Translations under genes and position numbers: made by a program
The notes under the pieces: model-generated
Seen by the model: the letters and a program-made list of their open reading frames with translations, nothing else
What the model was told of the DNA's origin: nothing
Database searches by the model: none
In this document: in pieces, positions 1-64,000 of the stretch
Position numbering within the stretch: position 1 is the first letter of the stretch
How the letters are laid out: each line of letters begins with the position of its first letter
Source of the DNA: Desulfoferula mesophila
Lineage (GTDB): Bacteria; Desulfobacterota; Desulfarculia; Desulfarculales; Desulfarculaceae
Reading direction: 5' to 3'
Assembly: GCF_037076455.1 (NCBI RefSeq)
Contig: NZ_AP028679.1
Span: 1,317,501-1,381,500, forward strand
DNA length: 64,000 nt

Positions 1-818
1 GCAGCGAAGGCCCTCTGGTGCGGGTGGACTGCGGGGGCATCCCGTCTTCCCTTATAGAGGCCGAGCTGTTCGGCTACGTGGGCGGCGCCTTCACCGGAGC
101 GCTCTCCGAGGGCAAGACCGGCTATTTCGAGCTGGCCGACGGGGGGACGCTTTTCCTGGACGAAGTGGGCGAGCTGCCCCTGCTCATGCAGGCCAAGCTG
201 CTGCGCTTTTTGGAAGACAACGAGGTGGTGCCGGTGGGGGCCACCGCCCCGCGCAAGATCGACGTGCGGGTGCTGGCCGCCAGCAACCGCGATCTGGAAA
301 AAATGGTGCGCGCGGGCGCCTTCCGCAAGGACCTCTACTTCCGGCTCAACGTGGTGCCCATCCACCTACCGCCCCTGCGCGAGAGGGTCGAGGACATCCC
401 CCACCTCATCGCCCACTTCCTGGACATCTTCAACCAAAAGTGCGGCAAGCAGATGAAGCTGTCTTCGGCGGCGGTGGATCGCCTGCGGCGCTACGCCTTT
501 CCGGGCAACGTGCGCGAGCTGGCCAACCTCATCGAGCAATTGGTGGTGCTCTCCCCGGGCGACACCATCACCCCGGACGACCTGCCCGCCGAGATACGCC
601 AAACCCCCTTCGAGCTATCGCCCGAAGGTGAAGGCGAGGCCTGGGACCTGGCCGCCGCGGTGGCCCGCACCGAGCGCGAGGTGATCGCCAGGGCGCTGGC
701 CGAATACGGCAGCCAGCGTTCAGCGGCCGAGGCCCTGGGGGTAAATCATTCCACTTTGTCGCGTAAGGCCAAGCGATACGGGCTTTTTGGTGCAAAAACG
801 CAACACGTTGCAAAATAG
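1..818 (+). CDS. Sigma-54-dependent transcriptional activator, C-terminal part (5' end outside window)
   Basis: The reading frame is open from the first bases, so the gene starts left of the window. What is visible is the later part of an AAA+ sigma-54 activation domain: GAFTGA at nt 84-101 (the loop that touches sigma-54), the Walker B stretch TLFLDEVGEL, and the RLNVVPIHLPPLRER region. A Fis-type helix-turn-helix closes the protein (about nt 690-795, ending LSRKAKRYGL). Walker A and the sensory domain are missing from view, so the signal is unknown. The next gene lies behind a near-consensus sigma-54 promoter, so this protein very probably activates the downstream transport operon. The stop codon lies inside a 38-bp dyad. 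Confidence 0.93.
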   Translation, partial: SEGPLVRVDCGGIPSSLIEAELFGYVGGAFTGALSEGKTGYFELADGGTLFLDEVGELPLLMQAKLLRFLEDNEVVPVGATAPRKIDVRVLAASNRDLEKMVRAGAFRKDLYFRLNVVPIHLPPLRERVEDIPHLIAHFLDIFNQKCGKQMKLSSAAVDRLRRYAFPGNVRELANLIEQLVVLSPGDTITPDDLPAEIRQTPFELSPEGEGEAWDLAAAVARTEREVIARALAEYGSQRSAAEALGVNHSTLSRKAKRYGLFGAKTQHVAK

Positions 819-824
819 CACCAA
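787..824. promoter_or_regulatory. Nested 38-bp dyad, candidate upstream activator site
   Basis: Outer arms TTGGTGC (787-793) and GCACCAA (818-824) and inner arms GCAAC (800-804) and GTTGC (807-811) share one centre, between 805 and 806. The element spans the activator's stop codon and sits about 178 bp upstream of the predicted sigma-54 start, a normal distance for an enhancer of this activator class. There is no U-tract, so a terminator is less likely. Binding by the upstream gene product is inference. Confidence 0.55.
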
Positions 825-957
825 AGTGCTTTAGTTATAGATTTCGGGCTTTTAAGCCTCAGCATTAAGATTCGAATCCGCATAGACGTTTCAACTCTGC
901 ATCAACTACGCCCTTTCAGTCTTGTATTAAACGCGTTAAATCAACTAGTTGCATCTG

Positions 958-973
958 TGGCACACATGTTGCT
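958..973 (+). promoter_or_regulatory. Sigma-54 (-24/-12) promoter
   Basis: TGGCAC, five bases, then TTGCT, matching the sigma-54 consensus with exactly ten bases between GG (959-960) and GC (971-972). Predicted transcription start is near 984. It lies between a sigma-54 activator gene and the operon starting at about 1007, and it places the TTG codon at 977 upstream of the transcript. Confidence 0.88.
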
Positions 974-1006
974 TTATTGGCAGCTCAACAATGGTGTGAC
1001 CCGTGG

Positions 1007-1342
1007 GTGAGCAAACAAGTGGTTTCTTTTGACGCATTGGCTTCTTCCCTGCTCAGTGACGCCAGGCGAGCCCAGGTTTTGCTGGAGGTGGGGCCTGGCC
1101 GGGATAGGCTGGACCAAGCGCGGGCCATCCTGTTGCTGGATGGAGAACAAGGCATCGACATCGAGCGCATCAACCAGGAAGAACCGGCGGTGTTCTTGGT
1201 GCGCACCAGCCCGGAGCGGGCGCGCAGGTTGGTGATCGCCCTAACGGAAAACGGCTTCACCCGGCTCAAGAGCATTTATCCCTCCCGCTCCGGCGGCAAG
1301 GCCGCCGAGCCGGCGGAAAGCCAGGAATTAGGTAGACGCTGA
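1007..1342 (+). CDS. Small ACT-like protein, first gene of transport operon
   Basis: About 111 residues. The middle resembles one ACT domain: VLLEVGPGRDRLDQARAILL, then GIDIERI, then a C-terminal strand-helix FLVRTSPERARRLVIALTEN. ACT domains usually bind amino acids, which would suit an amino-acid-type transport operon, but the match is by eye only. Start: an upstream TTG (977) is in frame but precedes the predicted sigma-54 transcription start, so GTG at 1007 is preferred (GTG 1019 is possible); no strong ribosome site is visible. The stop TGA overlaps the ATG of the next gene by one base, suggesting translational coupling. Confidence 0.55.
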   Translation: MSKQVVSFDALASSLLSDARRAQVLLEVGPGRDRLDQARAILLLDGEQGIDIERINQEEPAVFLVRTSPERARRLVIALTENGFTRLKSIYPSRSGGKAAEPAESQELGRR

Positions 1343-2607
1343 TGGACAACAAAGAGCTGGCCCTGACGGAGGCGGTGGAAAGCCTCCAGGAAGACATGCT
1401 GGATTTCGCCTGCCGCTTGGTGGCACAACCCTCGGTGGTGGAGCACGAGCAGGGCGCCCTGGACGTGATGGAAAACGAGATGAGCGCCATGGGCCTCAGC
1501 CCGGTGCGCGCGGCCATGGATGCCCCGGAGGTGGCCGCCCACCCCGGCTTCGCCCCCACTCCATGGAGCCAGGAGGGCCGCTACAGCCTGGCCGCCACCC
1601 GGCCCGCCGACGCGAGCGGCGGCAAGAGCGCCATCTTCAACGGCCACCTGGACGTGGTCAGCCAGGAGCCCCTGGACCGCTGGGAGCGCGACCCCTACCA
1701 GCCGGTGGTAGTTGACGGTTGGCTCCACGGCCGGGGGGCCGGCGACATGAAGGGCGGCGTGGCCGCCATGACCTGCGCCATCAAGGCGGTGGCCAAGGCC
1801 GGGCTGGGCCTGGCCGCGCCGGTGACCCTGGAGGGGGTCATCGAGGAGGAGTGCACCGGCAACGGGGCCCTGGCCTGTCTGGTGGCGGGCTTTGACGCCG
1901 ACGCGGCGCTCATCCCCGAGCCCTTCGGATCCACCATCCTCACCAGCCAGGTGGGGGTGATGTGGTTCAAGGTCTCGATCACCGGGGTGGCCAAGCACAC
2001 CCTGGACGCCAGCGGCGGGGTCAACGCCATCGAGACCTGCTGTTATCTGATGAAGGCGCTGCGCGATCTGGAAAAGCGGATCAACGCCGACAAGCCGGTC
2101 GACTTTGCCGACGTGGCCAATCCGGCCCACCTCAACATCGGGGTGATCCAGGGCGGCGACTGGCCCTCCACCGTGCCCGCCATGGCCGAGTTCCACTGCC
2201 GCCTGGGTTTTTTCCCGGAGATGAGCTTTGAACAGGCCGCCCAGGCGGTGCGGGATTGCCTGGCCCAGGCGGCGGAGGCCGATCCCTGGCTCAGCTCCAA
2301 CCCGCCCCGGGTGGAGTTCTACGGCTTCCGTTCCGAGGGCCACCGGGTGAGCCGCGAGCTGCCCGCTCTGAGCCTGGTGAGCGACTGTCACCGGGAGCTG
2401 AGCGGCCGGGAGGCGCCCAGTTACGCCTGCACCTGCACCACCGATCTGCGCAGCTTCATCGTCTACGGCGGGGCCCAGGCCACCTGCTTCGGTCCGGTGG
2501 CCGAGAACATCCACTCGCCCAACGAGCGGGTCAACATCGAGAGCATGGTCTACACCGCCAAGGTTTACGCATTGTTCCTGGCCCGCTGGTGCGGCCTGGT
2601 GCAGTAA
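1342..2607 (+). CDS. M20 family metallo-hydrolase (ArgE/DapE-like)
   Basis: 421 residues, the usual length for ArgE/DapE-type deacylases. Metal-site motifs are in order: GHLDVV (His about 101), GRGAGDMKGG (bridging Asp135), the catalytic/ligand Glu run EEEC (168-170), and a C-terminal NIHSPNE (His391). Such enzymes hydrolyse N-acyl or peptide-like amide bonds using two divalent metals, in the cytoplasm. It is followed by a full amino-acid-type ABC transporter and a second M20 enzyme, so its substrate is probably imported by that system. The substrate is not readable from sequence. About 138 bp separate it from the binding-protein gene; that gap holds a small GGGGC/GCCCC hairpin at 2624-2637. 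Confidence 0.9.
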   Translation: MDNKELALTEAVESLQEDMLDFACRLVAQPSVVEHEQGALDVMENEMSAMGLSPVRAAMDAPEVAAHPGFAPTPWSQEGRYSLAATRPADASGGKSAIFNGHLDVVSQEPLDRWERDPYQPVVVDGWLHGRGAGDMKGGVAAMTCAIKAVAKAGLGLAAPVTLEGVIEEECTGNGALACLVAGFDADAALIPEPFGSTILTSQVGVMWFKVSITGVAKHTLDASGGVNAIETCCYLMKALRDLEKRINADKPVDFADVANPAHLNIGVIQGGDWPSTVPAMAEFHCRLGFFPEMSFEQAAQAVRDCLAQAAEADPWLSSNPPRVEFYGFRSEGHRVSRELPALSLVSDCHRELSGREAPSYACTCTTDLRSFIVYGGAQATCFGPVAENIHSPNERVNIESMVYTAKVYALFLARWCGLVQ

Positions 2608-2745
2608 CGAGGGAGTCAGTGAAGGGGCGCGAGCCCCGTGAGGAAAAATCGAGGTTTTTCTTAGCAACATGGCCGGAAAAAGCTGACCGGCCGGGCGGGA
2701 GGCCCCTGGGAGGGGAGCAGCCGGCCAAACAAGGAGGAAAAGTTT

Positions 2746-3969
2746 ATGAAGAAGTCAGTCGTTTTGCTGACCGCCCTGTTTCTGCTGGTAGGTCTGGCCG
2801 TGGCCGGGCCGGCCTCGGCCGCCGATCCCATCAAGGTCGGCATCCTGGGACCCTTTACCGGCTCGCTGGCTTTTAACGCCGGCGAAATGAAAAAGGGCAT
2901 GGAGCTGGCCCTGGACGAGGTCAACGCCAAGGGCGGCCTGTTTGGCCAGAAGGTGGAAATCGTCTACGGCGACAGCGAGTGCAAGCCCGACAAGGGCCTG
3001 GCCGCGGTCAAGAAGCTGGTCACCCGGGACAAGGTCCTGGTGGTGGGCGGCGGCTACTGCTCCAGCGTGAACATCGCCGCCAGCGAGTTCTGTCACTTCG
3101 AGCAGACCCCGGACGTGGTGGCCATCGCCATCAGCCCCACCATCACCGACCGCGGTTACGAGTACGTGTTCCGCACCAGCCCCAACAGCCCCATGTTCCT
3201 GATGGGCGTCAACAAGTGGCTGGCCGAGGTCAAAAAGCCCAAGGTGGTGGCCTTCTTCATGGAGAACTCCGACTACGGCCGCGACGGCCAGAAGATCTGG
3301 GAAGCGGCCTCCAAGAAGATCGGCGCCAAGATGGTGGCCAACCTGTACTTCGAGATCGGCGACACCGACTTCACCACCCAGATCAGCAAGCTCAAGGAGC
3401 TCAAGCCCGACGTGGTGTTCAACATCGCCTCCACCACCGAGGCGGCCCTGATCCAGAAGCAGGCCAAGGAGCTGGACTTCGTGACCCAGTGGATCGGCGT
3501 GGGCGGCCAGTTCACCCAGGCCTACTTCAAGATGACCGGCCCCATCAGCCAGTACGCCATGGGCAGCTCGCTGGAGCCCACCAAGGCCATGAAGGACCCG
3601 GTCACCGCCGCCTTCGTGAAGGCCTACGAGGCCAAGTACCCCGGTTCCCGCCCCGGCATCTTCTCCAGCCAGGGCTACGACAACCTCAAGGTGATCCTGG
3701 ACGCCATCCAGCGCGCCGGCAAGCCCGGCGGCGACCTGGTCAAGGATCGCGCCAAGATCAAGGACGCCCTCAAGACCACGGACATGAAGCTGTCCCAGGG
3801 CACCATCAAGTTCGGCAAGGACGGCCAGGTCTATACCGTGCTGCCTTCGGTGGTGCAGGTGCAGCTGGACGACAAGTGCAAGCCCGACACCCAGATCATC
3901 TTCCCGATGGACCGGGCCGCGGCCAAGTACGAGAACCCCAAGCCTTGGGCCGAGCGTAAGTGCAAGTAA
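2746..3969 (+). CDS. Branched-chain-type ABC transporter substrate-binding protein
   Basis: 407 residues. A Sec signal peptide covers about residues 1-26 (MKK start, hydrophobic core, cleavage after ASA). The mature protein begins with the LivJ/LivK-like strand IKVGILGPFTGSLAF and has the two-lobed type I periplasmic-binding fold (for example NSDYGRDGQKIW and the TQWIGVGGQF hinge area). A strong ribosome site (AAGGAGG, about 2731-2737) precedes the ATG. It is the periplasmic receptor for the LivHMGF-like proteins that follow. LivJ-type proteins bind very varied ligands (amino acids, amides, aromatic acids), so the family name does not give the substrate. Confidence 0.93.
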   Translation: MKKSVVLLTALFLLVGLAVAGPASAADPIKVGILGPFTGSLAFNAGEMKKGMELALDEVNAKGGLFGQKVEIVYGDSECKPDKGLAAVKKLVTRDKVLVVGGGYCSSVNIAASEFCHFEQTPDVVAIAISPTITDRGYEYVFRTSPNSPMFLMGVNKWLAEVKKPKVVAFFMENSDYGRDGQKIWEAASKKIGAKMVANLYFEIGDTDFTTQISKLKELKPDVVFNIASTTEAALIQKQAKELDFVTQWIGVGGQFTQAYFKMTGPISQYAMGSSLEPTKAMKDPVTAAFVKAYEAKYPGSRPGIFSSQGYDNLKVILDAIQRAGKPGGDLVKDRAKIKDALKTTDMKLSQGTIKFGKDGQVYTVLPSVVQVQLDDKCKPDTQIIFPMDRAAAKYENPKPWAERKCK

Positions 3970-3984
3970 GCCCTCGGTGAGGCC

Positions 3985-4010
3985 GGCCGCCCCGCTTCGG
4001 CGGGGCGGCC
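3985..4010 (+). other. 11-bp GC stem with TTCG loop between binding protein and permease
   Basis: Perfect stem of 11 pairs (3985-3995 with 4000-4010) closed by a TTCG tetraloop. No T-tract follows on the plus strand, so it is more likely an mRNA-stabilising or processing hairpin after the highly expressed binding-protein gene than a full terminator. The other two liv-type operons here also have strong hairpins at this position. Confidence 0.6.
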
Positions 4011-4069
4011 CGGACTCCTTATAAAAAACCCGGCCGCGCCCCGGGCGGCCCCCGGAAGTGGTGCCCGCT

Positions 4070-4951
4070 ATGGACTCCCTATTTGTGCAACAGGTCCTGA
4101 ACGGCCTGATAACCGGAAGCGTGTACAGCCTGATCGCCATCGGGCTGACCATGATTTTCGGGGTAATGAAAATTTCCAACTTCGCACAGGGCGACTACTC
4201 CATGGTGGGCGCCTACACCGCCGTGTTCGTCATGGCCTGGGTGGGCGGCTGGCTGGGCTGGATCGGCTCGGTGGTGGCCGCGGCCGCCGTGGTGGGTCTT
4301 TTGGGCGTGGTCACCGAACGCCTGGTGTTCAGGCCCCTGATGACCCGCTGGACCGACATCGACATGATCATGGTCTCCATCGGCCTGTACATCTTGCTGG
4401 ACAACCTGGCCCAGCTTTTCTTCGGGGCCACCCCGCGCATGATCGGCGACCCCTTCGGCGGCACCACCGTCCATCTGGGCCTGGCCTCCACCAGCCTGCT
4501 CAGGCTGTTCTGTTTCTTCTTCGCCGGGATCACCATCGTTTGCCTGGAGCTGTTCCTAAACCGCAGCCGCATGGGCGTGGCCATCCGGGCCACCAGCCAG
4601 AACCGCTTCGCGGCGCAGCTGATGGGCATCAACATCAACCAGGTCTACCGCCTCACCTTCGGCATCGGGGCCCTGTTGGCCGGCGTGGGCGGCGTGCTCT
4701 ACGGCACCCTGTTCGCCATCTACCCCACCATGGGGGCGCTGCCCACCTTGAAGGCCTTCGCGGTCACCATCCTGGGCGGCATGGGCAACATCCGCGGCGC
4801 CATCTGGGGCGGCCTGATCCTGGGGGTGGCCGAGGCCCTGGGCGGCAACTACATCGCCATGGAATACAAGCAGGCCATCGGCTTTTTCATCATCATCGTG
4901 GTGCTTCTGGTCAAGCCCAGCGGGCTCTTCGGCCGTAAGGAAGGTGCCTGA
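4070..4951 (+). CDS. livH: Branched-chain-type ABC transporter permease (LivH-like)
   Basis: 293 residues, almost all hydrophobic, with the LivH hallmark opening NGLITGSVYSLIAIGLTMIFG and a C-terminal KPSGLFG. It forms half of the inner-membrane channel with the following LivM-like protein. ATG 4070 is chosen because the family starts right at the LFVQQVLNGL helix; an in-frame GTG at 4058 would add four residues (MVPA) and cannot be excluded. Its stop overlaps the next start (ATGA). Confidence 0.92.
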   Translation: MDSLFVQQVLNGLITGSVYSLIAIGLTMIFGVMKISNFAQGDYSMVGAYTAVFVMAWVGGWLGWIGSVVAAAAVVGLLGVVTERLVFRPLMTRWTDIDMIMVSIGLYILLDNLAQLFFGATPRMIGDPFGGTTVHLGLASTSLLRLFCFFFAGITIVCLELFLNRSRMGVAIRATSQNRFAAQLMGININQVYRLTFGIGALLAGVGGVLYGTLFAIYPTMGALPTLKAFAVTILGGMGNIRGAIWGGLILGVAEALGGNYIAMEYKQAIGFFIIIVVLLVKPSGLFGRKEGA

Positions 4952-5931
4952 TGAGCGTGCGGCTTAGGAAATTGCTCCTGTGGGCGGTGTCCCTGGCGGT
5001 GCTCATCGCCGTCCCCTTCGTGGTGGAAGACCGCTACTACATGCACATCCTGGTGATGGCGGGCATCTTCACCATCCTCACCCTGAGCTGGAACCTGTTG
5101 GCCGGCTACACCGGCCAGCTCAACCTGGGCCACGCCGCCTTCTACGGCATCGGCGCCTACACCAGCGCCATCCTGGCCATGCAGACCGGCCTGAGCCCCT
5201 GGCTGGGACTGTTCGCCGGGGGGCTGATGGCCGCGGCCTTCGGCTTCTTGCTGGGCTTCCCGGCGCTCAGGCTCAGCGGCCCCTACCTGGCCATCACCAC
5301 CATCGGCTTCGCCGAGATCCTGCGCCTGGTGGCCATGAACTGGGTGGACCTGACCCGGGGCTCCCTGGGGCTGAGCGGGGTGCCCATGCTCACCCCCATC
5401 CACATCGGCTCATGGCGCATGCAGTTCTACTTTGAGCGCGACTACTACTTCGTGGTGTTGGCCGGGGTGCTGTTCACCCTGTTCTGCATCCGCCGCCTGA
5501 TCGGCTCGGAGTTCGGGGTGACCCTGCAGGCCATGCGCGACGACGAGGCCGGGGCCCAGAGCGTCGGCATCAACCCCAGCTCCTACAAGCTGGCGGTGTT
5601 CACCATCAGCGCCTTTTTCGCCGGCTTCGCGGGCGGGCTCTTCGCCCACTTCGCCCGCCTGGTCAGCCCGGAGCTGCTGGCCTTGCACAACACCTTCGAC
5701 ATCCTGACCATGGCCATGATCGGCGGCCTGGGCACCATCGCCGGGCCCATCCTAGGGGCGGTGAGCCTCACCTTCCTCTCCGAGGCCCTGCGCTCCCTGG
5801 AGGACGTGCTCAAGCTGGACATCCGGCTGATCATCTACGGCCTGCTGTTGATCCTGACCATCTTGTTCATGCGCGAAGGCCTGGTGGGGGTCATCAAGAG
5901 CGCTTGGGACAGAATGAAAGGGGGCCGCTGA
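4951..5931 (+). CDS. livM: Branched-chain-type ABC transporter permease (LivM-like)
   Basis: 326 residues with about eight to nine membrane segments. Family signatures are LSWNLLAGYTGQLNLGHAAF near residue 50, LRLSGPYLAITTIGFAEILR, and the cytoplasmic coupling loop containing AMRDDEAGAQSVGIN. It pairs with LivH in the membrane. The start ATG overlaps the livH stop and its own stop overlaps the livG start (TGATG pattern at both ends), so the permease and ATPase genes are translationally coupled. Confidence 0.93.
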   Translation: MSVRLRKLLLWAVSLAVLIAVPFVVEDRYYMHILVMAGIFTILTLSWNLLAGYTGQLNLGHAAFYGIGAYTSAILAMQTGLSPWLGLFAGGLMAAAFGFLLGFPALRLSGPYLAITTIGFAEILRLVAMNWVDLTRGSLGLSGVPMLTPIHIGSWRMQFYFERDYYFVVLAGVLFTLFCIRRLIGSEFGVTLQAMRDDEAGAQSVGINPSSYKLAVFTISAFFAGFAGGLFAHFARLVSPELLALHNTFDILTMAMIGGLGTIAGPILGAVSLTFLSEALRSLEDVLKLDIRLIIYGLLLILTILFMREGLVGVIKSAWDRMKGGR

Positions 5932-6719
5932 TGGGCGCCATACTCACCACCGAAAGGCTCACCAAGCACTTCGGGGGGCTCACCGCGGTCAACGACGTGA
6001 GCTTCAACCTGGAGCAGGGCGAGATACTGGGCCTGATCGGCCCCAACGGAGCGGGCAAGACCACGCTGATCAACCTCATCTCCGGGGCCTTCCCGCCCAG
6101 CTCGGGCAGCATCACCTTCAACGGCAAGGACATCACCCACGACAAGGCCCACACGGTGAACACCCTGGGCATCGCCCGCACCTTCCAGGTGGTGCGCATT
6201 TTCAGCCGCCTCACCGCCCTGGAGAACGTCCTGGCGGCCATGGTGGACCGGCGTCGCAAGGGCCCCTGGCACCTGGTGTGGGACAGCTTTTTCCGCCGGG
6301 CCTGCGCGCTCACCGAAGACGCACAGGCCTGCGCCACCGCCGACTCGCTCTTGGAGTTCGTGGGCATCACCAAATACCGCGACGAGCAGGCGGGCAACAT
6401 GCCCTACGCCCTGACCAAGCGCCTGGAGATCGCCCGGGCCCTGGCCACCAACCCCAAGCTGCTGCTCTTGGACGAGCCCAGCAGCGGCCTTAACCCGGCC
6501 GAGCTGACCGGGCAGATAGACCTGATCCAAAAGATCAACGCCCAGGGCACCAGCATCCTGATCATCGAGCACGTCATGAAGGTGATCATGGGCATCTCCC
6601 ACCGCCTGATCGTGCTGCACTACGGCGAGAAGATCGCCGAGGGCGAGCCGGAGACGGTCTACAACGACCCCATGGTGGTAGAGGCCTATCTGGGAGGAGA
6701 CAGCGATGCTCAACATTGA
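5931..6719 (+). CDS. livG: Branched-chain-type ABC transporter ATP-binding protein (LivG-like)
   Basis: 262 residues. Walker A GPNGAGKTT is near residue 42 and Walker B LLLLDEPSSGLNP near 180. The signature segment reads YALTKRLEIARAL, the degenerate form normal for LivG proteins. It hydrolyses ATP together with LivF. ATG 5931 is chosen because it overlaps the livM stop; a further 27 bp upstream stays open but lies inside livM. The gene overlaps the start of livF by 14 bp. Confidence 0.92.
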   Translation: MGAILTTERLTKHFGGLTAVNDVSFNLEQGEILGLIGPNGAGKTTLINLISGAFPPSSGSITFNGKDITHDKAHTVNTLGIARTFQVVRIFSRLTALENVLAAMVDRRRKGPWHLVWDSFFRRACALTEDAQACATADSLLEFVGITKYRDEQAGNMPYALTKRLEIARALATNPKLLLLDEPSSGLNPAELTGQIDLIQKINAQGTSILIIEHVMKVIMGISHRLIVLHYGEKIAEGEPETVYNDPMVVEAYLGGDSDAQH

Positions 6720-7413
6720 GAACCTGAAGGTGGCCTACGGCAAGGCCGTGGCCCTGCACGACGTGAGCCTCAGGGTGGAGGAGGGCGAGCTGGTCACCCT
6801 GTTGGGCTCCAACGGGGCGGGCAAGTCCACCCTGCTCAAGACCATCTCGGGCATCAACCGGGCCATGGCCGGCAAGATCATGTGGCAGGGCCAGGAGATC
6901 CAGAACCAGCCCAGCCACCTGATCGTGAACCACGGCATCATCCAGGTGCCCGAGGGCCGCGCCGTGTTTCCCGACCTGACGGTGGCGGAGAACCTGCGCA
7001 TGGGCGCCTTCACCCGCCGCGACGAGAGGGGGGTGGCCAAGGACCTGAAGGAGGTCTTCGACCTGTTCGCCCGCCTCAAGGAGCGCCGCACCCAACTGGC
7101 CGGCACCCTGTCCGGCGGCGAGGCCCAGATGCTGGCCATCGCCCGTGGCCTGCTGTCCGAGCCCAAGCTCCTGATGCTCGACGAGCCCAGCCTGGGCCTG
7201 GCCCCGGTGGTGCGCGAGGCCATCTATCACGTGATCCAGCAAATCTATAAGGAAAAGGGCATCACCATTCTCCTGGTGGAGCAGAACGCCCGCTGGGCCC
7301 TGAAGGTGGCCACCCGCGCCTACATCCTGGAGAACGGTCACGTAACCATGGAAGACACCGGCGCGGCCCTGGCGGCCAACCCGGACGTGCAAAGGGCCTA
7401 TTTGGGCCATTAG
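6706..7413 (+). CDS. livF: Branched-chain-type ABC transporter ATP-binding protein (LivF-like)
   Basis: 235 residues, the usual LivF size. Walker A is GSNGAGKSTLLKTI, the LivF-type Q-loop region is VPEGRAVFPDLTVAENL, the signature is LSGGEAQMLAIAR and Walker B is LLMLDEPSLGLAP. It is the second ATPase of the first liv-type transporter and overlaps the 3' end of livG. The next gene, a second M20 hydrolase, follows after 10 bp, so transport and hydrolysis genes appear co-transcribed. Confidence 0.93.
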   Translation: MLNIENLKVAYGKAVALHDVSLRVEEGELVTLLGSNGAGKSTLLKTISGINRAMAGKIMWQGQEIQNQPSHLIVNHGIIQVPEGRAVFPDLTVAENLRMGAFTRRDERGVAKDLKEVFDLFARLKERRTQLAGTLSGGEAQMLAIARGLLSEPKLLMLDEPSLGLAPVVREAIYHVIQQIYKEKGITILLVEQNARWALKVATRAYILENGHVTMEDTGAALAANPDVQRAYLGH

Positions 7414-7423
7414 GACTTGCGAG

Positions 7424-8602
7424 ATGCTTGATTTCAGCCAAGCCGTGGATTCCGAGCGGCTGACCGGCTTCACCCGCCGCCTCATCCAGACCCCCAGCCT
7501 GAGCCGGGAGGAGGAGGCCATCAGCAAGGTGATCCAGGCCGAGATGGAGGCCCTGGGCTACGACGAGGTCTACACCGACGAGCTGTTCAACGTGGTGGGG
7601 ATCATGAAGGGCGCCGAGCCGGGGCCCCGCCTGTTGTTCAATGGCCACATCGACCACGCCGGAGTGGGTGAGATGCCCGATCCCTTTTCCGGGGCCATCG
7701 TGGACGGCCGGCCCCACGGTTACGACGGCCAGATGATCCAGGGCCGGGGGGCCAGCGACATGAAGGCCGGGGTGGCGGCCATGGTCTACGCCGGGGCCGC
7801 GGCCCGCGGTCTGGGCTTTCCTCAAAAGGGCGAGCTGATCGTCACCTGCGTGGCCCGCGAGGAGATGGCCCGGGGCGAGGGCATCGGCCACCTGCTCAAG
7901 AACGGGCTCACCGCCGACTTCGCGGTGAGCGGCGAGGCCACGGGGCTCCAGGTCTACCTGGGCCACCGGGGCAAGTTCGAGATGCAGGTCACCACCCAGG
8001 GCCGCACCAGCCATGGGGGCTTTCCCCAGGGCGGCATCAACGCCATCTACAAGATGAACGACTTTATCAACGCGCTGCGCCGCGAATACCAGCCGCCCGA
8101 GCACCCGGTGCTGGGCCCGGCCACGGTGACCGTGCTGGACATCAACGCCAGCCCCGGAGCCCTGACCCCCATCGTGCCCGACCGCTGCAACCTCATCGTG
8201 GACCGCCGCTTCTTGCCCGAGGAAACCCAGGAGGGCTTGCTGGCCGGCTTCCAGGTCCTGGTGGACGCCCTGGCGGCCGAGGACCCGGAGTTCCAGGCCA
8301 CCCTGGAGCCCCTCAAGTGGTTCCCGGCCATGTTCACCGAGCCCGACGAGCCGGTGGTGGCGGCCATGTTCCGGGCCCGGGAAGCGGTCATGGGGCAAGC
8401 GGGGGAGCCGGGTAACTGGTATTTTGGCGTGGACGGCACTTTTTTGAATCAGGCCGGAATCCCCTGCGTGGGCTTCGGGCCGGGCAATGAGTTTTTGGCC
8501 CACACCCCCGGGGATGTGGTGCCCGTTGACCAAGTGATAACCGCTTGTCGGGTTTACACCGCGCTGATCGCCGATCTGTGCGGGATCAAGGCAGGGAAAT
8601 GA
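7424..8602 (+). CDS. M20 family metallo-hydrolase (YgeY-like)
   Basis: 392 residues. It shows the M20 metal-site motifs NGHIDHAG, GRGASDMKAGVAAMVYA, the Glu pair in CVAREEMARGEG, and a C-terminal GPGNEFLAHTPGD, a layout typical of the YgeY branch of the family. It is only distantly similar to the first M20 enzyme of this operon, so the two probably act on different bonds or substrates. It lies between livF and an aminotransferase, which suggests that an imported N-substituted amino compound is hydrolysed to a free amine and then transaminated. The substrate is inference. Confidence 0.87.
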   Translation: MLDFSQAVDSERLTGFTRRLIQTPSLSREEEAISKVIQAEMEALGYDEVYTDELFNVVGIMKGAEPGPRLLFNGHIDHAGVGEMPDPFSGAIVDGRPHGYDGQMIQGRGASDMKAGVAAMVYAGAAARGLGFPQKGELIVTCVAREEMARGEGIGHLLKNGLTADFAVSGEATGLQVYLGHRGKFEMQVTTQGRTSHGGFPQGGINAIYKMNDFINALRREYQPPEHPVLGPATVTVLDINASPGALTPIVPDRCNLIVDRRFLPEETQEGLLAGFQVLVDALAAEDPEFQATLEPLKWFPAMFTEPDEPVVAAMFRAREAVMGQAGEPGNWYFGVDGTFLNQAGIPCVGFGPGNEFLAHTPGDVVPVDQVITACRVYTALIADLCGIKAGK

Positions 8603-8606
8603 AGCC

Positions 8607-9917
8607 ATGACACAACAAGACATGCAGCAGCTAGCCGAGCGGAGGGCCCAGGCGGTCGCCCAGGGCGTCTCCAATGCCAACTCGTATTTCGCCGACAAGG
8701 CCCAGGGCGCCGAAGTCTGGAGCCTGGACGGCAAGCGCTATCTGGATTTCGCCGGCGGCATCGGGGTGATGAACGTGGGTCACTCCAACCCCAAGGTGGT
8801 GGCCGCCATCCAGGAGCAGGCCGCCCGCTTCACCCACGTGTGTTTCAACGTGCTCATGTACGAGGGCTACATCAAGCTGGCCGAAAAGCTCAACCAGCTC
8901 ACCCCCGGCGACTTCCCCAAGAAGACCATCTTCGTCAACACCGGGGCCGAGACGGTGGAGAACGCGGTCAAGATGGCCCGTTCCTACACCAAGCGCCAGG
9001 GCGTGATCGTCTTTGACGACGCCTTCCACGGCCGCACCTTGCTCACCATGACCATGACCAGCAAGGTCAAGCCCTACAAGTTCGGCTTCGGGCCCTTCGC
9101 GCCCGAGGTCTACCGCCTTCCCTTTGCCTATTGCTACCGCTGCTCCTACGGCCTGAGCTACCCCTCCTGCGGGCTGCGCTGCGCCCACGCCCTGGAGGAC
9201 TTCTTCCTCAAGGAGGTGGCCGCCGAGAACACCGCCTGCATCGTGGCCGAGCCGGTGCAGGGCGAGGGCGGCTTCATCGTGCCGCCCAAGGAGTACTTCG
9301 GCGTCATCCGCCAGATCTGCGACAAGCACGGCATCGTCATGGTGGCCGACGAGGTGCAGACCGGCCTGTGCCGCACCGGCAAGCTCTACGCCATGGAGCA
9401 CTTCGGGGTGGCCGCCGACCTCATGACCACCGCCAAGTCCCTGGGCGGCGGCCTGCCCCTGGGCGCCCTGGTGGGCAAGGCCGAAATAATGGACGCGCCC
9501 CATGTGGGCGGCTTGGGCGGCACCTACGGCGGCAACCCGGTTTCCTGCGCCGCGGCCCTGGCCGTCTTGGAAGTGGTGGAGGAAGAAAACCTGTGCGCCA
9601 AGGCCCAGCGGGTGGGCGAGCTGGCCCGGGGACGCTTTGAGGCCATGGCCGAGAAGTACCCCCTGATCGGCGAGGTGCGCGGCCTGGGGGCCATGCTGGC
9701 CCTGGAGCTGGTGCGCGATCCCAAGACCAAGGAGCCCGCCGGCGACGAGGCCAAGAAGCTGGTGGACTACTGCCACCAGAACGGCCTGCTGGCCCTTAAC
9801 TGCGGCCGCTACGGCAACATCATCCGCACCCTCATGCCCCTGGTCATCAGCGACGACCAGCTGGACGAGGGTCTGGGCATCATCGAAAAGGGCCTGGCCC
9901 TGGTAAGCGGCAAGTAA
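8607..9917 (+). CDS. gabT: Class III PLP aminotransferase, GabT-like
   Basis: 436 residues. The N-terminal WSLDGKRYLDFAGGIGVMNV and the cysteine-containing YCYRCSYGLSYPSCGLRC insertion are typical of 4-aminobutyrate aminotransferases. The PLP-binding lysine is Lys277 in TTAKSLGGGLPLGA, and the Asp of VADEVQTG contacts the cofactor ring. Expected reaction: omega-amino acid plus 2-oxoglutarate to semialdehyde plus glutamate. GABA is the family default, but the operon (transporter, two amidohydrolases) could feed another omega-amino acid or diamine. The start lies 4 bp after the preceding stop. It is the last gene of the operon. Confidence 0.85.
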   Translation: MTQQDMQQLAERRAQAVAQGVSNANSYFADKAQGAEVWSLDGKRYLDFAGGIGVMNVGHSNPKVVAAIQEQAARFTHVCFNVLMYEGYIKLAEKLNQLTPGDFPKKTIFVNTGAETVENAVKMARSYTKRQGVIVFDDAFHGRTLLTMTMTSKVKPYKFGFGPFAPEVYRLPFAYCYRCSYGLSYPSCGLRCAHALEDFFLKEVAAENTACIVAEPVQGEGGFIVPPKEYFGVIRQICDKHGIVMVADEVQTGLCRTGKLYAMEHFGVAADLMTTAKSLGGGLPLGALVGKAEIMDAPHVGGLGGTYGGNPVSCAAALAVLEVVEEENLCAKAQRVGELARGRFEAMAEKYPLIGEVRGLGAMLALELVRDPKTKEPAGDEAKKLVDYCHQNGLLALNCGRYGNIIRTLMPLVISDDQLDEGLGIIEKGLALVSGK

Positions 9918-9933
9918 TAGACCGCGCGCCTTA

Positions 9934-9968
9934 AAAAAATGCGGGGCCTGGAGAATTCTCCAGGCCCC
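9934..9968. terminator. Bidirectional terminator, 26-bp perfect palindrome
   Basis: GGGGCCTGGAGAA at 9943-9955 is followed directly by its reverse complement (9956-9968). A run of seven A at 9934-9940 becomes a T-run on the minus strand, making this a canonical intrinsic terminator for the minus-strand operon ending at 9991. On the plus strand only a short GTTT follows, so for the transport operon it is weaker. Confidence 0.85.
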
Positions 9969-9990
9969 GTTTCGCGTGCTTGGGTTTGGC

Positions 9991-10371
9991 TTAGGCCGGG
10001 GGCGGCCCGGCCACCGAGGCCAGCTTGTCCATCAGCGCCTTGGCCGCCTCGTCTCCCGCGGCGGGGGACAGGGGCATCAGGATGCCCAGGCCCTCGCCGG
10101 TCTCGTGGAACTCTTCTTCGTCCACGGCCGTGACCACCGCGGTGTTGATCATGGCGTTGACCATCAGCAGCTTGGACACCAGGCCCAGGGCCTGTTTCTC
10201 ACGGCCCCGGCCGTCTATCACCACCAACTGGGGGCTCAACTCCTGGGCCAGGGTCAGGGTCTCCGGCTCGTCCTGGGCCCAGGCCAGCAAGGCCCGGCCG
10301 TCCTTTTCCAATCCCGCGGCCAGCCCGGCCAGGTCTTGGGGGCGCAGAGTGCTCAACAATACTTTGTACAT
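9991..10371 (-). CDS. Small protein with receiver-like fold, unknown function
   Basis: 126 residues. The alternation YKVLLSTLR, SPQLVVIDGRG, MINTAVVTAVD, LGILMPLSP resembles the beta strands of a CheY-like fold. The aspartate in LVVIDGRG stands where a phosphoacceptor would be, but the acidic pair that binds Mg2+ near the N-terminus is absent, so ordinary phosphorylation is doubtful. It is the last gene of the Fe-S/metal-cluster operon and ends just before the palindromic terminator. No function can be assigned. Confidence 0.65.
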   Translation of the reverse strand: MYKVLLSTLRPQDLAGLAAGLEKDGRALLAWAQDEPETLTLAQELSPQLVVIDGRGREKQALGLVSKLLMVNAMINTAVVTAVDEEEFHETGEGLGILMPLSPAAGDEAAKALMDKLASVAGPPPA

Positions 10372-10384
10372 CCTAGCTCCTCGC

Positions 10385-10633
10385 TCAGGCCTTGCCGCAG
10401 CAAGAGCCCGGTCCGGCGCACCCGGCGTGGCCGGGGGTGGAGCCGCAACAGCCGTGGTCGCCTTGGCCGGGGAAGGCCTGCTTTTGGCTGCCGGTTAGGG
10501 AACTGGGCGCGGACATCATCTTTTGCACCTCGCTCCCCCCGCACTGGGGACAGCTGAGGGGGTCCGCGCTGTTCATGAGCAACAGCTCCCCGCTGTAGCC
10601 GCAGGCGGCGCAACTGATCTCGAAGATGGGCAT
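10385..10633 (-). CDS. FmdB-type zinc-ribbon protein
   Basis: 82 residues. It opens MPIFEISCAACGYSGELLL and carries a second pair LSCPQCGG, the two CxxC knuckles of the FmdB/CxxC_CXXC_SSSS regulatory family. The tail is rich in Cys and Gly (GCCGSTPGHAGC and SCCGKA) and could bind further metal. ATG 10633 is chosen because AAAGGAGG stands just upstream; a longer upstream frame overlaps the NifU-like gene and is not protein-like. It lies in the metal-cluster operon. Confidence 0.85.
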   Translation of the reverse strand: MPIFEISCAACGYSGELLLMNSADPLSCPQCGGSEVQKMMSAPSSLTGSQKQAFPGQGDHGCCGSTPGHAGCAGPGSCCGKA

Positions 10634-10647
10634 GGGCCTTTCCTCCT

Positions 10648-11052
10648 TTATGTCCTGACGCCCTTGCGGCGGTAGTGGTCGGCGATGGCCTCGCCCAGGG
10701 TATTCACCGCCAAGCGGGCGCAATGCTTGTGGTCCTCGGGCAGGCCGCCCAGCTCCTTTTCCACGTCCTCGGGCTCCAGTTGCAGGGCTTGTTCCAAGCT
10801 GCGGCCCTGGACCAGATCGCCCAAAGCGCTGGCGCACACCACCGTATAGAGGCAGCCATGGGGGTTGGCCTTCATTTTGGTGATGGTGTCCCCCTCCACC
10901 TTGATGAACACGTCCACCGAATCCCCGCACTGACCCACTTCGGTGGCCTGCCCGGTGGCGTCGCTCAACACCCCCAGGTTGCGGGGCAACTGGGCGTGGG
11001 CCAGGAATTTTTGATCAACCTGACCGGGCAAGGGGTTGTCATGTGTGGACAC
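10648..11052 (-). CDS. NifU/IscU N-domain-like iron-sulfur scaffold protein
   Basis: 134 residues. The three conserved scaffold cysteines are present: Cys in GQCGDSV, in NPHGCLYTVVCASAL, and in HKHCARLAV, with the LPRNLG segment near the start typical of IscU/NifU-N proteins. It should hold a nascent Fe-S cluster for transfer to the Fe-S proteins encoded alongside. It starts with GTG at 11052 (GGGAG about six bases upstream). No cysteine desulfurase gene is near, so sulfur must come from elsewhere in the genome. Confidence 0.85.
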   Translation of the reverse strand: MSTHDNPLPGQVDQKFLAHAQLPRNLGVLSDATGQATEVGQCGDSVDVFIKVEGDTITKMKANPHGCLYTVVCASALGDLVQGRSLEQALQLEPEDVEKELGGLPEDHKHCARLAVNTLGEAIADHYRRKGVRT

Positions 11053-11092
11053 CTTGGTCTCCCTATGTTGCCTAGCTCGGGCCGCGCCGGGG

Positions 11093-11470
11093 CTACTGCC
11101 CGCCGCCGCCGCAGGTGAACTGCTGGGTGAAGCGCGGCAGGGAACCCTGCAACAGGGCCTGCACAGCTTCGTTGACCGTGGTGGCGTTGCCGCCGAAGTA
11201 GACGTCGATGCCCACCTGGTTGAAGCCCATCAAGGGACGCATGCCCATGCCCCCGGCGATGAGCATTTTGACGCCTTGCCCGGCCAGGTATTGCACCGGA
11301 GCCATGCAGCCGCCCTGCTGGTGGGGCACGTTGGGCACCACCTTGCTGCTTTTGATCTGGCCGTCTTCAACTTCCACCAAGGTGTAAAGGTCGCAGTGGC
11401 CGAAGTGGGCGCCCAGTCCGGCGTCCATGCCGCCGGGAGCGTTGGAAGGTAGAGCTACTAATCCAGTCAT
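11093..11470 (-). CDS. NifX/NifB-family (dinitrogenase FeMo-cofactor biosynthesis domain) protein
   Basis: 125 residues. The fold signature is clear: ALPSNAPGGMDAGLGAHFGHCDLYTLVEV at the start, LIAGGMGMRPLMGFNQVGIDVY in the middle, and a C-terminal FTCGGGGQ. Proteins of this family bind Fe-Mo or Fe-S cluster precursors. In nitrogen fixers they serve nitrogenase; here no nif structural gene is visible, so a role in another metal cluster is more likely. A GAGGAG ribosome site precedes the ATG. Confidence 0.88.
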   Translation of the reverse strand: MTGLVALPSNAPGGMDAGLGAHFGHCDLYTLVEVEDGQIKSSKVVPNVPHQQGGCMAPVQYLAGQGVKMLIAGGMGMRPLMGFNQVGIDVYFGGNATTVNEAVQALLQGSLPRFTQQFTCGGGGQ

Positions 11471-11526
11471 TTCGTTATCTCCTCAAGTTTTGTCGTGGCG
11501 GCCGTGGCGGCCGTCGCCGGTTGGTC

Positions 11527-12411
11527 TCAGGCCGCCTTTTTACGCTCGGCCGTTTGCATTATTTTTTCCCAGGCCCGGGCCAGTTCCCCGGCCAGGCCGT
11601 CTTTCTGGTATTCGGTGATGACCTGACCCCGCACCATGGCCTGCACCATGGCCGGATCAAAGGGCAGCTCGGCGAACAGCTCCAGGCCCTCGCGGGCGCA
11701 ATAGTCGGCCAGGGACCGGCTCTGCTCGGCGTTGATGTCGCACTTGTTGATGATCACCCCCGCCGGAACCTTGAAGTGGCGGCAAAGCTCCAACACCCTC
11801 TCCAGGTCGTGGCGGCCCGAGGGGGTGGGCTCGGTGACCAGCACCGCCAGGTCGGTACCCGACATGGAGCTGATCACCGGGCAGCCGATGCCCGGAGGGC
11901 CGTCGCTGAGGATCAGCTCGTAGCCCTTTTCCTGGGCCAGCTCGCGGGCGTGCTGCCTCAGCAGGGCCACCAGGCGGCCCGAGTTCTCCTGGCCTGGAAA
12001 GAGTTGGGCGTGCACCATGGGCCCCATGCGGGTGTCTGACACCTGCCAGGTGCCACAGTGACGCTGGGGAAAGGCGATGGCCTCGGCCGGGCACAGGCTG
12101 ACGCAGAGCTTGCAGCCCTCGCACTTCAGGGGGTCCACCCGATAGGCCTCGCCGTCTTCGATTATGGCCTCGAAACGGCATTTCTCCTGGCAAAGGCCGC
12201 AGTAGGTGCACAACTCCGGATCGATGATCGCCTCGTTGCCCGAGTAAAAATCGTGGACCTGAATCGCCTGGGGCGCGAGCAGAAGATGCAGGTCCGGGGC
12301 GTCCACGTCCAGGTCGCAGATGATTTTGTTTTTGGCCAGATGGGCCAGGGCCCCGGTTATGGAGGTCTTGCCAGTGCCGCCCTTGCCGCTGATGATGAGT
12401 ATTTCAGGCAT
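11527..12411 (-). CDS. MinD/Mrp-type P-loop ATPase with inserted ferredoxin domain (1)
   Basis: 294 residues. The deviant Walker A SGKGGTGKTSITGAL lies at residues 7-21. An inserted two-cluster ferredoxin follows at about 60-115 with CTYCGLCQEKC and CEGCKLCVSLCP, then the switch-like ILSDGPPGIGCPVI and the TEPTPSGRHDL loop. Such soluble ATPases occur in pairs in anaerobes and are linked to Fe-S or Mo cluster handling, including the orange-protein complex of Desulfovibrio. It overlaps the upstream ATPase gene by 8 bp. Confidence 0.9.
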   Translation of the reverse strand: MPEILIISGKGGTGKTSITGALAHLAKNKIICDLDVDAPDLHLLLAPQAIQVHDFYSGNEAIIDPELCTYCGLCQEKCRFEAIIEDGEAYRVDPLKCEGCKLCVSLCPAEAIAFPQRHCGTWQVSDTRMGPMVHAQLFPGQENSGRLVALLRQHARELAQEKGYELILSDGPPGIGCPVISSMSGTDLAVLVTEPTPSGRHDLERVLELCRHFKVPAGVIINKCDINAEQSRSLADYCAREGLELFAELPFDPAMVQAMVRGQVITEYQKDGLAGELARAWEKIMQTAERKKAA

Positions 12412-13282
12412 GAGCCGCCTCGCAGGGTGAATTGGGGCCCACGCACCGGACCTGGGCGGCCAGGTCCTCGAAGGCCACTTTGAGGGCCGGGGTGGCCTGG
12501 GCCACTATCTGTCCTTGAGAATAGGCCTGGGCCACCTCGCGGTCATAGGGTATCTCGGCCAGGATGGGCAGATCGTGCCTGCGGCAGTAGCGCTGCACCT
12601 CATCGTCGCCCAGCCCGGCCCGGTTGATCACCGCGGCCATGGGCTTGTTCATGGGGGCGAAGGCCTCGTGGGCCAGGCGGAAGTCATAGAGCCCGAAGGG
12701 GGTGGGCTCGGTGACCAGGAGGATCACGTCGGCGTCCATCACCGCGTTCACCGCCGGGCAGCTTACCCCCGGCGGGCAGTCCACGATCATGTCGGCTGCG
12801 CTGGCCGTGGCAAGCTTTGCCGCCTTGGCCCGCACAAAGCGCATCAGGGGCGGGCTCATGGCCTCGCCCACCCTGAGGCGACCCATGAAAAAGCCCATCT
12901 TTCCGGCCTGGCCCCAGCTAACCTCGCCCAACTCCCGGCGATCCGGGGTCAGGGCCCCGGCGGGGCATACCTCCAGACAGGCCCCGCAACCGTGGCACAT
13001 CTCCGGGAAAGTGATCAGCACATCGCCCAGGAGGCTGATGGCCTTGAACTGGCAGATGTCCGAGCAGGCCCCGCAGGCGGTGCACTTGTCCTCGTCGGCC
13101 AAGGGAACCTCCATGTAGGCCTTTTCGCTTCCCTGAATCTCAGGGCGCAGGAACAGATGGAGGTTGGGCTCCTCCACGTCCAGGTCCACGGCAATCACCG
13201 GAGTGGGCCACACCGAGGCCAGGGAGGCGGAGACGGTGGTCTTGCCGGTGCCTCCCTTGCCGCTGGCCACGGCCAGTATCAT
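12404..13282 (-). CDS. MinD/Mrp-type P-loop ATPase with inserted ferredoxin domain (2)
   Basis: 292 residues, a paralogue of its neighbour. Walker A is SGKGGTGKTTVSASL near residue 6; ferredoxin motifs CTACGACSDIC and CHGCGACLEVCP sit at about 67-105; VDCPPGVSCPAVNAVM and TEPTPFGLYDFRLA follow. The pair probably forms a heterodimer that uses ATP to move or insert a metal cluster. It overlaps the upstream DUF134-NifX gene by 4 bp (ATGA) and the downstream ATPase by 8 bp, indicating coupled translation. Confidence 0.9.
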   Translation of the reverse strand: MILAVASGKGGTGKTTVSASLASVWPTPVIAVDLDVEEPNLHLFLRPEIQGSEKAYMEVPLADEDKCTACGACSDICQFKAISLLGDVLITFPEMCHGCGACLEVCPAGALTPDRRELGEVSWGQAGKMGFFMGRLRVGEAMSPPLMRFVRAKAAKLATASAADMIVDCPPGVSCPAVNAVMDADVILLVTEPTPFGLYDFRLAHEAFAPMNKPMAAVINRAGLGDDEVQRYCRRHDLPILAEIPYDREVAQAYSQGQIVAQATPALKVAFEDLAAQVRCVGPNSPCEAAHA

Positions 13283-14010
13283 GCGCGGCCCCCTTGCTCG
13301 CGGTTGGGGCCGTCGGCGATCTCCACCTGGCCGCTCTCATATCGCTCGATGGCTTGGCCAACGGTGAGCCCTTCCAGGTCCTGGCCCACCTTTACTCCCG
13401 CCGCCGCCAGGGCTTGGAAGGCCTTGGGGCCCACGTAACCGGTGAGTAGCACCCTGGCCCCTGCCTTGGCCACCGTCTCGGCTGCCTGGATGCCGGCGCC
13501 CTGGCCCATGCTCTGGGCTGTGCCGTTGTTCAGGTATTCGATCTTCTTGGTTTCGGGGTCGTAGATCACGAAACCGCCTGCTCGCCCAAAACGAGGGTCC
13601 AGCAGGTCGTCCAAGGTCGGTCCTTCGCTGCTAATGGCGATCTTGTTCATATCGTTCTCCAATTCTTTTGCCGGTAAATCATTCCGATCCGGCTTGGAAG
13701 ATGGCTGGCCTTTGCGCGAGCGTACGGCGTAGTCACCTCCGTCGATGCGCAAGGCCCGCCCCAGAACCACCGCCTCGGCCACCACCCGGCGGGCCTCGGC
13801 CAACACCCGGCCGAAGGTGTGGCGCGAAACTTTCATACGCTCCGCCGCTGCCTGGTGGCTAAGGCTTTCCAGGTCGGCCAGGCGCAGGGCTTCGGCTCCT
13901 TCCACGGTGAGGTTCACCTCGGTAAGCTCGCGCATGGGAACTCCCCGGGGCTTGAAATAGGCGATGGGGGGCTTGTTTTGCACCCAGCGGCATTTACGGG
14001 GTCTTGGCAC
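13279..14010 (-). CDS. DUF134 / NifX-domain fusion protein
   Basis: 243 residues. An N-terminal DUF134 domain (about 1-100: PRPRKCRW, PRGVPM, EALRLADLESLSHQAAAERM, a winged or helix-turn-helix-like putative DNA-binding unit) is joined by a Lys/Ser-rich linker to a dinitrogenase-cofactor (NifX-like) domain (about 120-235: DPRFGRAGGFVIYD, VLLTGYVGPKAFQALAAAGV). GTG 14010 is chosen because it matches the family start, has GGAGA six bases upstream, and the promoter predicts a transcript start near 14041, downstream of the in-frame ATG at 14043. It may sense a metal cluster through the NifX part and control this operon; that is inference. Confidence 0.85.
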   Translation of the reverse strand: MPRPRKCRWVQNKPPIAYFKPRGVPMRELTEVNLTVEGAEALRLADLESLSHQAAAERMKVSRHTFGRVLAEARRVVAEAVVLGRALRIDGGDYAVRSRKGQPSSKPDRNDLPAKELENDMNKIAISSEGPTLDDLLDPRFGRAGGFVIYDPETKKIEYLNNGTAQSMGQGAGIQAAETVAKAGARVLLTGYVGPKAFQALAAAGVKVGQDLEGLTVGQAIERYESGQVEIADGPNREQGGRA

Positions 14011-14047
14011 TGCGGTTCTCCATTGAATTGCTCCTATGCGCAAAACA

Positions 14048-14096
14048 ATGATACTCCCAAGTTGAAGGCTGTCAACTCGAAAATGCTCATATGAGC
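14048..14096 (-). promoter_or_regulatory. Sigma-70-like promoter with adjacent palindrome for the metal-cluster operon
   Basis: On the minus strand TTGACA (14070-14075) and TATCAT (14048-14053) are separated by 16 bp. Just upstream lies the perfect 12-bp palindrome GCTCATATGAGC (14085-14096), a candidate operator. The predicted start, near 14041, leaves a leader of about 31 nt to the GTG at 14010. Confidence 0.65.
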
Positions 14097-14195
14097 TTAA
14101 CTATACTAATCCGATTGGCTTGCTAGAGGTATGGTTGCGGCGGAAAGGGGGCGTATTGCTAGGATTCAGATAAATTTAATATTATTAATAGGTAA

Positions 14196-14513
14196 TTAAC
14201 CTCCCTTGCCCGGATGGGGCGGCCTTATCTGGTACACTCCCCCCTCTATGCGTATGGACCAGCCGTTGCAGAGGGCGCGCGCAACCGCGAAGCGCGCTCC
14301 CCCCAAAATGCGGCAAAACGTAGCGGTTGAGACCCCCATTCTTGCCGCCGCCGATTTTTGGTCCAATCCCTCGGCGTCAGCCAGGCGCAGGGCCTCCAGA
14401 CCCTCCAGGGGGATGACCACTCCCTTGAGGTCGTGCACCGGAACCCCCTGGGGCCGGAAAAAGGACACCGGCGGGATGGCCCTGACCATGCGGTGTTTTT
14501 TGTGGCGGGGCAT
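14196..14513 (-). CDS. DUF134 family protein
   Basis: 105 residues of stand-alone DUF134: PRHKKHRMVRAIPPVSFF at the start, then PQGVPVHDL, LEGLEALRLADAEGLDQKSA and a helix-turn-helix-like AAARMGVSTATFCRILGGAR. Members are putative DNA-binding proteins commonly found beside NifX-like and Fe-S ATPase genes. ATG 14513 is chosen (AAAGGAAA just upstream); six more residues are open upstream. It has its own promoter and precedes the metal-cluster operon on the same strand. Confidence 0.8.
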   Translation of the reverse strand: MPRHKKHRMVRAIPPVSFFRPQGVPVHDLKGVVIPLEGLEALRLADAEGLDQKSAAARMGVSTATFCRILGGARFAVARALCNGWSIRIEGGVYQIRPPHPGKGG

Positions 14514-14966
14514 GCGGATTTCCTTTTGCAATATATTTCGTTTATACCCTGCGGCCGGGCGGAAGGCAAGAAAACAAATGAAACATGTTCCAAATAAAAA
14601 TCGGGCCCTTTATGGCTCCGGGCAAGGCTTCCTAAAAATGCTTGGCATATGTTTACCTATAATACCAAGCATATAAGCCTTAAATAAAAGTAATTAAATA
14701 TATATTAAAACGCTTACTTAATGCTAAATTATTCACAATTATTTCTTGAAACCAAATTTAGATAGGAGTATGCAAGGTTTCTAGTTATAAAGAGGTCATC
14801 CAGAGGTAATTTGCCTCAGAAAGAAATCATGAAGCCTCGCTCAATTTTCAGTCCGTCCTAATAAGACAGCTTGCTTGATTCTTAATTAAATATTGGTTCA
14901 TTTTGACAGGCGGACTGGGTGCTAACTCGGGGCTGGGCCCCACGCCAAACTTGGGAAGGAAAGCAA
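14514..14966. other. AT-rich intergenic region upstream of the MetF/HdrA operon
   Basis: 453 bp without a credible gene and clearly more AT-rich than the rest of the window. It holds the promoter of the minus-strand DUF134 gene and an 8-bp inverted repeat, ATGCTTGG (14638-14645) with CCAAGCAT (14665-14672). The promoter for the plus-strand MetF/HdrA operon should be here. A TTGACA at 14903-14908 has no good partner at the right spacing, and I recognise no riboswitch. Confidence 0.6.
14541..14569 (-). promoter_or_regulatory. Sigma-70-like promoter for the DUF134 gene
   Basis: On the minus strand TTGCCT (14564-14569) and TATAAA (14541-14546) are separated by exactly 17 bp. The predicted start, near 14534, gives a leader of about 21 nt to the ATG at 14513. 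Confidence 0.6.
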
Positions 14967-15818
14967 ATGGCTTTCGCAGACAAGTTGAAGACCAAGAGTT
15001 TCGTGTACTTGGCCGAAATGGAAACGCCCAAGGGCGTGGATTTGGCCACCTTCGCGGATAACGGTCGCCACCTCAAGGGTCGGGTGGACGCCGTGCTGGT
15101 GCCAGACCTGAGCCACGCGGTGATGCGTCTGGCCGCGTTGGCCGGGGCCAAGGTGCTAGCGGACCTGGGCCTGGACGTGATCGTGCAGTTCTCCTGTCGC
15201 GACCGCAACCGCCTGGCCCTGCAGGGCGATCTTTTGGCCGCCCACGTGTTGGGCCTGGGCAACGTGATGGCCACGGCCGGCGAACCCATCGAGCACGGCG
15301 ACCAACCTGGGGCCAAGGCGGTCAATGACCTCACTCCCGCCGAGTTCCTGGAAGCGGCCACCAGCCTGTCCGGCGGACAGGATCTGGGAGGCCGCCAACT
15401 GCTGGGCAAGCCCCAGTTCTGTCTGGGCGCCTCGGTGGCTTCGTTCCAGGACGCCGCGGGGGCCAAGGCCGCGGTGGACAAGGGCGCTTCCTTCATTATC
15501 GCTCCGCCGGTTTTCGACCTGGAGGCGTTCGCACCCTTGGCCGCCGAGCTCAAGGGCTCGGGAGCCACGCTCATCGCCAGCGTTCTGCTGCTCAAATCGG
15601 TGGGCATGGCCCGCTATCTCAATCAAAACGTACCCGGCGTGAACATCAGCGAAGAGACCATCAAGCGCATCCGTTCGGCCAGCGACCGGCCGGCCGAATG
15701 CGTCAAGATAGCCGCCGAGACCGTGCAAGGACTCAAGAGCCTTTGCGGGGGGGCGCTGTTGATCACTGCGGGTTGGGAAGACCGCCTGCCCCAGATTCTC
15801 GACCTAGCAACCCAGTAA
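14967..15818 (+). CDS. MetF-like methylenetetrahydrofolate reductase paralogue
   Basis: 283 residues, TIM-barrel MetF family. FSCRDRNRLALQGDLLAAHVLG, IIAPPVFDLEAF and LLLKSVGMARYLNQNVPGV match the canonical MetF at 20006-20929 position for position. It departs from it where substrate and flavin are bound: YLAEMETPKG replaces TGELGPPRG, and the LSGDHP loop reads TAGEPI. ATG 14967 is chosen (GGGAAGGA just upstream), not the upstream open frame. It may be a second subunit of the reductase or act on another folate or methyl substrate. It leads the operon, about 47 bp before hdrA. Confidence 0.8.
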   Translation: MAFADKLKTKSFVYLAEMETPKGVDLATFADNGRHLKGRVDAVLVPDLSHAVMRLAALAGAKVLADLGLDVIVQFSCRDRNRLALQGDLLAAHVLGLGNVMATAGEPIEHGDQPGAKAVNDLTPAEFLEAATSLSGGQDLGGRQLLGKPQFCLGASVASFQDAAGAKAAVDKGASFIIAPPVFDLEAFAPLAAELKGSGATLIASVLLLKSVGMARYLNQNVPGVNISEETIKRIRSASDRPAECVKIAAETVQGLKSLCGGALLITAGWEDRLPQILDLATQ

Positions 15819-15865
15819 GGTGTATGAGCCCCCAGGGGGGGCCAGCGTAAGAAAGGCCTAGCCAA

Positions 15866-18800
15866 ATGAACCAAGAAAACAGCCAGCGTACGAGCAACTC
15901 GGTGCTGGTTCTAGGCGGCGGCATCGCCGGCATCAAGGCCTCCTATGACCTTGCCGAGGCAGGGAGGCAAGTCTATCTGTTGGAGAAAAAGCCCGCCTTG
16001 GGCGGCTTCCTACCGCTGTTGGACCGGCAATTTCCCACCAACGATTGCAACATCTGCTACCTGTCCCCCGACGCCGACAAGGCGGGCGGCGCCCGCACCG
16101 TGCAGACCATGCCCCTGACCAAGTTGGTGAGCCTTGAGGGTCAGGCCGGCGACTTCAAGGCCCAGGTGTTCACCAGCCCCCGATACATCAACGTGGACCG
16201 CTGCAACGCCTGCGGAGCCTGTTTGGCCGCCTGCCCCCAAGGGGCCATCAGCTTCACTCCCGGCCTGGACACCAACTCCCCCACCTGCCTGCGCTATCCC
16301 CAGGCCACGCCCCAAGCCTTTGCCATCGACATGAGCAAGTGCGACCGCTGCGGCGAGTGCATCAAGGTTTGCGTGCCCGAGGCCATCGACCTGGACCAAA
16401 AAGAGGTCGAGCAGACCCTGGAAGTGGGTTCGGTGGTGCTGGCCAGCGGCGGCGAGCTTTGGGACCCGGCCCCCATGGACGAATGGTACGGTCACGGCCG
16501 CTTCCCGGACGTGCTCACCAGCCTGGAGTTCGAGCAGCTCATGAGCTCCGCCGGCCCCACCGGCGGCAAGTTCCAGCGACCCAGCGACGGCCGCCATCCC
16601 AAGCGCATCGGCTGGATCCAGTGCGCGGGCAGCCGCACCACCAAGGAGGGCGGCAACCCCTACTGCTCCTCCATCTGCTGCATGATCTCCATGAAGGAGG
16701 CCATCTGGGCCAAGGAGCACTTCGAGCATGAGCTGGAGGCCACGGTCTTTTTCATGGACATGCGGCCCATGGGCAAGGACTACGAGCTCTACTACCAGCG
16801 CGCCAAGAGCGAGCTGGGAGTCAACTTCGTGCGCTGCCGCCCCCACACGGTGGACCACAACGAAGAGACCGGCGACCTCAGGATGACCTATGTGGACGAC
16901 CACGGGACCCTGGGCGAGGTGGATTTGGACATGGTGGTCCTGGGGGTGGGCTTCTGCGCCGCCAGCGACGCCACCGAGCAGGCGGCGGCCCTGGGCATCG
17001 AGCTGGACCCCTACCGCTTCGCCAAGGCCGAGGACTTCGCCCCGGTGAGCACCAGCCGCCCCGGCGTGTACGCCTGCGGCATGGCCCTGGGGCCCCAGGA
17101 CATCCCCGGATCGCTGACCCAGGCTTCGGCCGCCGGCTGTCTGGCCAGTTCCGATCTGGTCGCGCCGCGGGCCATGCGCCGGGAAGAAGATCTGCCCAGG
17201 GAAAAGGACTTCAGCAAGCAAGAGCCGCGCATCGGAGTGTTTTTCGTGGACTGGGGCCGGGTGGTCCAAGAGGTGGTGGAATCCCAGAAGGTACAGGACG
17301 CCGCCTCCAAGATGGACGGCGTGGTCCACGTGGAAAACCTGGAGCTTTCCTACGGTCAGGACGGCCTGGCCACCTTGGAAAAGGCCATCGCCACCCACGA
17401 CATCAACCGGGTGGTGGTGGCGGGATACAGCCCCCGCACCCACGGCCGCATCTTTGCCGAGGCCATTCGCAAGGCCGGGCTCAACCGGGCCTATCTGGAG
17501 ATGGCCAACATCCGCGAGCAGGACGCCCTGGTGCACCGCGGCGACCAGGCCGCGGCCACCAACAAGGCCATCACCTTGGTGCGCACCGCGGTGGCCGGAG
17601 TGCGCCATGCCAAGCCGACTCCCAGCCTGAGCTTGCCCTTCAACCCCGACGCCCTGGTGGTGGGCGGCGGCGTGGCCGGCATGAGCGCCGCCCTGGGCCT
17701 GGCCGGACAAGGCGGCAAGGTCTACCTGGTGGAGCGTAGCCGCGAGTTGGGCGGCCTGGCCAGCGAGCTGGCCCGCACCCTGGACGGCCGTCCGCTGGCC
17801 CCGGAGCTGGCCGAAATGATCGCCCGGGTCAAGGACAACCCCAACATCGAGATACTCACCGACACCCTGGTGGTGGACCACAAGGGCCAGGTGGGCGCCT
17901 TTGTCACCGGCGTGCAAACCGGTCCGGGCATGTTCTATCGCCAGATCAACCACGGCGTGACCATCCTGGCCACCGGCGCCCGGCGCTACGAACCCAGCGA
18001 ATACCTCTACGGCCAAGACTCCAGGATCATGACCCAGCTGGAGATGGAAAAGCTCCTGGCCTCCGGCAAGGCCGGCGAGTCCCTGGGCACCGTGGTGATG
18101 ATCCAGTGCGTGGGCAGCCGCAACGAAACCAACCCCACCTGCGGGCGCATTTGTTGCCGCAGCGCGGTGAAGAACGCCCTGTGGATCAAGGAGCAAAATC
18201 CCGAGGCCCAGGTGTTCGTGCTCTACCGCGACATGCGCATGCCCTTCGACTCCGAAGACCAGTACCGCAAGGCCCGCGAACTGGGAGTGCTTTTCGTGCG
18301 CTACAGCCCCGAGGAGCCGCCCCAGGTGGGCAAGGACGGCGAGACCCTGGAGGTGATCTTCAAGGACCACATCCTGGACCGCCGGCTGTCCGTGGAGCCC
18401 AGCGCCCTGGTGCTCTCCACGCCGCAGATCGCCGCCGACGAGGACACCGAGGAGCTTTGCGAGATATTCCGCCTGCAACAGGGCCCCGGTGGGTTCCTGC
18501 TGGAGGATCACCCCAAGGTGCGGCCCATAGACACCCCGGCTCCGGGCGTGTTCGCGGCCGGTTCGGTGTTGTGCCCGGCCTCGCTGGCCGAGGCCCGCAC
18601 CCAGGGCCTGGCCGCCGCCGGGCGCGCCCTGACCCTGGTTTCCCAGAAGAGCCTGGTCTTGGACACCCCGGTGGCCAAGGTCAACGGCGACCGCTGCGCG
18701 GCGTGTCTGATATGCGTGCGTACTTGTCCTTATGGTATTCCCTACATCAACGCCGATGGCTACTCGGAGATAGACCCGGCCCAGTGCCTGGGCTGCGGGG

Positions 18801-18901
18801 TCTGCGCCGCCGAGTGTCCGGCCCAGGCCATTCAACTGCCGGGCTATGAGGATGACCGCATGCTCAGCCGCACCGAGGCTCTGCTGGAAGGGGTAATGTA
18901 A
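15866..18901 (+). CDS. hdrA: Tandem HdrA-like flavin/Fe-S protein
   Basis: 1011 residues, about one and a half times normal HdrA, built as two HdrA units in tandem. Unit 1: FAD motif LVLGGGIAGI (about 14-23), FPTNDCNICYLSP, ferredoxin clusters CNACGACLAAC (about 113) and CDRCGECIKVC (about 159). Middle: the HdrA insertion domain with VVVAGYSPRTHGRIF and MANIREQDALVH but without the usual cysteines. Unit 2: FAD motif VVGGGVAGM (about 596), CGRICCRSAVKNAL, and two C-terminal ferredoxin clusters CAACLICVRTC and CLGCGVCAAEC (about 944-985). Expected role: electron transfer, possibly flavin-based bifurcation, feeding the MvhD-MetVF complex. The stop overlaps the mvhD start. Confidence 0.9.
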   Translation: MNQENSQRTSNSVLVLGGGIAGIKASYDLAEAGRQVYLLEKKPALGGFLPLLDRQFPTNDCNICYLSPDADKAGGARTVQTMPLTKLVSLEGQAGDFKAQVFTSPRYINVDRCNACGACLAACPQGAISFTPGLDTNSPTCLRYPQATPQAFAIDMSKCDRCGECIKVCVPEAIDLDQKEVEQTLEVGSVVLASGGELWDPAPMDEWYGHGRFPDVLTSLEFEQLMSSAGPTGGKFQRPSDGRHPKRIGWIQCAGSRTTKEGGNPYCSSICCMISMKEAIWAKEHFEHELEATVFFMDMRPMGKDYELYYQRAKSELGVNFVRCRPHTVDHNEETGDLRMTYVDDHGTLGEVDLDMVVLGVGFCAASDATEQAAALGIELDPYRFAKAEDFAPVSTSRPGVYACGMALGPQDIPGSLTQASAAGCLASSDLVAPRAMRREEDLPREKDFSKQEPRIGVFFVDWGRVVQEVVESQKVQDAASKMDGVVHVENLELSYGQDGLATLEKAIATHDINRVVVAGYSPRTHGRIFAEAIRKAGLNRAYLEMANIREQDALVHRGDQAAATNKAITLVRTAVAGVRHAKPTPSLSLPFNPDALVVGGGVAGMSAALGLAGQGGKVYLVERSRELGGLASELARTLDGRPLAPELAEMIARVKDNPNIEILTDTLVVDHKGQVGAFVTGVQTGPGMFYRQINHGVTILATGARRYEPSEYLYGQDSRIMTQLEMEKLLASGKAGESLGTVVMIQCVGSRNETNPTCGRICCRSAVKNALWIKEQNPEAQVFVLYRDMRMPFDSEDQYRKARELGVLFVRYSPEEPPQVGKDGETLEVIFKDHILDRRLSVEPSALVLSTPQIAADEDTEELCEIFRLQQGPGGFLLEDHPKVRPIDTPAPGVFAAGSVLCPASLAEARTQGLAAAGRALTLVSQKSLVLDTPVAKVNGDRCAACLICVRTCPYGIPYINADGYSEIDPAQCLGCGVCAAECPAQAIQLPGYEDDRMLSRTEALLEGVM

Positions 18902-19329
18902 TGAGTAATTTCGAACCGGTTGTGGTGGTGTTCGCCTGTGACTACTGCGCCTATACCGCCGCCGACGTGGCCGGCCGCATGAACCTGAGCTACCCCTCCG
19001 GGGTGAGGATTCTTCGGGTGCCCTGCACCGGTAAGGTGGAGCAGCTTTACATCATGCAGGCCCTGCAAAAGGGGGCCGACGGCGTGTTGGTGGCCGGTTG
19101 CCTGGTGGGAGACTGCCACTTTAAAAACGGCAACCTCAGGGCCGCGGCCCGGGTGAAAAGGGTGCAGTCGTTGCTGGACGACATCGGTATCGGCGGCGAG
19201 CGGGTGGCCATGGTCAACGTGAGCGCGGGCCAGGGGGCCAAATTCGCGGAAATCGCCACCGAGTTCAGCCAGAAGATTGGTGAAATGGGGCCCAATCCCA
19301 TTAAGCAAGGGGCCAAGGCGGCCGCCTGA
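18901..19329 (+). CDS. mvhD: Hydrogenase/heterodisulfide reductase iron-sulfur subunit (MvhD-like)
   Basis: 142 residues. The [2Fe-2S]-binding cysteine pattern of MvhD is intact: FACDYCAYT, RVPCTGKV, and GCLVGDCHF. In methanogens MvhD links hydrogenase to HdrA; in acetogens and sulfate reducers it joins HdrA to MetVF or other dehydrogenases. Here it is placed between hdrA and metV, so it probably bridges these two. TAATG overlap with hdrA indicates coupled translation. Confidence 0.92.
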   Translation: MSNFEPVVVVFACDYCAYTAADVAGRMNLSYPSGVRILRVPCTGKVEQLYIMQALQKGADGVLVAGCLVGDCHFKNGNLRAAARVKRVQSLLDDIGIGGERVAMVNVSAGQGAKFAEIATEFSQKIGEMGPNPIKQGAKAAA

Positions 19330-19340
19330 AGGGAAAGATC

Positions 19341-20009
19341 ATGATCACCGCAGAACGCAAGCCTATGGAAGAAATTTTCCGCTTGATCGAGCCGTACGGC
19401 AAGATCCTGCTGGTGGGCTGCAACGAGTGTGTCACGGTTTGCCACGCTGGCGGCCGCAAAGAGGTGGCCATGCTGGCCTCGGCCCTCAGGATGGGCCGGA
19501 TGAAGCTGGGCGCGCCCCTGACCGTGGACGAGTTGACCTTGGAGCGCCAGTGCGATCCCGAGTACGCGGAAGAGCTGGCCATGGTGGTGGATCAGTATGA
19601 CGCGGTGTGCTCCATGGCCTGCGGCTGCGGCGTGCAGACCGTGGCCGAGCGCTACCAGGGCCTGCCGGTGCTGCCCATGGTCAACACCGAGTTCATGGGC
19701 TCCAGCGAGTCCAACGGCGTGTGGGCCGAGCGTTGCGCCGGCTGCGGCAACTGCGTGCTGGGTCTCACCGGCGGCATCTGTCCCATCGCCCGTTGCTCCA
19801 AGCGCATCTTCAACGGACCCTGCGGCGGCTCCACCAAGGGCAAGTGCGAGGTCAGCCCGGATATCGACTGCGCCTGGCAGCTTATTTGGGACCGCCTGAA
19901 ACAACTGGGCCAGACCGAGCTCTACAGCCAGATCATGGCCCCCAAGGATTGGCGCACTGCCCGTGACGGCGGCCCGCGCCGCATCGTCAGAGAGGACATG
20001 GCGATATGA
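19341..20009 (+). CDS. metV: MetV-like zinc/Fe-S subunit of methylenetetrahydrofolate reductase
   Basis: 222 residues, cysteine-rich. Motifs include LLVGCNECVTVCHAGG, CSMACGCGVQTVAER, ERCAGCGNCVLGLTGGICP and FNGPCGGSTKGKCEV, the MetV pattern (MTHFR C-terminal domain family). In Moorella and relatives MetV forms a core with MetF and passes electrons to its flavin. It overlaps the metF start by 4 bp (ATGA), which supports a MetVF complex. Confidence 0.92.
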   Translation: MITAERKPMEEIFRLIEPYGKILLVGCNECVTVCHAGGRKEVAMLASALRMGRMKLGAPLTVDELTLERQCDPEYAEELAMVVDQYDAVCSMACGCGVQTVAERYQGLPVLPMVNTEFMGSSESNGVWAERCAGCGNCVLGLTGGICPIARCSKRIFNGPCGGSTKGKCEVSPDIDCAWQLIWDRLKQLGQTELYSQIMAPKDWRTARDGGPRRIVREDMAI

Positions 20010-20929
20010 AAAGCGACAGCAATCTGGAAAAAGTCCTTGCAGCGGGCAACTTCGCGGTAACCGGCGAGTTGGGTCCGCCCCGCGGGGCCAACCTGCAGGC
20101 CATCAAGGACAAGGCCTCCCACCTCAAGGGCATGGTGGACGCGGTCAACGTGACCGACAACCAGACCGCGGTGGTGCGCATGGCCTCCTGGGCCGTGAGC
20201 TTGGTGCTCAAGGAAATGGGCATGGAGCCCAACTACCAGATGGTCTGCCGCGACCGCAACCGCCTGGCCATGCAGTCGGACATTTTGGGCGCCGCCGCTC
20301 TGGGCATCAACACCATGCTGTGCCTGTCCGGCGACCACCCCAGCTTCGGCGACCATCCCCAGGCCGCCAACGTGCACGACATCGACTCCATTCAGCAGAT
20401 CCAGATGGTCGCCAACATGCGCGACCAGGGCCGTTTCCAGGGCGGGGCCGAGATCGACACCCCTCCCCGCCTGTTCGTGGGGGCGGCGGCCAACCCCTTT
20501 GGCGATCCTTTCGAGCTTCGGGTTTTGCGCCTGGGCAAGAAGGTCGCGGCCGGGGCTGATTTTATTCAGACACAATGTATTTACAATATGGAGCGTTTCG
20601 CGGAATATATGCGTCAGGCGGTCGACATGGGCCTGACCGAGAAAACCAAGCTCCTGGCCGGGGTGACCCCGCTCAAGAGCGCGGGCATGGCCCGTTACAT
20701 GGCCAAGAAGGTGCCGGGCATGGACGTGCCCGACGAAGTGGTCAAGCGCATTGCCGACCAGCCCAAGGACAAACAGGCAGAGGAAGGCATCAAGCTGCTC
20801 TGTGAACAGATAGAGCAACTACGCGAAATGCCCGGCGTGGCCGGTATTCACCTGATGGCTATCGAATGGGAGCATCGGGTACCGGAGATCGTGGAGCGGG
20901 CCGGCCTGCTTCCCCGGCCACAGGTCTAA
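20006..20929 (+). CDS. metF: Methylenetetrahydrofolate reductase (canonical)
   Basis: 307 residues, typical for MetF. It has TGELGPPRGANL (catalytic Glu in the first strand), VCRDRNRLAMQSDILGAAALG, LCLSGDHPSFGDHP, the FIQTQCIYNMERF barrel strand and GVTPLKSAGMARYMAKKVPG. It reduces methylene- to methyl-tetrahydrofolate, the last step of the methyl branch of the Wood-Ljungdahl pathway or of methionine methyl-group supply. It is co-encoded with metV, mvhD and hdrA; the response regulator gene follows after 44 bp, so signalling genes may share the transcript. Confidence 0.94.
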   Translation: MKSDSNLEKVLAAGNFAVTGELGPPRGANLQAIKDKASHLKGMVDAVNVTDNQTAVVRMASWAVSLVLKEMGMEPNYQMVCRDRNRLAMQSDILGAAALGINTMLCLSGDHPSFGDHPQAANVHDIDSIQQIQMVANMRDQGRFQGGAEIDTPPRLFVGAAANPFGDPFELRVLRLGKKVAAGADFIQTQCIYNMERFAEYMRQAVDMGLTEKTKLLAGVTPLKSAGMARYMAKKVPGMDVPDEVVKRIADQPKDKQAEEGIKLLCEQIEQLREMPGVAGIHLMAIEWEHRVPEIVERAGLLPRPQV

Positions 20930-20973
20930 AGGCTCCGCGCCCCTCCCGGGCCGGACAGCAAGGAGGAGGCCGT

Positions 20974-21357
20974 ATGGCCGACGGTAAATACGTGTTGGTG
21001 GTAGATGACGACCCGGATCTCGTTGAATCGGTAGCCATGAACCTGGAGGCCAAGGGCTTCGAGGTGGGCAAGGCCTACGATGGGGTGGAAGGCCTGGAGA
21101 GCGTCAAAGCGCGGCGGCCCGACGTGGTGGTGCTGGACGTGATGATGCCCCGCAAGGACGGCTACGAGGTATGCGCCCAGCTGAAGAGCGACAGCGCTTT
21201 CAGCGGTATTCCGGTGATTCTGCTCACGGCGGTGGGGTCGGCGGTTAACTCCACCTCCTATACCCACCGTGACGGGATGACCACCGAGGCCGACGAATAC
21301 ATCGCCAAACCGGTGGATCTGGACCAGCTCGCCGAGCTGGTGGCGGAGCTGGCCTAG
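20974..21357 (+). CDS. Single-domain response regulator (CheY-like)
   Basis: 127 residues, a receiver domain only. The acidic pair DDD is near residues 10-12, the phosphoacceptor is Asp55 in VVVLDVMMPRKDG, the switch Thr is in LLTAVG, and the Lys is in EYIAKPVDLDQL. It has no output domain and must act by protein contact or phosphotransfer. ATG 20974 is chosen because AAGGAGGAG stands just upstream; earlier codons lie in non-coding-looking sequence after metF. It opens the ACT/kinase signalling block. Confidence 0.9.
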   Translation: MADGKYVLVVDDDPDLVESVAMNLEAKGFEVGKAYDGVEGLESVKARRPDVVVLDVMMPRKDGYEVCAQLKSDSAFSGIPVILLTAVGSAVNSTSYTHRDGMTTEADEYIAKPVDLDQLAELVAELA

Positions 21358-21385
21358 ACGGCCGCCCGGTGAGCCGGTGCCGGCC

Positions 21386-21907
21386 ATGAAGCGGCTGCGC
21401 ATAACCGGCTGGAAACAACGCCGGAACCTCAGCTTGCTGGCTGTGAAGGGGTGGCCCTGGGCCGGGGTTAACGCTCTGGCCGGGGCCTTTACCCAGGCTC
21501 GGATCAACCTGCCTTTTCTCCTGATGCACGGGGGCAAGGGCGGGGTGCGGGTCGGTTTGTGCTTGGAGACGGCCAATAGCCCCCAGGCTCTGGCCCTGGC
21601 CCAGGAGCTGGCCCAGGCCCATGGCTGGCCGACGCCCCGGGTGCGCGAGCCGGTAATCGCCCTCACTTTCTACCCTCTGGCCGCGGGCATGGCCCTGCCC
21701 GCCCAGGCCCTGGCCTGCCTGGCCACCGTTGGCCTCAAACCCCTGGCCCTGGGCACGTCCCTGGCGGCCATGACCGTGATCCTGCCCGAAGACCAGCTCG
21801 CCGCGGCCGTGGAGGCCCTGGGTAGCCGTTTCGACCTGCCGCCGGGGGGCTCGCCCCCGGAGGAGCAGGTGAGCGTGGTGCAAAGCCCGCTGTCCAGGGA
21901 GGGCTGA
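21386..21907 (+). CDS. Tandem ACT-domain protein (1), aspartokinase-regulatory-like
   Basis: About 173 residues. Two ACT-like units are readable. Unit 1 (about 15-75): LSLLAVKGWPWAGVNALAGA then ARINLPFLL. Unit 2 (about 90-150): ALTFYPLAAGMALPAQALAC then VGLKPLALGTSLAAMTVILP and QLAAAVEALGSRF. Order and spacing match the tandem ACT tail of aspartokinase, with no kinase domain. ACT domains bind amino acids at unit interfaces, so this may be a free-standing amino-acid sensor. The start is uncertain (GTG 21377 possible; no clear ribosome site). It lies between a response regulator and a histidine kinase gene. Confidence 0.7.
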   Translation: MKRLRITGWKQRRNLSLLAVKGWPWAGVNALAGAFTQARINLPFLLMHGGKGGVRVGLCLETANSPQALALAQELAQAHGWPTPRVREPVIALTFYPLAAGMALPAQALACLATVGLKPLALGTSLAAMTVILPEDQLAAAVEALGSRFDLPPGGSPPEEQVSVVQSPLSREG

Positions 21908-21910
21908 TAC

Positions 21911-22402
21911 ATGGAAACCGTGGCGGTGTATTTTGAAAGGCCGGTGCGCACCTACGGGCTCAAGCTCCGCCTGGGCGACGTCGCCATGGCTCTGGAGTGC
22001 AGCGCCGCCGCCCTGGCCGAGCTCACCGAATCACTGGCCGCCCTGGACCCTCCCATGCAGCTGGTCTCCTGCAGCCTGGTGTGGGAGGACGATCTGGCCC
22101 TGCTTCAGATCTGCCTGCCCCGGGATCAGGCCCCGCGCCTGGAAGAAGCCGCGGCCCTCTCCGGCGCGGTGATCACCGAGCGCGGCCCCACCGCCTTGAT
22201 CAATTTGCAAGGTCCCCATTTCGGCGACCGCTGGGGCCTGGCCTCCGAGGCCCTGAGCGGCCTGGAGGCGGCCGGTGTGGAGCCCCTGGCCCTGTTGGGG
22301 GTGACCCACACCTTGCAGGTGACCCTGGCCCCGGAACACGGCGAGCCCGCCCTAGAGGGCCTGGGACAATGCTTCTGCGCCCCGGGAGGCCGCAATGACT
22401 GA
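21911..22402 (+). CDS. Tandem ACT-like protein (2)
   Basis: 163 residues. The second half is ACT-like: ALINLQGPHFGDRWGLASEA, LEAAGVEPLALLGVTHTLQV, then a C-terminal helix-strand. This parallels the second ACT unit of aspartokinases. The first half (KLRLGDVAMALECSAAALAE and a following beta-alpha-beta) fits a diverged first unit. GGGAGG lies about eight bases before the ATG. It starts 3 bp after its paralogue's stop and overlaps the kinase gene by 8 bp, so it is probably a partner of both. The ligand is unknown. Confidence 0.65.
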   Translation: METVAVYFERPVRTYGLKLRLGDVAMALECSAAALAELTESLAALDPPMQLVSCSLVWEDDLALLQICLPRDQAPRLEEAAALSGAVITERGPTALINLQGPHFGDRWGLASEALSGLEAAGVEPLALLGVTHTLQVTLAPEHGEPALEGLGQCFCAPGGRND

Positions 22403-23948
22403 GCAATTGCCCATGGCCGAGCCGCCAAGCCTTACGCTGAGCGACAGCCAGTACCGGCGCATTTTTCAGTACCTGCCCATTCCCACCATACTTTTGGGCC
22501 CGGACAAGCGGGTTCTGGCGGTGAGCAAGAGCTGGTTGCAGCGCTACGGCATGAGCCAGGAACAGGTCTTGGGCCACCTTTGCTATGAGGTCTACCGCCG
22601 GGGCAACCAGCCCTGTCCGGCCAGCGTGTGCCGCTTTCCGGCGGCCATGCAGGGCCAGCAAGGCCTGTTCAACGCCCACGAGTATCAGGATTCGCGGGGG
22701 CACTGGGTGGTGGAGGAAGTCCACCTCAGCCCCTTTACCGACGAACTGGGCAAGGTGCTGGGGGTCATCGAGTCGGTGCGCGACATCTCCGAGGCCAAGC
22801 GCCTGGAGGCCAGCCTCACCGAGACCAACGAGCTTTTGGGGGGGCTGCTCAACTCCATGCTGGGGGTGGTGGTGGCCGCCGACCTGGAGGGCAGGGTCTT
22901 GTTCGTCAACCGCAACTCCCTGCCGGTGATGGGTTACGCTCCCGAGGAGCTCATGGGCAAGACCTTGTGGGACCTGAGTCCCCACGAGGAACTCAAACGC
23001 CTGCGAAGCATCCTGGACGCCAGCGACGGCCCGGTGCGCGGGGTGCGCACCCACCTGACCAAAAAGGACGGCGAGATCGTCCCGGTGGTGGTGAACCTCA
23101 ACTATATCTACCGCGAGGGCAAGCCCATCGGCACCCTGGGCATCATCCGGGACCAGCGGGAGCGGGCCAAGATAGAGCGCCACCTCAGCTCGGCGCGCAT
23201 GCAGGTGGTGCAGTCGGACAAGCTGGCCATGCTGGGGCGCATGGCCGCCGGCGTGGCCCACGAGCTCAACAACCCCCTCACCGGCATCACCATCTACGGC
23301 GAACTGGTGCGCGACCAGCTTCCCCCGGACCATCCGGTGCAGCCGGACCTGCAGCGCATCATCGAGGACGCCGAACGTTGCCGCGACATCGTGCGCGACC
23401 TGTTGGACTACAGCCGCCAGGGCAGCATCCAACTGGAATCGCTGGACTTGAGCCAGCTGGTGGAGGAGGCGCTGGCCCTGACCCACGCCGACAGCCAGGG
23501 ATGGCACGTGGAGGTGGTTACCGAGTGGTATCCCGAGCCCCTGATCATCCAGGGCGACCGCCAGCTCTTGCGCCAGGTGTTCATCAACCTGATCTCCAAC
23601 GCCTATGACGCCATGGAGGGCCGGGGCAAGTTGACGGTGCGCACCTATCTGGACGATGAGGGCATGCGCTGCGCCGAGGTCGGCGACAGCGGCAGCGGCA
23701 TCGCTCCCGAATACCTGACCAAGGTGTTCGATCCCTTTTTCACCACCAAGCCGCCGGGGCAGGGGACCGGCTTGGGGCTCAGCGTGGTGTTCGGGGTGAT
23801 CTCGCGCCACGAGGGCAAGATTTTGGTCAAACAATCCGGGCCCGAGGGTACCACCTTTTTGGTGCGCCTGCCGGCCCAGGCGCCCAAGACCCTGCTGGAT
23901 TTTGCCAGCACCATGCGCAGCGATCCAGAGGACGAGGAGATCGGGTGA
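22395..23948 (+). CDS. PAS-PAS sensor histidine kinase
   Basis: 517 residues, no membrane segment. PAS 1 (about 15-135) carries the cysteine motif GHLCYEVYRRGNQPC plus a further Cys. PAS 2 (about 145-265) includes LFVNRNSLPVMGYAPEELMG. HisKA has phosphoacceptor His289 in GVAHELNNPLTG. HATPase motifs are NLISNAYDA, DSGSGI and GTGLGLS. It should be a cytoplasmic kinase reading redox, ligand or ACT-partner input. It overlaps the ACT gene by 8 bp upstream and the receiver-kinase gene by 4 bp downstream. Confidence 0.92.
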   Translation: MTEQLPMAEPPSLTLSDSQYRRIFQYLPIPTILLGPDKRVLAVSKSWLQRYGMSQEQVLGHLCYEVYRRGNQPCPASVCRFPAAMQGQQGLFNAHEYQDSRGHWVVEEVHLSPFTDELGKVLGVIESVRDISEAKRLEASLTETNELLGGLLNSMLGVVVAADLEGRVLFVNRNSLPVMGYAPEELMGKTLWDLSPHEELKRLRSILDASDGPVRGVRTHLTKKDGEIVPVVVNLNYIYREGKPIGTLGIIRDQRERAKIERHLSSARMQVVQSDKLAMLGRMAAGVAHELNNPLTGITIYGELVRDQLPPDHPVQPDLQRIIEDAERCRDIVRDLLDYSRQGSIQLESLDLSQLVEEALALTHADSQGWHVEVVTEWYPEPLIIQGDRQLLRQVFINLISNAYDAMEGRGKLTVRTYLDDEGMRCAEVGDSGSGIAPEYLTKVFDPFFTTKPPGQGTGLGLSVVFGVISRHEGKILVKQSGPEGTTFLVRLPAQAPKTLLDFASTMRSDPEDEEIG

Positions 23949-25399
23949 GTATTCAAATAACGCGCCGTATTTTGGTGGTGGACGACGAAGAGCGGGTGCG
24001 CCTGGCCGTGCAGCGGGTGCTCACCGAGGCGGGCTACGAGGTGTACCTTGCCGCCGATGGGGCCGAGGGCTTGGCCATGGTGGAAAAGCATGGCCCGGAC
24101 CTGGTGTTGGTGGATTTGATGATGCCGGTCATGGACGGCATGGAGTTCTTGGATCAGGCCCGCCGCCGCTACCCGGATCTCACCTCGGTGGTCATCACCG
24201 GCTTCGCCACCTTGGAAAAGGCGGTGGAGGCTATGAAGCAGGGGGCCGACGACTTCTTGGCCAAGCCCTTCAAGCCCCAAGACTTGCGCATGGTGGTGGA
24301 GCGGGCCTTCCGCCGGGCCGACACCCTGCAAAATATTTCCATCGAAAAAAGCCGCACCAGGGCCTTGGTGGCGGCCATGCGCAACGGGGTCCTGGTGGTG
24401 GACGCCGGGGGCGAGATCGCCCTGGTCAACCCGGTGCTGGCCAAGCTCCTGGGCAAGTCCCAGGAGGAGTTGCAGGGCCGCTCCTGCGGCGAGGCCCTGC
24501 CTTGGCCCGCGGTGTGCCAGTGCCTGGAGCAGGCCCTGCAGCCCATCCCCAGGGAGCTGACCAGCGACGATTGCCGGGGGCAGGTGAGCCTGGGCCAAGG
24601 CGACGACGCCACCTATTTCCAGGTGACCTGCGCGCCCTTTTACGACGCCCGGCGCAGGCCCATGGGCGCGGTGGCGGTGTTCGACGACATCACCGCCTGG
24701 CGCCGGCTGGACCAATACAAGAGCGAGTTCGTCTCCACCGTGGCCCATGAGATCGTCAGCCCCCTGTCCGCCGTGCTGGGGCAGTTGCAAAACCTGAACA
24801 AGGGGCTTTTGGGCCCTTTGGAGGAGCCGCAAAAGGAGCTGCTGGGCCGGGCCCGGGAGCGCCTGGAGTCCATAGCCAAGCTCAGCCGTGACCTGTTGGA
24901 CCTGTCCAAGATCGAGGCCGGGGGCATGGGCCAGGTGAGCCGGGTGCAATTGGCGCCGCTGTTCCAGGAGGCGGTGGACCAGCTCATGGGCCGGGCCCAG
25001 GCCAAGAGCCAGAGCCTGGAGCTGGAGATAGACGACAACCTGCCCGAGGTAATGGGCGTGGGCGAGGAGCTCTTGCGGGTGGCCACCAACTTGGTCAGCA
25101 ACGCGGTCAAGTACACCCCCCAGGGCGGCCGCATCCGGGTGCGGGCCGCGGGCGGCGACGGCGAAGCGGTTCTGTCGGTGCAGGACAACGGCCTGGGCAT
25201 CCCCCCCGAGGAGCAGGAGGCCATCTTCCAGCGCTTCCACCGGGTGAAAAACGCCGACACCCGCCAGATACCCGGCACCGGACTGGGCCTGGCCATCGTC
25301 AAGCGGGTGGTGGAGAGCCACGACGGCCGGCTGGAGCTGACCAGCGAGCCGGGTAAGGGTTCCACCTTTACCCTTTATCTGCCGGCAGCTCCGCAATAG
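23945..25399 (+). CDS. Receiver-PAS-histidine kinase hybrid
   Basis: 484 residues. An N-terminal receiver domain (acidic pair near 14-16, phosphoacceptor Asp57 in VLVDLMMPVMDG, Lys in FLAKPFKP) is followed by a PAS domain (about 135-255), HisKA with His268 in VAHEIVSPLSAV, and a HATPase (NLVSNAVKY, QDNGLGIP, GTGLGLAIVK). The N-terminal receiver suggests that it is itself a target of the preceding kinase, giving a two-kinase relay. GTG start at 23945 overlaps the previous stop. It is the last gene of the block. Confidence 0.9.
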   Translation: MSIQITRRILVVDDEERVRLAVQRVLTEAGYEVYLAADGAEGLAMVEKHGPDLVLVDLMMPVMDGMEFLDQARRRYPDLTSVVITGFATLEKAVEAMKQGADDFLAKPFKPQDLRMVVERAFRRADTLQNISIEKSRTRALVAAMRNGVLVVDAGGEIALVNPVLAKLLGKSQEELQGRSCGEALPWPAVCQCLEQALQPIPRELTSDDCRGQVSLGQGDDATYFQVTCAPFYDARRRPMGAVAVFDDITAWRRLDQYKSEFVSTVAHEIVSPLSAVLGQLQNLNKGLLGPLEEPQKELLGRARERLESIAKLSRDLLDLSKIEAGGMGQVSRVQLAPLFQEAVDQLMGRAQAKSQSLELEIDDNLPEVMGVGEELLRVATNLVSNAVKYTPQGGRIRVRAAGGDGEAVLSVQDNGLGIPPEEQEAIFQRFHRVKNADTRQIPGTGLGLAIVKRVVESHDGRLELTSEPGKGSTFTLYLPAAPQ

Positions 25400-25408
25400 A
25401 CCGGCGCG

Positions 25409-25532
25409 TCCGGCTGCGCCAGCCACCGGTATACTGCGTTGCTGGCTTCGCTCAAGCCTCGACGTAGGTTTCCCTACGCCTGCGGCTCTCGCTCGCCAGG
25501 CGCCTTGTCTCCCGGCGGCTGGCTGTGCCGGA
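25409..25532. repeat. REP-like palindromic element (copy A)
   Basis: Outer arms 25409-25424 and 25517-25532 pair at 13 of 16 positions, with the mismatches clustered in the middle. An inner hairpin, CGTAGG/CCTACG with a short loop, lies near 25462-25478. It shares the words CTGCGTTGC (25434-25442) and GGCTGTGCCG (25521-25530) and the same mismatch position with an element at 53964-54046. It sits between convergent genes, a typical site for such repeats. Confidence 0.6.
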
Positions 25533-25636
25533 CTTAATCAGAAACCAGCTGACGTGGCGGGGCTGAAGCCTTATCTATGCGGACAGAATAATTCCTGATT
25601 GATCGGTTTCCCGGCGGGTACTACCTGAAAATCCCC

Positions 25637-26440
25637 CTAGGTATCATGGGTGAGTGCAATCTTCTCCAGCATGGTAACCAGCCCCACCCCCAGGGTGTAG
25701 ATGCTCTCAATGGGCAGGTTGTCGGTGGCCGTGGCGTCAAAGCACAGGTTCAAGGTGGATTCCATACCGTCTTCCGGGGGCCAGTAGCGGATCAGCAGGG
25801 GCAGCTTGGGCAAGGGCCATAGCACCACCCTCAGCTCTGCCGAGCCTTCCTCCTCCACCGCCTGGGCCCCGAAGATGTCGATGACCCACTCCATCAGGTC
25901 GCGGTGCTCGTCGATCACCTTTTGCAGCGGCTTTTCGCAACGCTGGCCGAACAGCCGATGCCAATCCTCGCCCCCGGGTAGTTCCCGCAGCAGCTTCCAG
26001 CGCCCCAGCGGGTCCTTGCCTTGGCCCAGGCTCACGTAATTGAGCATGGGCTCGGCCAGCCAGGCGTTGACGTGGCACTGGGAAGCCAGGGAGCCGTCCG
26101 GATCCACGGTGAAATCCTTGCCCAGACACTTGAGCACCAGGCGCTTGCCGTTGTGGGTGCAGCCCAGCTGGCCTGCCTTGGCGGCCAGATCCACCGCGGC
26201 CACCCTGGCCTTGAGCGGGGCCATGGCCCGGGTCAGCTCTTCCTGGGGGTCGGCAGCCTGGCCCAGCTCTCGGGCCAATTCTTCGCGCACCTGGGGGGCC
26301 AGGTCCGGGCAGGCGCTCAGGAGCTTTTGCCCCCGCATGGCCGCGGCGGCAAAGGCCAGGCAGGCGGCCATGCCGCATTTCTTGCAATTGGTCTGGGGCA
26401 GATGCTTGTAGAGGTCCAGATAGCTCTTGAGGGGGGACAT
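25637..26440 (-). CDS. Fe-S cluster domain / DUF3786 protein
   Basis: 267 residues. The N-terminal 4Fe-4S motif is Cys19-x2-Cys22-x4-Cys27-x16-Cys44 (the domain found in RnfB and the corrinoid Fe-S protein). A DUF3786-like region follows (about 85-265), with GKDFTVDPDGSLASQCHVNAW and a WPPEDGMESTLNLCFDATA segment. Such two-part proteins occur in anaerobes with C1 and corrinoid chemistry, but the function is unknown. It is the last of three minus-strand genes, 91 bp after the LuxR-type regulator gene; that gap holds a perfect 16-bp dyad. Confidence 0.82.
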   Translation of the reverse strand: MSPLKSYLDLYKHLPQTNCKKCGMAACLAFAAAAMRGQKLLSACPDLAPQVREELARELGQAADPQEELTRAMAPLKARVAAVDLAAKAGQLGCTHNGKRLVLKCLGKDFTVDPDGSLASQCHVNAWLAEPMLNYVSLGQGKDPLGRWKLLRELPGGEDWHRLFGQRCEKPLQKVIDEHRDLMEWVIDIFGAQAVEEEGSAELRVVLWPLPKLPLLIRYWPPEDGMESTLNLCFDATATDNLPIESIYTLGVGLVTMLEKIALTHDT

Positions 26441-26507
26441 GCCAATTCGCTCCCTGTTTGGCGCCGTGATCCTGGCTTAAGCCTACTACCAACCAGGGAC
26501 CAGTGAA

Positions 26508-26523
26508 TCACCCGAACGGGTGA
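26508..26523. promoter_or_regulatory. Perfect 16-bp dyad, candidate operator
   Basis: TCACCCG (26508-26514), two bases, then CGGGTGA (26517-26523). It lies between the LuxR-type regulator gene and the DUF3786 gene, both on the minus strand, so it could be an operator for that regulator. A second palindrome, GGCTTAAGCC (26474-26483), is nearer the DUF3786 start. No strong -35/-10 pair is visible. Confidence 0.35.
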
Positions 26524-26531
26524 CACGCTTT

Positions 26532-27206
26532 TTAGACCAATCCCTGCCTGGCGGCCCACACTGCCGCTTGCGCCCGGTCGTTGACCCCCAGCTTGTTGAA
26601 GATGTTACCCACGTGACGCTTCACCGTGTTCTGGCTGATGCCCAGCACCTTGGCGATACTGGGCTTGGACAAACCCTGGGCCACCAGGCGCAGCACCTCC
26701 AGCTCCCGTTTGGTCAGGGAGGCGTCCCCCTGGGGCTGAAAGGGCAGCTCGCCCAACTGGAACCGGTTCATCTCTTCCAGGGAGCGCTCCAGGGTCAACA
26801 CCTCGTCTTCCAGGCGGGACTGGCGTTTTTTGCGGTGGGTGATGTCAAAGCTGATGCGGGCGGCAAAGGCCACCGCTCCCCGGCGGTCCAGGATGGGATA
26901 GGCCCTGGCCTCGCGCCATATCTCCCGGCCCTCGCTGGTGAGCATATGGCGCTCAACCGCCTGGGGCCGGCCTTGGGCGAACATGGGTTTCACCGGACAG
27001 GCGCGGGTGCAGGGGGTGTCGCGCCCCGCGAATATCTGATAGCAGAAGTGGCCCACAGCCTCGCTTTCGGACCCCGGGGTCTCCATGAGGGGCTCCTTGC
27101 ACCAGATCACCCGATAATCGCGGTCCACGATCATCAGCGAATCACCCAAATTGGCCAGGATTTCCCAGGCGGTAAGGGCTGGGGCGGAGCTTGGTCTGGG
27201 GCTCAC
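26532..27206 (-). CDS. PAS-LuxR transcriptional regulator
   Basis: 224 residues. The N-terminal PAS domain (about 10-125) includes GHFCYQIFAGRDTPCTRACP, a four-Cys motif shared in outline with the histidine kinase at 22395-23948. A short coiled linker and a LuxR/GerE helix-turn-helix follow (about 160-220: LTKRELEVLRLVAQGLSKPS, then NTVKRHVGNIFNKLGVNDR). GTG 27206 is chosen because AAAGGAG stands just upstream; the frame stays open for 250 further codons but only as low-complexity Gly/Arg sequence antisense-like to the TVP38 gene. It probably controls a neighbouring gene. Confidence 0.87.
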   Translation of the reverse strand: MSPRPSSAPALTAWEILANLGDSLMIVDRDYRVIWCKEPLMETPGSESEAVGHFCYQIFAGRDTPCTRACPVKPMFAQGRPQAVERHMLTSEGREIWREARAYPILDRRGAVAFAARISFDITHRKKRQSRLEDEVLTLERSLEEMNRFQLGELPFQPQGDASLTKRELEVLRLVAQGLSKPSIAKVLGISQNTVKRHVGNIFNKLGVNDRAQAAVWAARQGLV

Positions 27207-27292
27207 CGGGGTCTCCTTTCGGGCCTGGCAAGGATGTCCGGGCCTTGGTTGTTTATGGCACGGCGCGGGCCCGGCATCAAGAATAAGCGGGT

Positions 27293-28027
27293 TTAGGCCA
27301 GGGGGTGGCGTGCGCGCGTGTGCAGACGCCTGCACAACCAAACCGCCAGGCCGAGGGCCAGAAGCGCTCCCCCGGCCACGGCGAAGTGCTCCAAGTCGGG
27401 CTCGCGCCAGATGTGGCCTAGGCGATGGGCGAACACGGTGATGGCCAGAACCACCGGGATCATGCCCAAGAGGGTTCCCACGGCGAAGCATCCTAGACGG
27501 AAGCGCGAAGCGCCCGCCACCAGGTTGATCAGGGTGAAGGGGGCCACCGGCAAAAGGCGCAGGACGACGATGGTGGCCACCCCGTGGTCGGCCAATTCGC
27601 TGCTCAACCGGCCGGCCTTGCCGCCGGAAAACCTGTCCAAGGTATAATGGCCGGCGACCAATCCCAGGCCATAGGCCGCCAGGGCGCTGGACAGGGCCCC
27701 GCCCAAGGCGTAGACCGCGCCCAGCCAGGGGCCGAAGATCATACCCATGGCCCCGATGAGCAAAACCACCGGCAGCATCACCAGGCCGCCCACGAAAAAA
27801 ACCGCCAGGGCGGCCAGGGGAGCCAGGGGCAACTCGCGCATGGCGGCGGCCCAGCGCTCCAGGCTTTGCTCGTCCAGCATGCCGCTCAACGGCCCCCACC
27901 GCCAAAAGGCGCAAAGGGCCAGCAGCGCGGCGGGAAAAATGGCCGCTTTGAGCCACTTGACGTGGCCGGACGGAGCCGGGGGGTATGGCGGGTGCTGTGA
28001 ATGAGTCGCGACGCCTTGATCAGCCAT
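27293..28027 (-). CDS. TVP38/TMEM64 (VTT-domain) family membrane protein
   Basis: 244 residues with about six hydrophobic segments. Family features are the LPVVLLIGAMGMIFGPWLGAVYA re-entrant region, GLVAGHYTLDRF and LRLLPVAPFTLINLVAGASR. VTT/DedA-type proteins are linked to lipid scrambling and membrane homeostasis; a precise role here is unknown. The C-terminus is basic. It is divergent from the metal-transporter gene at 28202 and upstream of the PAS-LuxR gene (86 bp gap). Confidence 0.87.
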   Translation of the reverse strand: MADQGVATHSQHPPYPPAPSGHVKWLKAAIFPAALLALCAFWRWGPLSGMLDEQSLERWAAAMRELPLAPLAALAVFFVGGLVMLPVVLLIGAMGMIFGPWLGAVYALGGALSSALAAYGLGLVAGHYTLDRFSGGKAGRLSSELADHGVATIVVLRLLPVAPFTLINLVAGASRFRLGCFAVGTLLGMIPVVLAITVFAHRLGHIWREPDLEHFAVAGGALLALGLAVWLCRRLHTRARHPLA

Positions 28028-28201
28028 GCCTGTTCACTCCAGGATTGCTCCGCTCAAACCGGGCCAAGCATAGCAATTATCAGGGCCGCTGAATAGGCCG
28101 TTGTGCCTTGGGGCCGCTGAAAGCGCCGCGCCCGCTGGGCCGCCTCCCTGGCCGCCGGAGCGGGTTGATGGTACCCTTGCCGCCGAAAGTGGAGGACGCC
28201 C

Positions 28202-28987
28202 ATGGAATTACAGGTGCTATTGGGAACCGCCCTGTCGATCGGCTTCATACACACGCTCATCGGGCCGGATCATTATTTGCCGTTCATCCTCATCGGACGG
28301 GCCCGGGGGTGGTCCCTCGGCAAGGTGATCCACCTCACCTTTTGGTGCGGCATCGGCCACGTGCTGAGCTCCGTGGTCCTGGGGGTGCTGGGGGTGGCTT
28401 TGGGCGTCGCGGTGGGCCTGTTGGAAGGCGTGGAAACCCTGCGCGGCGACATCGCCTCCTGGCTGCTCATCGGCTTCGGGGTGGCCTACGCCGCCTGGGG
28501 CTTGCGCCTGGGCCTGCGCTCCAGCGAGCACCAGCATCCCCACCCCCATCCCCACGAGCACCCCCACGAGGCCGATCCGGACCCGGGGCATCCCCACGAG
28601 AGCGACCACGGCCACGGCCACGACCCCGCGCAGGTGCACACCCACCAGCACCAGCACTCCCACAGCCATCTGGGCCGCCACGTGCACCTGCACGGCGACC
28701 CCAAGACGGTGACTCCCTGGGCCCTGTTCATCATCTTCGTGCTGGGGCCCTGCGAACCGCTGATCCCCCTGCTGATGTACCCGGCCGCCCAGGGTTCCTG
28801 GTGGGACCTGCTGTGGGTCACCTGCGCCTTCGGGGTGGTCACCGTGGGCACCATGGTGGCGGTGGTGTTTTTGATCTCCAAGGGCCTGCTGCACCTGGAC
28901 CTGGGCTGGATGGAGCGCTACGTGCACGCCCTGGCCGGGGTGATCATCGCCCTGTCGGGCCTGTCCATCAAGCTCCTGGGTCTGTAG
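28202..28987 (+). CDS. NicO/UreH-like metal transporter with His-rich loop
   Basis: 261 residues with about six membrane segments. The first segment ends in LIGPDHYLPFIL, matching the HxxxGPDH-type metal motif of nickel/cobalt transporters of the NicO/RcnA and UreH groups; FVLGPCEPLIPLL is a second family-like motif. Between them lies a loop (about residues 109-165) with very many His (for example EHQHPHPHPHEHPHEADP), which should bind Ni2+, Co2+ or Zn2+. Direction (uptake or efflux) cannot be read. It converges with, and overlaps by 20 bp, a nickel-enzyme-like gene (larA). Confidence 0.78.
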   Translation: MELQVLLGTALSIGFIHTLIGPDHYLPFILIGRARGWSLGKVIHLTFWCGIGHVLSSVVLGVLGVALGVAVGLLEGVETLRGDIASWLLIGFGVAYAAWGLRLGLRSSEHQHPHPHPHEHPHEADPDPGHPHESDHGHGHDPAQVHTHQHQHSHSHLGRHVHLHGDPKTVTPWALFIIFVLGPCEPLIPLLMYPAAQGSWWDLLWVTCAFGVVTVGTMVAVVFLISKGLLHLDLGWMERYVHALAGVIIALSGLSIKLLGL

Positions 28988-30251
28988 TCCCACCGCCCAG
29001 CAAGGGGTTCAGATAGGGGCCCTCGGGCATCACCGCCACCCGGCGGTGGGAAGCGCACAGCTCGCCTACCGTGGCCGGCAGATCCTCCACCCACTCCAGG
29101 CCAAAGGAACGGGCCTCCTCGGCCGTTAGGCCGGGGGCGTAGACCAGCACTCGCCCCGGATGTTCCATGCACTGGAAATAGGCCTGGGCTCCCCATTGGT
29201 CGATGACGAAGTTGGCCGGATCGGCGTGACGCTCCTTGAATCCCTGGAGCGTGCCGCACGCGCGCACCATGCGGCAAAATTCCTCGCCACCCAGTCCCTG
29301 GGCGCAATTGGTCACCCACAGCACCGTGCCGCCGGGCCAGACGATGCCCCTGGCCGCCAACAGGCCCTTGGAGGCCTGGTACAGGGTTTCGTCCAGGGGA
29401 TGGCCCCCTCCGCTGGTGATCACCAGGTCAAAGGGCTCGTCCACCGACACCACCGTATGGCTGGCGGCCAGGGCGCAGCCCAAATGGTGGGCCTGGGGAA
29501 AGCTCCCGGCGAACACCCCCAAAAGACGGCGGCTACGGTCTATGACCACGTTGAGCATGAAGTCCAGGCCCGCGGCCCGGGCCACCCGGCCCACCTGCTC
29601 CTGAAAGGGGTTGTCGGCCAGCACCCCAGCCCGCAGGCCGGGGTGGGCGATCATGCGGTAGGAGTGCATGAAGTGCATGGTCTTGAGGGCCGATATGCCC
29701 GGCAGGATCGACTTGCCTCCCCCGGAGTAGCCGGCAAAGGGGTGGGGCTCGATGAGCCCGGTGACTATTTTCAGCTCGGCCGCCAAATAACGCCGGTTCA
29801 CCGCGATGGGCTGGCCTTCGATGGTGTCCACCACCTCCAGGGAGGCATCGTCGCGGCAGTCGTGGTTTACCACCGGCCAGGCGGCGGCTATCTCCGGCCC
29901 CAGCAGCTCCTCCAGCTCGGTTCCCAGATTGGGCCGGTGCATGCCCGTGGCGATAAGCAGGGTGATGCCCTCGCGGGGCACCCCGGCGGCCAGCAAAGTC
30001 TCCAGCAGGGGAGGCAGCAGCAGGCGGTTGGGCACCGGGCGGGTTATGTCGCTGATCACCACGCAGGCGCTTTTCTTGCCTCGGGCAAGCTCGGTCAGGG
30101 GCGGCCCGCTCTGGGGACTGGCCAAGGCCCCGGCCACCTCGGCGGCCGGGTCGGCCAGGACGGGCAGCTCCCGCCCGGAGAGTAAATGGACGCCCCCCGG
30201 CAACTCCAGGGTGATTTCGTGGCGGCCGCAGGGTATGGCAACGCTGGGCAT
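28968..30251 (-). CDS. larA: LarA-like nickel-pincer racemase (DUF2088 family)
   Basis: 427 residues, the LarA length. The four residues that hold the nickel-pincer cofactor in Lactiplantibacillus LarA (His108, His174, Lys184, His200) are matched by His105 (ATGMHRP), His170 and Lys180 (EPHPFAGYSGGGK) and His196 (TMHFMH), with near-identical spacing. Expected activity: racemisation or epimerisation of a 2-hydroxy acid; the exact substrate is unknown. ATG 30251 is chosen (GGGAGGGA just upstream). The cofactor-making genes larB, larC and larE are not in the window. Confidence 0.87.
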   Translation of the reverse strand: MPSVAIPCGRHEITLELPGGVHLLSGRELPVLADPAAEVAGALASPQSGPPLTELARGKKSACVVISDITRPVPNRLLLPPLLETLLAAGVPREGITLLIATGMHRPNLGTELEELLGPEIAAAWPVVNHDCRDDASLEVVDTIEGQPIAVNRRYLAAELKIVTGLIEPHPFAGYSGGGKSILPGISALKTMHFMHSYRMIAHPGLRAGVLADNPFQEQVGRVARAAGLDFMLNVVIDRSRRLLGVFAGSFPQAHHLGCALAASHTVVSVDEPFDLVITSGGGHPLDETLYQASKGLLAARGIVWPGGTVLWVTNCAQGLGGEEFCRMVRACGTLQGFKERHADPANFVIDQWGAQAYFQCMEHPGRVLVYAPGLTAEEARSFGLEWVEDLPATVGELCASHRRVAVMPEGPYLNPLLGGGTTDPGA

Positions 30252-30469
30252 GATCCCTCCCTCTGGGTATTTGGCTCTACTATAAACCAGGAATGCGATT
30301 AGTGCCCAGGTCACTACAACACTGGAACCAGAGGCCTAAAAGAGTTATGCTTGGGCCGGTTGCCCTTACAGATTTTTCATCCCGGCATCAACACCCAGCG
30401 CCAACCTCGCTTGGGGGCGCCTGCCTCCGGCCGTAGCCGATACTTAATAAACGGGAAGGGGAGTGACAT

Positions 30470-31684
30470 ATGAGGAACAAACTTTGGCTGCTGCTGGCCC
30501 TGGTGGCCGCCTTGGGCCTGGTTTTGGGAGCCGGCCCGGCCATGGCCAAAACCATCAAAATCGGCCTCCTCGACTGCTACAGCGGTCCGCCCAGCACCTA
30601 TACCAACGACGTGCGCGACGCCTTCAAGATGCACATGGACAAGGTGAACGCCAAGGGCGGCATCTGGGGCAACAAGTTCGAGGTCATCACCCGCGACACC
30701 AAGTTCAAGGTGGACCTGGGGCTGAGCCAGGCCAAGGAACTGATCATGCGCGAGGAGGTGTCCATGCTGGTGGGCACCATCAACAGCGCCCTGGCCCTGG
30801 CCCTGGCCGACCTCTGCCAGAAGGAGAAGATCCCCTTCTTCGCCACCTTCAGCAAGAGCGCCAAGATCAGCGGCGAAAAGGGTAACCGCTACGTTTTCCA
30901 GATCACCGAGAACACCGCCATGGTGGGCAAGGCCGCCGGGGCGGCCCTGGCCAAGAAGCCCTATATCAAGTATTGGATCGCGGGTGACGACTATGAGTAC
31001 GGCCACGCCGTGGGCGAGGGCGTATGGAAGCAGCTCAAGAAGCTCAAGCCCGAGGTGCAGCTGTTGGGCCAAAGCTGGTGGAAGGTGGGCGAGCCCGACT
31101 TCACCCCCTACATCACCGCCATCTTGGCCGCCAAGCCCGACGCGGTGATCATCGCCACCGGCGGCCGCGACTGCGTGCCCTTCCTCAAGGCCGCCCAGGC
31201 CACCGGCTTCAACAAGAAGGTCCCCTTCTTCATGCACACCGCGGCCGAGCTGGCCACCCTGCGTCCCGTGGGCAAGAACGCCCCCGAGGGCGTGCTGGGC
31301 ACCAGCAACTACTTCTTCTATTATCCCGACAGCGCGGCCAACAAGGCCTTTGTCAAGGAGTTCCAGGACGTCTATCACCGCCTGCCCACCGTGGGCGCGC
31401 TCTATGGCTACATCACCGCCCAGCTCATCACCCAGGCCTACCAGAAGACCAAGAGCCTGGACACCGAGAAGTTCATCGACGCGGTGGAGAACGCCACCGT
31501 GCAGACTCCGGTGGGGCCGGTGCAGCTTAGGGCCGAGGATCACCAGGCCCTGCTGCCCATGTACATGGGCGTTACCAAGAAGTCCAACCAGTACGACTTC
31601 CTGGTGGCCCACGACATCGTGACCATTCCCCCCGCCGAGGCCGCGCCCGACCTGGACGAGATCATGAAGGCCCGGGGCAAGTAA
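30470..31684 (+). CDS. Branched-chain-type ABC transporter substrate-binding protein (operon 2)
   Basis: 404 residues. The signal peptide is about 1-25 (MRNKLWLLLALVAALGLVLG, cleavage after AMA). The mature start IKIGLLDCYSGPPSTYTNDV differs clearly from the operon 1 protein, and the body (SWWKVGEPDFTPYITAILAA, IIATGGRDCVPFLKAAQATG) is of the LivK-like type I fold. GGGAAGGGGAG precedes the ATG. The 218 bp upstream hold no promoter I can support. The ligand is unknown; no enzyme gene is attached to this transporter. Confidence 0.93.
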   Translation: MRNKLWLLLALVAALGLVLGAGPAMAKTIKIGLLDCYSGPPSTYTNDVRDAFKMHMDKVNAKGGIWGNKFEVITRDTKFKVDLGLSQAKELIMREEVSMLVGTINSALALALADLCQKEKIPFFATFSKSAKISGEKGNRYVFQITENTAMVGKAAGAALAKKPYIKYWIAGDDYEYGHAVGEGVWKQLKKLKPEVQLLGQSWWKVGEPDFTPYITAILAAKPDAVIIATGGRDCVPFLKAAQATGFNKKVPFFMHTAAELATLRPVGKNAPEGVLGTSNYFFYYPDSAANKAFVKEFQDVYHRLPTVGALYGYITAQLITQAYQKTKSLDTEKFIDAVENATVQTPVGPVQLRAEDHQALLPMYMGVTKKSNQYDFLVAHDIVTIPPAEAAPDLDEIMKARGK

Positions 31685-31707
31685 TCCACTCCGTTTCGCA
31701 GCCATAT

Positions 31708-31743
31708 CCCGGCGGGCTGGGCAACCACGCCCCGCCCGCCGGG
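31708..31743 (+). other. GC hairpin after binding-protein gene of operon 2
   Basis: CCCGGCGGGC (31708-31717) pairs with GCCCGCCGGG (31734-31743) around a 16-nt loop, followed by a T-rich stretch (about 31745-31762). It could act as a partial terminator or an mRNA-stabilising end between the binding-protein and permease genes. Confidence 0.55.
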
Positions 31744-31782
31744 GTCTAATCTTCTTTTTCGCTTGCTCCTCACGAGGTTTCC

Positions 31783-32676
31783 ATGGATACGGCAAGCCAC
31801 ATAACCCTGGCCGCCTTGGGGCAACAGTTGCTGGTGGGGCTCAGCCGCACCACCATCTTGTTCATCGTAAGCTCCGGGCTCAGCCTTATCCTGGGAGTGC
31901 TCAGGATACCCAACGTGTCCCACGGCTCGTTGTACATGATCGGGGCCTTTGTCACCTATTCGGTGGCCACCTTCATCGGCGGCCAGACCGGCTTCTGGGT
32001 GGCTTTGGCCGTGGCCCCGGTGGCGGTGGGGCTGTTGGCCCTGGCCGTGGAGCGCGGCATATTCTGCCACCTCTACGAGCGGGAGCACCTCATGCTCCTG
32101 CTGTTCACCTTTTCGCTCATGCTGGTGCTGGGCGATCTGGTCAAGATGACCTGGGGCTCGGACTACCGTTCCCTGTCCGCTCCGCCCATGATGCAGGGCT
32201 CCTTCTCCCTGGGGGGCATGCCCTTTCCCCGCTACAACCTGTTTCTGCTGATCATGGGCCCCTTGGTGGCCCTGGGCCTGTGGGCCCTGACCAACAAGAC
32301 CAAGATCGGCAAGATAGCCCGGGCCGCGGCGGTGGACCGGGAGATGGTGGCGGCCATGGGCATCAACGTGAGCTGGGTCTTCGCCTTCGTGTTCTGCCTG
32401 GGCTGTCTCATGGCCGGCCTGGGCGGCGCCCTGGTGGCCCCCACCCAGAACATCACCCAGGGCATGGACCACGCCATTATCATGGAGGCCTTCCTCATCG
32501 TTATCATCGGCGGCCTGGGCAACATGTGGGGGGCCTTGTTGGGCGCGGCCATCTTCGGGATCACCGACTCCATCGGCATCCTGGTGTGGCCCCAGTTCGC
32601 CATCGTCTTTCCCTACGTGGCGGTGACCATCGTGCTCGTGTTCCGGCCCAAGGGCCTGCTCAAGAGCACCTGGTAA
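31783..32676 (+). CDS. livH: Branched-chain-type ABC transporter permease (LivH-like, operon 2)
   Basis: 297 residues. It is LivH-like by its opening QLLVGLSRTTILFIVSSGL, SLILGVLRIPNVSHGSLYM, and the C-terminal FRPKGLLKSTW. About eight membrane segments. It pairs with the next gene's product and lies 98 bp after the binding-protein gene, separated by a hairpin. Confidence 0.9.
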   Translation: MDTASHITLAALGQQLLVGLSRTTILFIVSSGLSLILGVLRIPNVSHGSLYMIGAFVTYSVATFIGGQTGFWVALAVAPVAVGLLALAVERGIFCHLYEREHLMLLLFTFSLMLVLGDLVKMTWGSDYRSLSAPPMMQGSFSLGGMPFPRYNLFLLIMGPLVALGLWALTNKTKIGKIARAAAVDREMVAAMGINVSWVFAFVFCLGCLMAGLGGALVAPTQNITQGMDHAIIMEAFLIVIIGGLGNMWGALLGAAIFGITDSIGILVWPQFAIVFPYVAVTIVLVFRPKGLLKSTW

Positions 32677-32689
32677 GGGGAGGGCGATC

Positions 32690-33646
32690 GTGCAAAACCA
32701 AAAGTTGATAAGCTCGCGCAGCCTGATCCTGATGGCGGTGCTGTTGGCCGCCCTGGCCCTGTTTCCCAGCGTGGCCAGCCGCTACTACATCTACCTGGCG
32801 GCCCTCATGCTGGTCACCGGGCTGCTGGCCAGCAGCCTGAACATGGTGCTGGGCTTCGGGGGCATGTACCAGTTCAACCACGCCGTGTTCTACGGGGTGG
32901 GGGCCTATGCCGCGGCCCTGCTCACGGTGCGCGGCGGGGTGAGCCCCTGGTGGGGCTATCTGGTGGGCCCCCTGGCCGCCGCCTTGCTCAGCCTGATCAT
33001 GGGCATCATCTGCGTGCGCCTGAGCAAGCTCTACTTCGGCATGCTGCAAATTTCCCTGGGCAGCCTGGTGTGGGCCGTGGTGTTCCGCTGGTATTCCTTC
33101 ACCGGCGGCGACGACGGCCTGCACGGCGTGCCGGTGCCCCGGCTCATCAGCTCCGGCGAGGGGGCCTACTACTTCGTGCTCATCGTCAGCGTTCTCTGCC
33201 TGGCGCTCATGTACCTCATCGTCAACTCCCCCTTCGGCCGGGTGTTCATGAGCATCCGCGACAACCCGGAGCGGGCCGAGGCCATCGGGGTCAACGTGCG
33301 CCTGCACCAGCTCATCGGCCTGGTCATCGCCGGGTTCTTCGGGGGGGTGGCGGGCACCCTGTTCGTCACCGTGGAGGGCACCGTCTTTCCGGACATGCTC
33401 TTTTGGACCCTGTCGCTGGAAATCATCATCATGTGCCTGTTGGGCGGCTGGTTCACCTTCTTGGGGCCCATGCTGGGCGGGGCCATGGTGGTGGCCTTGC
33501 GCGCGGTGGTGGGCACCTACACCGACTATTGGACCATGGTGCTGGGCATCATCCTCATGCTGCTGATCTTCTTCCTGCCCGAGGGGGTGTTGGGCTTCTT
33601 CCTGGCCCGCCTGGGGCGCGGCCGGACCGCCAGGGAGGAGAACTGA
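32690..33646 (+). CDS. livM: Branched-chain-type ABC transporter permease (LivM-like, operon 2)
   Basis: 318 residues. Features are LLASSLNMVLGFGGMYQFNHAVFYGVG near the N-terminus, LRLSKLYFGMLQISLGSLVW-type central helices (written VRLSKLYF here), and the coupling loop SIRDNPERAEAIGVNVRLH. It starts at GTG 32690 with GGGGAGGG about seven bases upstream. The stop is 1 bp before livG. Confidence 0.9.
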   Translation: MQNQKLISSRSLILMAVLLAALALFPSVASRYYIYLAALMLVTGLLASSLNMVLGFGGMYQFNHAVFYGVGAYAAALLTVRGGVSPWWGYLVGPLAAALLSLIMGIICVRLSKLYFGMLQISLGSLVWAVVFRWYSFTGGDDGLHGVPVPRLISSGEGAYYFVLIVSVLCLALMYLIVNSPFGRVFMSIRDNPERAEAIGVNVRLHQLIGLVIAGFFGGVAGTLFVTVEGTVFPDMLFWTLSLEIIIMCLLGGWFTFLGPMLGGAMVVALRAVVGTYTDYWTMVLGIILMLLIFFLPEGVLGFFLARLGRGRTAREEN

Positions 33647-33647
33647 C

Positions 33648-34391
33648 ATGCTCTCGGTGCAAGGACTGCGCAAATCCTTTGGCCCCTTTTTGGCGGTGTC
33701 CGACGCCAACCTGACGGTGGCCAAGGGCGAGGTGGTGGCGGTGATCGGGCCCAACGGGGCGGGCAAGACCACCCTGTTCAAGCTCATCACCGGGCAGCTG
33801 AAGCCGGACCGGGGCCAGGTGATGTTCAAGGGCGAGGACATAGCGGGCCTGAGCCCCCACCGGATATGCCGCCGGGGGCTGAGCCTCTCCTACCAGGTGG
33901 TGAGCGTCTTCCCGCGCATGAGCGTTTTTGAAAACGTGCGGGTGGCGGTGCTGGCCCGCAAGCGCCAGGTGCTGCGCCTGTTCACCCCGGCGGTGCGCCT
34001 GGCCAACGAGGAAACCTGGGAGATACTAAGCAACGTGGGCCTGGCCGACAAGGCCGAGGTGATCAGCGGCACCCTGTCCCACGGGGACAGCAAGGTGCTG
34101 GAGATGGCCATCGCCCTGGGCAACCGGCCCGAGCTACTCATCATGGACGAGCCCACCGCGGGCATGAGCCCCGAGGAAACCCGCGCGGCTAAGGCCCTTA
34201 TCCAGCGGCTCAACGGCGAGCTGGGCATCACCATACTTTTCTGCGAGCACGACATGGAACTGGTGTTCAACCTGGCCCAGCGCATCATGGTCATGCGCCA
34301 GGGCGAAACCATCGCCCAGGGCACCTGCGACGAGGTCCGCTGCGACGAAAAGGTGCAGCAGGCCTACCTGGGAGGCCAGGGCGATGCTTGA
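33648..34391 (+). CDS. livG: Branched-chain-type ABC transporter ATP-binding protein (LivG-like, operon 2)
   Basis: 247 residues. Walker A GPNGAGKTTLFKLIT is near residue 37; the signature region LSHGDSKVLEMAIALGNRPE is the LivG variant of LSGGQ; Walker B is LLIMDEPTAGMSPEE; the switch His is in FCEHDMELV. It overlaps livF by 8 bp. It forms the ATPase pair with LivF. Confidence 0.92.
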   Translation: MLSVQGLRKSFGPFLAVSDANLTVAKGEVVAVIGPNGAGKTTLFKLITGQLKPDRGQVMFKGEDIAGLSPHRICRRGLSLSYQVVSVFPRMSVFENVRVAVLARKRQVLRLFTPAVRLANEETWEILSNVGLADKAEVISGTLSHGDSKVLEMAIALGNRPELLIMDEPTAGMSPEETRAAKALIQRLNGELGITILFCEHDMELVFNLAQRIMVMRQGETIAQGTCDEVRCDEKVQQAYLGGQGDA

Positions 34392-35082
34392 GCTAAAGGG
34401 CGTGCATACCTACTACGGCCTGAGCCACATCCTTTTCGACGTGAGCCTCACCGTGGAGCGCGGCGAGGTGGTATGCCTGTTGGGGCGCAACGGGGCGGGC
34501 AAGAGCACCACCATGCGCTCCATCATGGGCCTCACTCCGCCCAAGCGCGGCAGCATCGTGTTCAAGGGCCAGGACATCACCACCATGAAGCCGCATCTCA
34601 GGGCCCGCCAGGGGCTGGGCTACGTGCCCGACGACCGCCGGGTCTTCGCCGACCTCACCGTGGGGGAAAATCTGGAAATAGTGGCCCGTCCCTCGGGAAG
34701 CTCCGAAACCTGGGACAAGGAGCGCGTCTACCGCTTCTTCCCGCCTCTGGCCGCCATAGACGGACGCCAGGCCGGGTTCCTCAGCGGCGGGGAACAGCAG
34801 ATGCTCACCATCGGCCGGGCCCTGATGACCAATCCCGACTTTTTGCTTTTGGACGAGCCCACCGAGGGCCTGGCCCCCTTGGTGGTCAAGATGTTGGCGG
34901 ATCAAATAGAGAGTCTTAAGCAGACCGGGCTGACCGTGCTTTTGGCCGAACAGAACCAGGAAGTGGCTCTAGGGCTGGCTGACCGAGGCTACATCATTGA
35001 CAACGGAGTGATACGCTACTCCGGCACCATCGAAGACTTGCGGGCCGACGAGGAAGTGCGCAAACGCTACCTCATGGTCTGA
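34384..35082 (+). CDS. livF: Branched-chain-type ABC transporter ATP-binding protein (LivF-like, operon 2)
   Basis: 232 residues. Walker A is GRNGAGKSTTMRSIMG, the Q-loop region is YVPDDRRVFADLTVGENL, the signature is LSGGEQQMLTIGRAL and Walker B is FLLLDEPTEGLAP. It is the last transporter gene of operon 2. The histidine kinase gene follows after 58 bp without a visible terminator, so some read-through into the regulatory genes is possible. Confidence 0.92.
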   Translation: MLELKGVHTYYGLSHILFDVSLTVERGEVVCLLGRNGAGKSTTMRSIMGLTPPKRGSIVFKGQDITTMKPHLRARQGLGYVPDDRRVFADLTVGENLEIVARPSGSSETWDKERVYRFFPPLAAIDGRQAGFLSGGEQQMLTIGRALMTNPDFLLLDEPTEGLAPLVVKMLADQIESLKQTGLTVLLAEQNQEVALGLADRGYIIDNGVIRYSGTIEDLRADEEVRKRYLMV

Positions 35083-35140
35083 GCTCTCGTCCGGCCTCCC
35101 GGCAACTGAAGACGGACCCCTTGGGCCCGGGCCGGCGGCG

Positions 35141-36988
35141 ATGAAACTCAAATCCTCGGTTTTCTACAAACTGCTGCTTTTCATCCTGCCCCTGGTGGTG
35201 CTGCCCACCGCGGTGGTGGGCTACTATTCCATCCAGGCCTCGGTGGAGCGGGTGAACCGCCTGGTGCGCCAGGAGCAGATGGTGCAGGTGGAGGCGGCGG
35301 CCAAGAAAATCGACGACGTGCTGCATTCCTGCCGCATCGACCTGACCACCATCACCGGACTGCCCCTGATCGAGGACTACAACCTGGCCCGCTCCTTCCG
35401 CCTCAAGGCCGAGGCCGGCTTCAACCGCGACAACATCGTGCGCCTGTTCCAGGACTTTCTGGCCCGCACCCCCTTCTACTGGCAGCTGCGCTACGTGGAC
35501 GCCGCGGGCAGGGAGCTCATCAAGGTGCGCCGGGGGCAAAAAGACCCTTCCCTGGGGCAAGCTGAGGCTTCCCTGCTGGCCGCGGCGCGCGGCCCGCTGT
35601 CCGGCGGGGCCTATTTTTCGGCCTTGCAGCAGAATCCGGAGCTGGGCGGGCTGGTCATGCACTGCGCCAGACCCACGGACAGCCCCTGGCACCAATTCAC
35701 CGGCCTGGTGATCATAGACCTGGACTTCTCGCGCATTACCGAGATGGTGCGGACCATCAAGGTGGGCCAGCGGGGCTACGCCTTCTTGCTCAATCAAGAG
35801 GGCCGCAGCATCGCCCATCCCCACGCCCGCCCCTATGAGCTGGGGCCCGAGGCGGGGCCGGACAGCCTGCGCCACCTGGTGGCCGACATGGTCTCCGGCA
35901 ACACCGGCTGGCGCACCTACCGCTTCCAGGGCGAGGAAAAGGTAGCCGCCTTCGCCCCTATCCCCACCCTGCGCTGGTCGGTGGCCGCCACCATTCCGGT
36001 GAAGGAGTTTCGCCAGGAGGCCGACGCCATCCAGGACCGGGTGATCCAGGTGATGGTCATCGCCCTGATCCTGGCGGTCACCGGCGTGAGCATCCTCTCC
36101 TACAACCTGCTCAAGCCGGTGCGCAGCCTGGCCGCGGCCACCGAGCGCCTGGCCGCCGGCCAATCGGCCGAGGAGTTGCCGGTCACCTCCCGCGACGAGC
36201 TGGGCGAGCTGACCCGGGCCTTCAACCGCATGAACCGCAACCTGGAGCGCACCCAGGCCGAGCTGGTGCGCAGCGAAAAGCTGGTCTCCCTGGGGCGGCT
36301 CAGCGCCGGGGTGGCCCACGAGATCAGAAACCCCCTGAGCGCCATGCAGGGGGCCATGGTGCACCTGCAGCGGCGGCGGGCCGACGACCCCCTGATAAGC
36401 GAGTACGGCAAGATCGTCTGCGAGGAGATCGAGCGCCTGAACCGCTTTGTCACCGAGTTTCTCTACTTCGCCCGCCAGGCCCCGCCTCAGCCGGTGCCCA
36501 CCGATCTCAACGGCCTGGTCAAGTCGGTGCAGGCCCTGTTTAGGGCCGAGGCGGAAAAGCGCGAAATACGTTTTCACGACCTGTTGGACGAAACCCTGCC
36601 CCTGGTGCTCTTGGACCCCCACCAGATGGAGCAGGTCCTGGTCAACCTGCTGATCAACGCCATGGACGCCCTGCCCGCCGAGGGGGGATACATCACCTTC
36701 TCCACCACCTGGCAGCGTCCCCTGCCCGGGGTGGAGGGGCAGGTGCGCCTGGCGGTGGAGGACAGCGGCTCGGGCATCACCCCGGAGCAGCAGGCCAGCA
36801 TCTTCGATCCCTTCTTTACCACCAAGGACGCGGGTACCGGCCTGGGGCTCACCCTGAGCCTGGGCATCGTGCAGGGCCACGGCGGCGAGTTGGAAGTGCG
36901 CAGCCGCCCGGGCCACGGAACCACGGTTATAATAAAATTACCCTATAGGCCCGCGGCCCAGCCGGACCGGGAGGAACTCGTTGGATAG
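35141..36988 (+). CDS. Membrane sensor histidine kinase with periplasmic Cache-type domain
   Basis: 615 residues. Membrane helices at about 8-30 and 300-322 enclose a large periplasmic double-Cache-like domain (for example FYWQLRYVDAAGRELIKVRR and GYAFLLNQEGRSIAHPHARP). A HAMP linker follows, then HisKA with His393 in GVAHEIRNPLSAM, and a HATPase (NLLINAMDA, DSGSGITP, GTGLGLTLSLG). It is the NtrB/DctB-type partner of the sigma-54 response regulator that overlaps it by 8 bp. Cache domains often bind small acids or amino acids directly; here a co-encoded periplasmic binding protein may take part. Confidence 0.93.
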   Translation: MKLKSSVFYKLLLFILPLVVLPTAVVGYYSIQASVERVNRLVRQEQMVQVEAAAKKIDDVLHSCRIDLTTITGLPLIEDYNLARSFRLKAEAGFNRDNIVRLFQDFLARTPFYWQLRYVDAAGRELIKVRRGQKDPSLGQAEASLLAAARGPLSGGAYFSALQQNPELGGLVMHCARPTDSPWHQFTGLVIIDLDFSRITEMVRTIKVGQRGYAFLLNQEGRSIAHPHARPYELGPEAGPDSLRHLVADMVSGNTGWRTYRFQGEEKVAAFAPIPTLRWSVAATIPVKEFRQEADAIQDRVIQVMVIALILAVTGVSILSYNLLKPVRSLAAATERLAAGQSAEELPVTSRDELGELTRAFNRMNRNLERTQAELVRSEKLVSLGRLSAGVAHEIRNPLSAMQGAMVHLQRRRADDPLISEYGKIVCEEIERLNRFVTEFLYFARQAPPQPVPTDLNGLVKSVQALFRAEAEKREIRFHDLLDETLPLVLLDPHQMEQVLVNLLINAMDALPAEGGYITFSTTWQRPLPGVEGQVRLAVEDSGSGITPEQQASIFDPFFTTKDAGTGLGLTLSLGIVQGHGGELEVRSRPGHGTTVIIKLPYRPAAQPDREELVG

Positions 36989-38369
36989 CCCCCGCAAGAT
37001 ATTGGTGGTGGATGATCGCATCAACGCCCTCAAGGTACTCATGGCCATCCTGGCCGACGAGGGCTATGAGGTGCTCACGGCCACCAGCGGGGAGGAGGCC
37101 CTGGACCAATACCATTCCCATCCGGACCTGGACGTGGTGCTGGCCGACCTTAAGATGCCGGCCATGAACGGCCTGGACCTGTTCCGGCGCATGAGCTATG
37201 AGAGCGACGCCCCGCCTTTTGTCATCATGACCGCCCACGCCACGGCCCGCTCGGCGGTGGAGGCCCTCAAGCAGGGGGTGGCCGACTACCTGTTCAAGCC
37301 CCTGGACTACGAGGAGCTGTCCATTGTCCTGGACAAGGCCATACGCCAGCGGCGCATGTCCCGGGAGCTGGCCACCCTGCGACGCCGGGTGGAGGCCGAG
37401 GGCTCCTTCCACGGCATCATCGGCACCAGCCCGGTCATGGCCAAGGTGTTCGACCTGGTGCGCACCGTGGGCCCCACCGACGCCTCGGTGCTCATTCACG
37501 GCGAGACCGGTACCGGCAAGGAGCTGCTGGCCCGGGCCCTGCACGCCGAGAGCCCCCGGACGACCGGGCCCCTGGTGTGCATCAACTGCGCCGCCCTCAC
37601 CGAGTCGCTTTTGGAGGGCGAGCTGTTCGGCTACGTGAAGGGGGCCTTCACCGGGGCCGCCGGTGACAAGAAAGGCCGCCTGGAGCTGGCCGACGGGGGC
37701 ACCCTGTTCCTGGACGAGATCGGCCATATGAGCCTGGCCCTGCAGGCCAAGCTGCTGCGCTTTTTGCAGGAGCGCACCTTCGAGCCGGTGGGAGGCAACA
37801 CCCCCCGGCGGGTGGACGTGCGCCTGCTTGCCGCCACCAATCAGGACTTGAAGCAGCAGATCGAAAAAGGCAAGTTCCTGGGCGACCTGGTTTATCGCAT
37901 CGAGGTGATCGGCCTGGACCTGCCGCCCTTGCGTCAGCGCGGCGAGGACATCCCCCTGTTGGTGGAGTATTTCGTGGACCGCATGTCCCAGCGCTACTCC
38001 AAGCCGGTGCTGGGGGTCAGTTCGCGGGCCATGCAGGCCTTGATGGAGCACCCCTGGCCGGGCAACGTGCGCCAGTTGGAAAACGTGGTGGCCCGGGCGG
38101 TGATCCTCTCCAAGGGCCAGCGCCTGGGCCTGGAGGACTTCTCGGACCTTTTGGGGGAGGAGGAGGCCGCCGAATCGCCGGACGGGGGCATCATCAGCGG
38201 CCTGCCCGAGGAGGGGGCCACCATCAAGGACATGGAGCGCGAGCTCATCGAAAAGACCCTGGCCCAGTGCGGGGGCAACAAGAGCCAGGCCGCCAAGCGC
38301 CTGGGCATCTCCCGCAAGGGGCTCTATGAAAAACTGGAGCGTTATGGCCTGGCCGAGAGTCAGGACTAG
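36981..38369 (+). CDS. Sigma-54-dependent response regulator (NtrC/DctD-type)
   Basis: 462 residues. Receiver domain with phosphoacceptor Asp56 (VLADLKMPAMNG) and Lys in YLFKPLDY; AAA+ domain with Walker A GETGTGKELLARALH (about 174), GYVKGAFTGA (about 217-226), Walker B GTLFLDEIGHM; C-terminal Fis helix-turn-helix (GGNKSQAAKRLGISRKGLYE). The start is TTG 36981, supported by GGAGGAA eight bases upstream and by the start of the receiver domain. It probably acts at the sigma-54 promoter at 39846 through the GTTACC dyads. It overlaps the next gene by about 26 bp. Confidence 0.93.
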   Translation: MDSPRKILVVDDRINALKVLMAILADEGYEVLTATSGEEALDQYHSHPDLDVVLADLKMPAMNGLDLFRRMSYESDAPPFVIMTAHATARSAVEALKQGVADYLFKPLDYEELSIVLDKAIRQRRMSRELATLRRRVEAEGSFHGIIGTSPVMAKVFDLVRTVGPTDASVLIHGETGTGKELLARALHAESPRTTGPLVCINCAALTESLLEGELFGYVKGAFTGAAGDKKGRLELADGGTLFLDEIGHMSLALQAKLLRFLQERTFEPVGGNTPRRVDVRLLAATNQDLKQQIEKGKFLGDLVYRIEVIGLDLPPLRQRGEDIPLLVEYFVDRMSQRYSKPVLGVSSRAMQALMEHPWPGNVRQLENVVARAVILSKGQRLGLEDFSDLLGEEEAAESPDGGIISGLPEEGATIKDMERELIEKTLAQCGGNKSQAAKRLGISRKGLYEKLERYGLAESQD

Positions 38370-39630
38370 GGCCGCGCTGCTGCTGCTGGCCGGGCTGTGG
38401 TGCCTGGCCGGGGCGGCGTGGGCCGCTCCCGCCTCCGAGCCCGGCGAGATCGTGCTGGGGGTGCCCACCAGCCTCACCCTGCTGGAAGGCCGCGAGAGCC
38501 TCATGGCGGTGCGTCTGGCCGTGGAGGAGATCAACGCGGCGGGCGGGGTGCGCCTGGGCCCGCGGCGCCTGCCCCTCAAGGTGCTTCCCCACGACCTGCG
38601 GGGGGCCGCCCTGGGCGTGGCGGTGGAAGACGCGGTGGCCTCCCTGGGCGGCTTCCTGCAAAATCCCCGGCTCAACGCCCTGGTGGTGGGGCCTTTCCGC
38701 TCCGAGGTGCTGCTCAACTCCCTGGACCTGCTGGCCCGCCGCAAGATCCCCCTCTTGGGCACCATCGCCATGACCCCGGCCTCGGAGGCCATGGTGCTCA
38801 AGAACCCGGCCTACGCCAACCTCTTCCGGGTGAGCCTCAACACCAGCTACCTGGTGGATTACCTCACCAGCAGCATGCGTTTTCTGGAGGAGCGCTTCGG
38901 CTTCAAGCGGGTGTACATCCTCAACCAGGACGTGGCTTGGGCTCGCACCACCGCCTCCAGGATGATCCGCCTGTTCTTCCGCCGGGCGGGCTGGCAGGTG
39001 TTGGGCCAGAAAAGCTTCCCCAGCGGGGCGGGGGATTTCTCCCAGGCCCTGGAAGAGGCGCGGGCCCAAAAAGCCCAGGTGCTGCTGTGCATCTTCGATT
39101 CGCCCCACAGCGGCCGTCTGGCCCGCCAATGGCGGCGGCTCAAGGTGCCGGCCCTGCTCTGCGGTTTCGTCTCCCCCCTGGTGGGTTCCGAGGCCTGGCA
39201 AGCTTACCGGGGCCAGGTGGCGGGCAGCCTCAACGTGATCTTCGAGCTGGGCAACCTGCCCAGCCGCCGCTATCCCCCGGCCACGGCCTTTTACCGGGCC
39301 TTTCAGCGCCGCTGGGGGCGGGAGGTCCAGTCGGGCCACGGCCCGGCGCCCTCCTACGAGTCGGTGTACATCCTGGCCAATGCCATGGAGCGGGCCGGCA
39401 GCTTGGAACCCGCCGCCCTGGTCAAGGCCCTGGAGGCCACCGACCGCCGGGGCTGCATGGGCCGGGTGCGTTTCCACCCCGACCATCAGGCTTATTTCGG
39501 CCAAGACCCCCAGCGCGAGGCCCTGGCCGCGGTGATCCAATGGACCCCCCAAGGCGCCCGGCGCATCGTGTTCCCTCCGGCCATCGCCGAAGGAGATATT
39601 GAACTGCCCGCCTTTGTGCCCATGCCCTAG
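38344..39630 (+). CDS. Orphan LivK-like solute-binding protein co-encoded with the kinase/regulator pair
   Basis: 428 residues. Signal peptide about 1-27 (ALLLLAGLWCLAGAAWA). It is a close paralogue of the binding protein at 39974: shared blocks include ALVVGPFRSE, IPLLGTIAM versus VPLLGTIAM, LNQDVAWAR versus MNQDVAWAR, NVIFELGNLPS versus NAIFELGNIPS, and GHGPAPSY. ATG 38344 is chosen (GGAG four bases upstream), inside the 3' end of the regulator gene; ATG 38326 is also in frame. With no permease directly attached, it may deliver ligand to the shared transporter or act as periplasmic co-sensor for the kinase. Confidence 0.9.
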   Translation: MAWPRVRTRAALLLLAGLWCLAGAAWAAPASEPGEIVLGVPTSLTLLEGRESLMAVRLAVEEINAAGGVRLGPRRLPLKVLPHDLRGAALGVAVEDAVASLGGFLQNPRLNALVVGPFRSEVLLNSLDLLARRKIPLLGTIAMTPASEAMVLKNPAYANLFRVSLNTSYLVDYLTSSMRFLEERFGFKRVYILNQDVAWARTTASRMIRLFFRRAGWQVLGQKSFPSGAGDFSQALEEARAQKAQVLLCIFDSPHSGRLARQWRRLKVPALLCGFVSPLVGSEAWQAYRGQVAGSLNVIFELGNLPSRRYPPATAFYRAFQRRWGREVQSGHGPAPSYESVYILANAMERAGSLEPAALVKALEATDRRGCMGRVRFHPDHQAYFGQDPQREALAAVIQWTPQGARRIVFPPAIAEGDIELPAFVPMP

Positions 39631-39662
39631 CTGTTACCATTCGACACAATCGCCTGGTTTCC

Positions 39663-39677
39663 GTTACCAATGGTAAC
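39663..39677. promoter_or_regulatory. GTTACC-N3-GGTAAC dyad (site 1)
   Basis: Perfect inverted repeat GTTACC / GGTAAC with a 3-bp spacer (AAT). It is centred about 202 bp upstream of the predicted sigma-54 start and identical in its arms to site 2. Candidate enhancer for the sigma-54 response regulator at 36981-38369. Confidence 0.6.
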
Positions 39678-39752
39678 TACCCCCCTTAACATCTCGGAAA
39701 TCGCGACGAAATAGCTTCACGCCCGGTGAAAGCCCTCCTAGGGGCGGCTTTT

Positions 39753-39771
39753 GTGTTACCCCGGGTAACAC
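39753..39771. promoter_or_regulatory. GTTACC-N3-GGTAAC dyad (site 2), extended
   Basis: GTGTTACCC (39753-39761) and GGGTAACAC (39763-39771) are perfect arms around one base; the core is GTTACC-CCG-GGTAAC at 39755-39769. It is centred about 110 bp upstream of the predicted start and 92 bp from site 1. Candidate enhancer. Confidence 0.65.
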
Positions 39772-39845
39772 CAACGGCATGGTCCGTTTTACTGTATTCG
39801 TAATAAACATATAAATATCTGTAAGTTACCCGGATAGCGACTGGT

Positions 39846-39861
39846 TGGACCACAACTTGCA
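39846..39861 (+). promoter_or_regulatory. Sigma-54 (-24/-12) promoter of transport operon 3
   Basis: TGGACC, five bases, then TTGCA; GG (39847-39848) and GC (39859-39860) are separated by exactly ten bases. Predicted start near 39872. A sigma-54 response regulator is encoded just upstream and its likely binding dyads lie at 39663-39771. Confidence 0.75.
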
Positions 39862-39973
39862 ATTGTGTCGAGTCACACCCCGCGCAGCGAGCAGCGGCAG
39901 CAGGGGAATGGGGTGGCGCAATTTTTTGGTATGGGGCCTGACGCTCCACCAAACCTAACGGGGAGGACTTTAG

Positions 39974-41245
39974 ATGAGGAAGTTGACCTGCTTGACGGCC
40001 GTCGCCCTGCTCCTGACCGCCTTGTTCCTGGCGCCGACCGGGGCCTTGGCGGCGGACAAAATCGTTATCGGGGTACCCACCTCCTTGAACTTCTTGGAAG
40101 GCAAGGAAGCCAACAACTCGGTCAAATTGGCCGTGGATGAGATCAACAAGGCGGGCGGGGTCAAGGTGGGCGGCAAGATGCTGCCCTTCGTGGTGGAATC
40201 CATCGACATCCGCGACGCCGCGCCCGGCGTGCCGGTGCCCGAGGCCCTGTTGGGCATTGAAAAACTGATCCTGGAGAAAAAGCCCAACGCCCTGGTAGTG
40301 GGTCCCTTCCGCTCCGAGGCCCTGTTGGCGGGCATGGACATGCTGGCCAAGCACAAGGTGCCTCTGTTGGGCACCATCGCCATGAGCCCCAAGACCGAGG
40401 CCAAGGTGGCCAGCGACCCCAAGTATAAGTACGTGTTCCGCGTCTCCCTGGACGCCAAGTACTTCGTGGGCTACATCGCAGGCGTCATGGGCTTTTTGGG
40501 CAAGGAGTTCGGCTTCAACAAGGTGTTCATCATGAACCAGGACGTGGCCTGGGCCCGGGCCACCGCGGGTATCATGACCAAGATTTTCGAGGGCAAGCTG
40601 AAGTGGAAGGTGGTGGGCCATGAGACCTTCCCCACCGGCGCCAGCGACTTCGCCCCGGCCCTGATGAAGGCCAAAATGGCCGGCGCCCAGGTGATCATGC
40701 CGGTGTTCGACATGCCCCAAAGCGGCATCCTGGTCAAGCAGTGGAAGGCCATGAAGGTCCCGGCCCTGATGGCCGGCTTCATCAGCCCCCTCACCGGCCC
40801 CGGCGCCTGGAAGACCTTTGACGGCAAGATCGGCGGCGCGCTCAACGCCATCTTCGAGTTGGGCAACATCCCCAGCGCCAAGTACCCGCCCTCCAAGAAG
40901 TACTATGACGCCTACCAGGCCAAGTACGGCGTGCCCCTGGAGGCCGGTCACGGCCCGGCCCCGTCCTATGCCTCGGTGTACCTGCTCAAGGCGGCCATCG
41001 AGAAGGCGGGCTCTCTGGACCCGGACGCCATCGTGGCCGCCCTCAAGGCCACCGACGCCCAGGGGGTGATGGGTCACATAAAGTTCAGCAAGGGCAACCA
41101 GCTCATCTACGGCAACGATCCCCAGAAGGAAGCCCTGGGCTGCTTCTTCCAGTGGACCGACGACGGCAAGCGGCTCATCGTCTATCCCCCGGCCATCGCC
41201 GAGGGCACGATCAAGCTGCCCGCCGGGATGAAGGCGGCCAAGTAG
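39974..41245 (+). CDS. LivK-like substrate-binding protein (operon 3)
   Basis: 423 residues. Signal peptide about 1-26 (cleavage after ALA). Mature start KIVIGVPTSLNFLEGKEANN. It is the transporter-linked twin of the binding protein at 38344-39630, near-collinear over its whole length. GGGGAGGA lies just before the ATG. The permease, ATPase and acyl-CoA ligase genes that follow suggest that the ligand is a carboxylic acid to be CoA-activated after uptake; this is inference from context. Confidence 0.93.
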   Translation: MRKLTCLTAVALLLTALFLAPTGALAADKIVIGVPTSLNFLEGKEANNSVKLAVDEINKAGGVKVGGKMLPFVVESIDIRDAAPGVPVPEALLGIEKLILEKKPNALVVGPFRSEALLAGMDMLAKHKVPLLGTIAMSPKTEAKVASDPKYKYVFRVSLDAKYFVGYIAGVMGFLGKEFGFNKVFIMNQDVAWARATAGIMTKIFEGKLKWKVVGHETFPTGASDFAPALMKAKMAGAQVIMPVFDMPQSGILVKQWKAMKVPALMAGFISPLTGPGAWKTFDGKIGGALNAIFELGNIPSAKYPPSKKYYDAYQAKYGVPLEAGHGPAPSYASVYLLKAAIEKAGSLDPDAIVAALKATDAQGVMGHIKFSKGNQLIYGNDPQKEALGCFFQWTDDGKRLIVYPPAIAEGTIKLPAGMKAAK

Positions 41246-41264
41246 CCATCCCAGTGATCGCATA

Positions 41265-41294
41265 GCCGGGGGGGGCGTGGCTCCCCCCCCCGGC
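41265..41294 (+). other. G/C-tract hairpin after binding-protein gene of operon 3
   Basis: GCCGGGGGGGG (41265-41275) pairs with CCCCCCCCGGC (41284-41294). No T-run follows directly. It occupies the same place, between the binding-protein and permease genes, as the hairpins in the other two transport operons. Confidence 0.55.
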
Positions 41295-41353
41295 CCCTTC
41301 CCCAAAAACTCTAGCGGCGGCGGGTTCTCCCGCCGGCGGGGTACGGGCGAACC

Positions 41354-42226
41354 ATGCTTGAAGGCACCCTGATATACGGCTTCATCAACAGCGTCATCCT
41401 GATGCTGGTGGCCCTGGGCTTCTCGGTCACCTTTGGCATCAGCGGAGTGGCCAACTTCGCCTACGGCGCTCTCTACATCATGACCGGCTACCTTTCCTGG
41501 CTGGGGCTGCACTCCCTGGGCCTGCCCTATTGGGTGGCGGCCCCGCTGGCGGTGGTGGTCACGGGGGCGGTGGCGGCCATGATCTACTGGTTCATCCTGC
41601 TCAGGGTGCGCGGCCTGGTGGTCAGCGAGGTCATCGCCACCTTCGGCGTGGGCCTGGCCATCCTGGAGCTGTTCCGCTCCCTGGGCTTCATCGGCTTCGA
41701 GTACACCCTGCCGCCCATCATCGACGCCTCGGTGATGATCGGCGACACCTACGTGGACGCCCAGCGGCTGTGCATCGTGGCCACCGGCATCCTGCTGGCC
41801 GCCTTCCTGTGGTTCTTCACCCACTACACCAAGACCGGCCTGGCCTTCAGGGGCATCGCCCAGGACGAGCGCACCGCCCTGACCCTGGGCATCAACGGCG
41901 ACAAGGTGGCCGCCTTGTCCGTGGCCTTTGGCGCGGGTTACGGGGCCCTGGCCGCCCTGGTCATCCTGCCCCTGGGCACCATCGCGGTCAACGAGGGCTA
42001 CAACGTGCTGGTCAACGCCCTGGCGGTGTGCATCGTGGGCGGCCTGGGCAGCACGGTGGGCATCATCGTGGCCAGCTTCCTGATCGGCTTCGCCCAGATA
42101 CTTACCTCCACCTACCTGGAGACGAGCTGGATGATGATCGTCAGCCTAGTGGCCATCCTGGCCATTTTGGTGATCAAGCCCTCGGGGCTCTTTGGCCACC
42201 AAAAGCAGCTTGAGGAGCGCATCTGA
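41354..42226 (+). CDS. livH: Branched-chain-type ABC transporter permease (LivH-like, operon 3)
   Basis: 290 residues. It has the LivH pattern: YGFINSVILMLVALGFSVTF at the start, GVANFAYGALYIMTGYLSW, and the C-terminal IKPSGLFGH. About eight membrane segments. The stop overlaps the livM start by one base (TGATG). Confidence 0.92.
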   Translation: MLEGTLIYGFINSVILMLVALGFSVTFGISGVANFAYGALYIMTGYLSWLGLHSLGLPYWVAAPLAVVVTGAVAAMIYWFILLRVRGLVVSEVIATFGVGLAILELFRSLGFIGFEYTLPPIIDASVMIGDTYVDAQRLCIVATGILLAAFLWFFTHYTKTGLAFRGIAQDERTALTLGINGDKVAALSVAFGAGYGALAALVILPLGTIAVNEGYNVLVNALAVCIVGGLGSTVGIIVASFLIGFAQILTSTYLETSWMMIVSLVAILAILVIKPSGLFGHQKQLEERI

Positions 42227-43230
42227 TGGCACAACGCAAAGAGCGCATAGACCGGGGGATCAAGGTCCGCAGCGACGATGTGTTCGTCCTCACCTCCTGG
42301 CGCGAAATGCTCTACCTGGCCGCCCCCCGGGTGGTGCCGGTGGTGGCCCTGTTCGTGCTGGGCCTGGTGGCCGGGCCCTATTGGGAGCGGGTGCTGATAT
42401 CGACCTGTATGTTCGCCCTGCTGGCCATAAGCTGGGACCTGCTCAATTCCGCGGGCATGGTCTCCCTGGGCCAGGCCCTGTTCTTCGGGGTGGGGGCCTA
42501 CATCGCGGGCACCCTGAATCACTACCTGGGCCTGCCGCCGGGGCTCACCATCCCCATCGCCACCCTGGGCGGGGGCGTGCTGTGCACCGTGGCCCTGTTG
42601 CCGGTGCTGCGCCTCCGGGGCATCTACTTCGCCATGGTCACCCTGATCCTGCCCATGATGATCGAGCGGGTGATCGAGGCCACCAAGATCTTCGGGGGCA
42701 CCGAGGGCATCAGCGGGCTGAGCACCCTGGGCAGCAACAACCTGGAGTTCTGGCTGGCCGCGGTGGCGGTGTTCGTGGCCCTGTTCGGCTTCCGGCGCAT
42801 GATGGGCACCGACTACGGCCTGTTGCTCAAGGGCATCAGCGACAACGACCGGGCGGTGATGAGCGCGGGCATGAACATCTACCACTACAAGGCCCAGGCC
42901 CTGTTCATGTCCTCGGCGGTGGGGGCCTTTGCCGGGGCCTTCATGACCCACGCCTACCAGTTCGTGGGCATGCCGGTTTTCGCCCTGGACTACTCCATGA
43001 TCCCCATCGCCTCGGTGGCGGTGGGCGGCATGGGCACCCTGGCCGGCCCCATGCTGGGCAGCTTTATCCTGGTGCCCCTGTCCGAGCTTCTGCGCGGGCT
43101 GGGAGGCCTCAGGGTGGTGATCTACGCGGTGATACTGGTGGTGTTCACGGTGGGGCTGCCGGAGGGGATTTTCCACTACCTGTCGCGCAAGTACAACCAG
43201 TTTGAGCGCTGGGTGGGGGTGGAACGATGA
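42226..43230 (+). CDS. livM: Branched-chain-type ABC transporter permease (LivM-like, operon 3)
   Basis: 334 residues, with a basic N-terminal tail (QRKERIDRGIKVRSDDVF) before the first helix. LivM features: ISWDLLNSAGMVSLGQALFF, LRLRGIYFAMVTLILPMMIE and the coupling loop GISDNDRAVMSAGMNIYHYK. It overlaps livH by 1 bp and livG by 4 bp. Confidence 0.92.
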   Translation: MAQRKERIDRGIKVRSDDVFVLTSWREMLYLAAPRVVPVVALFVLGLVAGPYWERVLISTCMFALLAISWDLLNSAGMVSLGQALFFGVGAYIAGTLNHYLGLPPGLTIPIATLGGGVLCTVALLPVLRLRGIYFAMVTLILPMMIERVIEATKIFGGTEGISGLSTLGSNNLEFWLAAVAVFVALFGFRRMMGTDYGLLLKGISDNDRAVMSAGMNIYHYKAQALFMSSAVGAFAGAFMTHAYQFVGMPVFALDYSMIPIASVAVGGMGTLAGPMLGSFILVPLSELLRGLGGLRVVIYAVILVVFTVGLPEGIFHYLSRKYNQFERWVGVER

Positions 43231-43991
43231 ATAACAACCAAGAAATAATTTTGCAGGCGGAGAACCTGTCGCGCTACTTCGGCGGGGTAAAGGCGGTGGA
43301 CGGGGTGAGCTTCAGCCTTCGGCGCAACGAGGTGCTGGGGGTCATCGGCCCCAACGGCTCGGGCAAGACCACCCTGGCCAACCTGCTCACCGGTTTCGTC
43401 AAGCCCAGCAAGGGCAAGGTCATCTTCGAGGGCAACGACATCACCGGTTCGCCGCCCTACAAGGTGGCCGATCTGGGTATCGCCCGCTCCTTCCAGATGG
43501 TTAAACCCTTTTATCAGCTTCCGGCCTTCAAGAACCTCAACGTGGCCCTGCTTTCTCCCCGGGTGCGCCGCCTGGCCGGCGGCCGCTACGGCGACCGCGA
43601 CGCCATGGCCAAGGACCTGTTGGAGGAGGTGGGCTTCGAGCGGGACTCCTGGGTCATCTCCCACCAGGCGGCCAGCCTGCCCCACGGATATCTCAAGCGG
43701 CTGGAGCTGGCCAAGTGCATGGCCCTGCAGCCCGAGGTGATCGTCCTGGACGAGCTTTTCTCGGGCCTGTCGTTGGCCGAGGTGGCCTCCCTGGTGCCGG
43801 TGATCGAAAAGCTGGTGCACCAAGGCAAGACCCTGGTGATGATCGAACACCGGCTCAAGGAGCTGTTCCGCATCGCCGACCGGGTCATCGTATTGAACTT
43901 CGGCCAGAAGATCGCCGAGGGCGAGCCCGCCCAGGTGATGGAAGATCCCCAGGTCAAGGGCGCCTATCTGGGCAGCGAGGCGGAGGAGTAA
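43227..43991 (+). CDS. livG: Branched-chain-type ABC transporter ATP-binding protein (LivG-like, operon 3)
   Basis: 254 residues. Walker A GPNGSGKTTLANLLTG; signature region LPHGYLKRLELAKCM, again the LivG-type divergent form; Walker B VIVLDELFSGLSLAE, where Leu-Phe stands in place of the usual Pro-Thr or Pro-Ser after the catalytic Glu; switch His in IEHRLKELF. ATG overlaps the livM stop. Confidence 0.9.
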   Translation: MNNNQEIILQAENLSRYFGGVKAVDGVSFSLRRNEVLGVIGPNGSGKTTLANLLTGFVKPSKGKVIFEGNDITGSPPYKVADLGIARSFQMVKPFYQLPAFKNLNVALLSPRVRRLAGGRYGDRDAMAKDLLEEVGFERDSWVISHQAASLPHGYLKRLELAKCMALQPEVIVLDELFSGLSLAEVASLVPVIEKLVHQGKTLVMIEHRLKELFRIADRVIVLNFGQKIAEGEPAQVMEDPQVKGAYLGSEAEE

Positions 43992-43993
43992 AC

Positions 43994-44740
43994 GTGCTTA
44001 CGGTCAAGGACCTAATCGTCTTCTACGAAAACGCCATCGCGGTCAACGACCTGTCCATGGAGGTGCGCGAAGGCCAGATAGTGGGGGTCATCGGCTCCAA
44101 CAGCGCGGGCAAGACCACCCTCATGAACACCCTGAGCGGCCTGATCTGGGACATGTTGATTAAGGAGAAGCGCCGGGGCGGCGAGCGCATCACCGTCATG
44201 GGCGAGGTTTCGTTCATGGGCGAGGACATCAGCAAGCTGCCGGCCTATCGCCGGGCTCAAGCGGGCATCGTCCTGTGCCGGGAGCGCCATCCCATCTTCC
44301 CGGACTCCACGGTGGTGGAGAACTTGAAGATCGCGGGCTATCTGCGCACCTGGGCCGACGTGAAAAAGGGCGTGGAGCTGAGCTTCGACCTGTTCCCCAA
44401 CCTTAAGCGGCATAGCAAGCGCAAGGCCGGCTTCCTCTCCGGCGGCGAGCAGCAGATGCTGGCCATCGGCATGGCCATGATGGTGGGGCCCAAGCTGCTG
44501 CTGTTGGACGAGCCCCTGTTAGGGCTCAGCCCGGCCATGCAGAACCAGGTGGTGGGGGCCATCAAGGACGTGCGGCGCCACACCGGGGTCACTTTGGTGA
44601 TCGCCGAGCAGTTCGCTCGTCCCCTGTTGCCCTGGCTGGATTTCACCTACGTCATCGAGAACGGGATGCTCACCCTCACCGGGCCGGGGCCCGAGCTGAT
44701 GGACAACCCCGAGATCAAAAGCGCCTACTTCGGCGTCTAA
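43994..44740 (+). CDS. livF: Branched-chain-type ABC transporter ATP-binding protein (LivF-like, operon 3)
   Basis: 248 residues, slightly longer than usual LivF because of an insertion after Walker A (GSNSAGKTTLMNTLSGL, then the charged DMLIKEKRRGGERITVMGEV). The Q-loop-side segment reads LCRERHPIFPDSTVVENL where most LivF have VPEGR. Signature LSGGEQQMLAIGMAM and Walker B LLLLDEPLLGLSP are normal. GTG 43994 is chosen, with GGAGGAG five bases upstream. It probably works with LivG of the same operon; the unusual segment may alter coupling. Confidence 0.88.
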   Translation: MLTVKDLIVFYENAIAVNDLSMEVREGQIVGVIGSNSAGKTTLMNTLSGLIWDMLIKEKRRGGERITVMGEVSFMGEDISKLPAYRRAQAGIVLCRERHPIFPDSTVVENLKIAGYLRTWADVKKGVELSFDLFPNLKRHSKRKAGFLSGGEQQMLAIGMAMMVGPKLLLLDEPLLGLSPAMQNQVVGAIKDVRRHTGVTLVIAEQFARPLLPWLDFTYVIENGMLTLTGPGPELMDNPEIKSAYFGV

Positions 44741-44753
44741 CAGGGAGAGCCTT

Positions 44754-46391
44754 ATGCAGCTGGTGGAATTCACCAACATACCCCAGACCTTCGACAGGGT
44801 AGTCGCGCTCAACCCCAATAAAACGGCGGCCTGGTATCTGGGCACCGCCTTCACCTACGCCCGCCTCAAGCAAATGGCCGACAGCTTCGCTGCCGGGCTC
44901 GTCAAGCGGGGGGTGGGGCCCCAGTCGCGGGTGATGCTGTATCTGCCCAACAGCGTGCAGTGGCTCATCGCATGGCTGGGCGTGCAAAAGGCCGGGGCGG
45001 TGGCCGTGCCTATCACCCCCATCTACACCCCCTTCGACGTGGCCTATATCGCCGGGGACACCGAGGCGGACGCCATCGTGTGCAGCGACCGCAACTACGG
45101 CTACGTCAAAAAAGTGCGCAAGGAGCACCCCTTCAAGACGGTGGTGGTCTCGGGCATGACCGACGTGTTGCCCGGCTACAAGCGCTTCTTCGGTTGGGCC
45201 TTTGACAAGGTGCCCAAGGGCCGGGTGGGCCGGGGAGCCGAGGGCACGGTGCTCTTGACCGATCTGATGAAGGAGGGGGGCCAACCCCCAGCGGCCGAGG
45301 CCGACCCTGACGCCATCGCCGAGATCATCTACACCGGCGGCACCACCCGTCACCCCAAGGGGGTGCCCATCACTCACCGCCTGTTGTTGGAGTGCGCCGA
45401 CGAGCAGATATCCACCAGCGCGGCCCTGTTCGAGGTGCAAGACAACATGGTGCTGGGCTCGGCCCCCTTGTTCCACATCCTGGGTCAGACCACAGCCCTG
45501 GGCACGGTGTTGGTGCACGGCGGCACCATCATCCTGCAACCCAAGGTCAACCTGGACGCCATGATGCACGCGGTGACCACCCACAAGGCCACCACCTTCG
45601 TGGGGGTGCCCGCCCTGTACCGCATGATCCTGGAGCACGACCGCCTGGATCAATACGATCTCAGTTCCCTGAAATACTGCTTCTGCGGCGGCGACGTGCT
45701 GCCCCAGGACGTGGCCAACCGCTGGCTGGAGCGCTTCGGCTGGCCCATCTACATCGGCTACGGGGCCAGCGAGACGGTGGGCGGAGTGGCCATGAGCCCG
45801 GCCGACCGTCCCAATCCCGCGGGTTCCATGGGCCTGGTGCTGCCCTCCAAGGAGATACGCATCGTGGACCCGGCCTTCCTTACCCCGGTGGAGCCGGGGG
45901 AGCCGGGCGAGATGCTGGTGCACTCGGACCCCATGGTCAGTTCCTACTGGAACAAGCCCAAGGAGACCTCCGAGGCCTTTGTGGAACTGGACGGCAAGCT
46001 GTTCTACCGCACCGCCGACGTGGTGCGCCAGGACGAGCAGGGCTATCTGTATTTCGTGGACCGCACCGTGGACACCATCAAGCACAAGGGCTACCGGGTC
46101 AGCGCCTCGGAGATCGAGTGCGTGCTGCAAGACCACCAGGCGGTGGTGGCTTCGTGCGTGGTGGGCATCCCCGACGAAAAGGTGGGCGAGCGCATCAAGG
46201 CCTACGTGGTGCTCAAAAAGGACATCAAGGGCATCACCGGCTACGACCTCATCGCCTTTTGCCGCAAGCGCCTGGCCGGCTACAAGGTGCCGCAATACAT
46301 CGAATTCCGCGACATGCTGCCCAAGTCCAAGGTGGGCAAGCTGCTCAGGCGCGACATTCGCGGCGAGGAAGCCTCGCGCCGCGCGGGCTAA
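44754..46391 (+). CDS. AMP-forming acyl-CoA ligase (1)
   Basis: 545 residues of the ANL superfamily. The A3 motif is IYTGGTTRHPKGVPITHR, with Arg at the position that is normally Gly; A5 is IGYGASETVGG; the hinge is YFVDRTVDTIKHKGYRVSASEIE; the catalytic lysine of the C-terminal domain is in KSKVGKLLRRD. It activates a carboxylic acid to its CoA thioester (ATP to AMP plus PPi). It lies 13 bp after livF, so it is probably co-transcribed with transporter 3 and activates its cargo. The substrate (fatty, branched or aromatic acid) cannot be read. Confidence 0.88.
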   Translation: MQLVEFTNIPQTFDRVVALNPNKTAAWYLGTAFTYARLKQMADSFAAGLVKRGVGPQSRVMLYLPNSVQWLIAWLGVQKAGAVAVPITPIYTPFDVAYIAGDTEADAIVCSDRNYGYVKKVRKEHPFKTVVVSGMTDVLPGYKRFFGWAFDKVPKGRVGRGAEGTVLLTDLMKEGGQPPAAEADPDAIAEIIYTGGTTRHPKGVPITHRLLLECADEQISTSAALFEVQDNMVLGSAPLFHILGQTTALGTVLVHGGTIILQPKVNLDAMMHAVTTHKATTFVGVPALYRMILEHDRLDQYDLSSLKYCFCGGDVLPQDVANRWLERFGWPIYIGYGASETVGGVAMSPADRPNPAGSMGLVLPSKEIRIVDPAFLTPVEPGEPGEMLVHSDPMVSSYWNKPKETSEAFVELDGKLFYRTADVVRQDEQGYLYFVDRTVDTIKHKGYRVSASEIECVLQDHQAVVASCVVGIPDEKVGERIKAYVVLKKDIKGITGYDLIAFCRKRLAGYKVPQYIEFRDMLPKSKVGKLLRRDIRGEEASRRAG

Positions 46392-46434
46392 GCCGATAAT
46401 TTCATAGCACCCCGGCGGGGATGGCAAGTATAGC

Positions 46435-46463
46435 TTGACATCTCCCGCCGGGGAGTTTAATCT
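46435..46463 (+). promoter_or_regulatory. Sigma-70 promoter of acyl-CoA ligase 2 (P1)
   Basis: TTGACA (46435-46440), 17 bp, TAATCT (46458-46463); predicted start near 46470. Aligned without gaps, the region through the following ATGCC differs at about 10 of 66 positions from the tetR promoter at 48390. Confidence 0.8.
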
Positions 46464-46474
46464 TCCGAAAATAA

Positions 46475-46488
46475 AACGACCGGACGGT
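46475..46488. promoter_or_regulatory. Candidate TetR operator O1
   Basis: A 14-bp near-palindrome of the form ACCGNCCGGNCGGT (one arm base differs: AACGACCGGACGGT). It lies just downstream of the predicted start of P1, where a repressor would block transcription. An exact match, ACCGACCGGACGGT, occurs at the same distance from the tetR promoter. Confidence 0.65.
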
Positions 46489-46495
46489 AGATTTT

Positions 46496-46708
46496 ATGCC
46501 ATCCCCGCCCCTGGCCGCCAATGCCGGACAAAGCTCTGCCCCCATGGGGCGGACCAGGCGCGGCCCAAGTTCTGCGGAACGCTGGCTCGCGCCAAGGGGC
46601 GGGGAGTTCCGGGAGACACCCAGCACGCTTCAGCACGATTTCTCCACCAAGCACAGACCCCTCTACCACCTCCGGGGCGGCGACATCAATTATCGGAGGA
46701 TCGGCTAA
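46496..46708 (+). CDS. Possible 70-residue leader peptide, doubtful
   Basis: An open frame begins at the ATG that corresponds to the tetR start in the duplicated promoter unit and ends with TAA overlapping the ATG of acyl-CoA ligase 2 (TAATG). The first residues MPS match TetR, but the rest (Pro/Arg/Ser-rich) resembles no family I know. It may be a translated leader that couples to the ligase, or simply a remnant of the duplication. Confidence 0.3.
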   Translation: MPSPPLAANAGQSSAPMGRTRRGPSSAERWLAPRGGEFRETPSTLQHDFSTKHRPLYHLRGGDINYRRIG

Positions 46709-48264
46709 TGGACGACATCTGCACCCTGCGCACGGTCGTGGACCGCAACCTGGAATACAACCCGCGAAAAACCGCCCTGATCGAAGGCGACCGGCAATAT
46801 TCCTTCCTGGAGTTCGCCCGGCGCACCCGCGCCATGGGCAACGCCCTGCTGGACTTGGGGCTGAGCAAGGGCGATCGGGTGGCGATTCTGAGCAAGAACA
46901 GCATGGAGAACGCGGAGTCCTATTTCAGCATCCCCAACGCCGGCCTGGTCCTGGTGATGCTCAACTTCCGCCTGGCAGCGCGGGAGATTCTCACCATCCT
47001 GGACGATGCCCGCGCTTCGGTTCTGCTGGTGAACCATGAGTTCATGGGGCAGGTGGAGCAGATTCGGGGGGAGCTGGATTTCGTTAAAAGGTTCGTCTTC
47101 ATAGGCCCGCGCGATGCGACCCCCGCCGGATGGTTGCACTACGAAGCCATGATCGAGGCGGCTTCCTCCGAGGTGCCGCCCACCGAGCTGCGCGAAACCG
47201 ACCTGGCCGCCCTCATGTACACCAGCGGCACCACCGGTTCGCCCAAGGGCTGCATGGCCACCCACCGCAATTTCTATCACGTGGGCCGCAGCCTCACCCT
47301 GGAGCTGCGCATGACCCGGGACGACGTGGGCATCATCGCCTCGCCCCTTTTCCATGCCACCGGCGAGGTGGTGCTGATGAACGGCATGTACAGCGGCACC
47401 ACCTCAGTGATCATGCCCCAGTGGGACGCTGCCCAGTTCCTGGCCCTGGTGGAAAAACACAAGGTGACCACCGGCATGCTGGCCACGCCCATGCTGCTGT
47501 TCCTCCTCGAGAGTCCGGAGGTGGATAACTACGACCACAGCAGCCTGCAAAAGGTCTTTTTCGCGGGGGCTCCGGTGACCCCGGTGGTTTTCCAGCGGGC
47601 CATAGAGCGCTTCGGCAACGTGTGGGTGCATCTTTTCGGCACCACGGAAACCGTGGGCCAGACCACCATCCTCAAGACCGAGGACATCGCCGATGCCCTG
47701 GCCACGGGAAACACGGAAATACTGGGTTCCTGCGGGCGCTCCTTCGCCGACATGCAGAGCATGGTGGTGGATGGCGACGACCGTCCGGTGGCGCCCGGCG
47801 AAGTGGGCGAAATGAAGGTGCGCGGCCTGGGCACCACCCTGGGTTACTGGAACAAGCCGGACGAGACGCGCAACGATTTCCGCAACGGGGCCTACTACTC
47901 CCAAGACCTGTGCCGGGTGGACGAGCAGGGCTTCATCTACGTGGTGGACCGCAAAAAGGATATGATCATCACCGGCGGGGAAAACGTCTACCCGGCCGAG
48001 GTGGAGAACGTGCTGTACAAGCACCCCAGCGTGTCCATGGCGGCGGTCATCGGAACCCCGGATGAAAGATGGGGCGAGGTGGTTACGGCCATGGTGGTCA
48101 AAAAGACCGAACAGAATTTGGAGGCGGAGGACGTCAAGGTCTTCCTGCGCGGAGAAATCGCGGGCTACAAGGTGCCCAAGATCGTGCTGTTCGTGGATTC
48201 GCTGCCCATGAGCGCCAGCGGCAAGATCTTGAAGTTCAAGCTGCGCACGGAGCTTTGTGCCTGA
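46708..48264 (+). CDS. AMP-forming acyl-CoA ligase (2)
   Basis: 518 residues. The A3 motif LMYTSGTTGSPKGCMATH is canonical; A5 is HLFGTTETVGQTT; the hinge is YVVDRKKDMIITGGENVYPAEVE; the C-terminal lysine is in SASGKILKFKLR. It is a medium- or long-chain or aryl acyl-CoA ligase by general type; substrate unknown. ATG 46708 is chosen: it has TCGGAGGA about eight bases upstream and starts at the conserved N-terminal helix, while the longer open frame upstream is low in protein character. It is controlled by P1/O1 and so probably by the adjacent TetR. Confidence 0.9.
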   Translation: MDDICTLRTVVDRNLEYNPRKTALIEGDRQYSFLEFARRTRAMGNALLDLGLSKGDRVAILSKNSMENAESYFSIPNAGLVLVMLNFRLAAREILTILDDARASVLLVNHEFMGQVEQIRGELDFVKRFVFIGPRDATPAGWLHYEAMIEAASSEVPPTELRETDLAALMYTSGTTGSPKGCMATHRNFYHVGRSLTLELRMTRDDVGIIASPLFHATGEVVLMNGMYSGTTSVIMPQWDAAQFLALVEKHKVTTGMLATPMLLFLLESPEVDNYDHSSLQKVFFAGAPVTPVVFQRAIERFGNVWVHLFGTTETVGQTTILKTEDIADALATGNTEILGSCGRSFADMQSMVVDGDDRPVAPGEVGEMKVRGLGTTLGYWNKPDETRNDFRNGAYYSQDLCRVDEQGFIYVVDRKKDMIITGGENVYPAEVENVLYKHPSVSMAAVIGTPDERWGEVVTAMVVKKTEQNLEAEDVKVFLRGEIAGYKVPKIVLFVDSLPMSASGKILKFKLRTELCA

Positions 48265-48389
48265 GGTTTGGCTCATGGGTGGCGGCGGGCACAGACGCCG
48301 GGTTGGGCGGGCGACAAGGCGCGCCCCTGGAACCCGGCATTGGTTATAATCAAATTTCACGCCCCGGCGGGACCTCACCCGGCCTGTGC

Positions 48390-48418
48390 TTGACATCTTC
48401 CGCCGATGAGGCTAACCT
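48390..48418 (+). promoter_or_regulatory. Sigma-70 promoter of tetR (P2)
   Basis: TTGACA (48390-48395), 17 bp, TAACCT (48413-48418); predicted start near 48425, about 26 nt before the ATG of tetR. It matches P1 closely and without gaps. Confidence 0.8.
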
Positions 48419-48429
48419 TGCCAAAACAA

Positions 48430-48443
48430 ACCGACCGGACGGT
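48430..48443. promoter_or_regulatory. Candidate TetR operator O2
   Basis: ACCGACCGGACGGT, a near-perfect palindrome (ACCGNCCGGNCGGT) just downstream of P2 and seven bases before the tetR ATG. Its position suggests autoregulation. It is the same element as O1 upstream of acyl-CoA ligase 2. Confidence 0.7.
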
Positions 48444-48450
48444 AGATTTT

Positions 48451-49050
48451 ATGCCTTCGATGCCCAAAGGCCGTGAACGCCAAAAACAGCTCTACGACGC
48501 CGCCGCCCGCCTTTTCGCGGCCCAGGGCTACCATGCCACCAGCCTGCGCGAGTTGGCCGAGGCCCTGGGGCTCAACAAGAGCTCGCTCTACCACTACTTC
48601 GACTCCAAACAGGATCTGCTCTACCAGCTCTTGGACGACTACATCACCGAGGCCCTGGCCGAGATTCAGGCCCTGTGCGCCGGCGAGGGCGACCCCGAGG
48701 AAAAACTGGCCGAGTTCATGCGCTACTACACCCGCTTTTACGCCAAGGACCTGGACCGCCTGGCCCTGCTGGTCAACGAGGTGGACAACCTGGAACCCCG
48801 CCTGCGCAAGGTCCTGGAGAAAAAGGAGCGCCGCTACCTGGCCGCGCTGGAAGAAATCTTCGCCCAATTGCGCGACCAGGGCCGCCTCAAGGACATCCCC
48901 TCCAGCGTGGCCGCCTTCGCCTTTTTCGGCATGGTGCACTACACCTTCCGTTGGTACCGCCCCAAAGGCCGGGTCAGCCCGGCGGAGCTGTCCGAAATGT
49001 TCTGGGAAATTTTCGGGAGCGGCATCCTGCGGCCCCGGGGAAAGGCCTAG
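48451..49050 (+). CDS. TetR/AcrR family repressor (FadR/PsrA-like context)
   Basis: 199 residues. The helix-turn-helix is in ARLFAAQGYHATSLRELAEA and LGLNKSSLYHYFDSKQDLLY, the TetR signature. The C-terminal helical domain would bind the inducer, probably an acyl-CoA given the neighbours. ATG 48451 lies just after O2; a second ATG at 48460 is possible. It is followed 2 bp later by the Etf-linked oxidoreductase gene, so the repressor, electron-transfer genes and acyl-CoA dehydrogenase are probably one transcript from P2. Confidence 0.92.
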   Translation: MPSMPKGRERQKQLYDAAARLFAAQGYHATSLRELAEALGLNKSSLYHYFDSKQDLLYQLLDDYITEALAEIQALCAGEGDPEEKLAEFMRYYTRFYAKDLDRLALLVNEVDNLEPRLRKVLEKKERRYLAALEEIFAQLRDQGRLKDIPSSVAAFAFFGMVHYTFRWYRPKGRVSPAELSEMFWEIFGSGILRPRGKA

Positions 49051-49052
49051 GC

Positions 49053-51065
49053 ATGGAACCGCTACGCGCGCCTTTTTGGGGAGTGGAGTGGGCCTGGCTA
49101 TTTTATGTCCTGGCCGCTTTGGCCCTGGCCGTATTGGCCTTGGGCCTGTGGGAAAAGATCAGCCTGTGGGCCCAGGGACGCCGGGCCGTGCCGACGGCCC
49201 ACCACAAGCACCCCATGGGCGCGGTGTTGGTCGACGTGTTCCTGGGCCGGCGCATCTGGCGGGGCGGGATCACCGCCGGGGCCATGCACCTCATGCTGCT
49301 GTGGGGCTTCCTGGGCCTGTTCCTGGGCACCTGCCTGGTGGCCGTGGACCACTACCTGGTCTCCTTTCTGCACGGCCGGGTCTACCTGTGGTTTTCCGCC
49401 GGGCTGGAGGCCTGCGGCCTCATGGTGGTGCTGGGCCTGGTGTTGGCCCTGGCCCGGCGCTGGCTCTTGCCGGTGCCCCGCCTGGAGCGCCGCGCCGATG
49501 ACGCCCTCTTGCCCCTGTGGCTGCTGGCCGTGGCCTGCGGCGGCTTTATGGTGGAGGCGGCACGGCTGGCCGCCACCCGACCGCCCTGGGAGGCCTGGTC
49601 CTTTGTGGGCTACGCCCTCTCGGGCCTGTTCCCCGGCCCGGAGGCGGCCCGTTCGGCCTTCCCCTGGCTGTGGTGGTCCCATGCCCTGATCAGCCTGGGC
49701 TTTATCGCCTGGCTGCCCTGGTCCAAGCTGGTCCACGCCATCGCCGCCCCGGCCAGCCTCTATTTGCAGGGCCAGCCTCTGGCCGTGCTGGCCGTGGCCG
49801 CCGAGGAGGAGGAGCTGGCCGCCCTGGGGCTCAGGCACCTGATCCACTTGGACGCCTGCACCCGCTGTGGCCGCTGCGTTGAGGTGTGCCCCGCGGCCCA
49901 GGCTGGCGAGCCCTTTTCGCCCCGCGAGCTGTTGCGCCGGGCCCGCCGCCAGGCCCGCCTGAAATACAGCCCCATATACCGCCTGCCTTGGCTGCGCGCG
50001 CGCCGCCAGGCTTTGCTGGAGCGCGACCGCGCCGCTGACTGGGAGGTGGCCTGGTACTGCACCACCTGCCGGGCCTGTCTGGAGGTCTGCCCGGTGCAGG
50101 CCGCGCCCATCGAGATGATCCGCAAGCTCCGGGCCGGGCTGGTGGAGCAGGGCTCGGCCGTGCCGCCCCAGCTCATGGAGATCATGGAAAAGCTTTACCG
50201 CTACGGCAACCCCTGGGTGGCCAAGAAGGGGGCCAAGGCGGGCTGGGCCCAGGACCGCGACATCCCGGACCTGAGCAAGTCCGGGCCCGAGGTGGACTGG
50301 CTCTACTTCGTGGGCTGCACCACGGCCATCGACACCAGGGCCCAGGGCATCGCCCGCGCCCTGAGCGACGTGCTGGCCCGTTGCGGGGTGTCCTTCGGCA
50401 CCCTGGGCAAGAAGGAGCCCTGTTGCGGGGACATCGCCCGCCGCCTGGGCGAGCAGGGGCTAATGGAAGAGCAGATCGAGGCCACCCAGGCCTTGCTCAA
50501 CAAGCACGAGCTCACCAACCTGGTGTGCACCTCGCCCCACTGCCTGGACACCATCAAGAAGGTGCATCCCCTGTTCACCGAGGAAGGCCTGCCGCTCCGG
50601 GTGCTGCACTACAGCCAATTGCTGCACCAATTGAGCAAGCTGGGTAAGCTGATCTTCGATCGCCCGTTGCCGGTGAAGGTCACCTATCACGACCCCTGCT
50701 ACCTGGCCCGGCACAACCGGGTGGTGGACGAGCCCCGGGAGCTCTTGCGCGCCATCCCCGGCCTGGAGTTGGTGGAGATGGCCGACCACGGCTATAACTC
50801 CCTGTGCTGCGGCGGCGGGGGAGGGCGCATGTGGCATGAGATACCCGGCCAGGCCAACCTGGCGGTGCACCGCCTGGAGCAGGCCGCGGCCACTGGGGCC
50901 GAGCTGGTGGTCACCGCCTGCCCCCTGTGCCTGATAATGCTGGAGGACGCCCGCAAGACCGGCGGGTTCGAGGATAAATTCGCCATAATCGACCTGAGCG
51001 AGCTGGCGGCCAAGGCCCTGGGCCTGGATGCCGCCACGGACGGGGAGGCCGAAGCAAGCGCATGA
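49053..51065 (+). CDS. Membrane Fe-S oxidoreductase linked to Etf (heterodisulfide-reductase-related)
   Basis: 670 residues. An N-terminal membrane domain of about five to six helices (about 1-240, NarI-like cytochrome b type with conserved His) is followed by two ferredoxin clusters, CTRCGRCVEVCP (about 270) and CTTCRACLEVCP (about 335), and two CCG domains (KEPCCGDIARRLGEQG and LCCGGGGGRMW). Such proteins next to etfBA carry electrons from reduced Etf to membrane quinone during acyl-CoA oxidation in sulfate reducers and syntrophs. ATG 49053 is chosen because the frame upstream overlaps tetR. It overlaps etfB by 4 bp. Confidence 0.9.
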   Translation: MEPLRAPFWGVEWAWLFYVLAALALAVLALGLWEKISLWAQGRRAVPTAHHKHPMGAVLVDVFLGRRIWRGGITAGAMHLMLLWGFLGLFLGTCLVAVDHYLVSFLHGRVYLWFSAGLEACGLMVVLGLVLALARRWLLPVPRLERRADDALLPLWLLAVACGGFMVEAARLAATRPPWEAWSFVGYALSGLFPGPEAARSAFPWLWWSHALISLGFIAWLPWSKLVHAIAAPASLYLQGQPLAVLAVAAEEEELAALGLRHLIHLDACTRCGRCVEVCPAAQAGEPFSPRELLRRARRQARLKYSPIYRLPWLRARRQALLERDRAADWEVAWYCTTCRACLEVCPVQAAPIEMIRKLRAGLVEQGSAVPPQLMEIMEKLYRYGNPWVAKKGAKAGWAQDRDIPDLSKSGPEVDWLYFVGCTTAIDTRAQGIARALSDVLARCGVSFGTLGKKEPCCGDIARRLGEQGLMEEQIEATQALLNKHELTNLVCTSPHCLDTIKKVHPLFTEEGLPLRVLHYSQLLHQLSKLGKLIFDRPLPVKVTYHDPCYLARHNRVVDEPRELLRAIPGLELVEMADHGYNSLCCGGGGGRMWHEIPGQANLAVHRLEQAAATGAELVVTACPLCLIMLEDARKTGGFEDKFAIIDLSELAAKALGLDAATDGEAEASA

Positions 51066-51847
51066 AAATATTGGTGCTGGTAAAGAACGTGCCCGAAGTG
51101 GCCGAGGCCGAGCTGGAGATAGACCAGGGGGCCTTGGACTTGGAAGACCTGGAGATGGTCATCAACGAGTGGGACAACTACGCGGTGGAGGAAGCGGTGC
51201 GCATCACCGAGGCCACCGGCGGCGAGGTCCACCTGATGACTCTGGGCGGCGAGGACGACGAGGACGTGCTGCGGCGCGGTCTGGCCATGGGGGCCCACGG
51301 GGCCAGCCAGCTCTGCGACGAGGCCTTCGACGGCTCGGACCCGGCCACCCTGGCCCGCGTCTTCGCGGCGGCGGTCAAGGACGGCGGCTACGACCTGATC
51401 CTCAGCGGGGTGCAGAGCGCCGATCTGGGCCAGGCCTCCACCGGGGTGCTCCTGGCCCAGGAGCTGGGCCTGCCCCACGCCACCATGGCCATCGCCCTGG
51501 AACTGGGCGCCGGAGAGGTGGTGGTGACCCGGGAGCTGGAAAACAACACCAGCGAAAAGGTGGCCCTGCCCCTGCCCGCCGTGGTGACGGTGCAGTCGGG
51601 CATCAACCAGCCCCGCTACGTCTCCATCATGGGCATCCGCAAGGTGCGCAAGATGACCATCGACATGCTCGAGGCCGGAGACCTGGGCCTGGACGAGGAC
51701 GCAGTGGGCGCGGCCGCTTCCATCGTGGCCTCGCAGTCCCTGGCCCTGCCCCCGGTGGGCGAGGGAGCCCAGATGCTGGAGGGCGCTCTGGACAGCGTGT
51801 GCGACCAGGCGGCGGCTATTCTGCGGGAGAAGGGAGGCCTGGCATGA
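51062..51847 (+). CDS. etfB: Electron transfer flavoprotein beta subunit
   Basis: 261 residues. It has the EtfB start MKILVLVKNVPEVAEAELEI, NEWDNYAVEEAVRI, the AMP-site region LILSGVQSADLGQASTGVLL, and GINQPRYVSIMGIRKVRKM. With EtfA it takes electrons from acyl-CoA dehydrogenase in the cytoplasm. The start overlaps the preceding stop (ATGA), as does its own stop with etfA. Confidence 0.95.
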   Translation: MKILVLVKNVPEVAEAELEIDQGALDLEDLEMVINEWDNYAVEEAVRITEATGGEVHLMTLGGEDDEDVLRRGLAMGAHGASQLCDEAFDGSDPATLARVFAAAVKDGGYDLILSGVQSADLGQASTGVLLAQELGLPHATMAIALELGAGEVVVTRELENNTSEKVALPLPAVVTVQSGINQPRYVSIMGIRKVRKMTIDMLEAGDLGLDEDAVGAAASIVASQSLALPPVGEGAQMLEGALDSVCDQAAAILREKGGLA

Positions 51848-52812
51848 GCGGCGTGCTGGTTATAGCCGAACACCGCCAGGGAGTCCTGCGCGAGGCCACC
51901 CTGGAATGCCTGGGCGCGGCCCTGGCCCTGGCTCCCATGATTGGCGGCGAGGTCACTACCTTGCTCTTGGCCGACGATCCCTCGGCCCTGGCCGGCGAGA
52001 TCACCGGTCGCACCCAGGGGCTCAAGCTCTACGCCCATCCCGAGCTGGCGGCCTTCAACCCCGAGCTGTACGCGCCGGTGATCATGGACGCCATCAGCGC
52101 CCTGCAGCCCTCCCTGGTGCTCATGCCCCACTCCAGCCAGGGCATGGACCTGGCTCCGGCCCTGGCCGGACGCCTGGGCCTGCCCCTGGTGACCGACTGC
52201 ACCGGCCTGGCCTGGCAAGACGGCGCGCTGACCGTGAGGCGCGCGGTATACGGCGGCAAGGCCATGCAGGAGCTGGCCCTCAAGCCGGCGGACACGGTGG
52301 TGGCCACCTTGCAGGCCGGGGCCTACCAAGCCCCCGCCGCGGGCGCGGTGGATACCGCCGCCGAGAGCACCACCCTCACCGAGCTGGCCCCCCGGCACGC
52401 CCGGCGCTTCCTGGAGTACCTGGCCGGGGCGGTGGAGGACGTGGACATCGCGGCGGCCGACATCCTGGTCTCGGTGGGCCGGGGCATCGGCGGACCGGAC
52501 AACATCCCCCAGGCCCAGGCCCTGGCCGACGCCCTGGGGGCCACCTTGTCCTGCTCGCGCCCGGTGGCCGACGCGGGCTGGCTGCCCAAGAGCCGCCAGG
52601 TGGGCACCAGCGGCAAGACGGTGCGCCCCAAGATCTACCTGGCCCTGGGCATCAGCGGGGCCTTCCAACACCAGGCGGGCATGAAAAACAGCGGCACCAT
52701 CATCGCGGTCAACTCCGACGCCCGGGCCCCCATCTTCCAGGTGGCCCATTACGGCATCGTGGCCGACCTGTTCGAGGTGTTGCCCAAGCTGGCCGAGCGA
52801 TTCGGGGGATAG
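51844..52812 (+). CDS. etfA: Electron transfer flavoprotein alpha subunit
   Basis: 322 residues. The FAD-binding C-terminal domain shows [40 protein letters not shown] and [20 protein letters not shown], all conserved EtfA blocks. No N-terminal ferredoxin extension is present, so it is the plain rather than the bifurcating-type form by length. ATG 51844 overlaps the etfB stop. The acyl-CoA dehydrogenase gene follows after 9 bp. Confidence 0.95.
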
Positions 52813-52821
52813 GGACGAGCC

Positions 52822-53964
52822 ATGGATTTTACGTTGAGCAAGGAACAGCGGGACATAGTGCGGGCGGCGCGGGAGTTCGCCCAGGGCGAGTTCACCAACC
52901 GGGCCCTGGAGTTCGACCGCGGGGAAACCTTTGACCTGGAGATATGGCGCACCGCCTGCGAGCTGGGCTTCGTGGGCACCTTCCTGGCCGAGGAATACGG
53001 CGGGGCGGGCCTGGGCTTTTTAGAGCACAGCCTGATCACCGAGGAGTTCTGGGCGGTGGACCCCGGCTGCGGCCAAAGTGTGCTGGCGGTCACCTTCGGG
53101 GCCGAGCTGTTGCAGCTTTTCGGCAACGAGGAGCAGAAGCAGATGGTGCTGCCCGAGCTGGTGGAGGGCAAGGCCATCATGTGCTCGTGCATCACCGAGC
53201 CCGAGGCGGGCAGCGACCCCAGCCGGGCGGCCACCAGCGCGGTGCGCGACGGCGACGGCTGGCGCATCAACGGCTCCAAGATGTTCATCACCAACGGCAC
53301 CATCGCCAAGTACTCGCTGATCTTCGCGGCCACCGACCCGGACAACCCGGACCGTCACGCCAGGCACAGCTTTTTCCTCACTCCCACCGACGTCCCCGGC
53401 TTCCAAGCCACCAAGCTAAAGGGCAAGCTGGGCATCCGGGCCTCGGACACCGCCGAGGTGGCCCTGAGCAACCTCTGGGTGCCGGACGAGGCCCTGGTGG
53501 GCGAGCTGGGCCACGGCTTCCAATACCTCATGGCCTTTTTCAACCGCACCCGCCTGCACATCTGCGCCCAGGCGGTGGGCCTGGCCCGGGGCTGCCTGGA
53601 TGAGAGCGTCAAGCACCTCAAGGGCCGAGTGCAGTTCGGTCAGGCCCTGGCCAAGTTCCAGGCCAACCAGTTCAAGGTGGCGGAAATGGCCACCCGCATC
53701 CGCGCCTCGCGCAACCTCTACTGGGAAGCGGCCTGGAACGTGGACCGGGGCAAGGTGGACCACGGCCTCATCGCCATGGCCAAGTGGTTCAGCGCCCGCA
53801 CCGCCGTGGAGGCGTCCGACGAGGCCCTGCAGATCCACGGCGGCTACGGCTATTTTGACGAATACAAGGTGCAGCGCCTCTATCGCGACGCCAAGATCCT
53901 GGAGCTGTACGAGGGTACCAAGGAGGTGGAGAAGATAATCGTGGCCGGCACCCTTCTGGGATAG
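52822..53964 (+). CDS. Acyl-CoA dehydrogenase
   Basis: 380 residues, the usual length. FAD-site blocks CSCITEPEAGSDPSRAATSA and INGSKMFITNGTIAKY, QIHGGYGYFDEYKVQRLYRD and the catalytic Glu in LELYEGTKEVEK are all present. It introduces the alpha-beta double bond into an acyl-CoA and passes electrons to EtfBA encoded just upstream. Chain length or ring specificity is not readable. It is the last gene of the tetR-led operon. Confidence 0.94.
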   Translation: MDFTLSKEQRDIVRAAREFAQGEFTNRALEFDRGETFDLEIWRTACELGFVGTFLAEEYGGAGLGFLEHSLITEEFWAVDPGCGQSVLAVTFGAELLQLFGNEEQKQMVLPELVEGKAIMCSCITEPEAGSDPSRAATSAVRDGDGWRINGSKMFITNGTIAKYSLIFAATDPDNPDRHARHSFFLTPTDVPGFQATKLKGKLGIRASDTAEVALSNLWVPDEALVGELGHGFQYLMAFFNRTRLHICAQAVGLARGCLDESVKHLKGRVQFGQALAKFQANQFKVAEMATRIRASRNLYWEAAWNVDRGKVDHGLIAMAKWFSARTAVEASDEALQIHGGYGYFDEYKVQRLYRDAKILELYEGTKEVEKIIVAGTLLG

Positions 53965-54046
53965 GCGGCCGCGCCAGGCGCCCGTGGGCTGCGTTGCGGG
54001 CGGTGCTCGCCGCCGCCTTGCCTGGCACCACCTGGCTGTGCCGCGC
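53964..54046. repeat. REP-like palindromic element (copy B)
   Basis: Arms near 53965-53978 and 54031-54044 pair at 11 of 14 positions, with the three mismatches at the same place as in copy A (25409-25532). It shares CTGCGTTGC (53989-53997) and GGCTGTGCCG with copy A. It lies between convergent genes downstream of the acyl-CoA dehydrogenase. Confidence 0.55.
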
Positions 54047-54069
54047 GGCGTAGGTTTCTATAGGGTAGC

Positions 54070-54100
54070 GTAGGTTGGGTAGAGCGAAGCGAAACCCAAC
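54070..54100. repeat. GTTGGGT-type short inverted repeat
   Basis: GTTGGGT (54074-54080) and ACCCAAC (54094-54100) flank AGAGCGAAGCGAA. This GTTGGGTTTCGC...ACCCAAC word is a widespread intergenic REP-like sequence in proteobacterial genomes. It follows copy B directly. Confidence 0.6.
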
Positions 54101-54106
54101 GATTCC

Positions 54107-54694
54107 CTAGAACCCCTCCGGCCGCAGGTTGAAGCCGTGCAGGCGCCAACCCTGCCGTCCTTGCTCCACCAGGCACATCCCGGCGTAGTCCAAATCCAGG
54201 CGCAACAGGTTGTCCAAGGGGAGGCCCAACAGACCACACAGCCCGGCCCGGATCACCCCGGAGTGGGCCACCACCAACACCGGCTCCGGCCCCTGAGCCA
54301 AGGCCTCCAGCAGGGGCGTGACCCGCTCGGCCACGTCGGCAAAGCTCTCGCCGTCCTGGGGACGATGCCCGGCCAGGTCTTGCCCCCGCGCCTCATACTC
54401 GCCGGGGAAGCGCTCGCGCACCTCGTCCACGCTCAGACCTTCCCAGGCGCCCAGGGAGATTTCGATCCAACCCGGCTCCACCGCGATTTCCCGGCCCGGC
54501 GCGGCCAGGCGGGCGCTCTCCCGGCAACGGGACAAGGGGCTGGTGTACACCGCCTGAAAGACAGTCCCCCGCAGGCGTTCGCCCCACTGGGCGGCCTGGG
54601 TGCGGCCCCGCTCTGTAAGGGGCAAATCTCGGCGGCCCACAAAGCGGCGGGGGCTGCTCTGGGTAATCTCGCCGTGGCGTAGCAGATAGATCAT
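54107..54694 (-). CDS. Histidine phosphatase family protein
   Basis: 195 residues. The catalytic motif LLRHGEITQ is at residues 4-12, then PLTERGRTQAAQWGERL, SPLSRCRESA, the acidic DGESFADVAERV and a second catalytic His in VVAHSGVIRA. It is CobC/phosphoglycerate-mutase-like; the substrate is unknown. ATG 54694 overlaps the stop of the upstream NTP-transferase gene (ATGA). The same gene pair is known in Desulfovibrio, where it lies near molybdopterin-enzyme genes; no such enzyme is in view here. Confidence 0.87.
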   Translation of the reverse strand: MIYLLRHGEITQSSPRRFVGRRDLPLTERGRTQAAQWGERLRGTVFQAVYTSPLSRCRESARLAAPGREIAVEPGWIEISLGAWEGLSVDEVRERFPGEYEARGQDLAGHRPQDGESFADVAERVTPLLEALAQGPEPVLVVAHSGVIRAGLCGLLGLPLDNLLRLDLDYAGMCLVEQGRQGWRLHGFNLRPEGF

Positions 54695-55869
54695 GTCGCT
54701 TCGTCCTCCCGGCCCAGGCCTTCCCGGCTCAGGCATGCCTCCAGGCTTTCGCCCAGCACCGCCTCCACCCGCTCGGCGATGCGGCGGGCCAGGTCCCAAC
54801 GCCGTTGGATGGCCGCCCGCGCCTCGGGGGTGCGTCCCTTGCGCTCCTGGGTAATGCCGAAACGGCGGCTCAGACTCACCCGGCGCTCGTCCTTGACCAG
54901 CTTGTCGGCCAAGTGCACCAGCTCGGCCTCGCTGAGCGGTGCGCCGGGGGTGAGCTCGATGTCCGCGTGCCGGGCGGCCAGGGGAGCTACCGTGGCGAAA
55001 CCCATCTCCCGCAGCAGGGCCGCCCCGGCGGCGGGGTGGTCGGGTTGGCCCTTGGCCACGTCGTGCAGTAGGCCCCCGGCCAGGGCCAGGCGCGGGTTCA
55101 GCGCCGCGCCCTTGGTTTGGGCGGCCCGGGCCAGGGCCTGGGCCATCCGCCCCACCAGGCGGCAATGGGCCACCAGCTCAGGGCCCAATTCCAGCACTTC
55201 CTCCAGCAGGGCCAGGCACTCGTCCTGGTCAGGGATTTGATACCCGTCCAGCGCGGCCGTCAGTTCCTCGTAATCCTGGGGGTGATCCTGGTCGCGCAGG
55301 ACGAAGCGGTCGGCCACCGGCACCTCGCGGGCCAGCTCCGGGCGGGACTCCCAAAAGCCGCGTAGGCCGCCCGTCCCGTCGTAGGCCATGATGGCCGGGG
55401 CCAGTTCGGCGGCGATGAGGGGAGGGTGGCCCCACTGGCCCTGGAAGGTGGGATGCAAGACCGGCCCCAGGCCCTGTTCCCAGGCCGCGCGCAAACGGGT
55501 CAGAGTATGGGTGCGCACCAGGGGAATGTCCACGGGCAGCAGGAAAAAGGCCGGGCAATCCGGCGGCAGGGCGGCCAGCCCGGTCCTGAGGGAGCTGAAC
55601 ATGCCTTGCTCGTAGTCGGGGTTAATGACCGGCACTGCCCCCAGGGAACGCACCACAGGCTCCAACTCGGCGGCCCGGTGGCCCAGCACCACCAGCACCG
55701 GAGCGGCCCCGCCCTGGCGCAGCAAGCCCACCACCCGGGCCAGAACGCTCTGGCCACCCAGAAGCAGCAGGGGCTTGAACTTGCCCATGCGCGAGGACAA
55801 GCCGGCGGCCAGCACCACGGCGGCCGGGCTCTGGTTGTCGGGGCTAGGAGATTGCATGGCGGCTTTCAC
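54691..55869 (-). CDS. MobA/MocA-like nucleotidyltransferase fused to HD domain
   Basis: 392 residues. N-terminal nucleotidyltransferase (about 14-205) has VVLAAGLSSRMGKFKPLLLL, GMFSSLRTGLAAL, FFLLPVDIPLV and QGQWGHPPL, typical of MobA/MocA-type molybdopterin cytidylyl- or guanylyltransferases. The C-terminal part (about 220-375) is an HD phosphohydrolase with GGLLHDVAKGQPDH and LADKLVKDERR. This fusion is found in sulfate reducers and is thought to serve molybdenum cofactor variants, but activity is not proven. A nearer start (MQSPS) is possible. Confidence 0.85.
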   Translation of the reverse strand: MKAAMQSPSPDNQSPAAVVLAAGLSSRMGKFKPLLLLGGQSVLARVVGLLRQGGAAPVLVVLGHRAAELEPVVRSLGAVPVINPDYEQGMFSSLRTGLAALPPDCPAFFLLPVDIPLVRTHTLTRLRAAWEQGLGPVLHPTFQGQWGHPPLIAAELAPAIMAYDGTGGLRGFWESRPELAREVPVADRFVLRDQDHPQDYEELTAALDGYQIPDQDECLALLEEVLELGPELVAHCRLVGRMAQALARAAQTKGAALNPRLALAGGLLHDVAKGQPDHPAAGAALLREMGFATVAPLAARHADIELTPGAPLSEAELVHLADKLVKDERRVSLSRRFGITQERKGRTPEARAAIQRRWDLARRIAERVEAVLGESLEACLSREGLGREDEAT

Positions 55870-55983
55870 GCAAATTTGTCATGTCCCGTGGGTGCAAGTC
55901 GATGGGGACGGACTTAACTTAAAATACATATCAAAAACGGTTTTCAGTGGGGACGACCAAAGATATTAACCGGGAGACAGTTT

Positions 55984-56418
55984 ATGTCCAGCAATATTCA
56001 CATCGTGTGCCCCCAATGCGCCGCCACCAACCGGGTGCCCGCTGAGCGCCTGGGACAAGCCCCGACCTGCGGCCGATGCAAGTCCGCCTTGCTCACCGGC
56101 CAGCCGGTGGAGGCCAACGCCGCCCTGTTCGGCAAGCTGATGTCCTCCGAAGACCTGCCGGTGGTGGTGGATTTTTGGGCCTCCTGGTGCGGTCCCTGCA
56201 AGATGATGGCCCCGGCCTTTGCCCAGGCCGCCAGTCAGATGCACCCCAAGGTGCGCTTCATCAAGGTGAGCACCGAGCAGGAGCAGGCCCTGGCTTCGCA
56301 ATACGGCATCTCCTCCATACCCACCATGGTCATGTTCAAGGGTGGGCGCGAAGTGGCCCGCACCTCCGGGGCCATGCCCGCGGCGGGCATCGTCCAATGG
56401 GTGCAGGGTCAGCTATGA
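55984..56418 (+). CDS. trxC: Thioredoxin 2 (TrxC-like)
   Basis: 144 residues. An N-terminal zinc ribbon (CPQCAATN and CGRCKS) precedes a thioredoxin domain with the active site WCGPCK and the cis-Pro in SSIPTMVMF. It reduces protein disulfides in the cytoplasm; the zinc part makes it redox- or heat-responsive in E. coli TrxC. GGGAGACAG lies before the ATG. Its end overlaps by 6 bp the convergent SpoIIE-phosphatase gene. Confidence 0.93.
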   Translation: MSSNIHIVCPQCAATNRVPAERLGQAPTCGRCKSALLTGQPVEANAALFGKLMSSEDLPVVVDFWASWCGPCKMMAPAFAQAASQMHPKVRFIKVSTEQEQALASQYGISSIPTMVMFKGGREVARTSGAMPAAGIVQWVQGQL

Positions 56419-58665
56419 GGCCGGCCCGTTCCCCCGAAACTCCAGCTCCATGATGCTGGCGTCGTCGTCCAGGGGGCGGTTGTGGCCGAAGGCCATGAGC
56501 TCTTGCCAGAGCGTTTCGATGTGCTCGCGCACCGGCAGTTGGGCGCCCTGGATGAGGTGGCGGTGCAGGCGCTCCACGCCGAACATCCGGCCCCTGGGGT
56601 CGCGGTATTCCACCACCCCGTCGGTGTAGAGGATCAGCCGGTCGCCGACGCGCATGGTGGCGCGTCCCTCCTCAAAGGGCACCGCGCCGTCCAACCCGAT
56701 CAAGGTGCCCCCGGCGCGGAGCTCTTCCAACTCGCCCCCGGCCCTTAGCAGTATGGGCAGGGGGTGCCCGGCGTTGGAGTACACCAACTCTCCGTCGGCC
56801 AGCCCCAGCAACAGATAGGCGATGCTGAAACTCTTGCCAAAGCGCTCCAGGGGATATTCTTGGTCCAGGGTGCGCAGGACTTTTCCCGGGGGCAGCGCCC
56901 GCAGCACCCCGCCCCCATCCCGCGTGGCCACATGGCCGCTGGCCGGATCCAGGGTCTCGTGCACCGACACGGTCATCAGGGAAGCGGGAACCCCGTGGCC
57001 GCTGATATCGAGCATGTACAGGCACAGCCGGTCCGGCCCCAGGGGCTGGGCGTGGAAAAGGTCGCCGCCGATGAACTCGCTGGGCGCGAACTTCCAGGCC
57101 AGCTCCACTTGGGGCAGGTGGGGCAGGTTGTAGGGCAAAAGGGCGCGCTGGATGCCGGCGGCGGCCTGCAGGTCCTCGTCCAGGCGCTCCTGCTTTTCCA
57201 ACAGCTCCCGGTTGACCCCCTCGGCCGCCTCCTTGGCCTGATTCAGCTCCGCCTGGGCGCTTTTTAGCTCAGTGATGTCGGTATAAATGCCGCATATCCC
57301 GTAGACGCGGCCCAGGGGATCGCGCAGGGGGAACTTGGAGGTCAGGTAGCTGTGCACCCCGTCTTCCAGGAGCAGCTGCTCCTCGACGCGCAGGGGCCCC
57401 TTGCCCGTGAGGGCCTGTTGATCGTGGCGCCGCAGGGTCTGGGCGTTTTGGGGAGAAAACAGTTCCTGGTCGCTTTGGCCCAAGGCCCGCTGTTGCTTGA
57501 TGCCCAGGAGCTGCTCAAAGCGGCGGTTGATGAACTGGTAGCGCCCGTCGTGATCCTTGATGTAAATCAAGGCCGGCGAAAAGGTCATGATGTCCTGGAG
57601 CCTTTGTTCGCTGGCGGCCAGGGCTTCCTGGGCCAGGCGGTGGCGCACCTGGGCCCGGGCCAGCAGCCAGCAGATCATCCCGGCCACCAAGAGCACCACG
57701 ATCAACAGCTGGGTCAGCTGGACCAGGTATATGCCGATGGCCGCGTCCACCAGCGCTTCCGGCACCAGGGAAACGATCCTCATGCGGGTTTCGTCGGCGT
57801 TAAAAACGCGCGCGGGAGGGGCAAGCGTCTCCCAAGTGAACAAACCGGCCTTGGTGAACAACCGCCCCTGGTCACTCTTGCTAATTTGATCCCACACCAA
57901 CGGCCACAGCGCGGCAAAGGTGTCGTCGGCTCCCCGGGCCTCGATCTGGGGGGAGCCCTGGGAACGTCCCCCCAGCAGGATGTGCCCCTGGCGATCCAGG
58001 AGAAGCACCAAGCCGCGGCTGAAATACAAGCCGGCCATTTTTCGCAGGGCCCGGGAGGCGCGGTAATCCATGACCAGTAGGCCCTCGCGCTCGCCCAGAT
58101 CGTTGGTCACCGGAGCGGCCACCCGGATCACCGCGGCGTTGTCGTCCTGTCGGTCCAGGGCGGCCAGGTAGACCTTGTCCGGCGGCAACTCACGCGACAG
58201 GCGCTCCCACAACATGGCGGGCGGAGTTCCATGCGCTTTTTCGCGCACCGCCTGGGAGCCGCCGTCCTGGCGGGCAAGCCGCAGGAGGACTTCGCCATTG
58301 CGATCAATATACAAAATTCGCTGATAAGCGTTGGTGGTCTTGAGGACCTTGCTCAATTCGCGCGCCAGGCTGTTCAGCTGGCGGGGGCCGGGCGGCCCGT
58401 GCAAGCTTTCCAAAATCTCATGCTGCGCCTGCACCCGCGCTTCCACCACCACCTCATCCAGGATGCCGGCCAGGGCCTCTTTTTCCAACTGTACCTGGTG
58501 GCGCTGCTCCAGCTGCAGCAGGCGCTTTTCGTTGTCGGTTTCCAAACGGTAGAAAACGTAGATGGTCAGGAGCAGAACTAGGGCGACCGGAAGGAAGAGC
58601 AGCAGAAAGCGAAGCAGGGTGGACCTCGGCCGGTTGTTCTGGCCCGCATCGGTTCCCATGGCCAT
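56413..58665 (-). CDS. Membrane sensor SpoIIE/RsbU-type PP2C phosphatase with PAS domain
   Basis: About 750 residues. Membrane helices near 15-38 and 310-330 (FLLLFLPVALVLLLTIYVFY and QLLIVVLLVAGMICWLLA) enclose a periplasmic Cache-like domain. A PAS domain (about 350-470, with QFINRRFEQLLGIKQQR), a coiled coil and a SpoIIE phosphatase domain follow (ASLMTVSVHETLD, VYSNAGHPLPILLRAGGELE, LYTDGVVEYRDPRG). It should dephosphorylate an anti-sigma antagonist such as the STAS protein encoded divergently next to it. ATG 58665 is chosen; TTG 58695 and ATG 58659 are alternatives. Confidence 0.9.
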   Translation of the reverse strand: MAMGTDAGQNNRPRSTLLRFLLLFLPVALVLLLTIYVFYRLETDNEKRLLQLEQRHQVQLEKEALAGILDEVVVEARVQAQHEILESLHGPPGPRQLNSLARELSKVLKTTNAYQRILYIDRNGEVLLRLARQDGGSQAVREKAHGTPPAMLWERLSRELPPDKVYLAALDRQDDNAAVIRVAAPVTNDLGEREGLLVMDYRASRALRKMAGLYFSRGLVLLLDRQGHILLGGRSQGSPQIEARGADDTFAALWPLVWDQISKSDQGRLFTKAGLFTWETLAPPARVFNADETRMRIVSLVPEALVDAAIGIYLVQLTQLLIVVLLVAGMICWLLARAQVRHRLAQEALAASEQRLQDIMTFSPALIYIKDHDGRYQFINRRFEQLLGIKQQRALGQSDQELFSPQNAQTLRRHDQQALTGKGPLRVEEQLLLEDGVHSYLTSKFPLRDPLGRVYGICGIYTDITELKSAQAELNQAKEAAEGVNRELLEKQERLDEDLQAAAGIQRALLPYNLPHLPQVELAWKFAPSEFIGGDLFHAQPLGPDRLCLYMLDISGHGVPASLMTVSVHETLDPASGHVATRDGGGVLRALPPGKVLRTLDQEYPLERFGKSFSIAYLLLGLADGELVYSNAGHPLPILLRAGGELEELRAGGTLIGLDGAVPFEEGRATMRVGDRLILYTDGVVEYRDPRGRMFGVERLHRHLIQGAQLPVREHIETLWQELMAFGHNRPLDDDASIMELEFRGNGPAS

Positions 58666-58808
58666 GGCCGCCGGCTGCCTCCCAGGTCCTCCCAACAGGG
58701 CTCTCTCTCTGTGCTAGAATTTTTCAGTAGGCATTAATTTACCACAAAGGCCGCAAAAGGCCTTCGGCCAAAACGAGCCGTTGGTGTCGCGGGGCAAATG
58801 AAAAACCC

Positions 58809-59150
58809 ATGGACGTTGTGGAAAAGACCTTAGGTAACGTATTGGTGGTGACCTTGGAGGGCAATTGCCTGGATGCCTCCACGGCCACGCCGTTGAAAAA
58901 GCGCCTGCATCAATATGCGGACAAGGGGTGCGCCAAGCTGGTGCTGGATCTGGTCAACGTGGAGTTCATGGACTCCAGCGGACTCACGGTGATCATCTCC
59001 ATGCTCAAGGCCCTTAAGGCGCAAGGGGGGCACCTGGTGCTCAGCGGGGTCAGCGAGGAGCTGACCTCTCTATTCCAGCTCACCCGTTTGGACAAGGTCT
59101 TCAAAATATACCCCAACGCCGGGCAGGCGGCGCGGGCCCTGGACGCATAG
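58809..59150 (+). CDS. STAS-domain anti-sigma factor antagonist
   Basis: 113 residues, one STAS domain. The phosphorylatable Ser lies in VEFMDSSGLTVIISML, the standard site. It is the expected partner of the SpoIIE-type phosphatase transcribed the other way from a 143-bp gap. No RsbW-like kinase gene is nearby. Its output may be an anti-sigma factor or another partner elsewhere. Confidence 0.92.
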   Translation: MDVVEKTLGNVLVVTLEGNCLDASTATPLKKRLHQYADKGCAKLVLDLVNVEFMDSSGLTVIISMLKALKAQGGHLVLSGVSEELTSLFQLTRLDKVFKIYPNAGQAARALDA

Positions 59151-59218
59151 GCCTCCTCCTGCGGTGGGGATGGGCAAGGGACCCGGCGGCCGGTAACCCG
59201 GGAGGGAGCTCAAAAGTC

Positions 59219-59605
59219 ATGCAGGCGGGTTGGCTTCAGCTACGAGTGGCCCTGTTTTTGGTTTTGGCCCTCAGCGCGGGCGTAGCCTATGCCCACCAGG
59301 GGGCCGGAGGCAAGTCGGAGGCCGCCGCGGCGCAACCGGCGCCTTCGCCTCGGCTGGTGGCCCAGGGGCAGGCGCTGTTCCAAAAATATTGCGCCACCTG
59401 CCACGCTCCCCGGGACGGCAAGCGCGACGAGGCTCCCAGCCTCGCCGGCCTTTACCAGCGCAAGCTGACCCCGGCCATGAAACATCCGGTGAACGACGCC
59501 AACATCGGGGGCCACATAAAACAGGGCGGACCGGTCATGCCTCCCTTCCCCTGGTTGGGCAAGGAGGAGATCGCCGCCCTGTTGGCTTATCTGAAGACCC
59601 TTTAG
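59219..59605 (+). CDS. Periplasmic class I cytochrome c
   Basis: 128 residues. Signal peptide about 1-26 (LFLVLALSAGVAYA), then an Ala/Pro-rich linker. The single haem c motif is CATCH (YCATCHAPRD); the axial Met is probably in PVMPPFPWL. It is a small soluble electron carrier of the c5/c8 style in the periplasm. It ends 4 bp before the convergent gap gene. GGGAGGGAG lies upstream of the ATG. Confidence 0.92.
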   Translation: MQAGWLQLRVALFLVLALSAGVAYAHQGAGGKSEAAAAQPAPSPRLVAQGQALFQKYCATCHAPRDGKRDEAPSLAGLYQRKLTPAMKHPVNDANIGGHIKQGGPVMPPFPWLGKEEIAALLAYLKTL

Positions 59606-59609
59606 TTAA

Positions 59610-60620
<1,011 letters not shown>

Positions 60621-60632
60621 GCATCACCCCTT

Positions 60633-61196
60633 TTAGTTGTCGTCCAGGCGGTATTCGTGAGCCACCAGGAGGTTGTAATCGGTCTTGAGAGCCCGATGCA
60701 GGCGGGCGTTGTCCAGGGCGATGGCGCTCAGGTTGGCCGCCGCCTCCAGGAAACGCTCCTCGCCCTCGCTCCACTGGCGTTCGGCGTCCGAATAGACCCT
60801 CAGCACCCCGATGGCGCGTTTGCCTACCTTCAGGGGCACCACGCAGATGGACTTGATGCCCTCGTTCTTGGCCCGGTCTCCATATTGGAAGCCGGGATCG
60901 TTCTGGGCGTCCAAAATGCACACCGGCCCGCCCTTGAGGGCCTCCTTGTCCAGGCCGCTCTTGTCCACCAGGACCTTGCCCTTGCGCAGATACCCTTCGG
61001 AAAGGCCGTGGGCGGCGCCCATGACCAGTTCCTTGCGCCTGGGGTCCAAAAGGCGGATGGCGCTGGCCTTGGCCCCGATGGCCTGGCTTACGCTGGTGAC
61101 GATCTCATCCAAGACCTGGGAGGGGTCCAGGGATGAGTTGACCACCTTGGCCACCTGGTACAGGGCTTCGAAATAGTTCTTTTCCTTGTCGGCCAT
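60633..61196 (-). CDS. GAF-domain protein
   Basis: 187 residues, a single GAF domain (about 25-165: VLDEIVTSVSQAIGAKASAI, RLLDPRRKELVMGAAHGLSE, ICVVPLKVGKRAIGVLRVYS) plus a C-terminal helix. No output domain. ATG 61196 is chosen because GGAGG stands five bases upstream; ATG 61208 would put that ribosome site inside the gene. It precedes gap in an operon, so it could sense a small ligand or redox state relevant to that enzyme; this is a guess. Confidence 0.85.
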   Translation of the reverse strand: MADKEKNYFEALYQVAKVVNSSLDPSQVLDEIVTSVSQAIGAKASAIRLLDPRRKELVMGAAHGLSEGYLRKGKVLVDKSGLDKEALKGGPVCILDAQNDPGFQYGDRAKNEGIKSICVVPLKVGKRAIGVLRVYSDAERQWSEGEERFLEAAANLSAIALDNARLHRALKTDYNLLVAHEYRLDDN

Positions 61197-61306
61197 AATA
61201 GCCTCCATTGGTTTGTGGCGATGCGTCGGGGGGCGACTTAATTATTATCCTGCCAAAGCGGAGTGAACGGTACAAGAGAAAGCATGGTTCGTTACCCAAG
61301 CGAAAC

Positions 61307-61336
61307 AAAAATGGGGCCGCCCCGAAAGGCGGCCCC
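61307..61336 (-). terminator. Intrinsic terminator of the TonB-receptor operon
   Basis: GGGGCCGCC (61313-61321) pairs with GGCGGCCCC (61328-61336) around CCGAAA. A-run 61307-61311 becomes a T-run on the minus strand, right after the stem, so it terminates the minus-strand gene ending at 61360. Confidence 0.85.
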
Positions 61337-61359
61337 CCCTTGGCGGTCCCGGCCCGCGT

Positions 61360-63438
61360 TTAGAAGCTGGCTTTTATGCCCACCCAGAACGCTCGGCCCT
61401 GGCCGGGGAAACCGCTCTCATACTCGTAGTCCTTGTCAAATATGTTGCTCACGTAACCGAACAGGTCGAAATGCTCCCACAGGGGCTGGGTGGCCTTGAA
61501 GTTGGCCAGGAAATAGCCGCTGGTCTCCAACACCTGCGCGTTGGGGTCGGTGGGAGTGGGCAACTGGTCGAACTGGGAGCCCATGTAAAGGCCAATGAAG
61601 TCCAGCTTGGTGCGGATCTCGGGAATGATGTACTGGATCTTGAGGTCCACCTTGTTCTGCGGCGCCCGGAGCACGTCGTCGGTAACGGCGCCGTCGCTCT
61701 TGTCCTCGGCCTGCAAATAGGTGTAACCCACCCGGAAGAGCAGATCCTGCAGCGGGGTCCACTCGGCGATGACCTCGAAGCCGTAGATGTGCACCTTGCT
61801 GTAGTTGCGGTAGATCGAGTCGTCATAGGGCCCGTCTCGCGAGATACGGTCGCTGATGTCGTTGTAGAACACCGAGAACTCACCGCAAAAGACGTTGCCA
61901 AAGGGACGGGCCACGCCCAGGGTCCAGTCGATGCTGCTCTGCGGGTCGAGATAGGGGTTGCCGCCCTTGGAGCTGTAGAGTTGCTGCAAGGTGGGGAAGC
62001 GGGTCTTGCGGGCCACGGAGCCGAACAGCCGGGTCTGGTCCGTGAAGGTGTAGGTGGCGCCGACCATGGGGTTGAAGCTGTCGCTGATGCTGGGGGTGGT
62101 CAGGTCCTCGGTGTCGGTGTAGTTGCCCTTTTTATCGGTATTGACCGCCTGGGCCTCGGTGACATCGAACCAATCGTAGCTGATGCCCGCGACGATCACG
62201 AACTTGTCCCAGACCGTCCAGTCGTTCTGCAGGCCCAGGGAGCCGGTGTAGGACATGCTTTCGGCATAGGGCAGATAGTCGTCGTCGCGCTCCTGGTGGT
62301 TGTCGCCCCGGTAGTGGATGGAGAAACGCAGGGTGTCCTCGGGAACGATCTGCCAGTCGCCCAACAGCGAGCCGCCCGCCAGGTAGTCCTTGTAGGTGCT
62401 GGTGGATATGAGCTGGCCATAGCTCTTGTCATAAAAAGAGTCATATTCGTCTTGGTGGTTGTGATAGAACAGCTTGCCGCGCAGGCTGAAGGTGTCGGTG
62501 ATGGCCTGCTCGCCGCTCAAGTCCAGGCCCCAGTCCTGATATTCTCCCATGGTGCCGTATTGGGAAAAGGCGGGGGGATAGGGGAAGACGGTGTTGCTGA
62601 TGGTGGAGGGGGGCATGCCCCAATTGGAGTCGATGTAGTAGGCGCTCAGGTAATAGGCCGAATCCTTGGCCACGTCCACCCCCGCCTTGAACCACACGCT
62701 GGTCTGCTTGTAGCCTGAATTCAGGCGCTCGCCTTCGTCCTGGATAATTTCCTTGACCGTTTTGCCGGGCTTGTAAACGGTGGTGCCTTCCTTGGGAGTG
62801 AAGTCATCGGAGAGCTCCCAGCCGTCGGCCTCGCGCTGGTTCACGTTGATCCAGTACTTGAACTTGCCCAGGCTGTTGCCGTGGGAGGCGCTCAGGTGGT
62901 AGGCGCCGTCGTTGCCCACTTCGGCGGTGGCGCTGACCGAGGCCTTGATGCCCTGCTTTTTGGTGATGATGTTGATGACGCCTGCCATGGCGTTGGAGCC
63001 GTAGAGCACCGAGGAGGCGCCCTTGATCACGTCGATGCGAGCGATCATCTCGGTGGAAAGCTGCTCCAGGTTCAGCTTGCCGTAATTGGTCTCATAATAG
63101 GGCACGCCGTCGATGAGGATGAGGGCCTCTTGTTGGTTCATGCCCCGGATGCGGATTTCGGGCTCGTTCTTGCGCCCGGTGGTCACGGTCACGCCCGGCA
63201 CATAGGAAAGCGCCTGGGGCACGGTGAGGGCGTGGGCTTCGGAAATCTCCTCGGCGGTGATGCTGGAAACGTCGGTGGTCTGGTTTACCGCGTCGTTTTT
63301 GCCGGACACCACCACCTCGCCGAGTTCATATACTTGATAATCCTTGGCGGTCTCTTGGGTCTTGTCCTCTTCGGCCAGGGCGGGGCAGACCATGGCCAGT
63401 ACCATTAGGGCAGCAGAAAATAATCTGACCAGCTTCAT
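61360..63438 (-). CDS. TonB-dependent outer membrane receptor
   Basis: 692 residues. Signal peptide about 1-22; TonB-box-like ELGEVVVSG near 40; plug domain with LIDGVPYYET and DVIKGASSVLYGSNAMAGVINIIT; long beta-barrel ending in WVGIKASF with the C-terminal Phe needed for assembly. It imports a scarce metal chelate or corrinoid at the cost of proton motive force through TonB. The plug is CirA/BtuB-like, but the ligand cannot be settled. ATG 63438 is chosen; a TTG at 63450 is in frame. It lies 45 bp after a tetrapyrrole-methylase gene, which hints at a corrinoid or related tetrapyrrole. Confidence 0.9.
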   Translation of the reverse strand: MKLVRLFSAALMVLAMVCPALAEEDKTQETAKDYQVYELGEVVVSGKNDAVNQTTDVSSITAEEISEAHALTVPQALSYVPGVTVTTGRKNEPEIRIRGMNQQEALILIDGVPYYETNYGKLNLEQLSTEMIARIDVIKGASSVLYGSNAMAGVINIITKKQGIKASVSATAEVGNDGAYHLSASHGNSLGKFKYWINVNQREADGWELSDDFTPKEGTTVYKPGKTVKEIIQDEGERLNSGYKQTSVWFKAGVDVAKDSAYYLSAYYIDSNWGMPPSTISNTVFPYPPAFSQYGTMGEYQDWGLDLSGEQAITDTFSLRGKLFYHNHQDEYDSFYDKSYGQLISTSTYKDYLAGGSLLGDWQIVPEDTLRFSIHYRGDNHQERDDDYLPYAESMSYTGSLGLQNDWTVWDKFVIVAGISYDWFDVTEAQAVNTDKKGNYTDTEDLTTPSISDSFNPMVGATYTFTDQTRLFGSVARKTRFPTLQQLYSSKGGNPYLDPQSSIDWTLGVARPFGNVFCGEFSVFYNDISDRISRDGPYDDSIYRNYSKVHIYGFEVIAEWTPLQDLLFRVGYTYLQAEDKSDGAVTDDVLRAPQNKVDLKIQYIIPEIRTKLDFIGLYMGSQFDQLPTPTDPNAQVLETSGYFLANFKATQPLWEHFDLFGYVSNIFDKDYEYESGFPGQGRAFWVGIKASF

Positions 63439-63483
63439 GTCTCGACTCAACCTTTCTTTACTCTCCGCTCGCTTGATTGGGGG

Positions 63484-64000
63484 TTAGCGTAAACAAGGCC
63501 CCACGTAAACGACTCCTAGCCAACGTTCACGGTCCTTGTTTTTATCGACCACCTGATCCAGGCGGCATTTGACAATTTGTTGGGTTTGCATGCCCGCCCG
63601 ATAGACCACCGCCGCCGGGGTTTCCGGAGGATAGGCGGCCTGCAGCGCCTGCATGACCTGAGAGAAGCGGGGCATGGCCATGAAGACCACCACCGTGGCG
63701 CCCTTGGCGGCCAGGTCCTTGAGCATGGCGCCTTGCTTGACCATGGTGAAGGGATCGGTAATGGCCACCGCGCCGTTGCAGGTTATGTCCTTGCCCAGGG
63801 CCGCCGAGCCCGCGTTGAAGGCGCTGAGTCCGGTGACGAAGCGAATCTGTTCGGTGGGGAACACGTCCTTGAGCCAGCGCCAAGAGCCGTAGACCATGGG
63901 GTCGCCCCAATCCAGGACGGCCACGCTCTTGCCTTGCTTCAGTTGCTCCCGAATGAGCCGGGCGGAGTCGCTGCTCTGTTGCCGGTCCATATGCCGCGCC
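63484..64000 (-). CDS. Tetrapyrrole (precorrin) methylase family protein, C-terminal part
   Basis: About 172 residues visible; the frame stays open to the window edge, so the true start is beyond 64000 (the ATG at 63990 is internal). The GKSVAVLDWGDPMVYGSWRW segment matches the GDPxxY site of SAM-dependent tetrapyrrole methylases, and GLSAFNAGSAALG and NGAVAITDP fit the second domain. CbiF/CobM- or CobI-like enzymes methylate the corrin ring. The catalytic N-terminal GPG loop is not in view. The TonB receptor gene follows on the same strand. Confidence 0.8.
   Translation of the reverse strand, partial: ARHMDRQQSSDSARLIREQLKQGKSVAVLDWGDPMVYGSWRWLKDVFPTEQIRFVTGLSAFNAGSAALGKDITCNGAVAITDPFTMVKQGAMLKDLAAKGATVVVFMAMPRFSQVMQALQAAYPPETPAAVVYRAGMQTQQIVKCRLDQVVDKNKDRERWLGVVYVGPCLR

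Follow-up and report, generated by a model that had tools for sequence, protein, structure and literature searches.

Repeated GTTACC-N3-GGTAAC dyads ahead of a sigma-54 promoter raise the question of which protein reads them, and which genes it controls through them. A preliminary description of the 64-kb window analyzed here (the whole stretch of DNA, from a single-contig genome of 4.48 Mb) had predicted that they are binding sites of the neighbouring sigma-54 regulator. Comparison across genomes strongly supported this prediction, as array and promoter were found to follow the orthologues of the regulator across families within the phylum, and the array stays with its target operon where it is inverted and is practically absent elsewhere. 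Coordinates below are those of the window, and other genomes and loci are given by handle (G and L numbers) where they have to be told apart.

Genes surrounding the array

Three genes precede the array on the forward strand: a sensor histidine kinase (35141–36988; Pfam dCache_1 sensor domain, HAMP, HisKA and HATPase), an NtrC-family response regulator that we propose as the array-binding protein (36981–38369) and a solute-binding protein with a Peripla_BP_6 domain, SBP1, a proposed periplasmic sensor (38326–39630). The regulator gene overlaps the kinase gene and SBP1 overlaps the regulator gene, and because of these end-to-start overlaps the three probably form a single operon. The array had been described as lying directly downstream of the regulator gene, which is not the case, since SBP1 intervenes. 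An orthologue of the kinase adjoins the regulator gene at every locus fetched. A second branched-chain-type SBP-ABC operon was observed directly 5' of the kinase gene (30470–35082); it lies outside the conserved unit, as its ATPase genes are absent from that place in G001 and G002.

The target operon, also on the forward strand, starts with a second Peripla_BP_6 protein, SBP2 (39974–41245), orthologues of which are found 3' of the array in other genomes. It continues with a branched-chain-type ABC transporter block of conserved gene order (41354–44740), comprising two permeases (41354–42226 and 42226–43230; Pfam BPD_transp_2) and two ATPases, the first at 43227–43991 (Pfam ABC_tran/BCA_ABC_TP_C) and the second, conserved in order, at about 43988–44740. 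The conserved final gene encodes an AMP-forming acyl-CoA ligase identified by Pfam (44754–46391), with orthologues in place. Beyond it lie a second ligase (46702–48264) and, beside the ligase genes, a gene for a TetR-family protein (48406–49050).

The regulator has the domains of an NtrC-family response regulator, with a receiver, an AAA+ sigma-54 interaction domain and a Fis-type HTH (PF00072, PF00158, PF25601 and PF02954, all above cut-off); its nearest NCBIfam models are AtoC, ZraR and NtrC, all below their cut-offs. The sigma-54-contacting loop reads GAFTGA in 18 of 19 regulator orthologues, the window protein included, and GSFTGA in G008. In all 19 the recognition segment LGISRK[GAS]LY is invariant, paralleling the constancy of the operators. 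SBP1 and SBP2 are ~53% identical in the window and separate across genomes with 100/100 support, which dates their duplication as old. SBP1 is thus a dedicated solute-binding protein, encoded with the kinase and regulator and distinct from that of the transporter, and by analogy with the CuaDSR system discussed below it is likely to be the periplasmic sensor of the system.

The sigma-54 promoter

The GG-N10-GC promoter reported previously is present, with GG at 39847–39848 and GC at 39859–39860. The full element, TTGGACCACAACTTGCA (39845–39861, forward strand), has near-consensus -24 and -12 elements and predicts a transcription start near 39872. Fourteen of the 15 anchored loci have GG-N10-GC in the corresponding place; G053, the exception, has GT for GC. 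A pattern scan gave no competing sigma-70-like match, and the genome has rpoN, as judged from one match to the RpoN DNA-binding domain.

We considered a structured 5' leader and rejected it, because the leader folds no better than its shuffles (z -0.29) and has no Rfam match. Between 39875 and 39930 the leader contains CACCCC...GGGGTGG and, behind it, a T run, a feature that is conserved only as far as the closest relatives.

An array of three operators

Both full 15-bp dyads of the preliminary description were recovered, GTTACCAATGGTAAC at 39663–39677 and GTTACCCCGGGTAAC at 39755–39769, with centres 92 bp apart. When the intergenic region was dinucleotide-shuffled 500 times, no shuffle reached this 92-bp pair (0 mismatches compared with a mean of 11.2). 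Two GTTACC half-sites had also been proposed, at 39633 and 39825; the letters are there, yet neither is a half-site of the array. The one at 39633 belongs to a complete, asymmetric operator, TGTTACCATTCGACACA (39632–39648), whereas that at 39825 shows no conservation in orthologues and overlaps the IHF-like element described below. We therefore rejected the latter as a fourth operator, and a three-site enhancer is a better description of the DNA than two dyads and two half-sites.

An alignment of 30 sites gave a conserved unit of 17 bp, YGTTACC-N3-RGTNACA, the outer frame of which belongs to the TGT-N11-ACA class. G, T, A and C are invariant at positions 2, 3, 5 and 6, as is C at position 16, the left half of this consensus being partly circular because sites were chosen partly by those letters. 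All three operators of the window read on the forward strand. Operator 1 (score 19.9) is a poor inverted repeat; its position, -214 from GG, is conserved in orthologues, which read TGTTACCTTTGCACACA and similar. Operator 2, CGTTACCAATGGTAACT (39662–39678), an exact dyad with a score of 21.2, follows 30 bp further on, and 92 bp past it lies operator 3, TGTTACCCCGGGTAACA (39754–39770), also an exact dyad and a TGT-N11-ACA palindrome, with a score of 17.6. With a symmetric matrix, which was trained on a single genus and partly on these same three sites, the window had three matches scoring at least 9, at 39632, 39662 and 39754, the next best reaching 8.5.

A weak terminator-like hairpin with a T-rich tail was picked up by pattern scan between operators 2 and 3 (39732–39753, forward strand), at about shuffle level, and possibly marks the end of the kinase-regulator-SBP1 transcript. 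A conserved hairpin in this spacer was rejected, folding being ordinary in most loci.

Conservation of the array across regulator orthologues

Ten genomes of the class have an orthologue of the regulator, at 55–94% identity and in the same gene order, the next paralogues being ~49% identical or less. In these ten genomes the region between SBP1 and SBP2 contains operator-like sites followed by the GG-N10-GC promoter (with the GT ending in G053). A wider search extended the set of orthologues to further families within the phylum, at 56–64% identity. Across the 19 regulator-orthologue loci, window included, the triad layout is present in 14, with regulator identity down to 56% and some sites weak, among them operators of G001, G006, G010 and G015; those of G001 and G006 were placed partly by eye. 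Three of the remaining five loci are partial: G053 has two sites and lacks operator 1, the second copy in G108 also has two, and only operator 3 is strong in G008. No array was found near the regulator in the other G108 copy (L078), and none was seen in G138 up to the end of the contig, which comes too early.

The geometry is uneven and conserved, with 29–31 bp between operators 1 and 2, 88–92 or 102–104 bp between operators 2 and 3, and ~85–105 bp from there to GG. The second distance is 91–92 bp in the genus, 92 bp in G053, which belongs to another family and itself has two exact dyads, and 88 bp in G109, compared with 102–104 bp in G010, G015, G240, G380 and G325, so that about one helical turn separates the two spacing classes. 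When a spacing spectrum was computed over ten orthologous loci, the window locus left out, 92 bp stood out as the minimum (sum 62, against a mean of 95.5 with sd 6.3), and a second minimum lay at 122 bp, or 30 + 92, these loci being non-independent draws. The genus-trained matrix also located three operators before a sigma-54 promoter in G240, G380, G325 and G109, all outside its training set and with regulators 56–62% identical.

The ABC genes of G067 run divergently from the kinase gene. Here the array sits in the region between the two and is inverted along with the ABC genes, with spacings of 30 and 92 bp and GG 88 bp past operator 3. G109 lacks SBP1 and has the array directly 3' of the regulator gene, which indicates that the array is independent of SBP1 and belongs to the regulator.

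Several further observations were made at these loci. At L074 (G067:C161), ~121 bp 3' of the reverse-strand sigma-54 promoter, SBP2 is replaced by an open frame of 42 codons, the start of which resembles a signal peptide and the end of which, KIQLPTWIKK, is similar to the C-terminus of SBP2, as would follow from loss of the middle part of the gene; given this apparent remnant, SBP1 may also serve transport in G067. At L075 (G240) and L076 (G380), ~1.85 kb past the regulator gene, array and promoter precede an orthologue of the second ligase (75% identity), which stands in place of SBP2 and the ABC genes. This arrangement suggests that the second ligase of the window acts in the same pathway. 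L033 has ~250 extra bases between the SBP1 stop codon and operator 1, with inverted-repeat ends CCCGGATATTTCATGAAGG ... CCTTCATGAAATATCCGGG; the insert resembles a small mobile element, and the array 3' of it is intact.

Specificity of the array

The 15-bp motif had been put forward as one that could be searched for genome-wide, and such a search returned two exact matches in the 4.48 Mb, both in this array, while its reversed control gave none. With two mismatches allowed, the dyad had 65 matches compared with 174 for the reversed control and so was not enriched, and a relaxed consensus added one isolated site at genomic position 1647537, outside the window. A wider regulon was rejected on these grounds, and neither search revealed an apparent second target in the genome. 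As strong sites are restricted to one locus, the regulator is predicted to control a single operon in this genome.

Among 84,980 species genomes, the pattern of two dyads 92 bp apart had seven matches, four of which are this locus in relatives; the relatives fetched with a name are Desulfarculus and Desulfarculaceae metagenome assemblies. The other three, L051 (Oscillospiraceae), L053 and L055 (Cetobacterium), have no homologous genes alongside and were set aside as unrelated repeats or chance, that of L053 sitting in a GTTAC-rich repeat. The three-site pattern had five matches in 395 genomes of the phylum, the window locus and four loci of regulator orthologues, and its reversed control had none. 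Together, these searches mark the array as a private signature of the regulator's locus.

An IHF-like element between enhancer and promoter

Within an AT-rich hump between operator 3 and the promoter we identified an IHF-like element, TATCTGTAAGTTA (39816–39828, forward strand), with one mismatch to WATCARNNNNTTR. It overlaps the GTTACC letters at 39825. At the level of sequence, WATCARNNNNTTR keeps a conserved register between enhancer and promoter, -29 to -34 from GG across loci, with 0–2 mismatches in most orthologues. Over 15 loci in register, the mismatches total 26 compared with a shuffle mean of 54.2, and none of 2000 shuffles was as low, a statistic that is somewhat overstated because the shuffles preserve composition and not relatedness. 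G015, G109 and others match poorly in the common register. Several IHF/HU-family genes are present in the genome. The IHF consensus and the usual enhancer-IHF-promoter order have been described, and IHF sites are common between the enhancer and the promoter of RpoN promoters (PMC7962754).

Alternative explanations

The dyads might instead be operators through which another regulator represses the operon. One candidate is the TetR-family protein of 48406–49050: TetR proteins bind short palindromes, and this gene lies beside the ligase genes. Only G000, G005 and G004 have the TetR gene close to the array, however, and none is found in the fetched flanks of G001, G006, G002, G010, G008 and G325, all of which have operators, whereas the kinase-regulator pair is always present. 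Three sites spread from ~100 to ~240 bp ahead of a sigma-54 start would also be an unusual placement for a repressor, and we regard this explanation as improbable. Still less probable is that the inverted repeats are termination or RNA elements ending the kinase-regulator-SBP1 transcript. Such a role would fit an array that begins 2 bp past the SBP1 stop codon and the weak hairpin between operators 2 and 3, but no T runs lie behind the dyads, operator 1 is a poor inverted repeat and Rfam gave no match. The arrays of G067, upstream of the kinase gene in a divergent region and inverted with the ABC genes, and of G109, after the regulator gene in the absence of SBP1, argue against it as well. Chance palindromes would agree with the lack of enrichment of the two-mismatch dyad, but exact dyads are found in this place alone, and the conservation of sites, spacing and position across families and independent lineages leaves chance a negligible probability.

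A variant compatible with the core of the regulator-bound enhancer is that the regulator binds the triad with no IHF-type bend, 39816–39828 being merely flexible or upstream-promoter DNA and looping spontaneous. The mismatch in the window element, the poor matches of G015, G109 and others and an enhancer-promoter distance that permits looping all speak for this variant; the in-register match over the 15 loci, far beyond shuffles, and the frequency of IHF sites at this place in RpoN promoters (PMC7962754) speak against it. We consider it quite possible, although not the version to be expected.

Proposed mechanism and its meaning

The locus has what an enhancer array for an enhancer-binding protein calls for: repeated operators at conserved spacing, upstream of the promoter and linked to the regulator gene. 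The comparisons point to a regulator that binds the triad, probably with IHF-assisted looping, and activates sigma-54 transcription of the SBP-ABC-ligase operon, a reading to which we assign a probability of about 0.9. In the proposed sequence of events, dimers of the phosphorylated regulator, encoded 1.3 kb upstream, would bind the three 17-bp operators, whose centres lie at about -232, -202 and -110 relative to the predicted start. As a hexamer can be made up from three dimers, the triad may be a scaffold for assembly. A bend at the IHF-like element would then deliver the complete AAA+ ring to sigma-54 RNA polymerase at 39845–39861, and ATP hydrolysis would open the promoter and switch on the operon of SBP2, the ABC importer and the ligase. 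Sensing of the putative substrate would fall to the kinase, alone or together with the co-encoded SBP1. The operators and the promoter, with their spacing, conservation and linkage to this regulator, come directly from the sequence comparisons; binding, dependence on phosphorylation, the IHF bend, the hexamer scaffold and substrate sensing are predicted steps.

A more specific version is offered tentatively, at somewhat under an even chance: a sigma-54 three-component system in which SBP1, an ancient paralogue of SBP2, would be the periplasmic receptor of the kinase, and the regulator would assemble on a helically phased three-operator scaffold, the uneven spacing of which is kept throughout the phylum. 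The genes so induced would import the very substrate that is sensed and activate it with CoA.

For an uncharacterised two-component system of the little-studied relatives of Desulfarculus, these analyses provide a concrete assignment of regulator, operator and target that can be tested. The uneven triad, the change of spacing by one helical turn and the inversion of the intact array with its target genes make up a natural experiment on three-dimer assembly at a distance, and the co-encoded SBP1 hints at which periplasmic protein reads the substrate.

Comparison with known systems

In enteric bacteria, NtrC enhancer sites are dyads upstream of a sigma-54 promoter that are bound by the phosphorylated NtrC-family regulator, with the consensus TGCACC-N5-GGTGCA and a spacer of about 5 bp. 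The ACC/GGT core of the half-site is similar here, but the half-site is GTTACC and the spacer 3 bp, and the operators are not NtrC sites.

According to PMC2941729, which cites Tucker et al. (2010), NorR of E. coli has three enhancer sites at norVW, three dimers fit one hexamer and the enhancer DNA acts as a scaffold. The likeness is that three sites upstream of a sigma-54 promoter serve an activating AAA+ enhancer-binding protein. In contrast to NorR, a one-component NO sensor with a GAF domain, the regulator here contains a receiver domain and is paired with a kinase; the operator sequences are unlike, and scaffolding is in our case proposed.

In the CuaDSR system of Ruminiclostridium cellulolyticum, a second solute-binding protein encoded beside the two-component system acts as a sensor (PMC10384115). 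Both systems have such a protein distinct from that of the transporter, and an ABC operon as target; CuaDSR, however, is a cellobiose system of a Firmicute, whereas the regulator here is of the sigma-54 type and contact between SBP1 and the kinase is inferred.

For the enhancer-binding proteins of Desulfovibrio vulgaris Hildenborough, the main text of PMC4641369 describes common motif groups in which TGT and ACA half-sites are separated by 9, 11 or 12 bp, regulons that mostly comprise one to four operons and the sigma-54 consensus tGGcacg and tTGCt. Those are likewise Fis-type HTH regulators of sulfate reducers, and the TGT-N11-ACA frame falls within one of the classes given there; neither GTTAC nor 'branched-chain amino acid' occurs in that main text, which therefore does not include the present operator or operon. 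The system reported here is of an ordinary kind; its geometry is unusually well conserved, and its operator is newly assigned.
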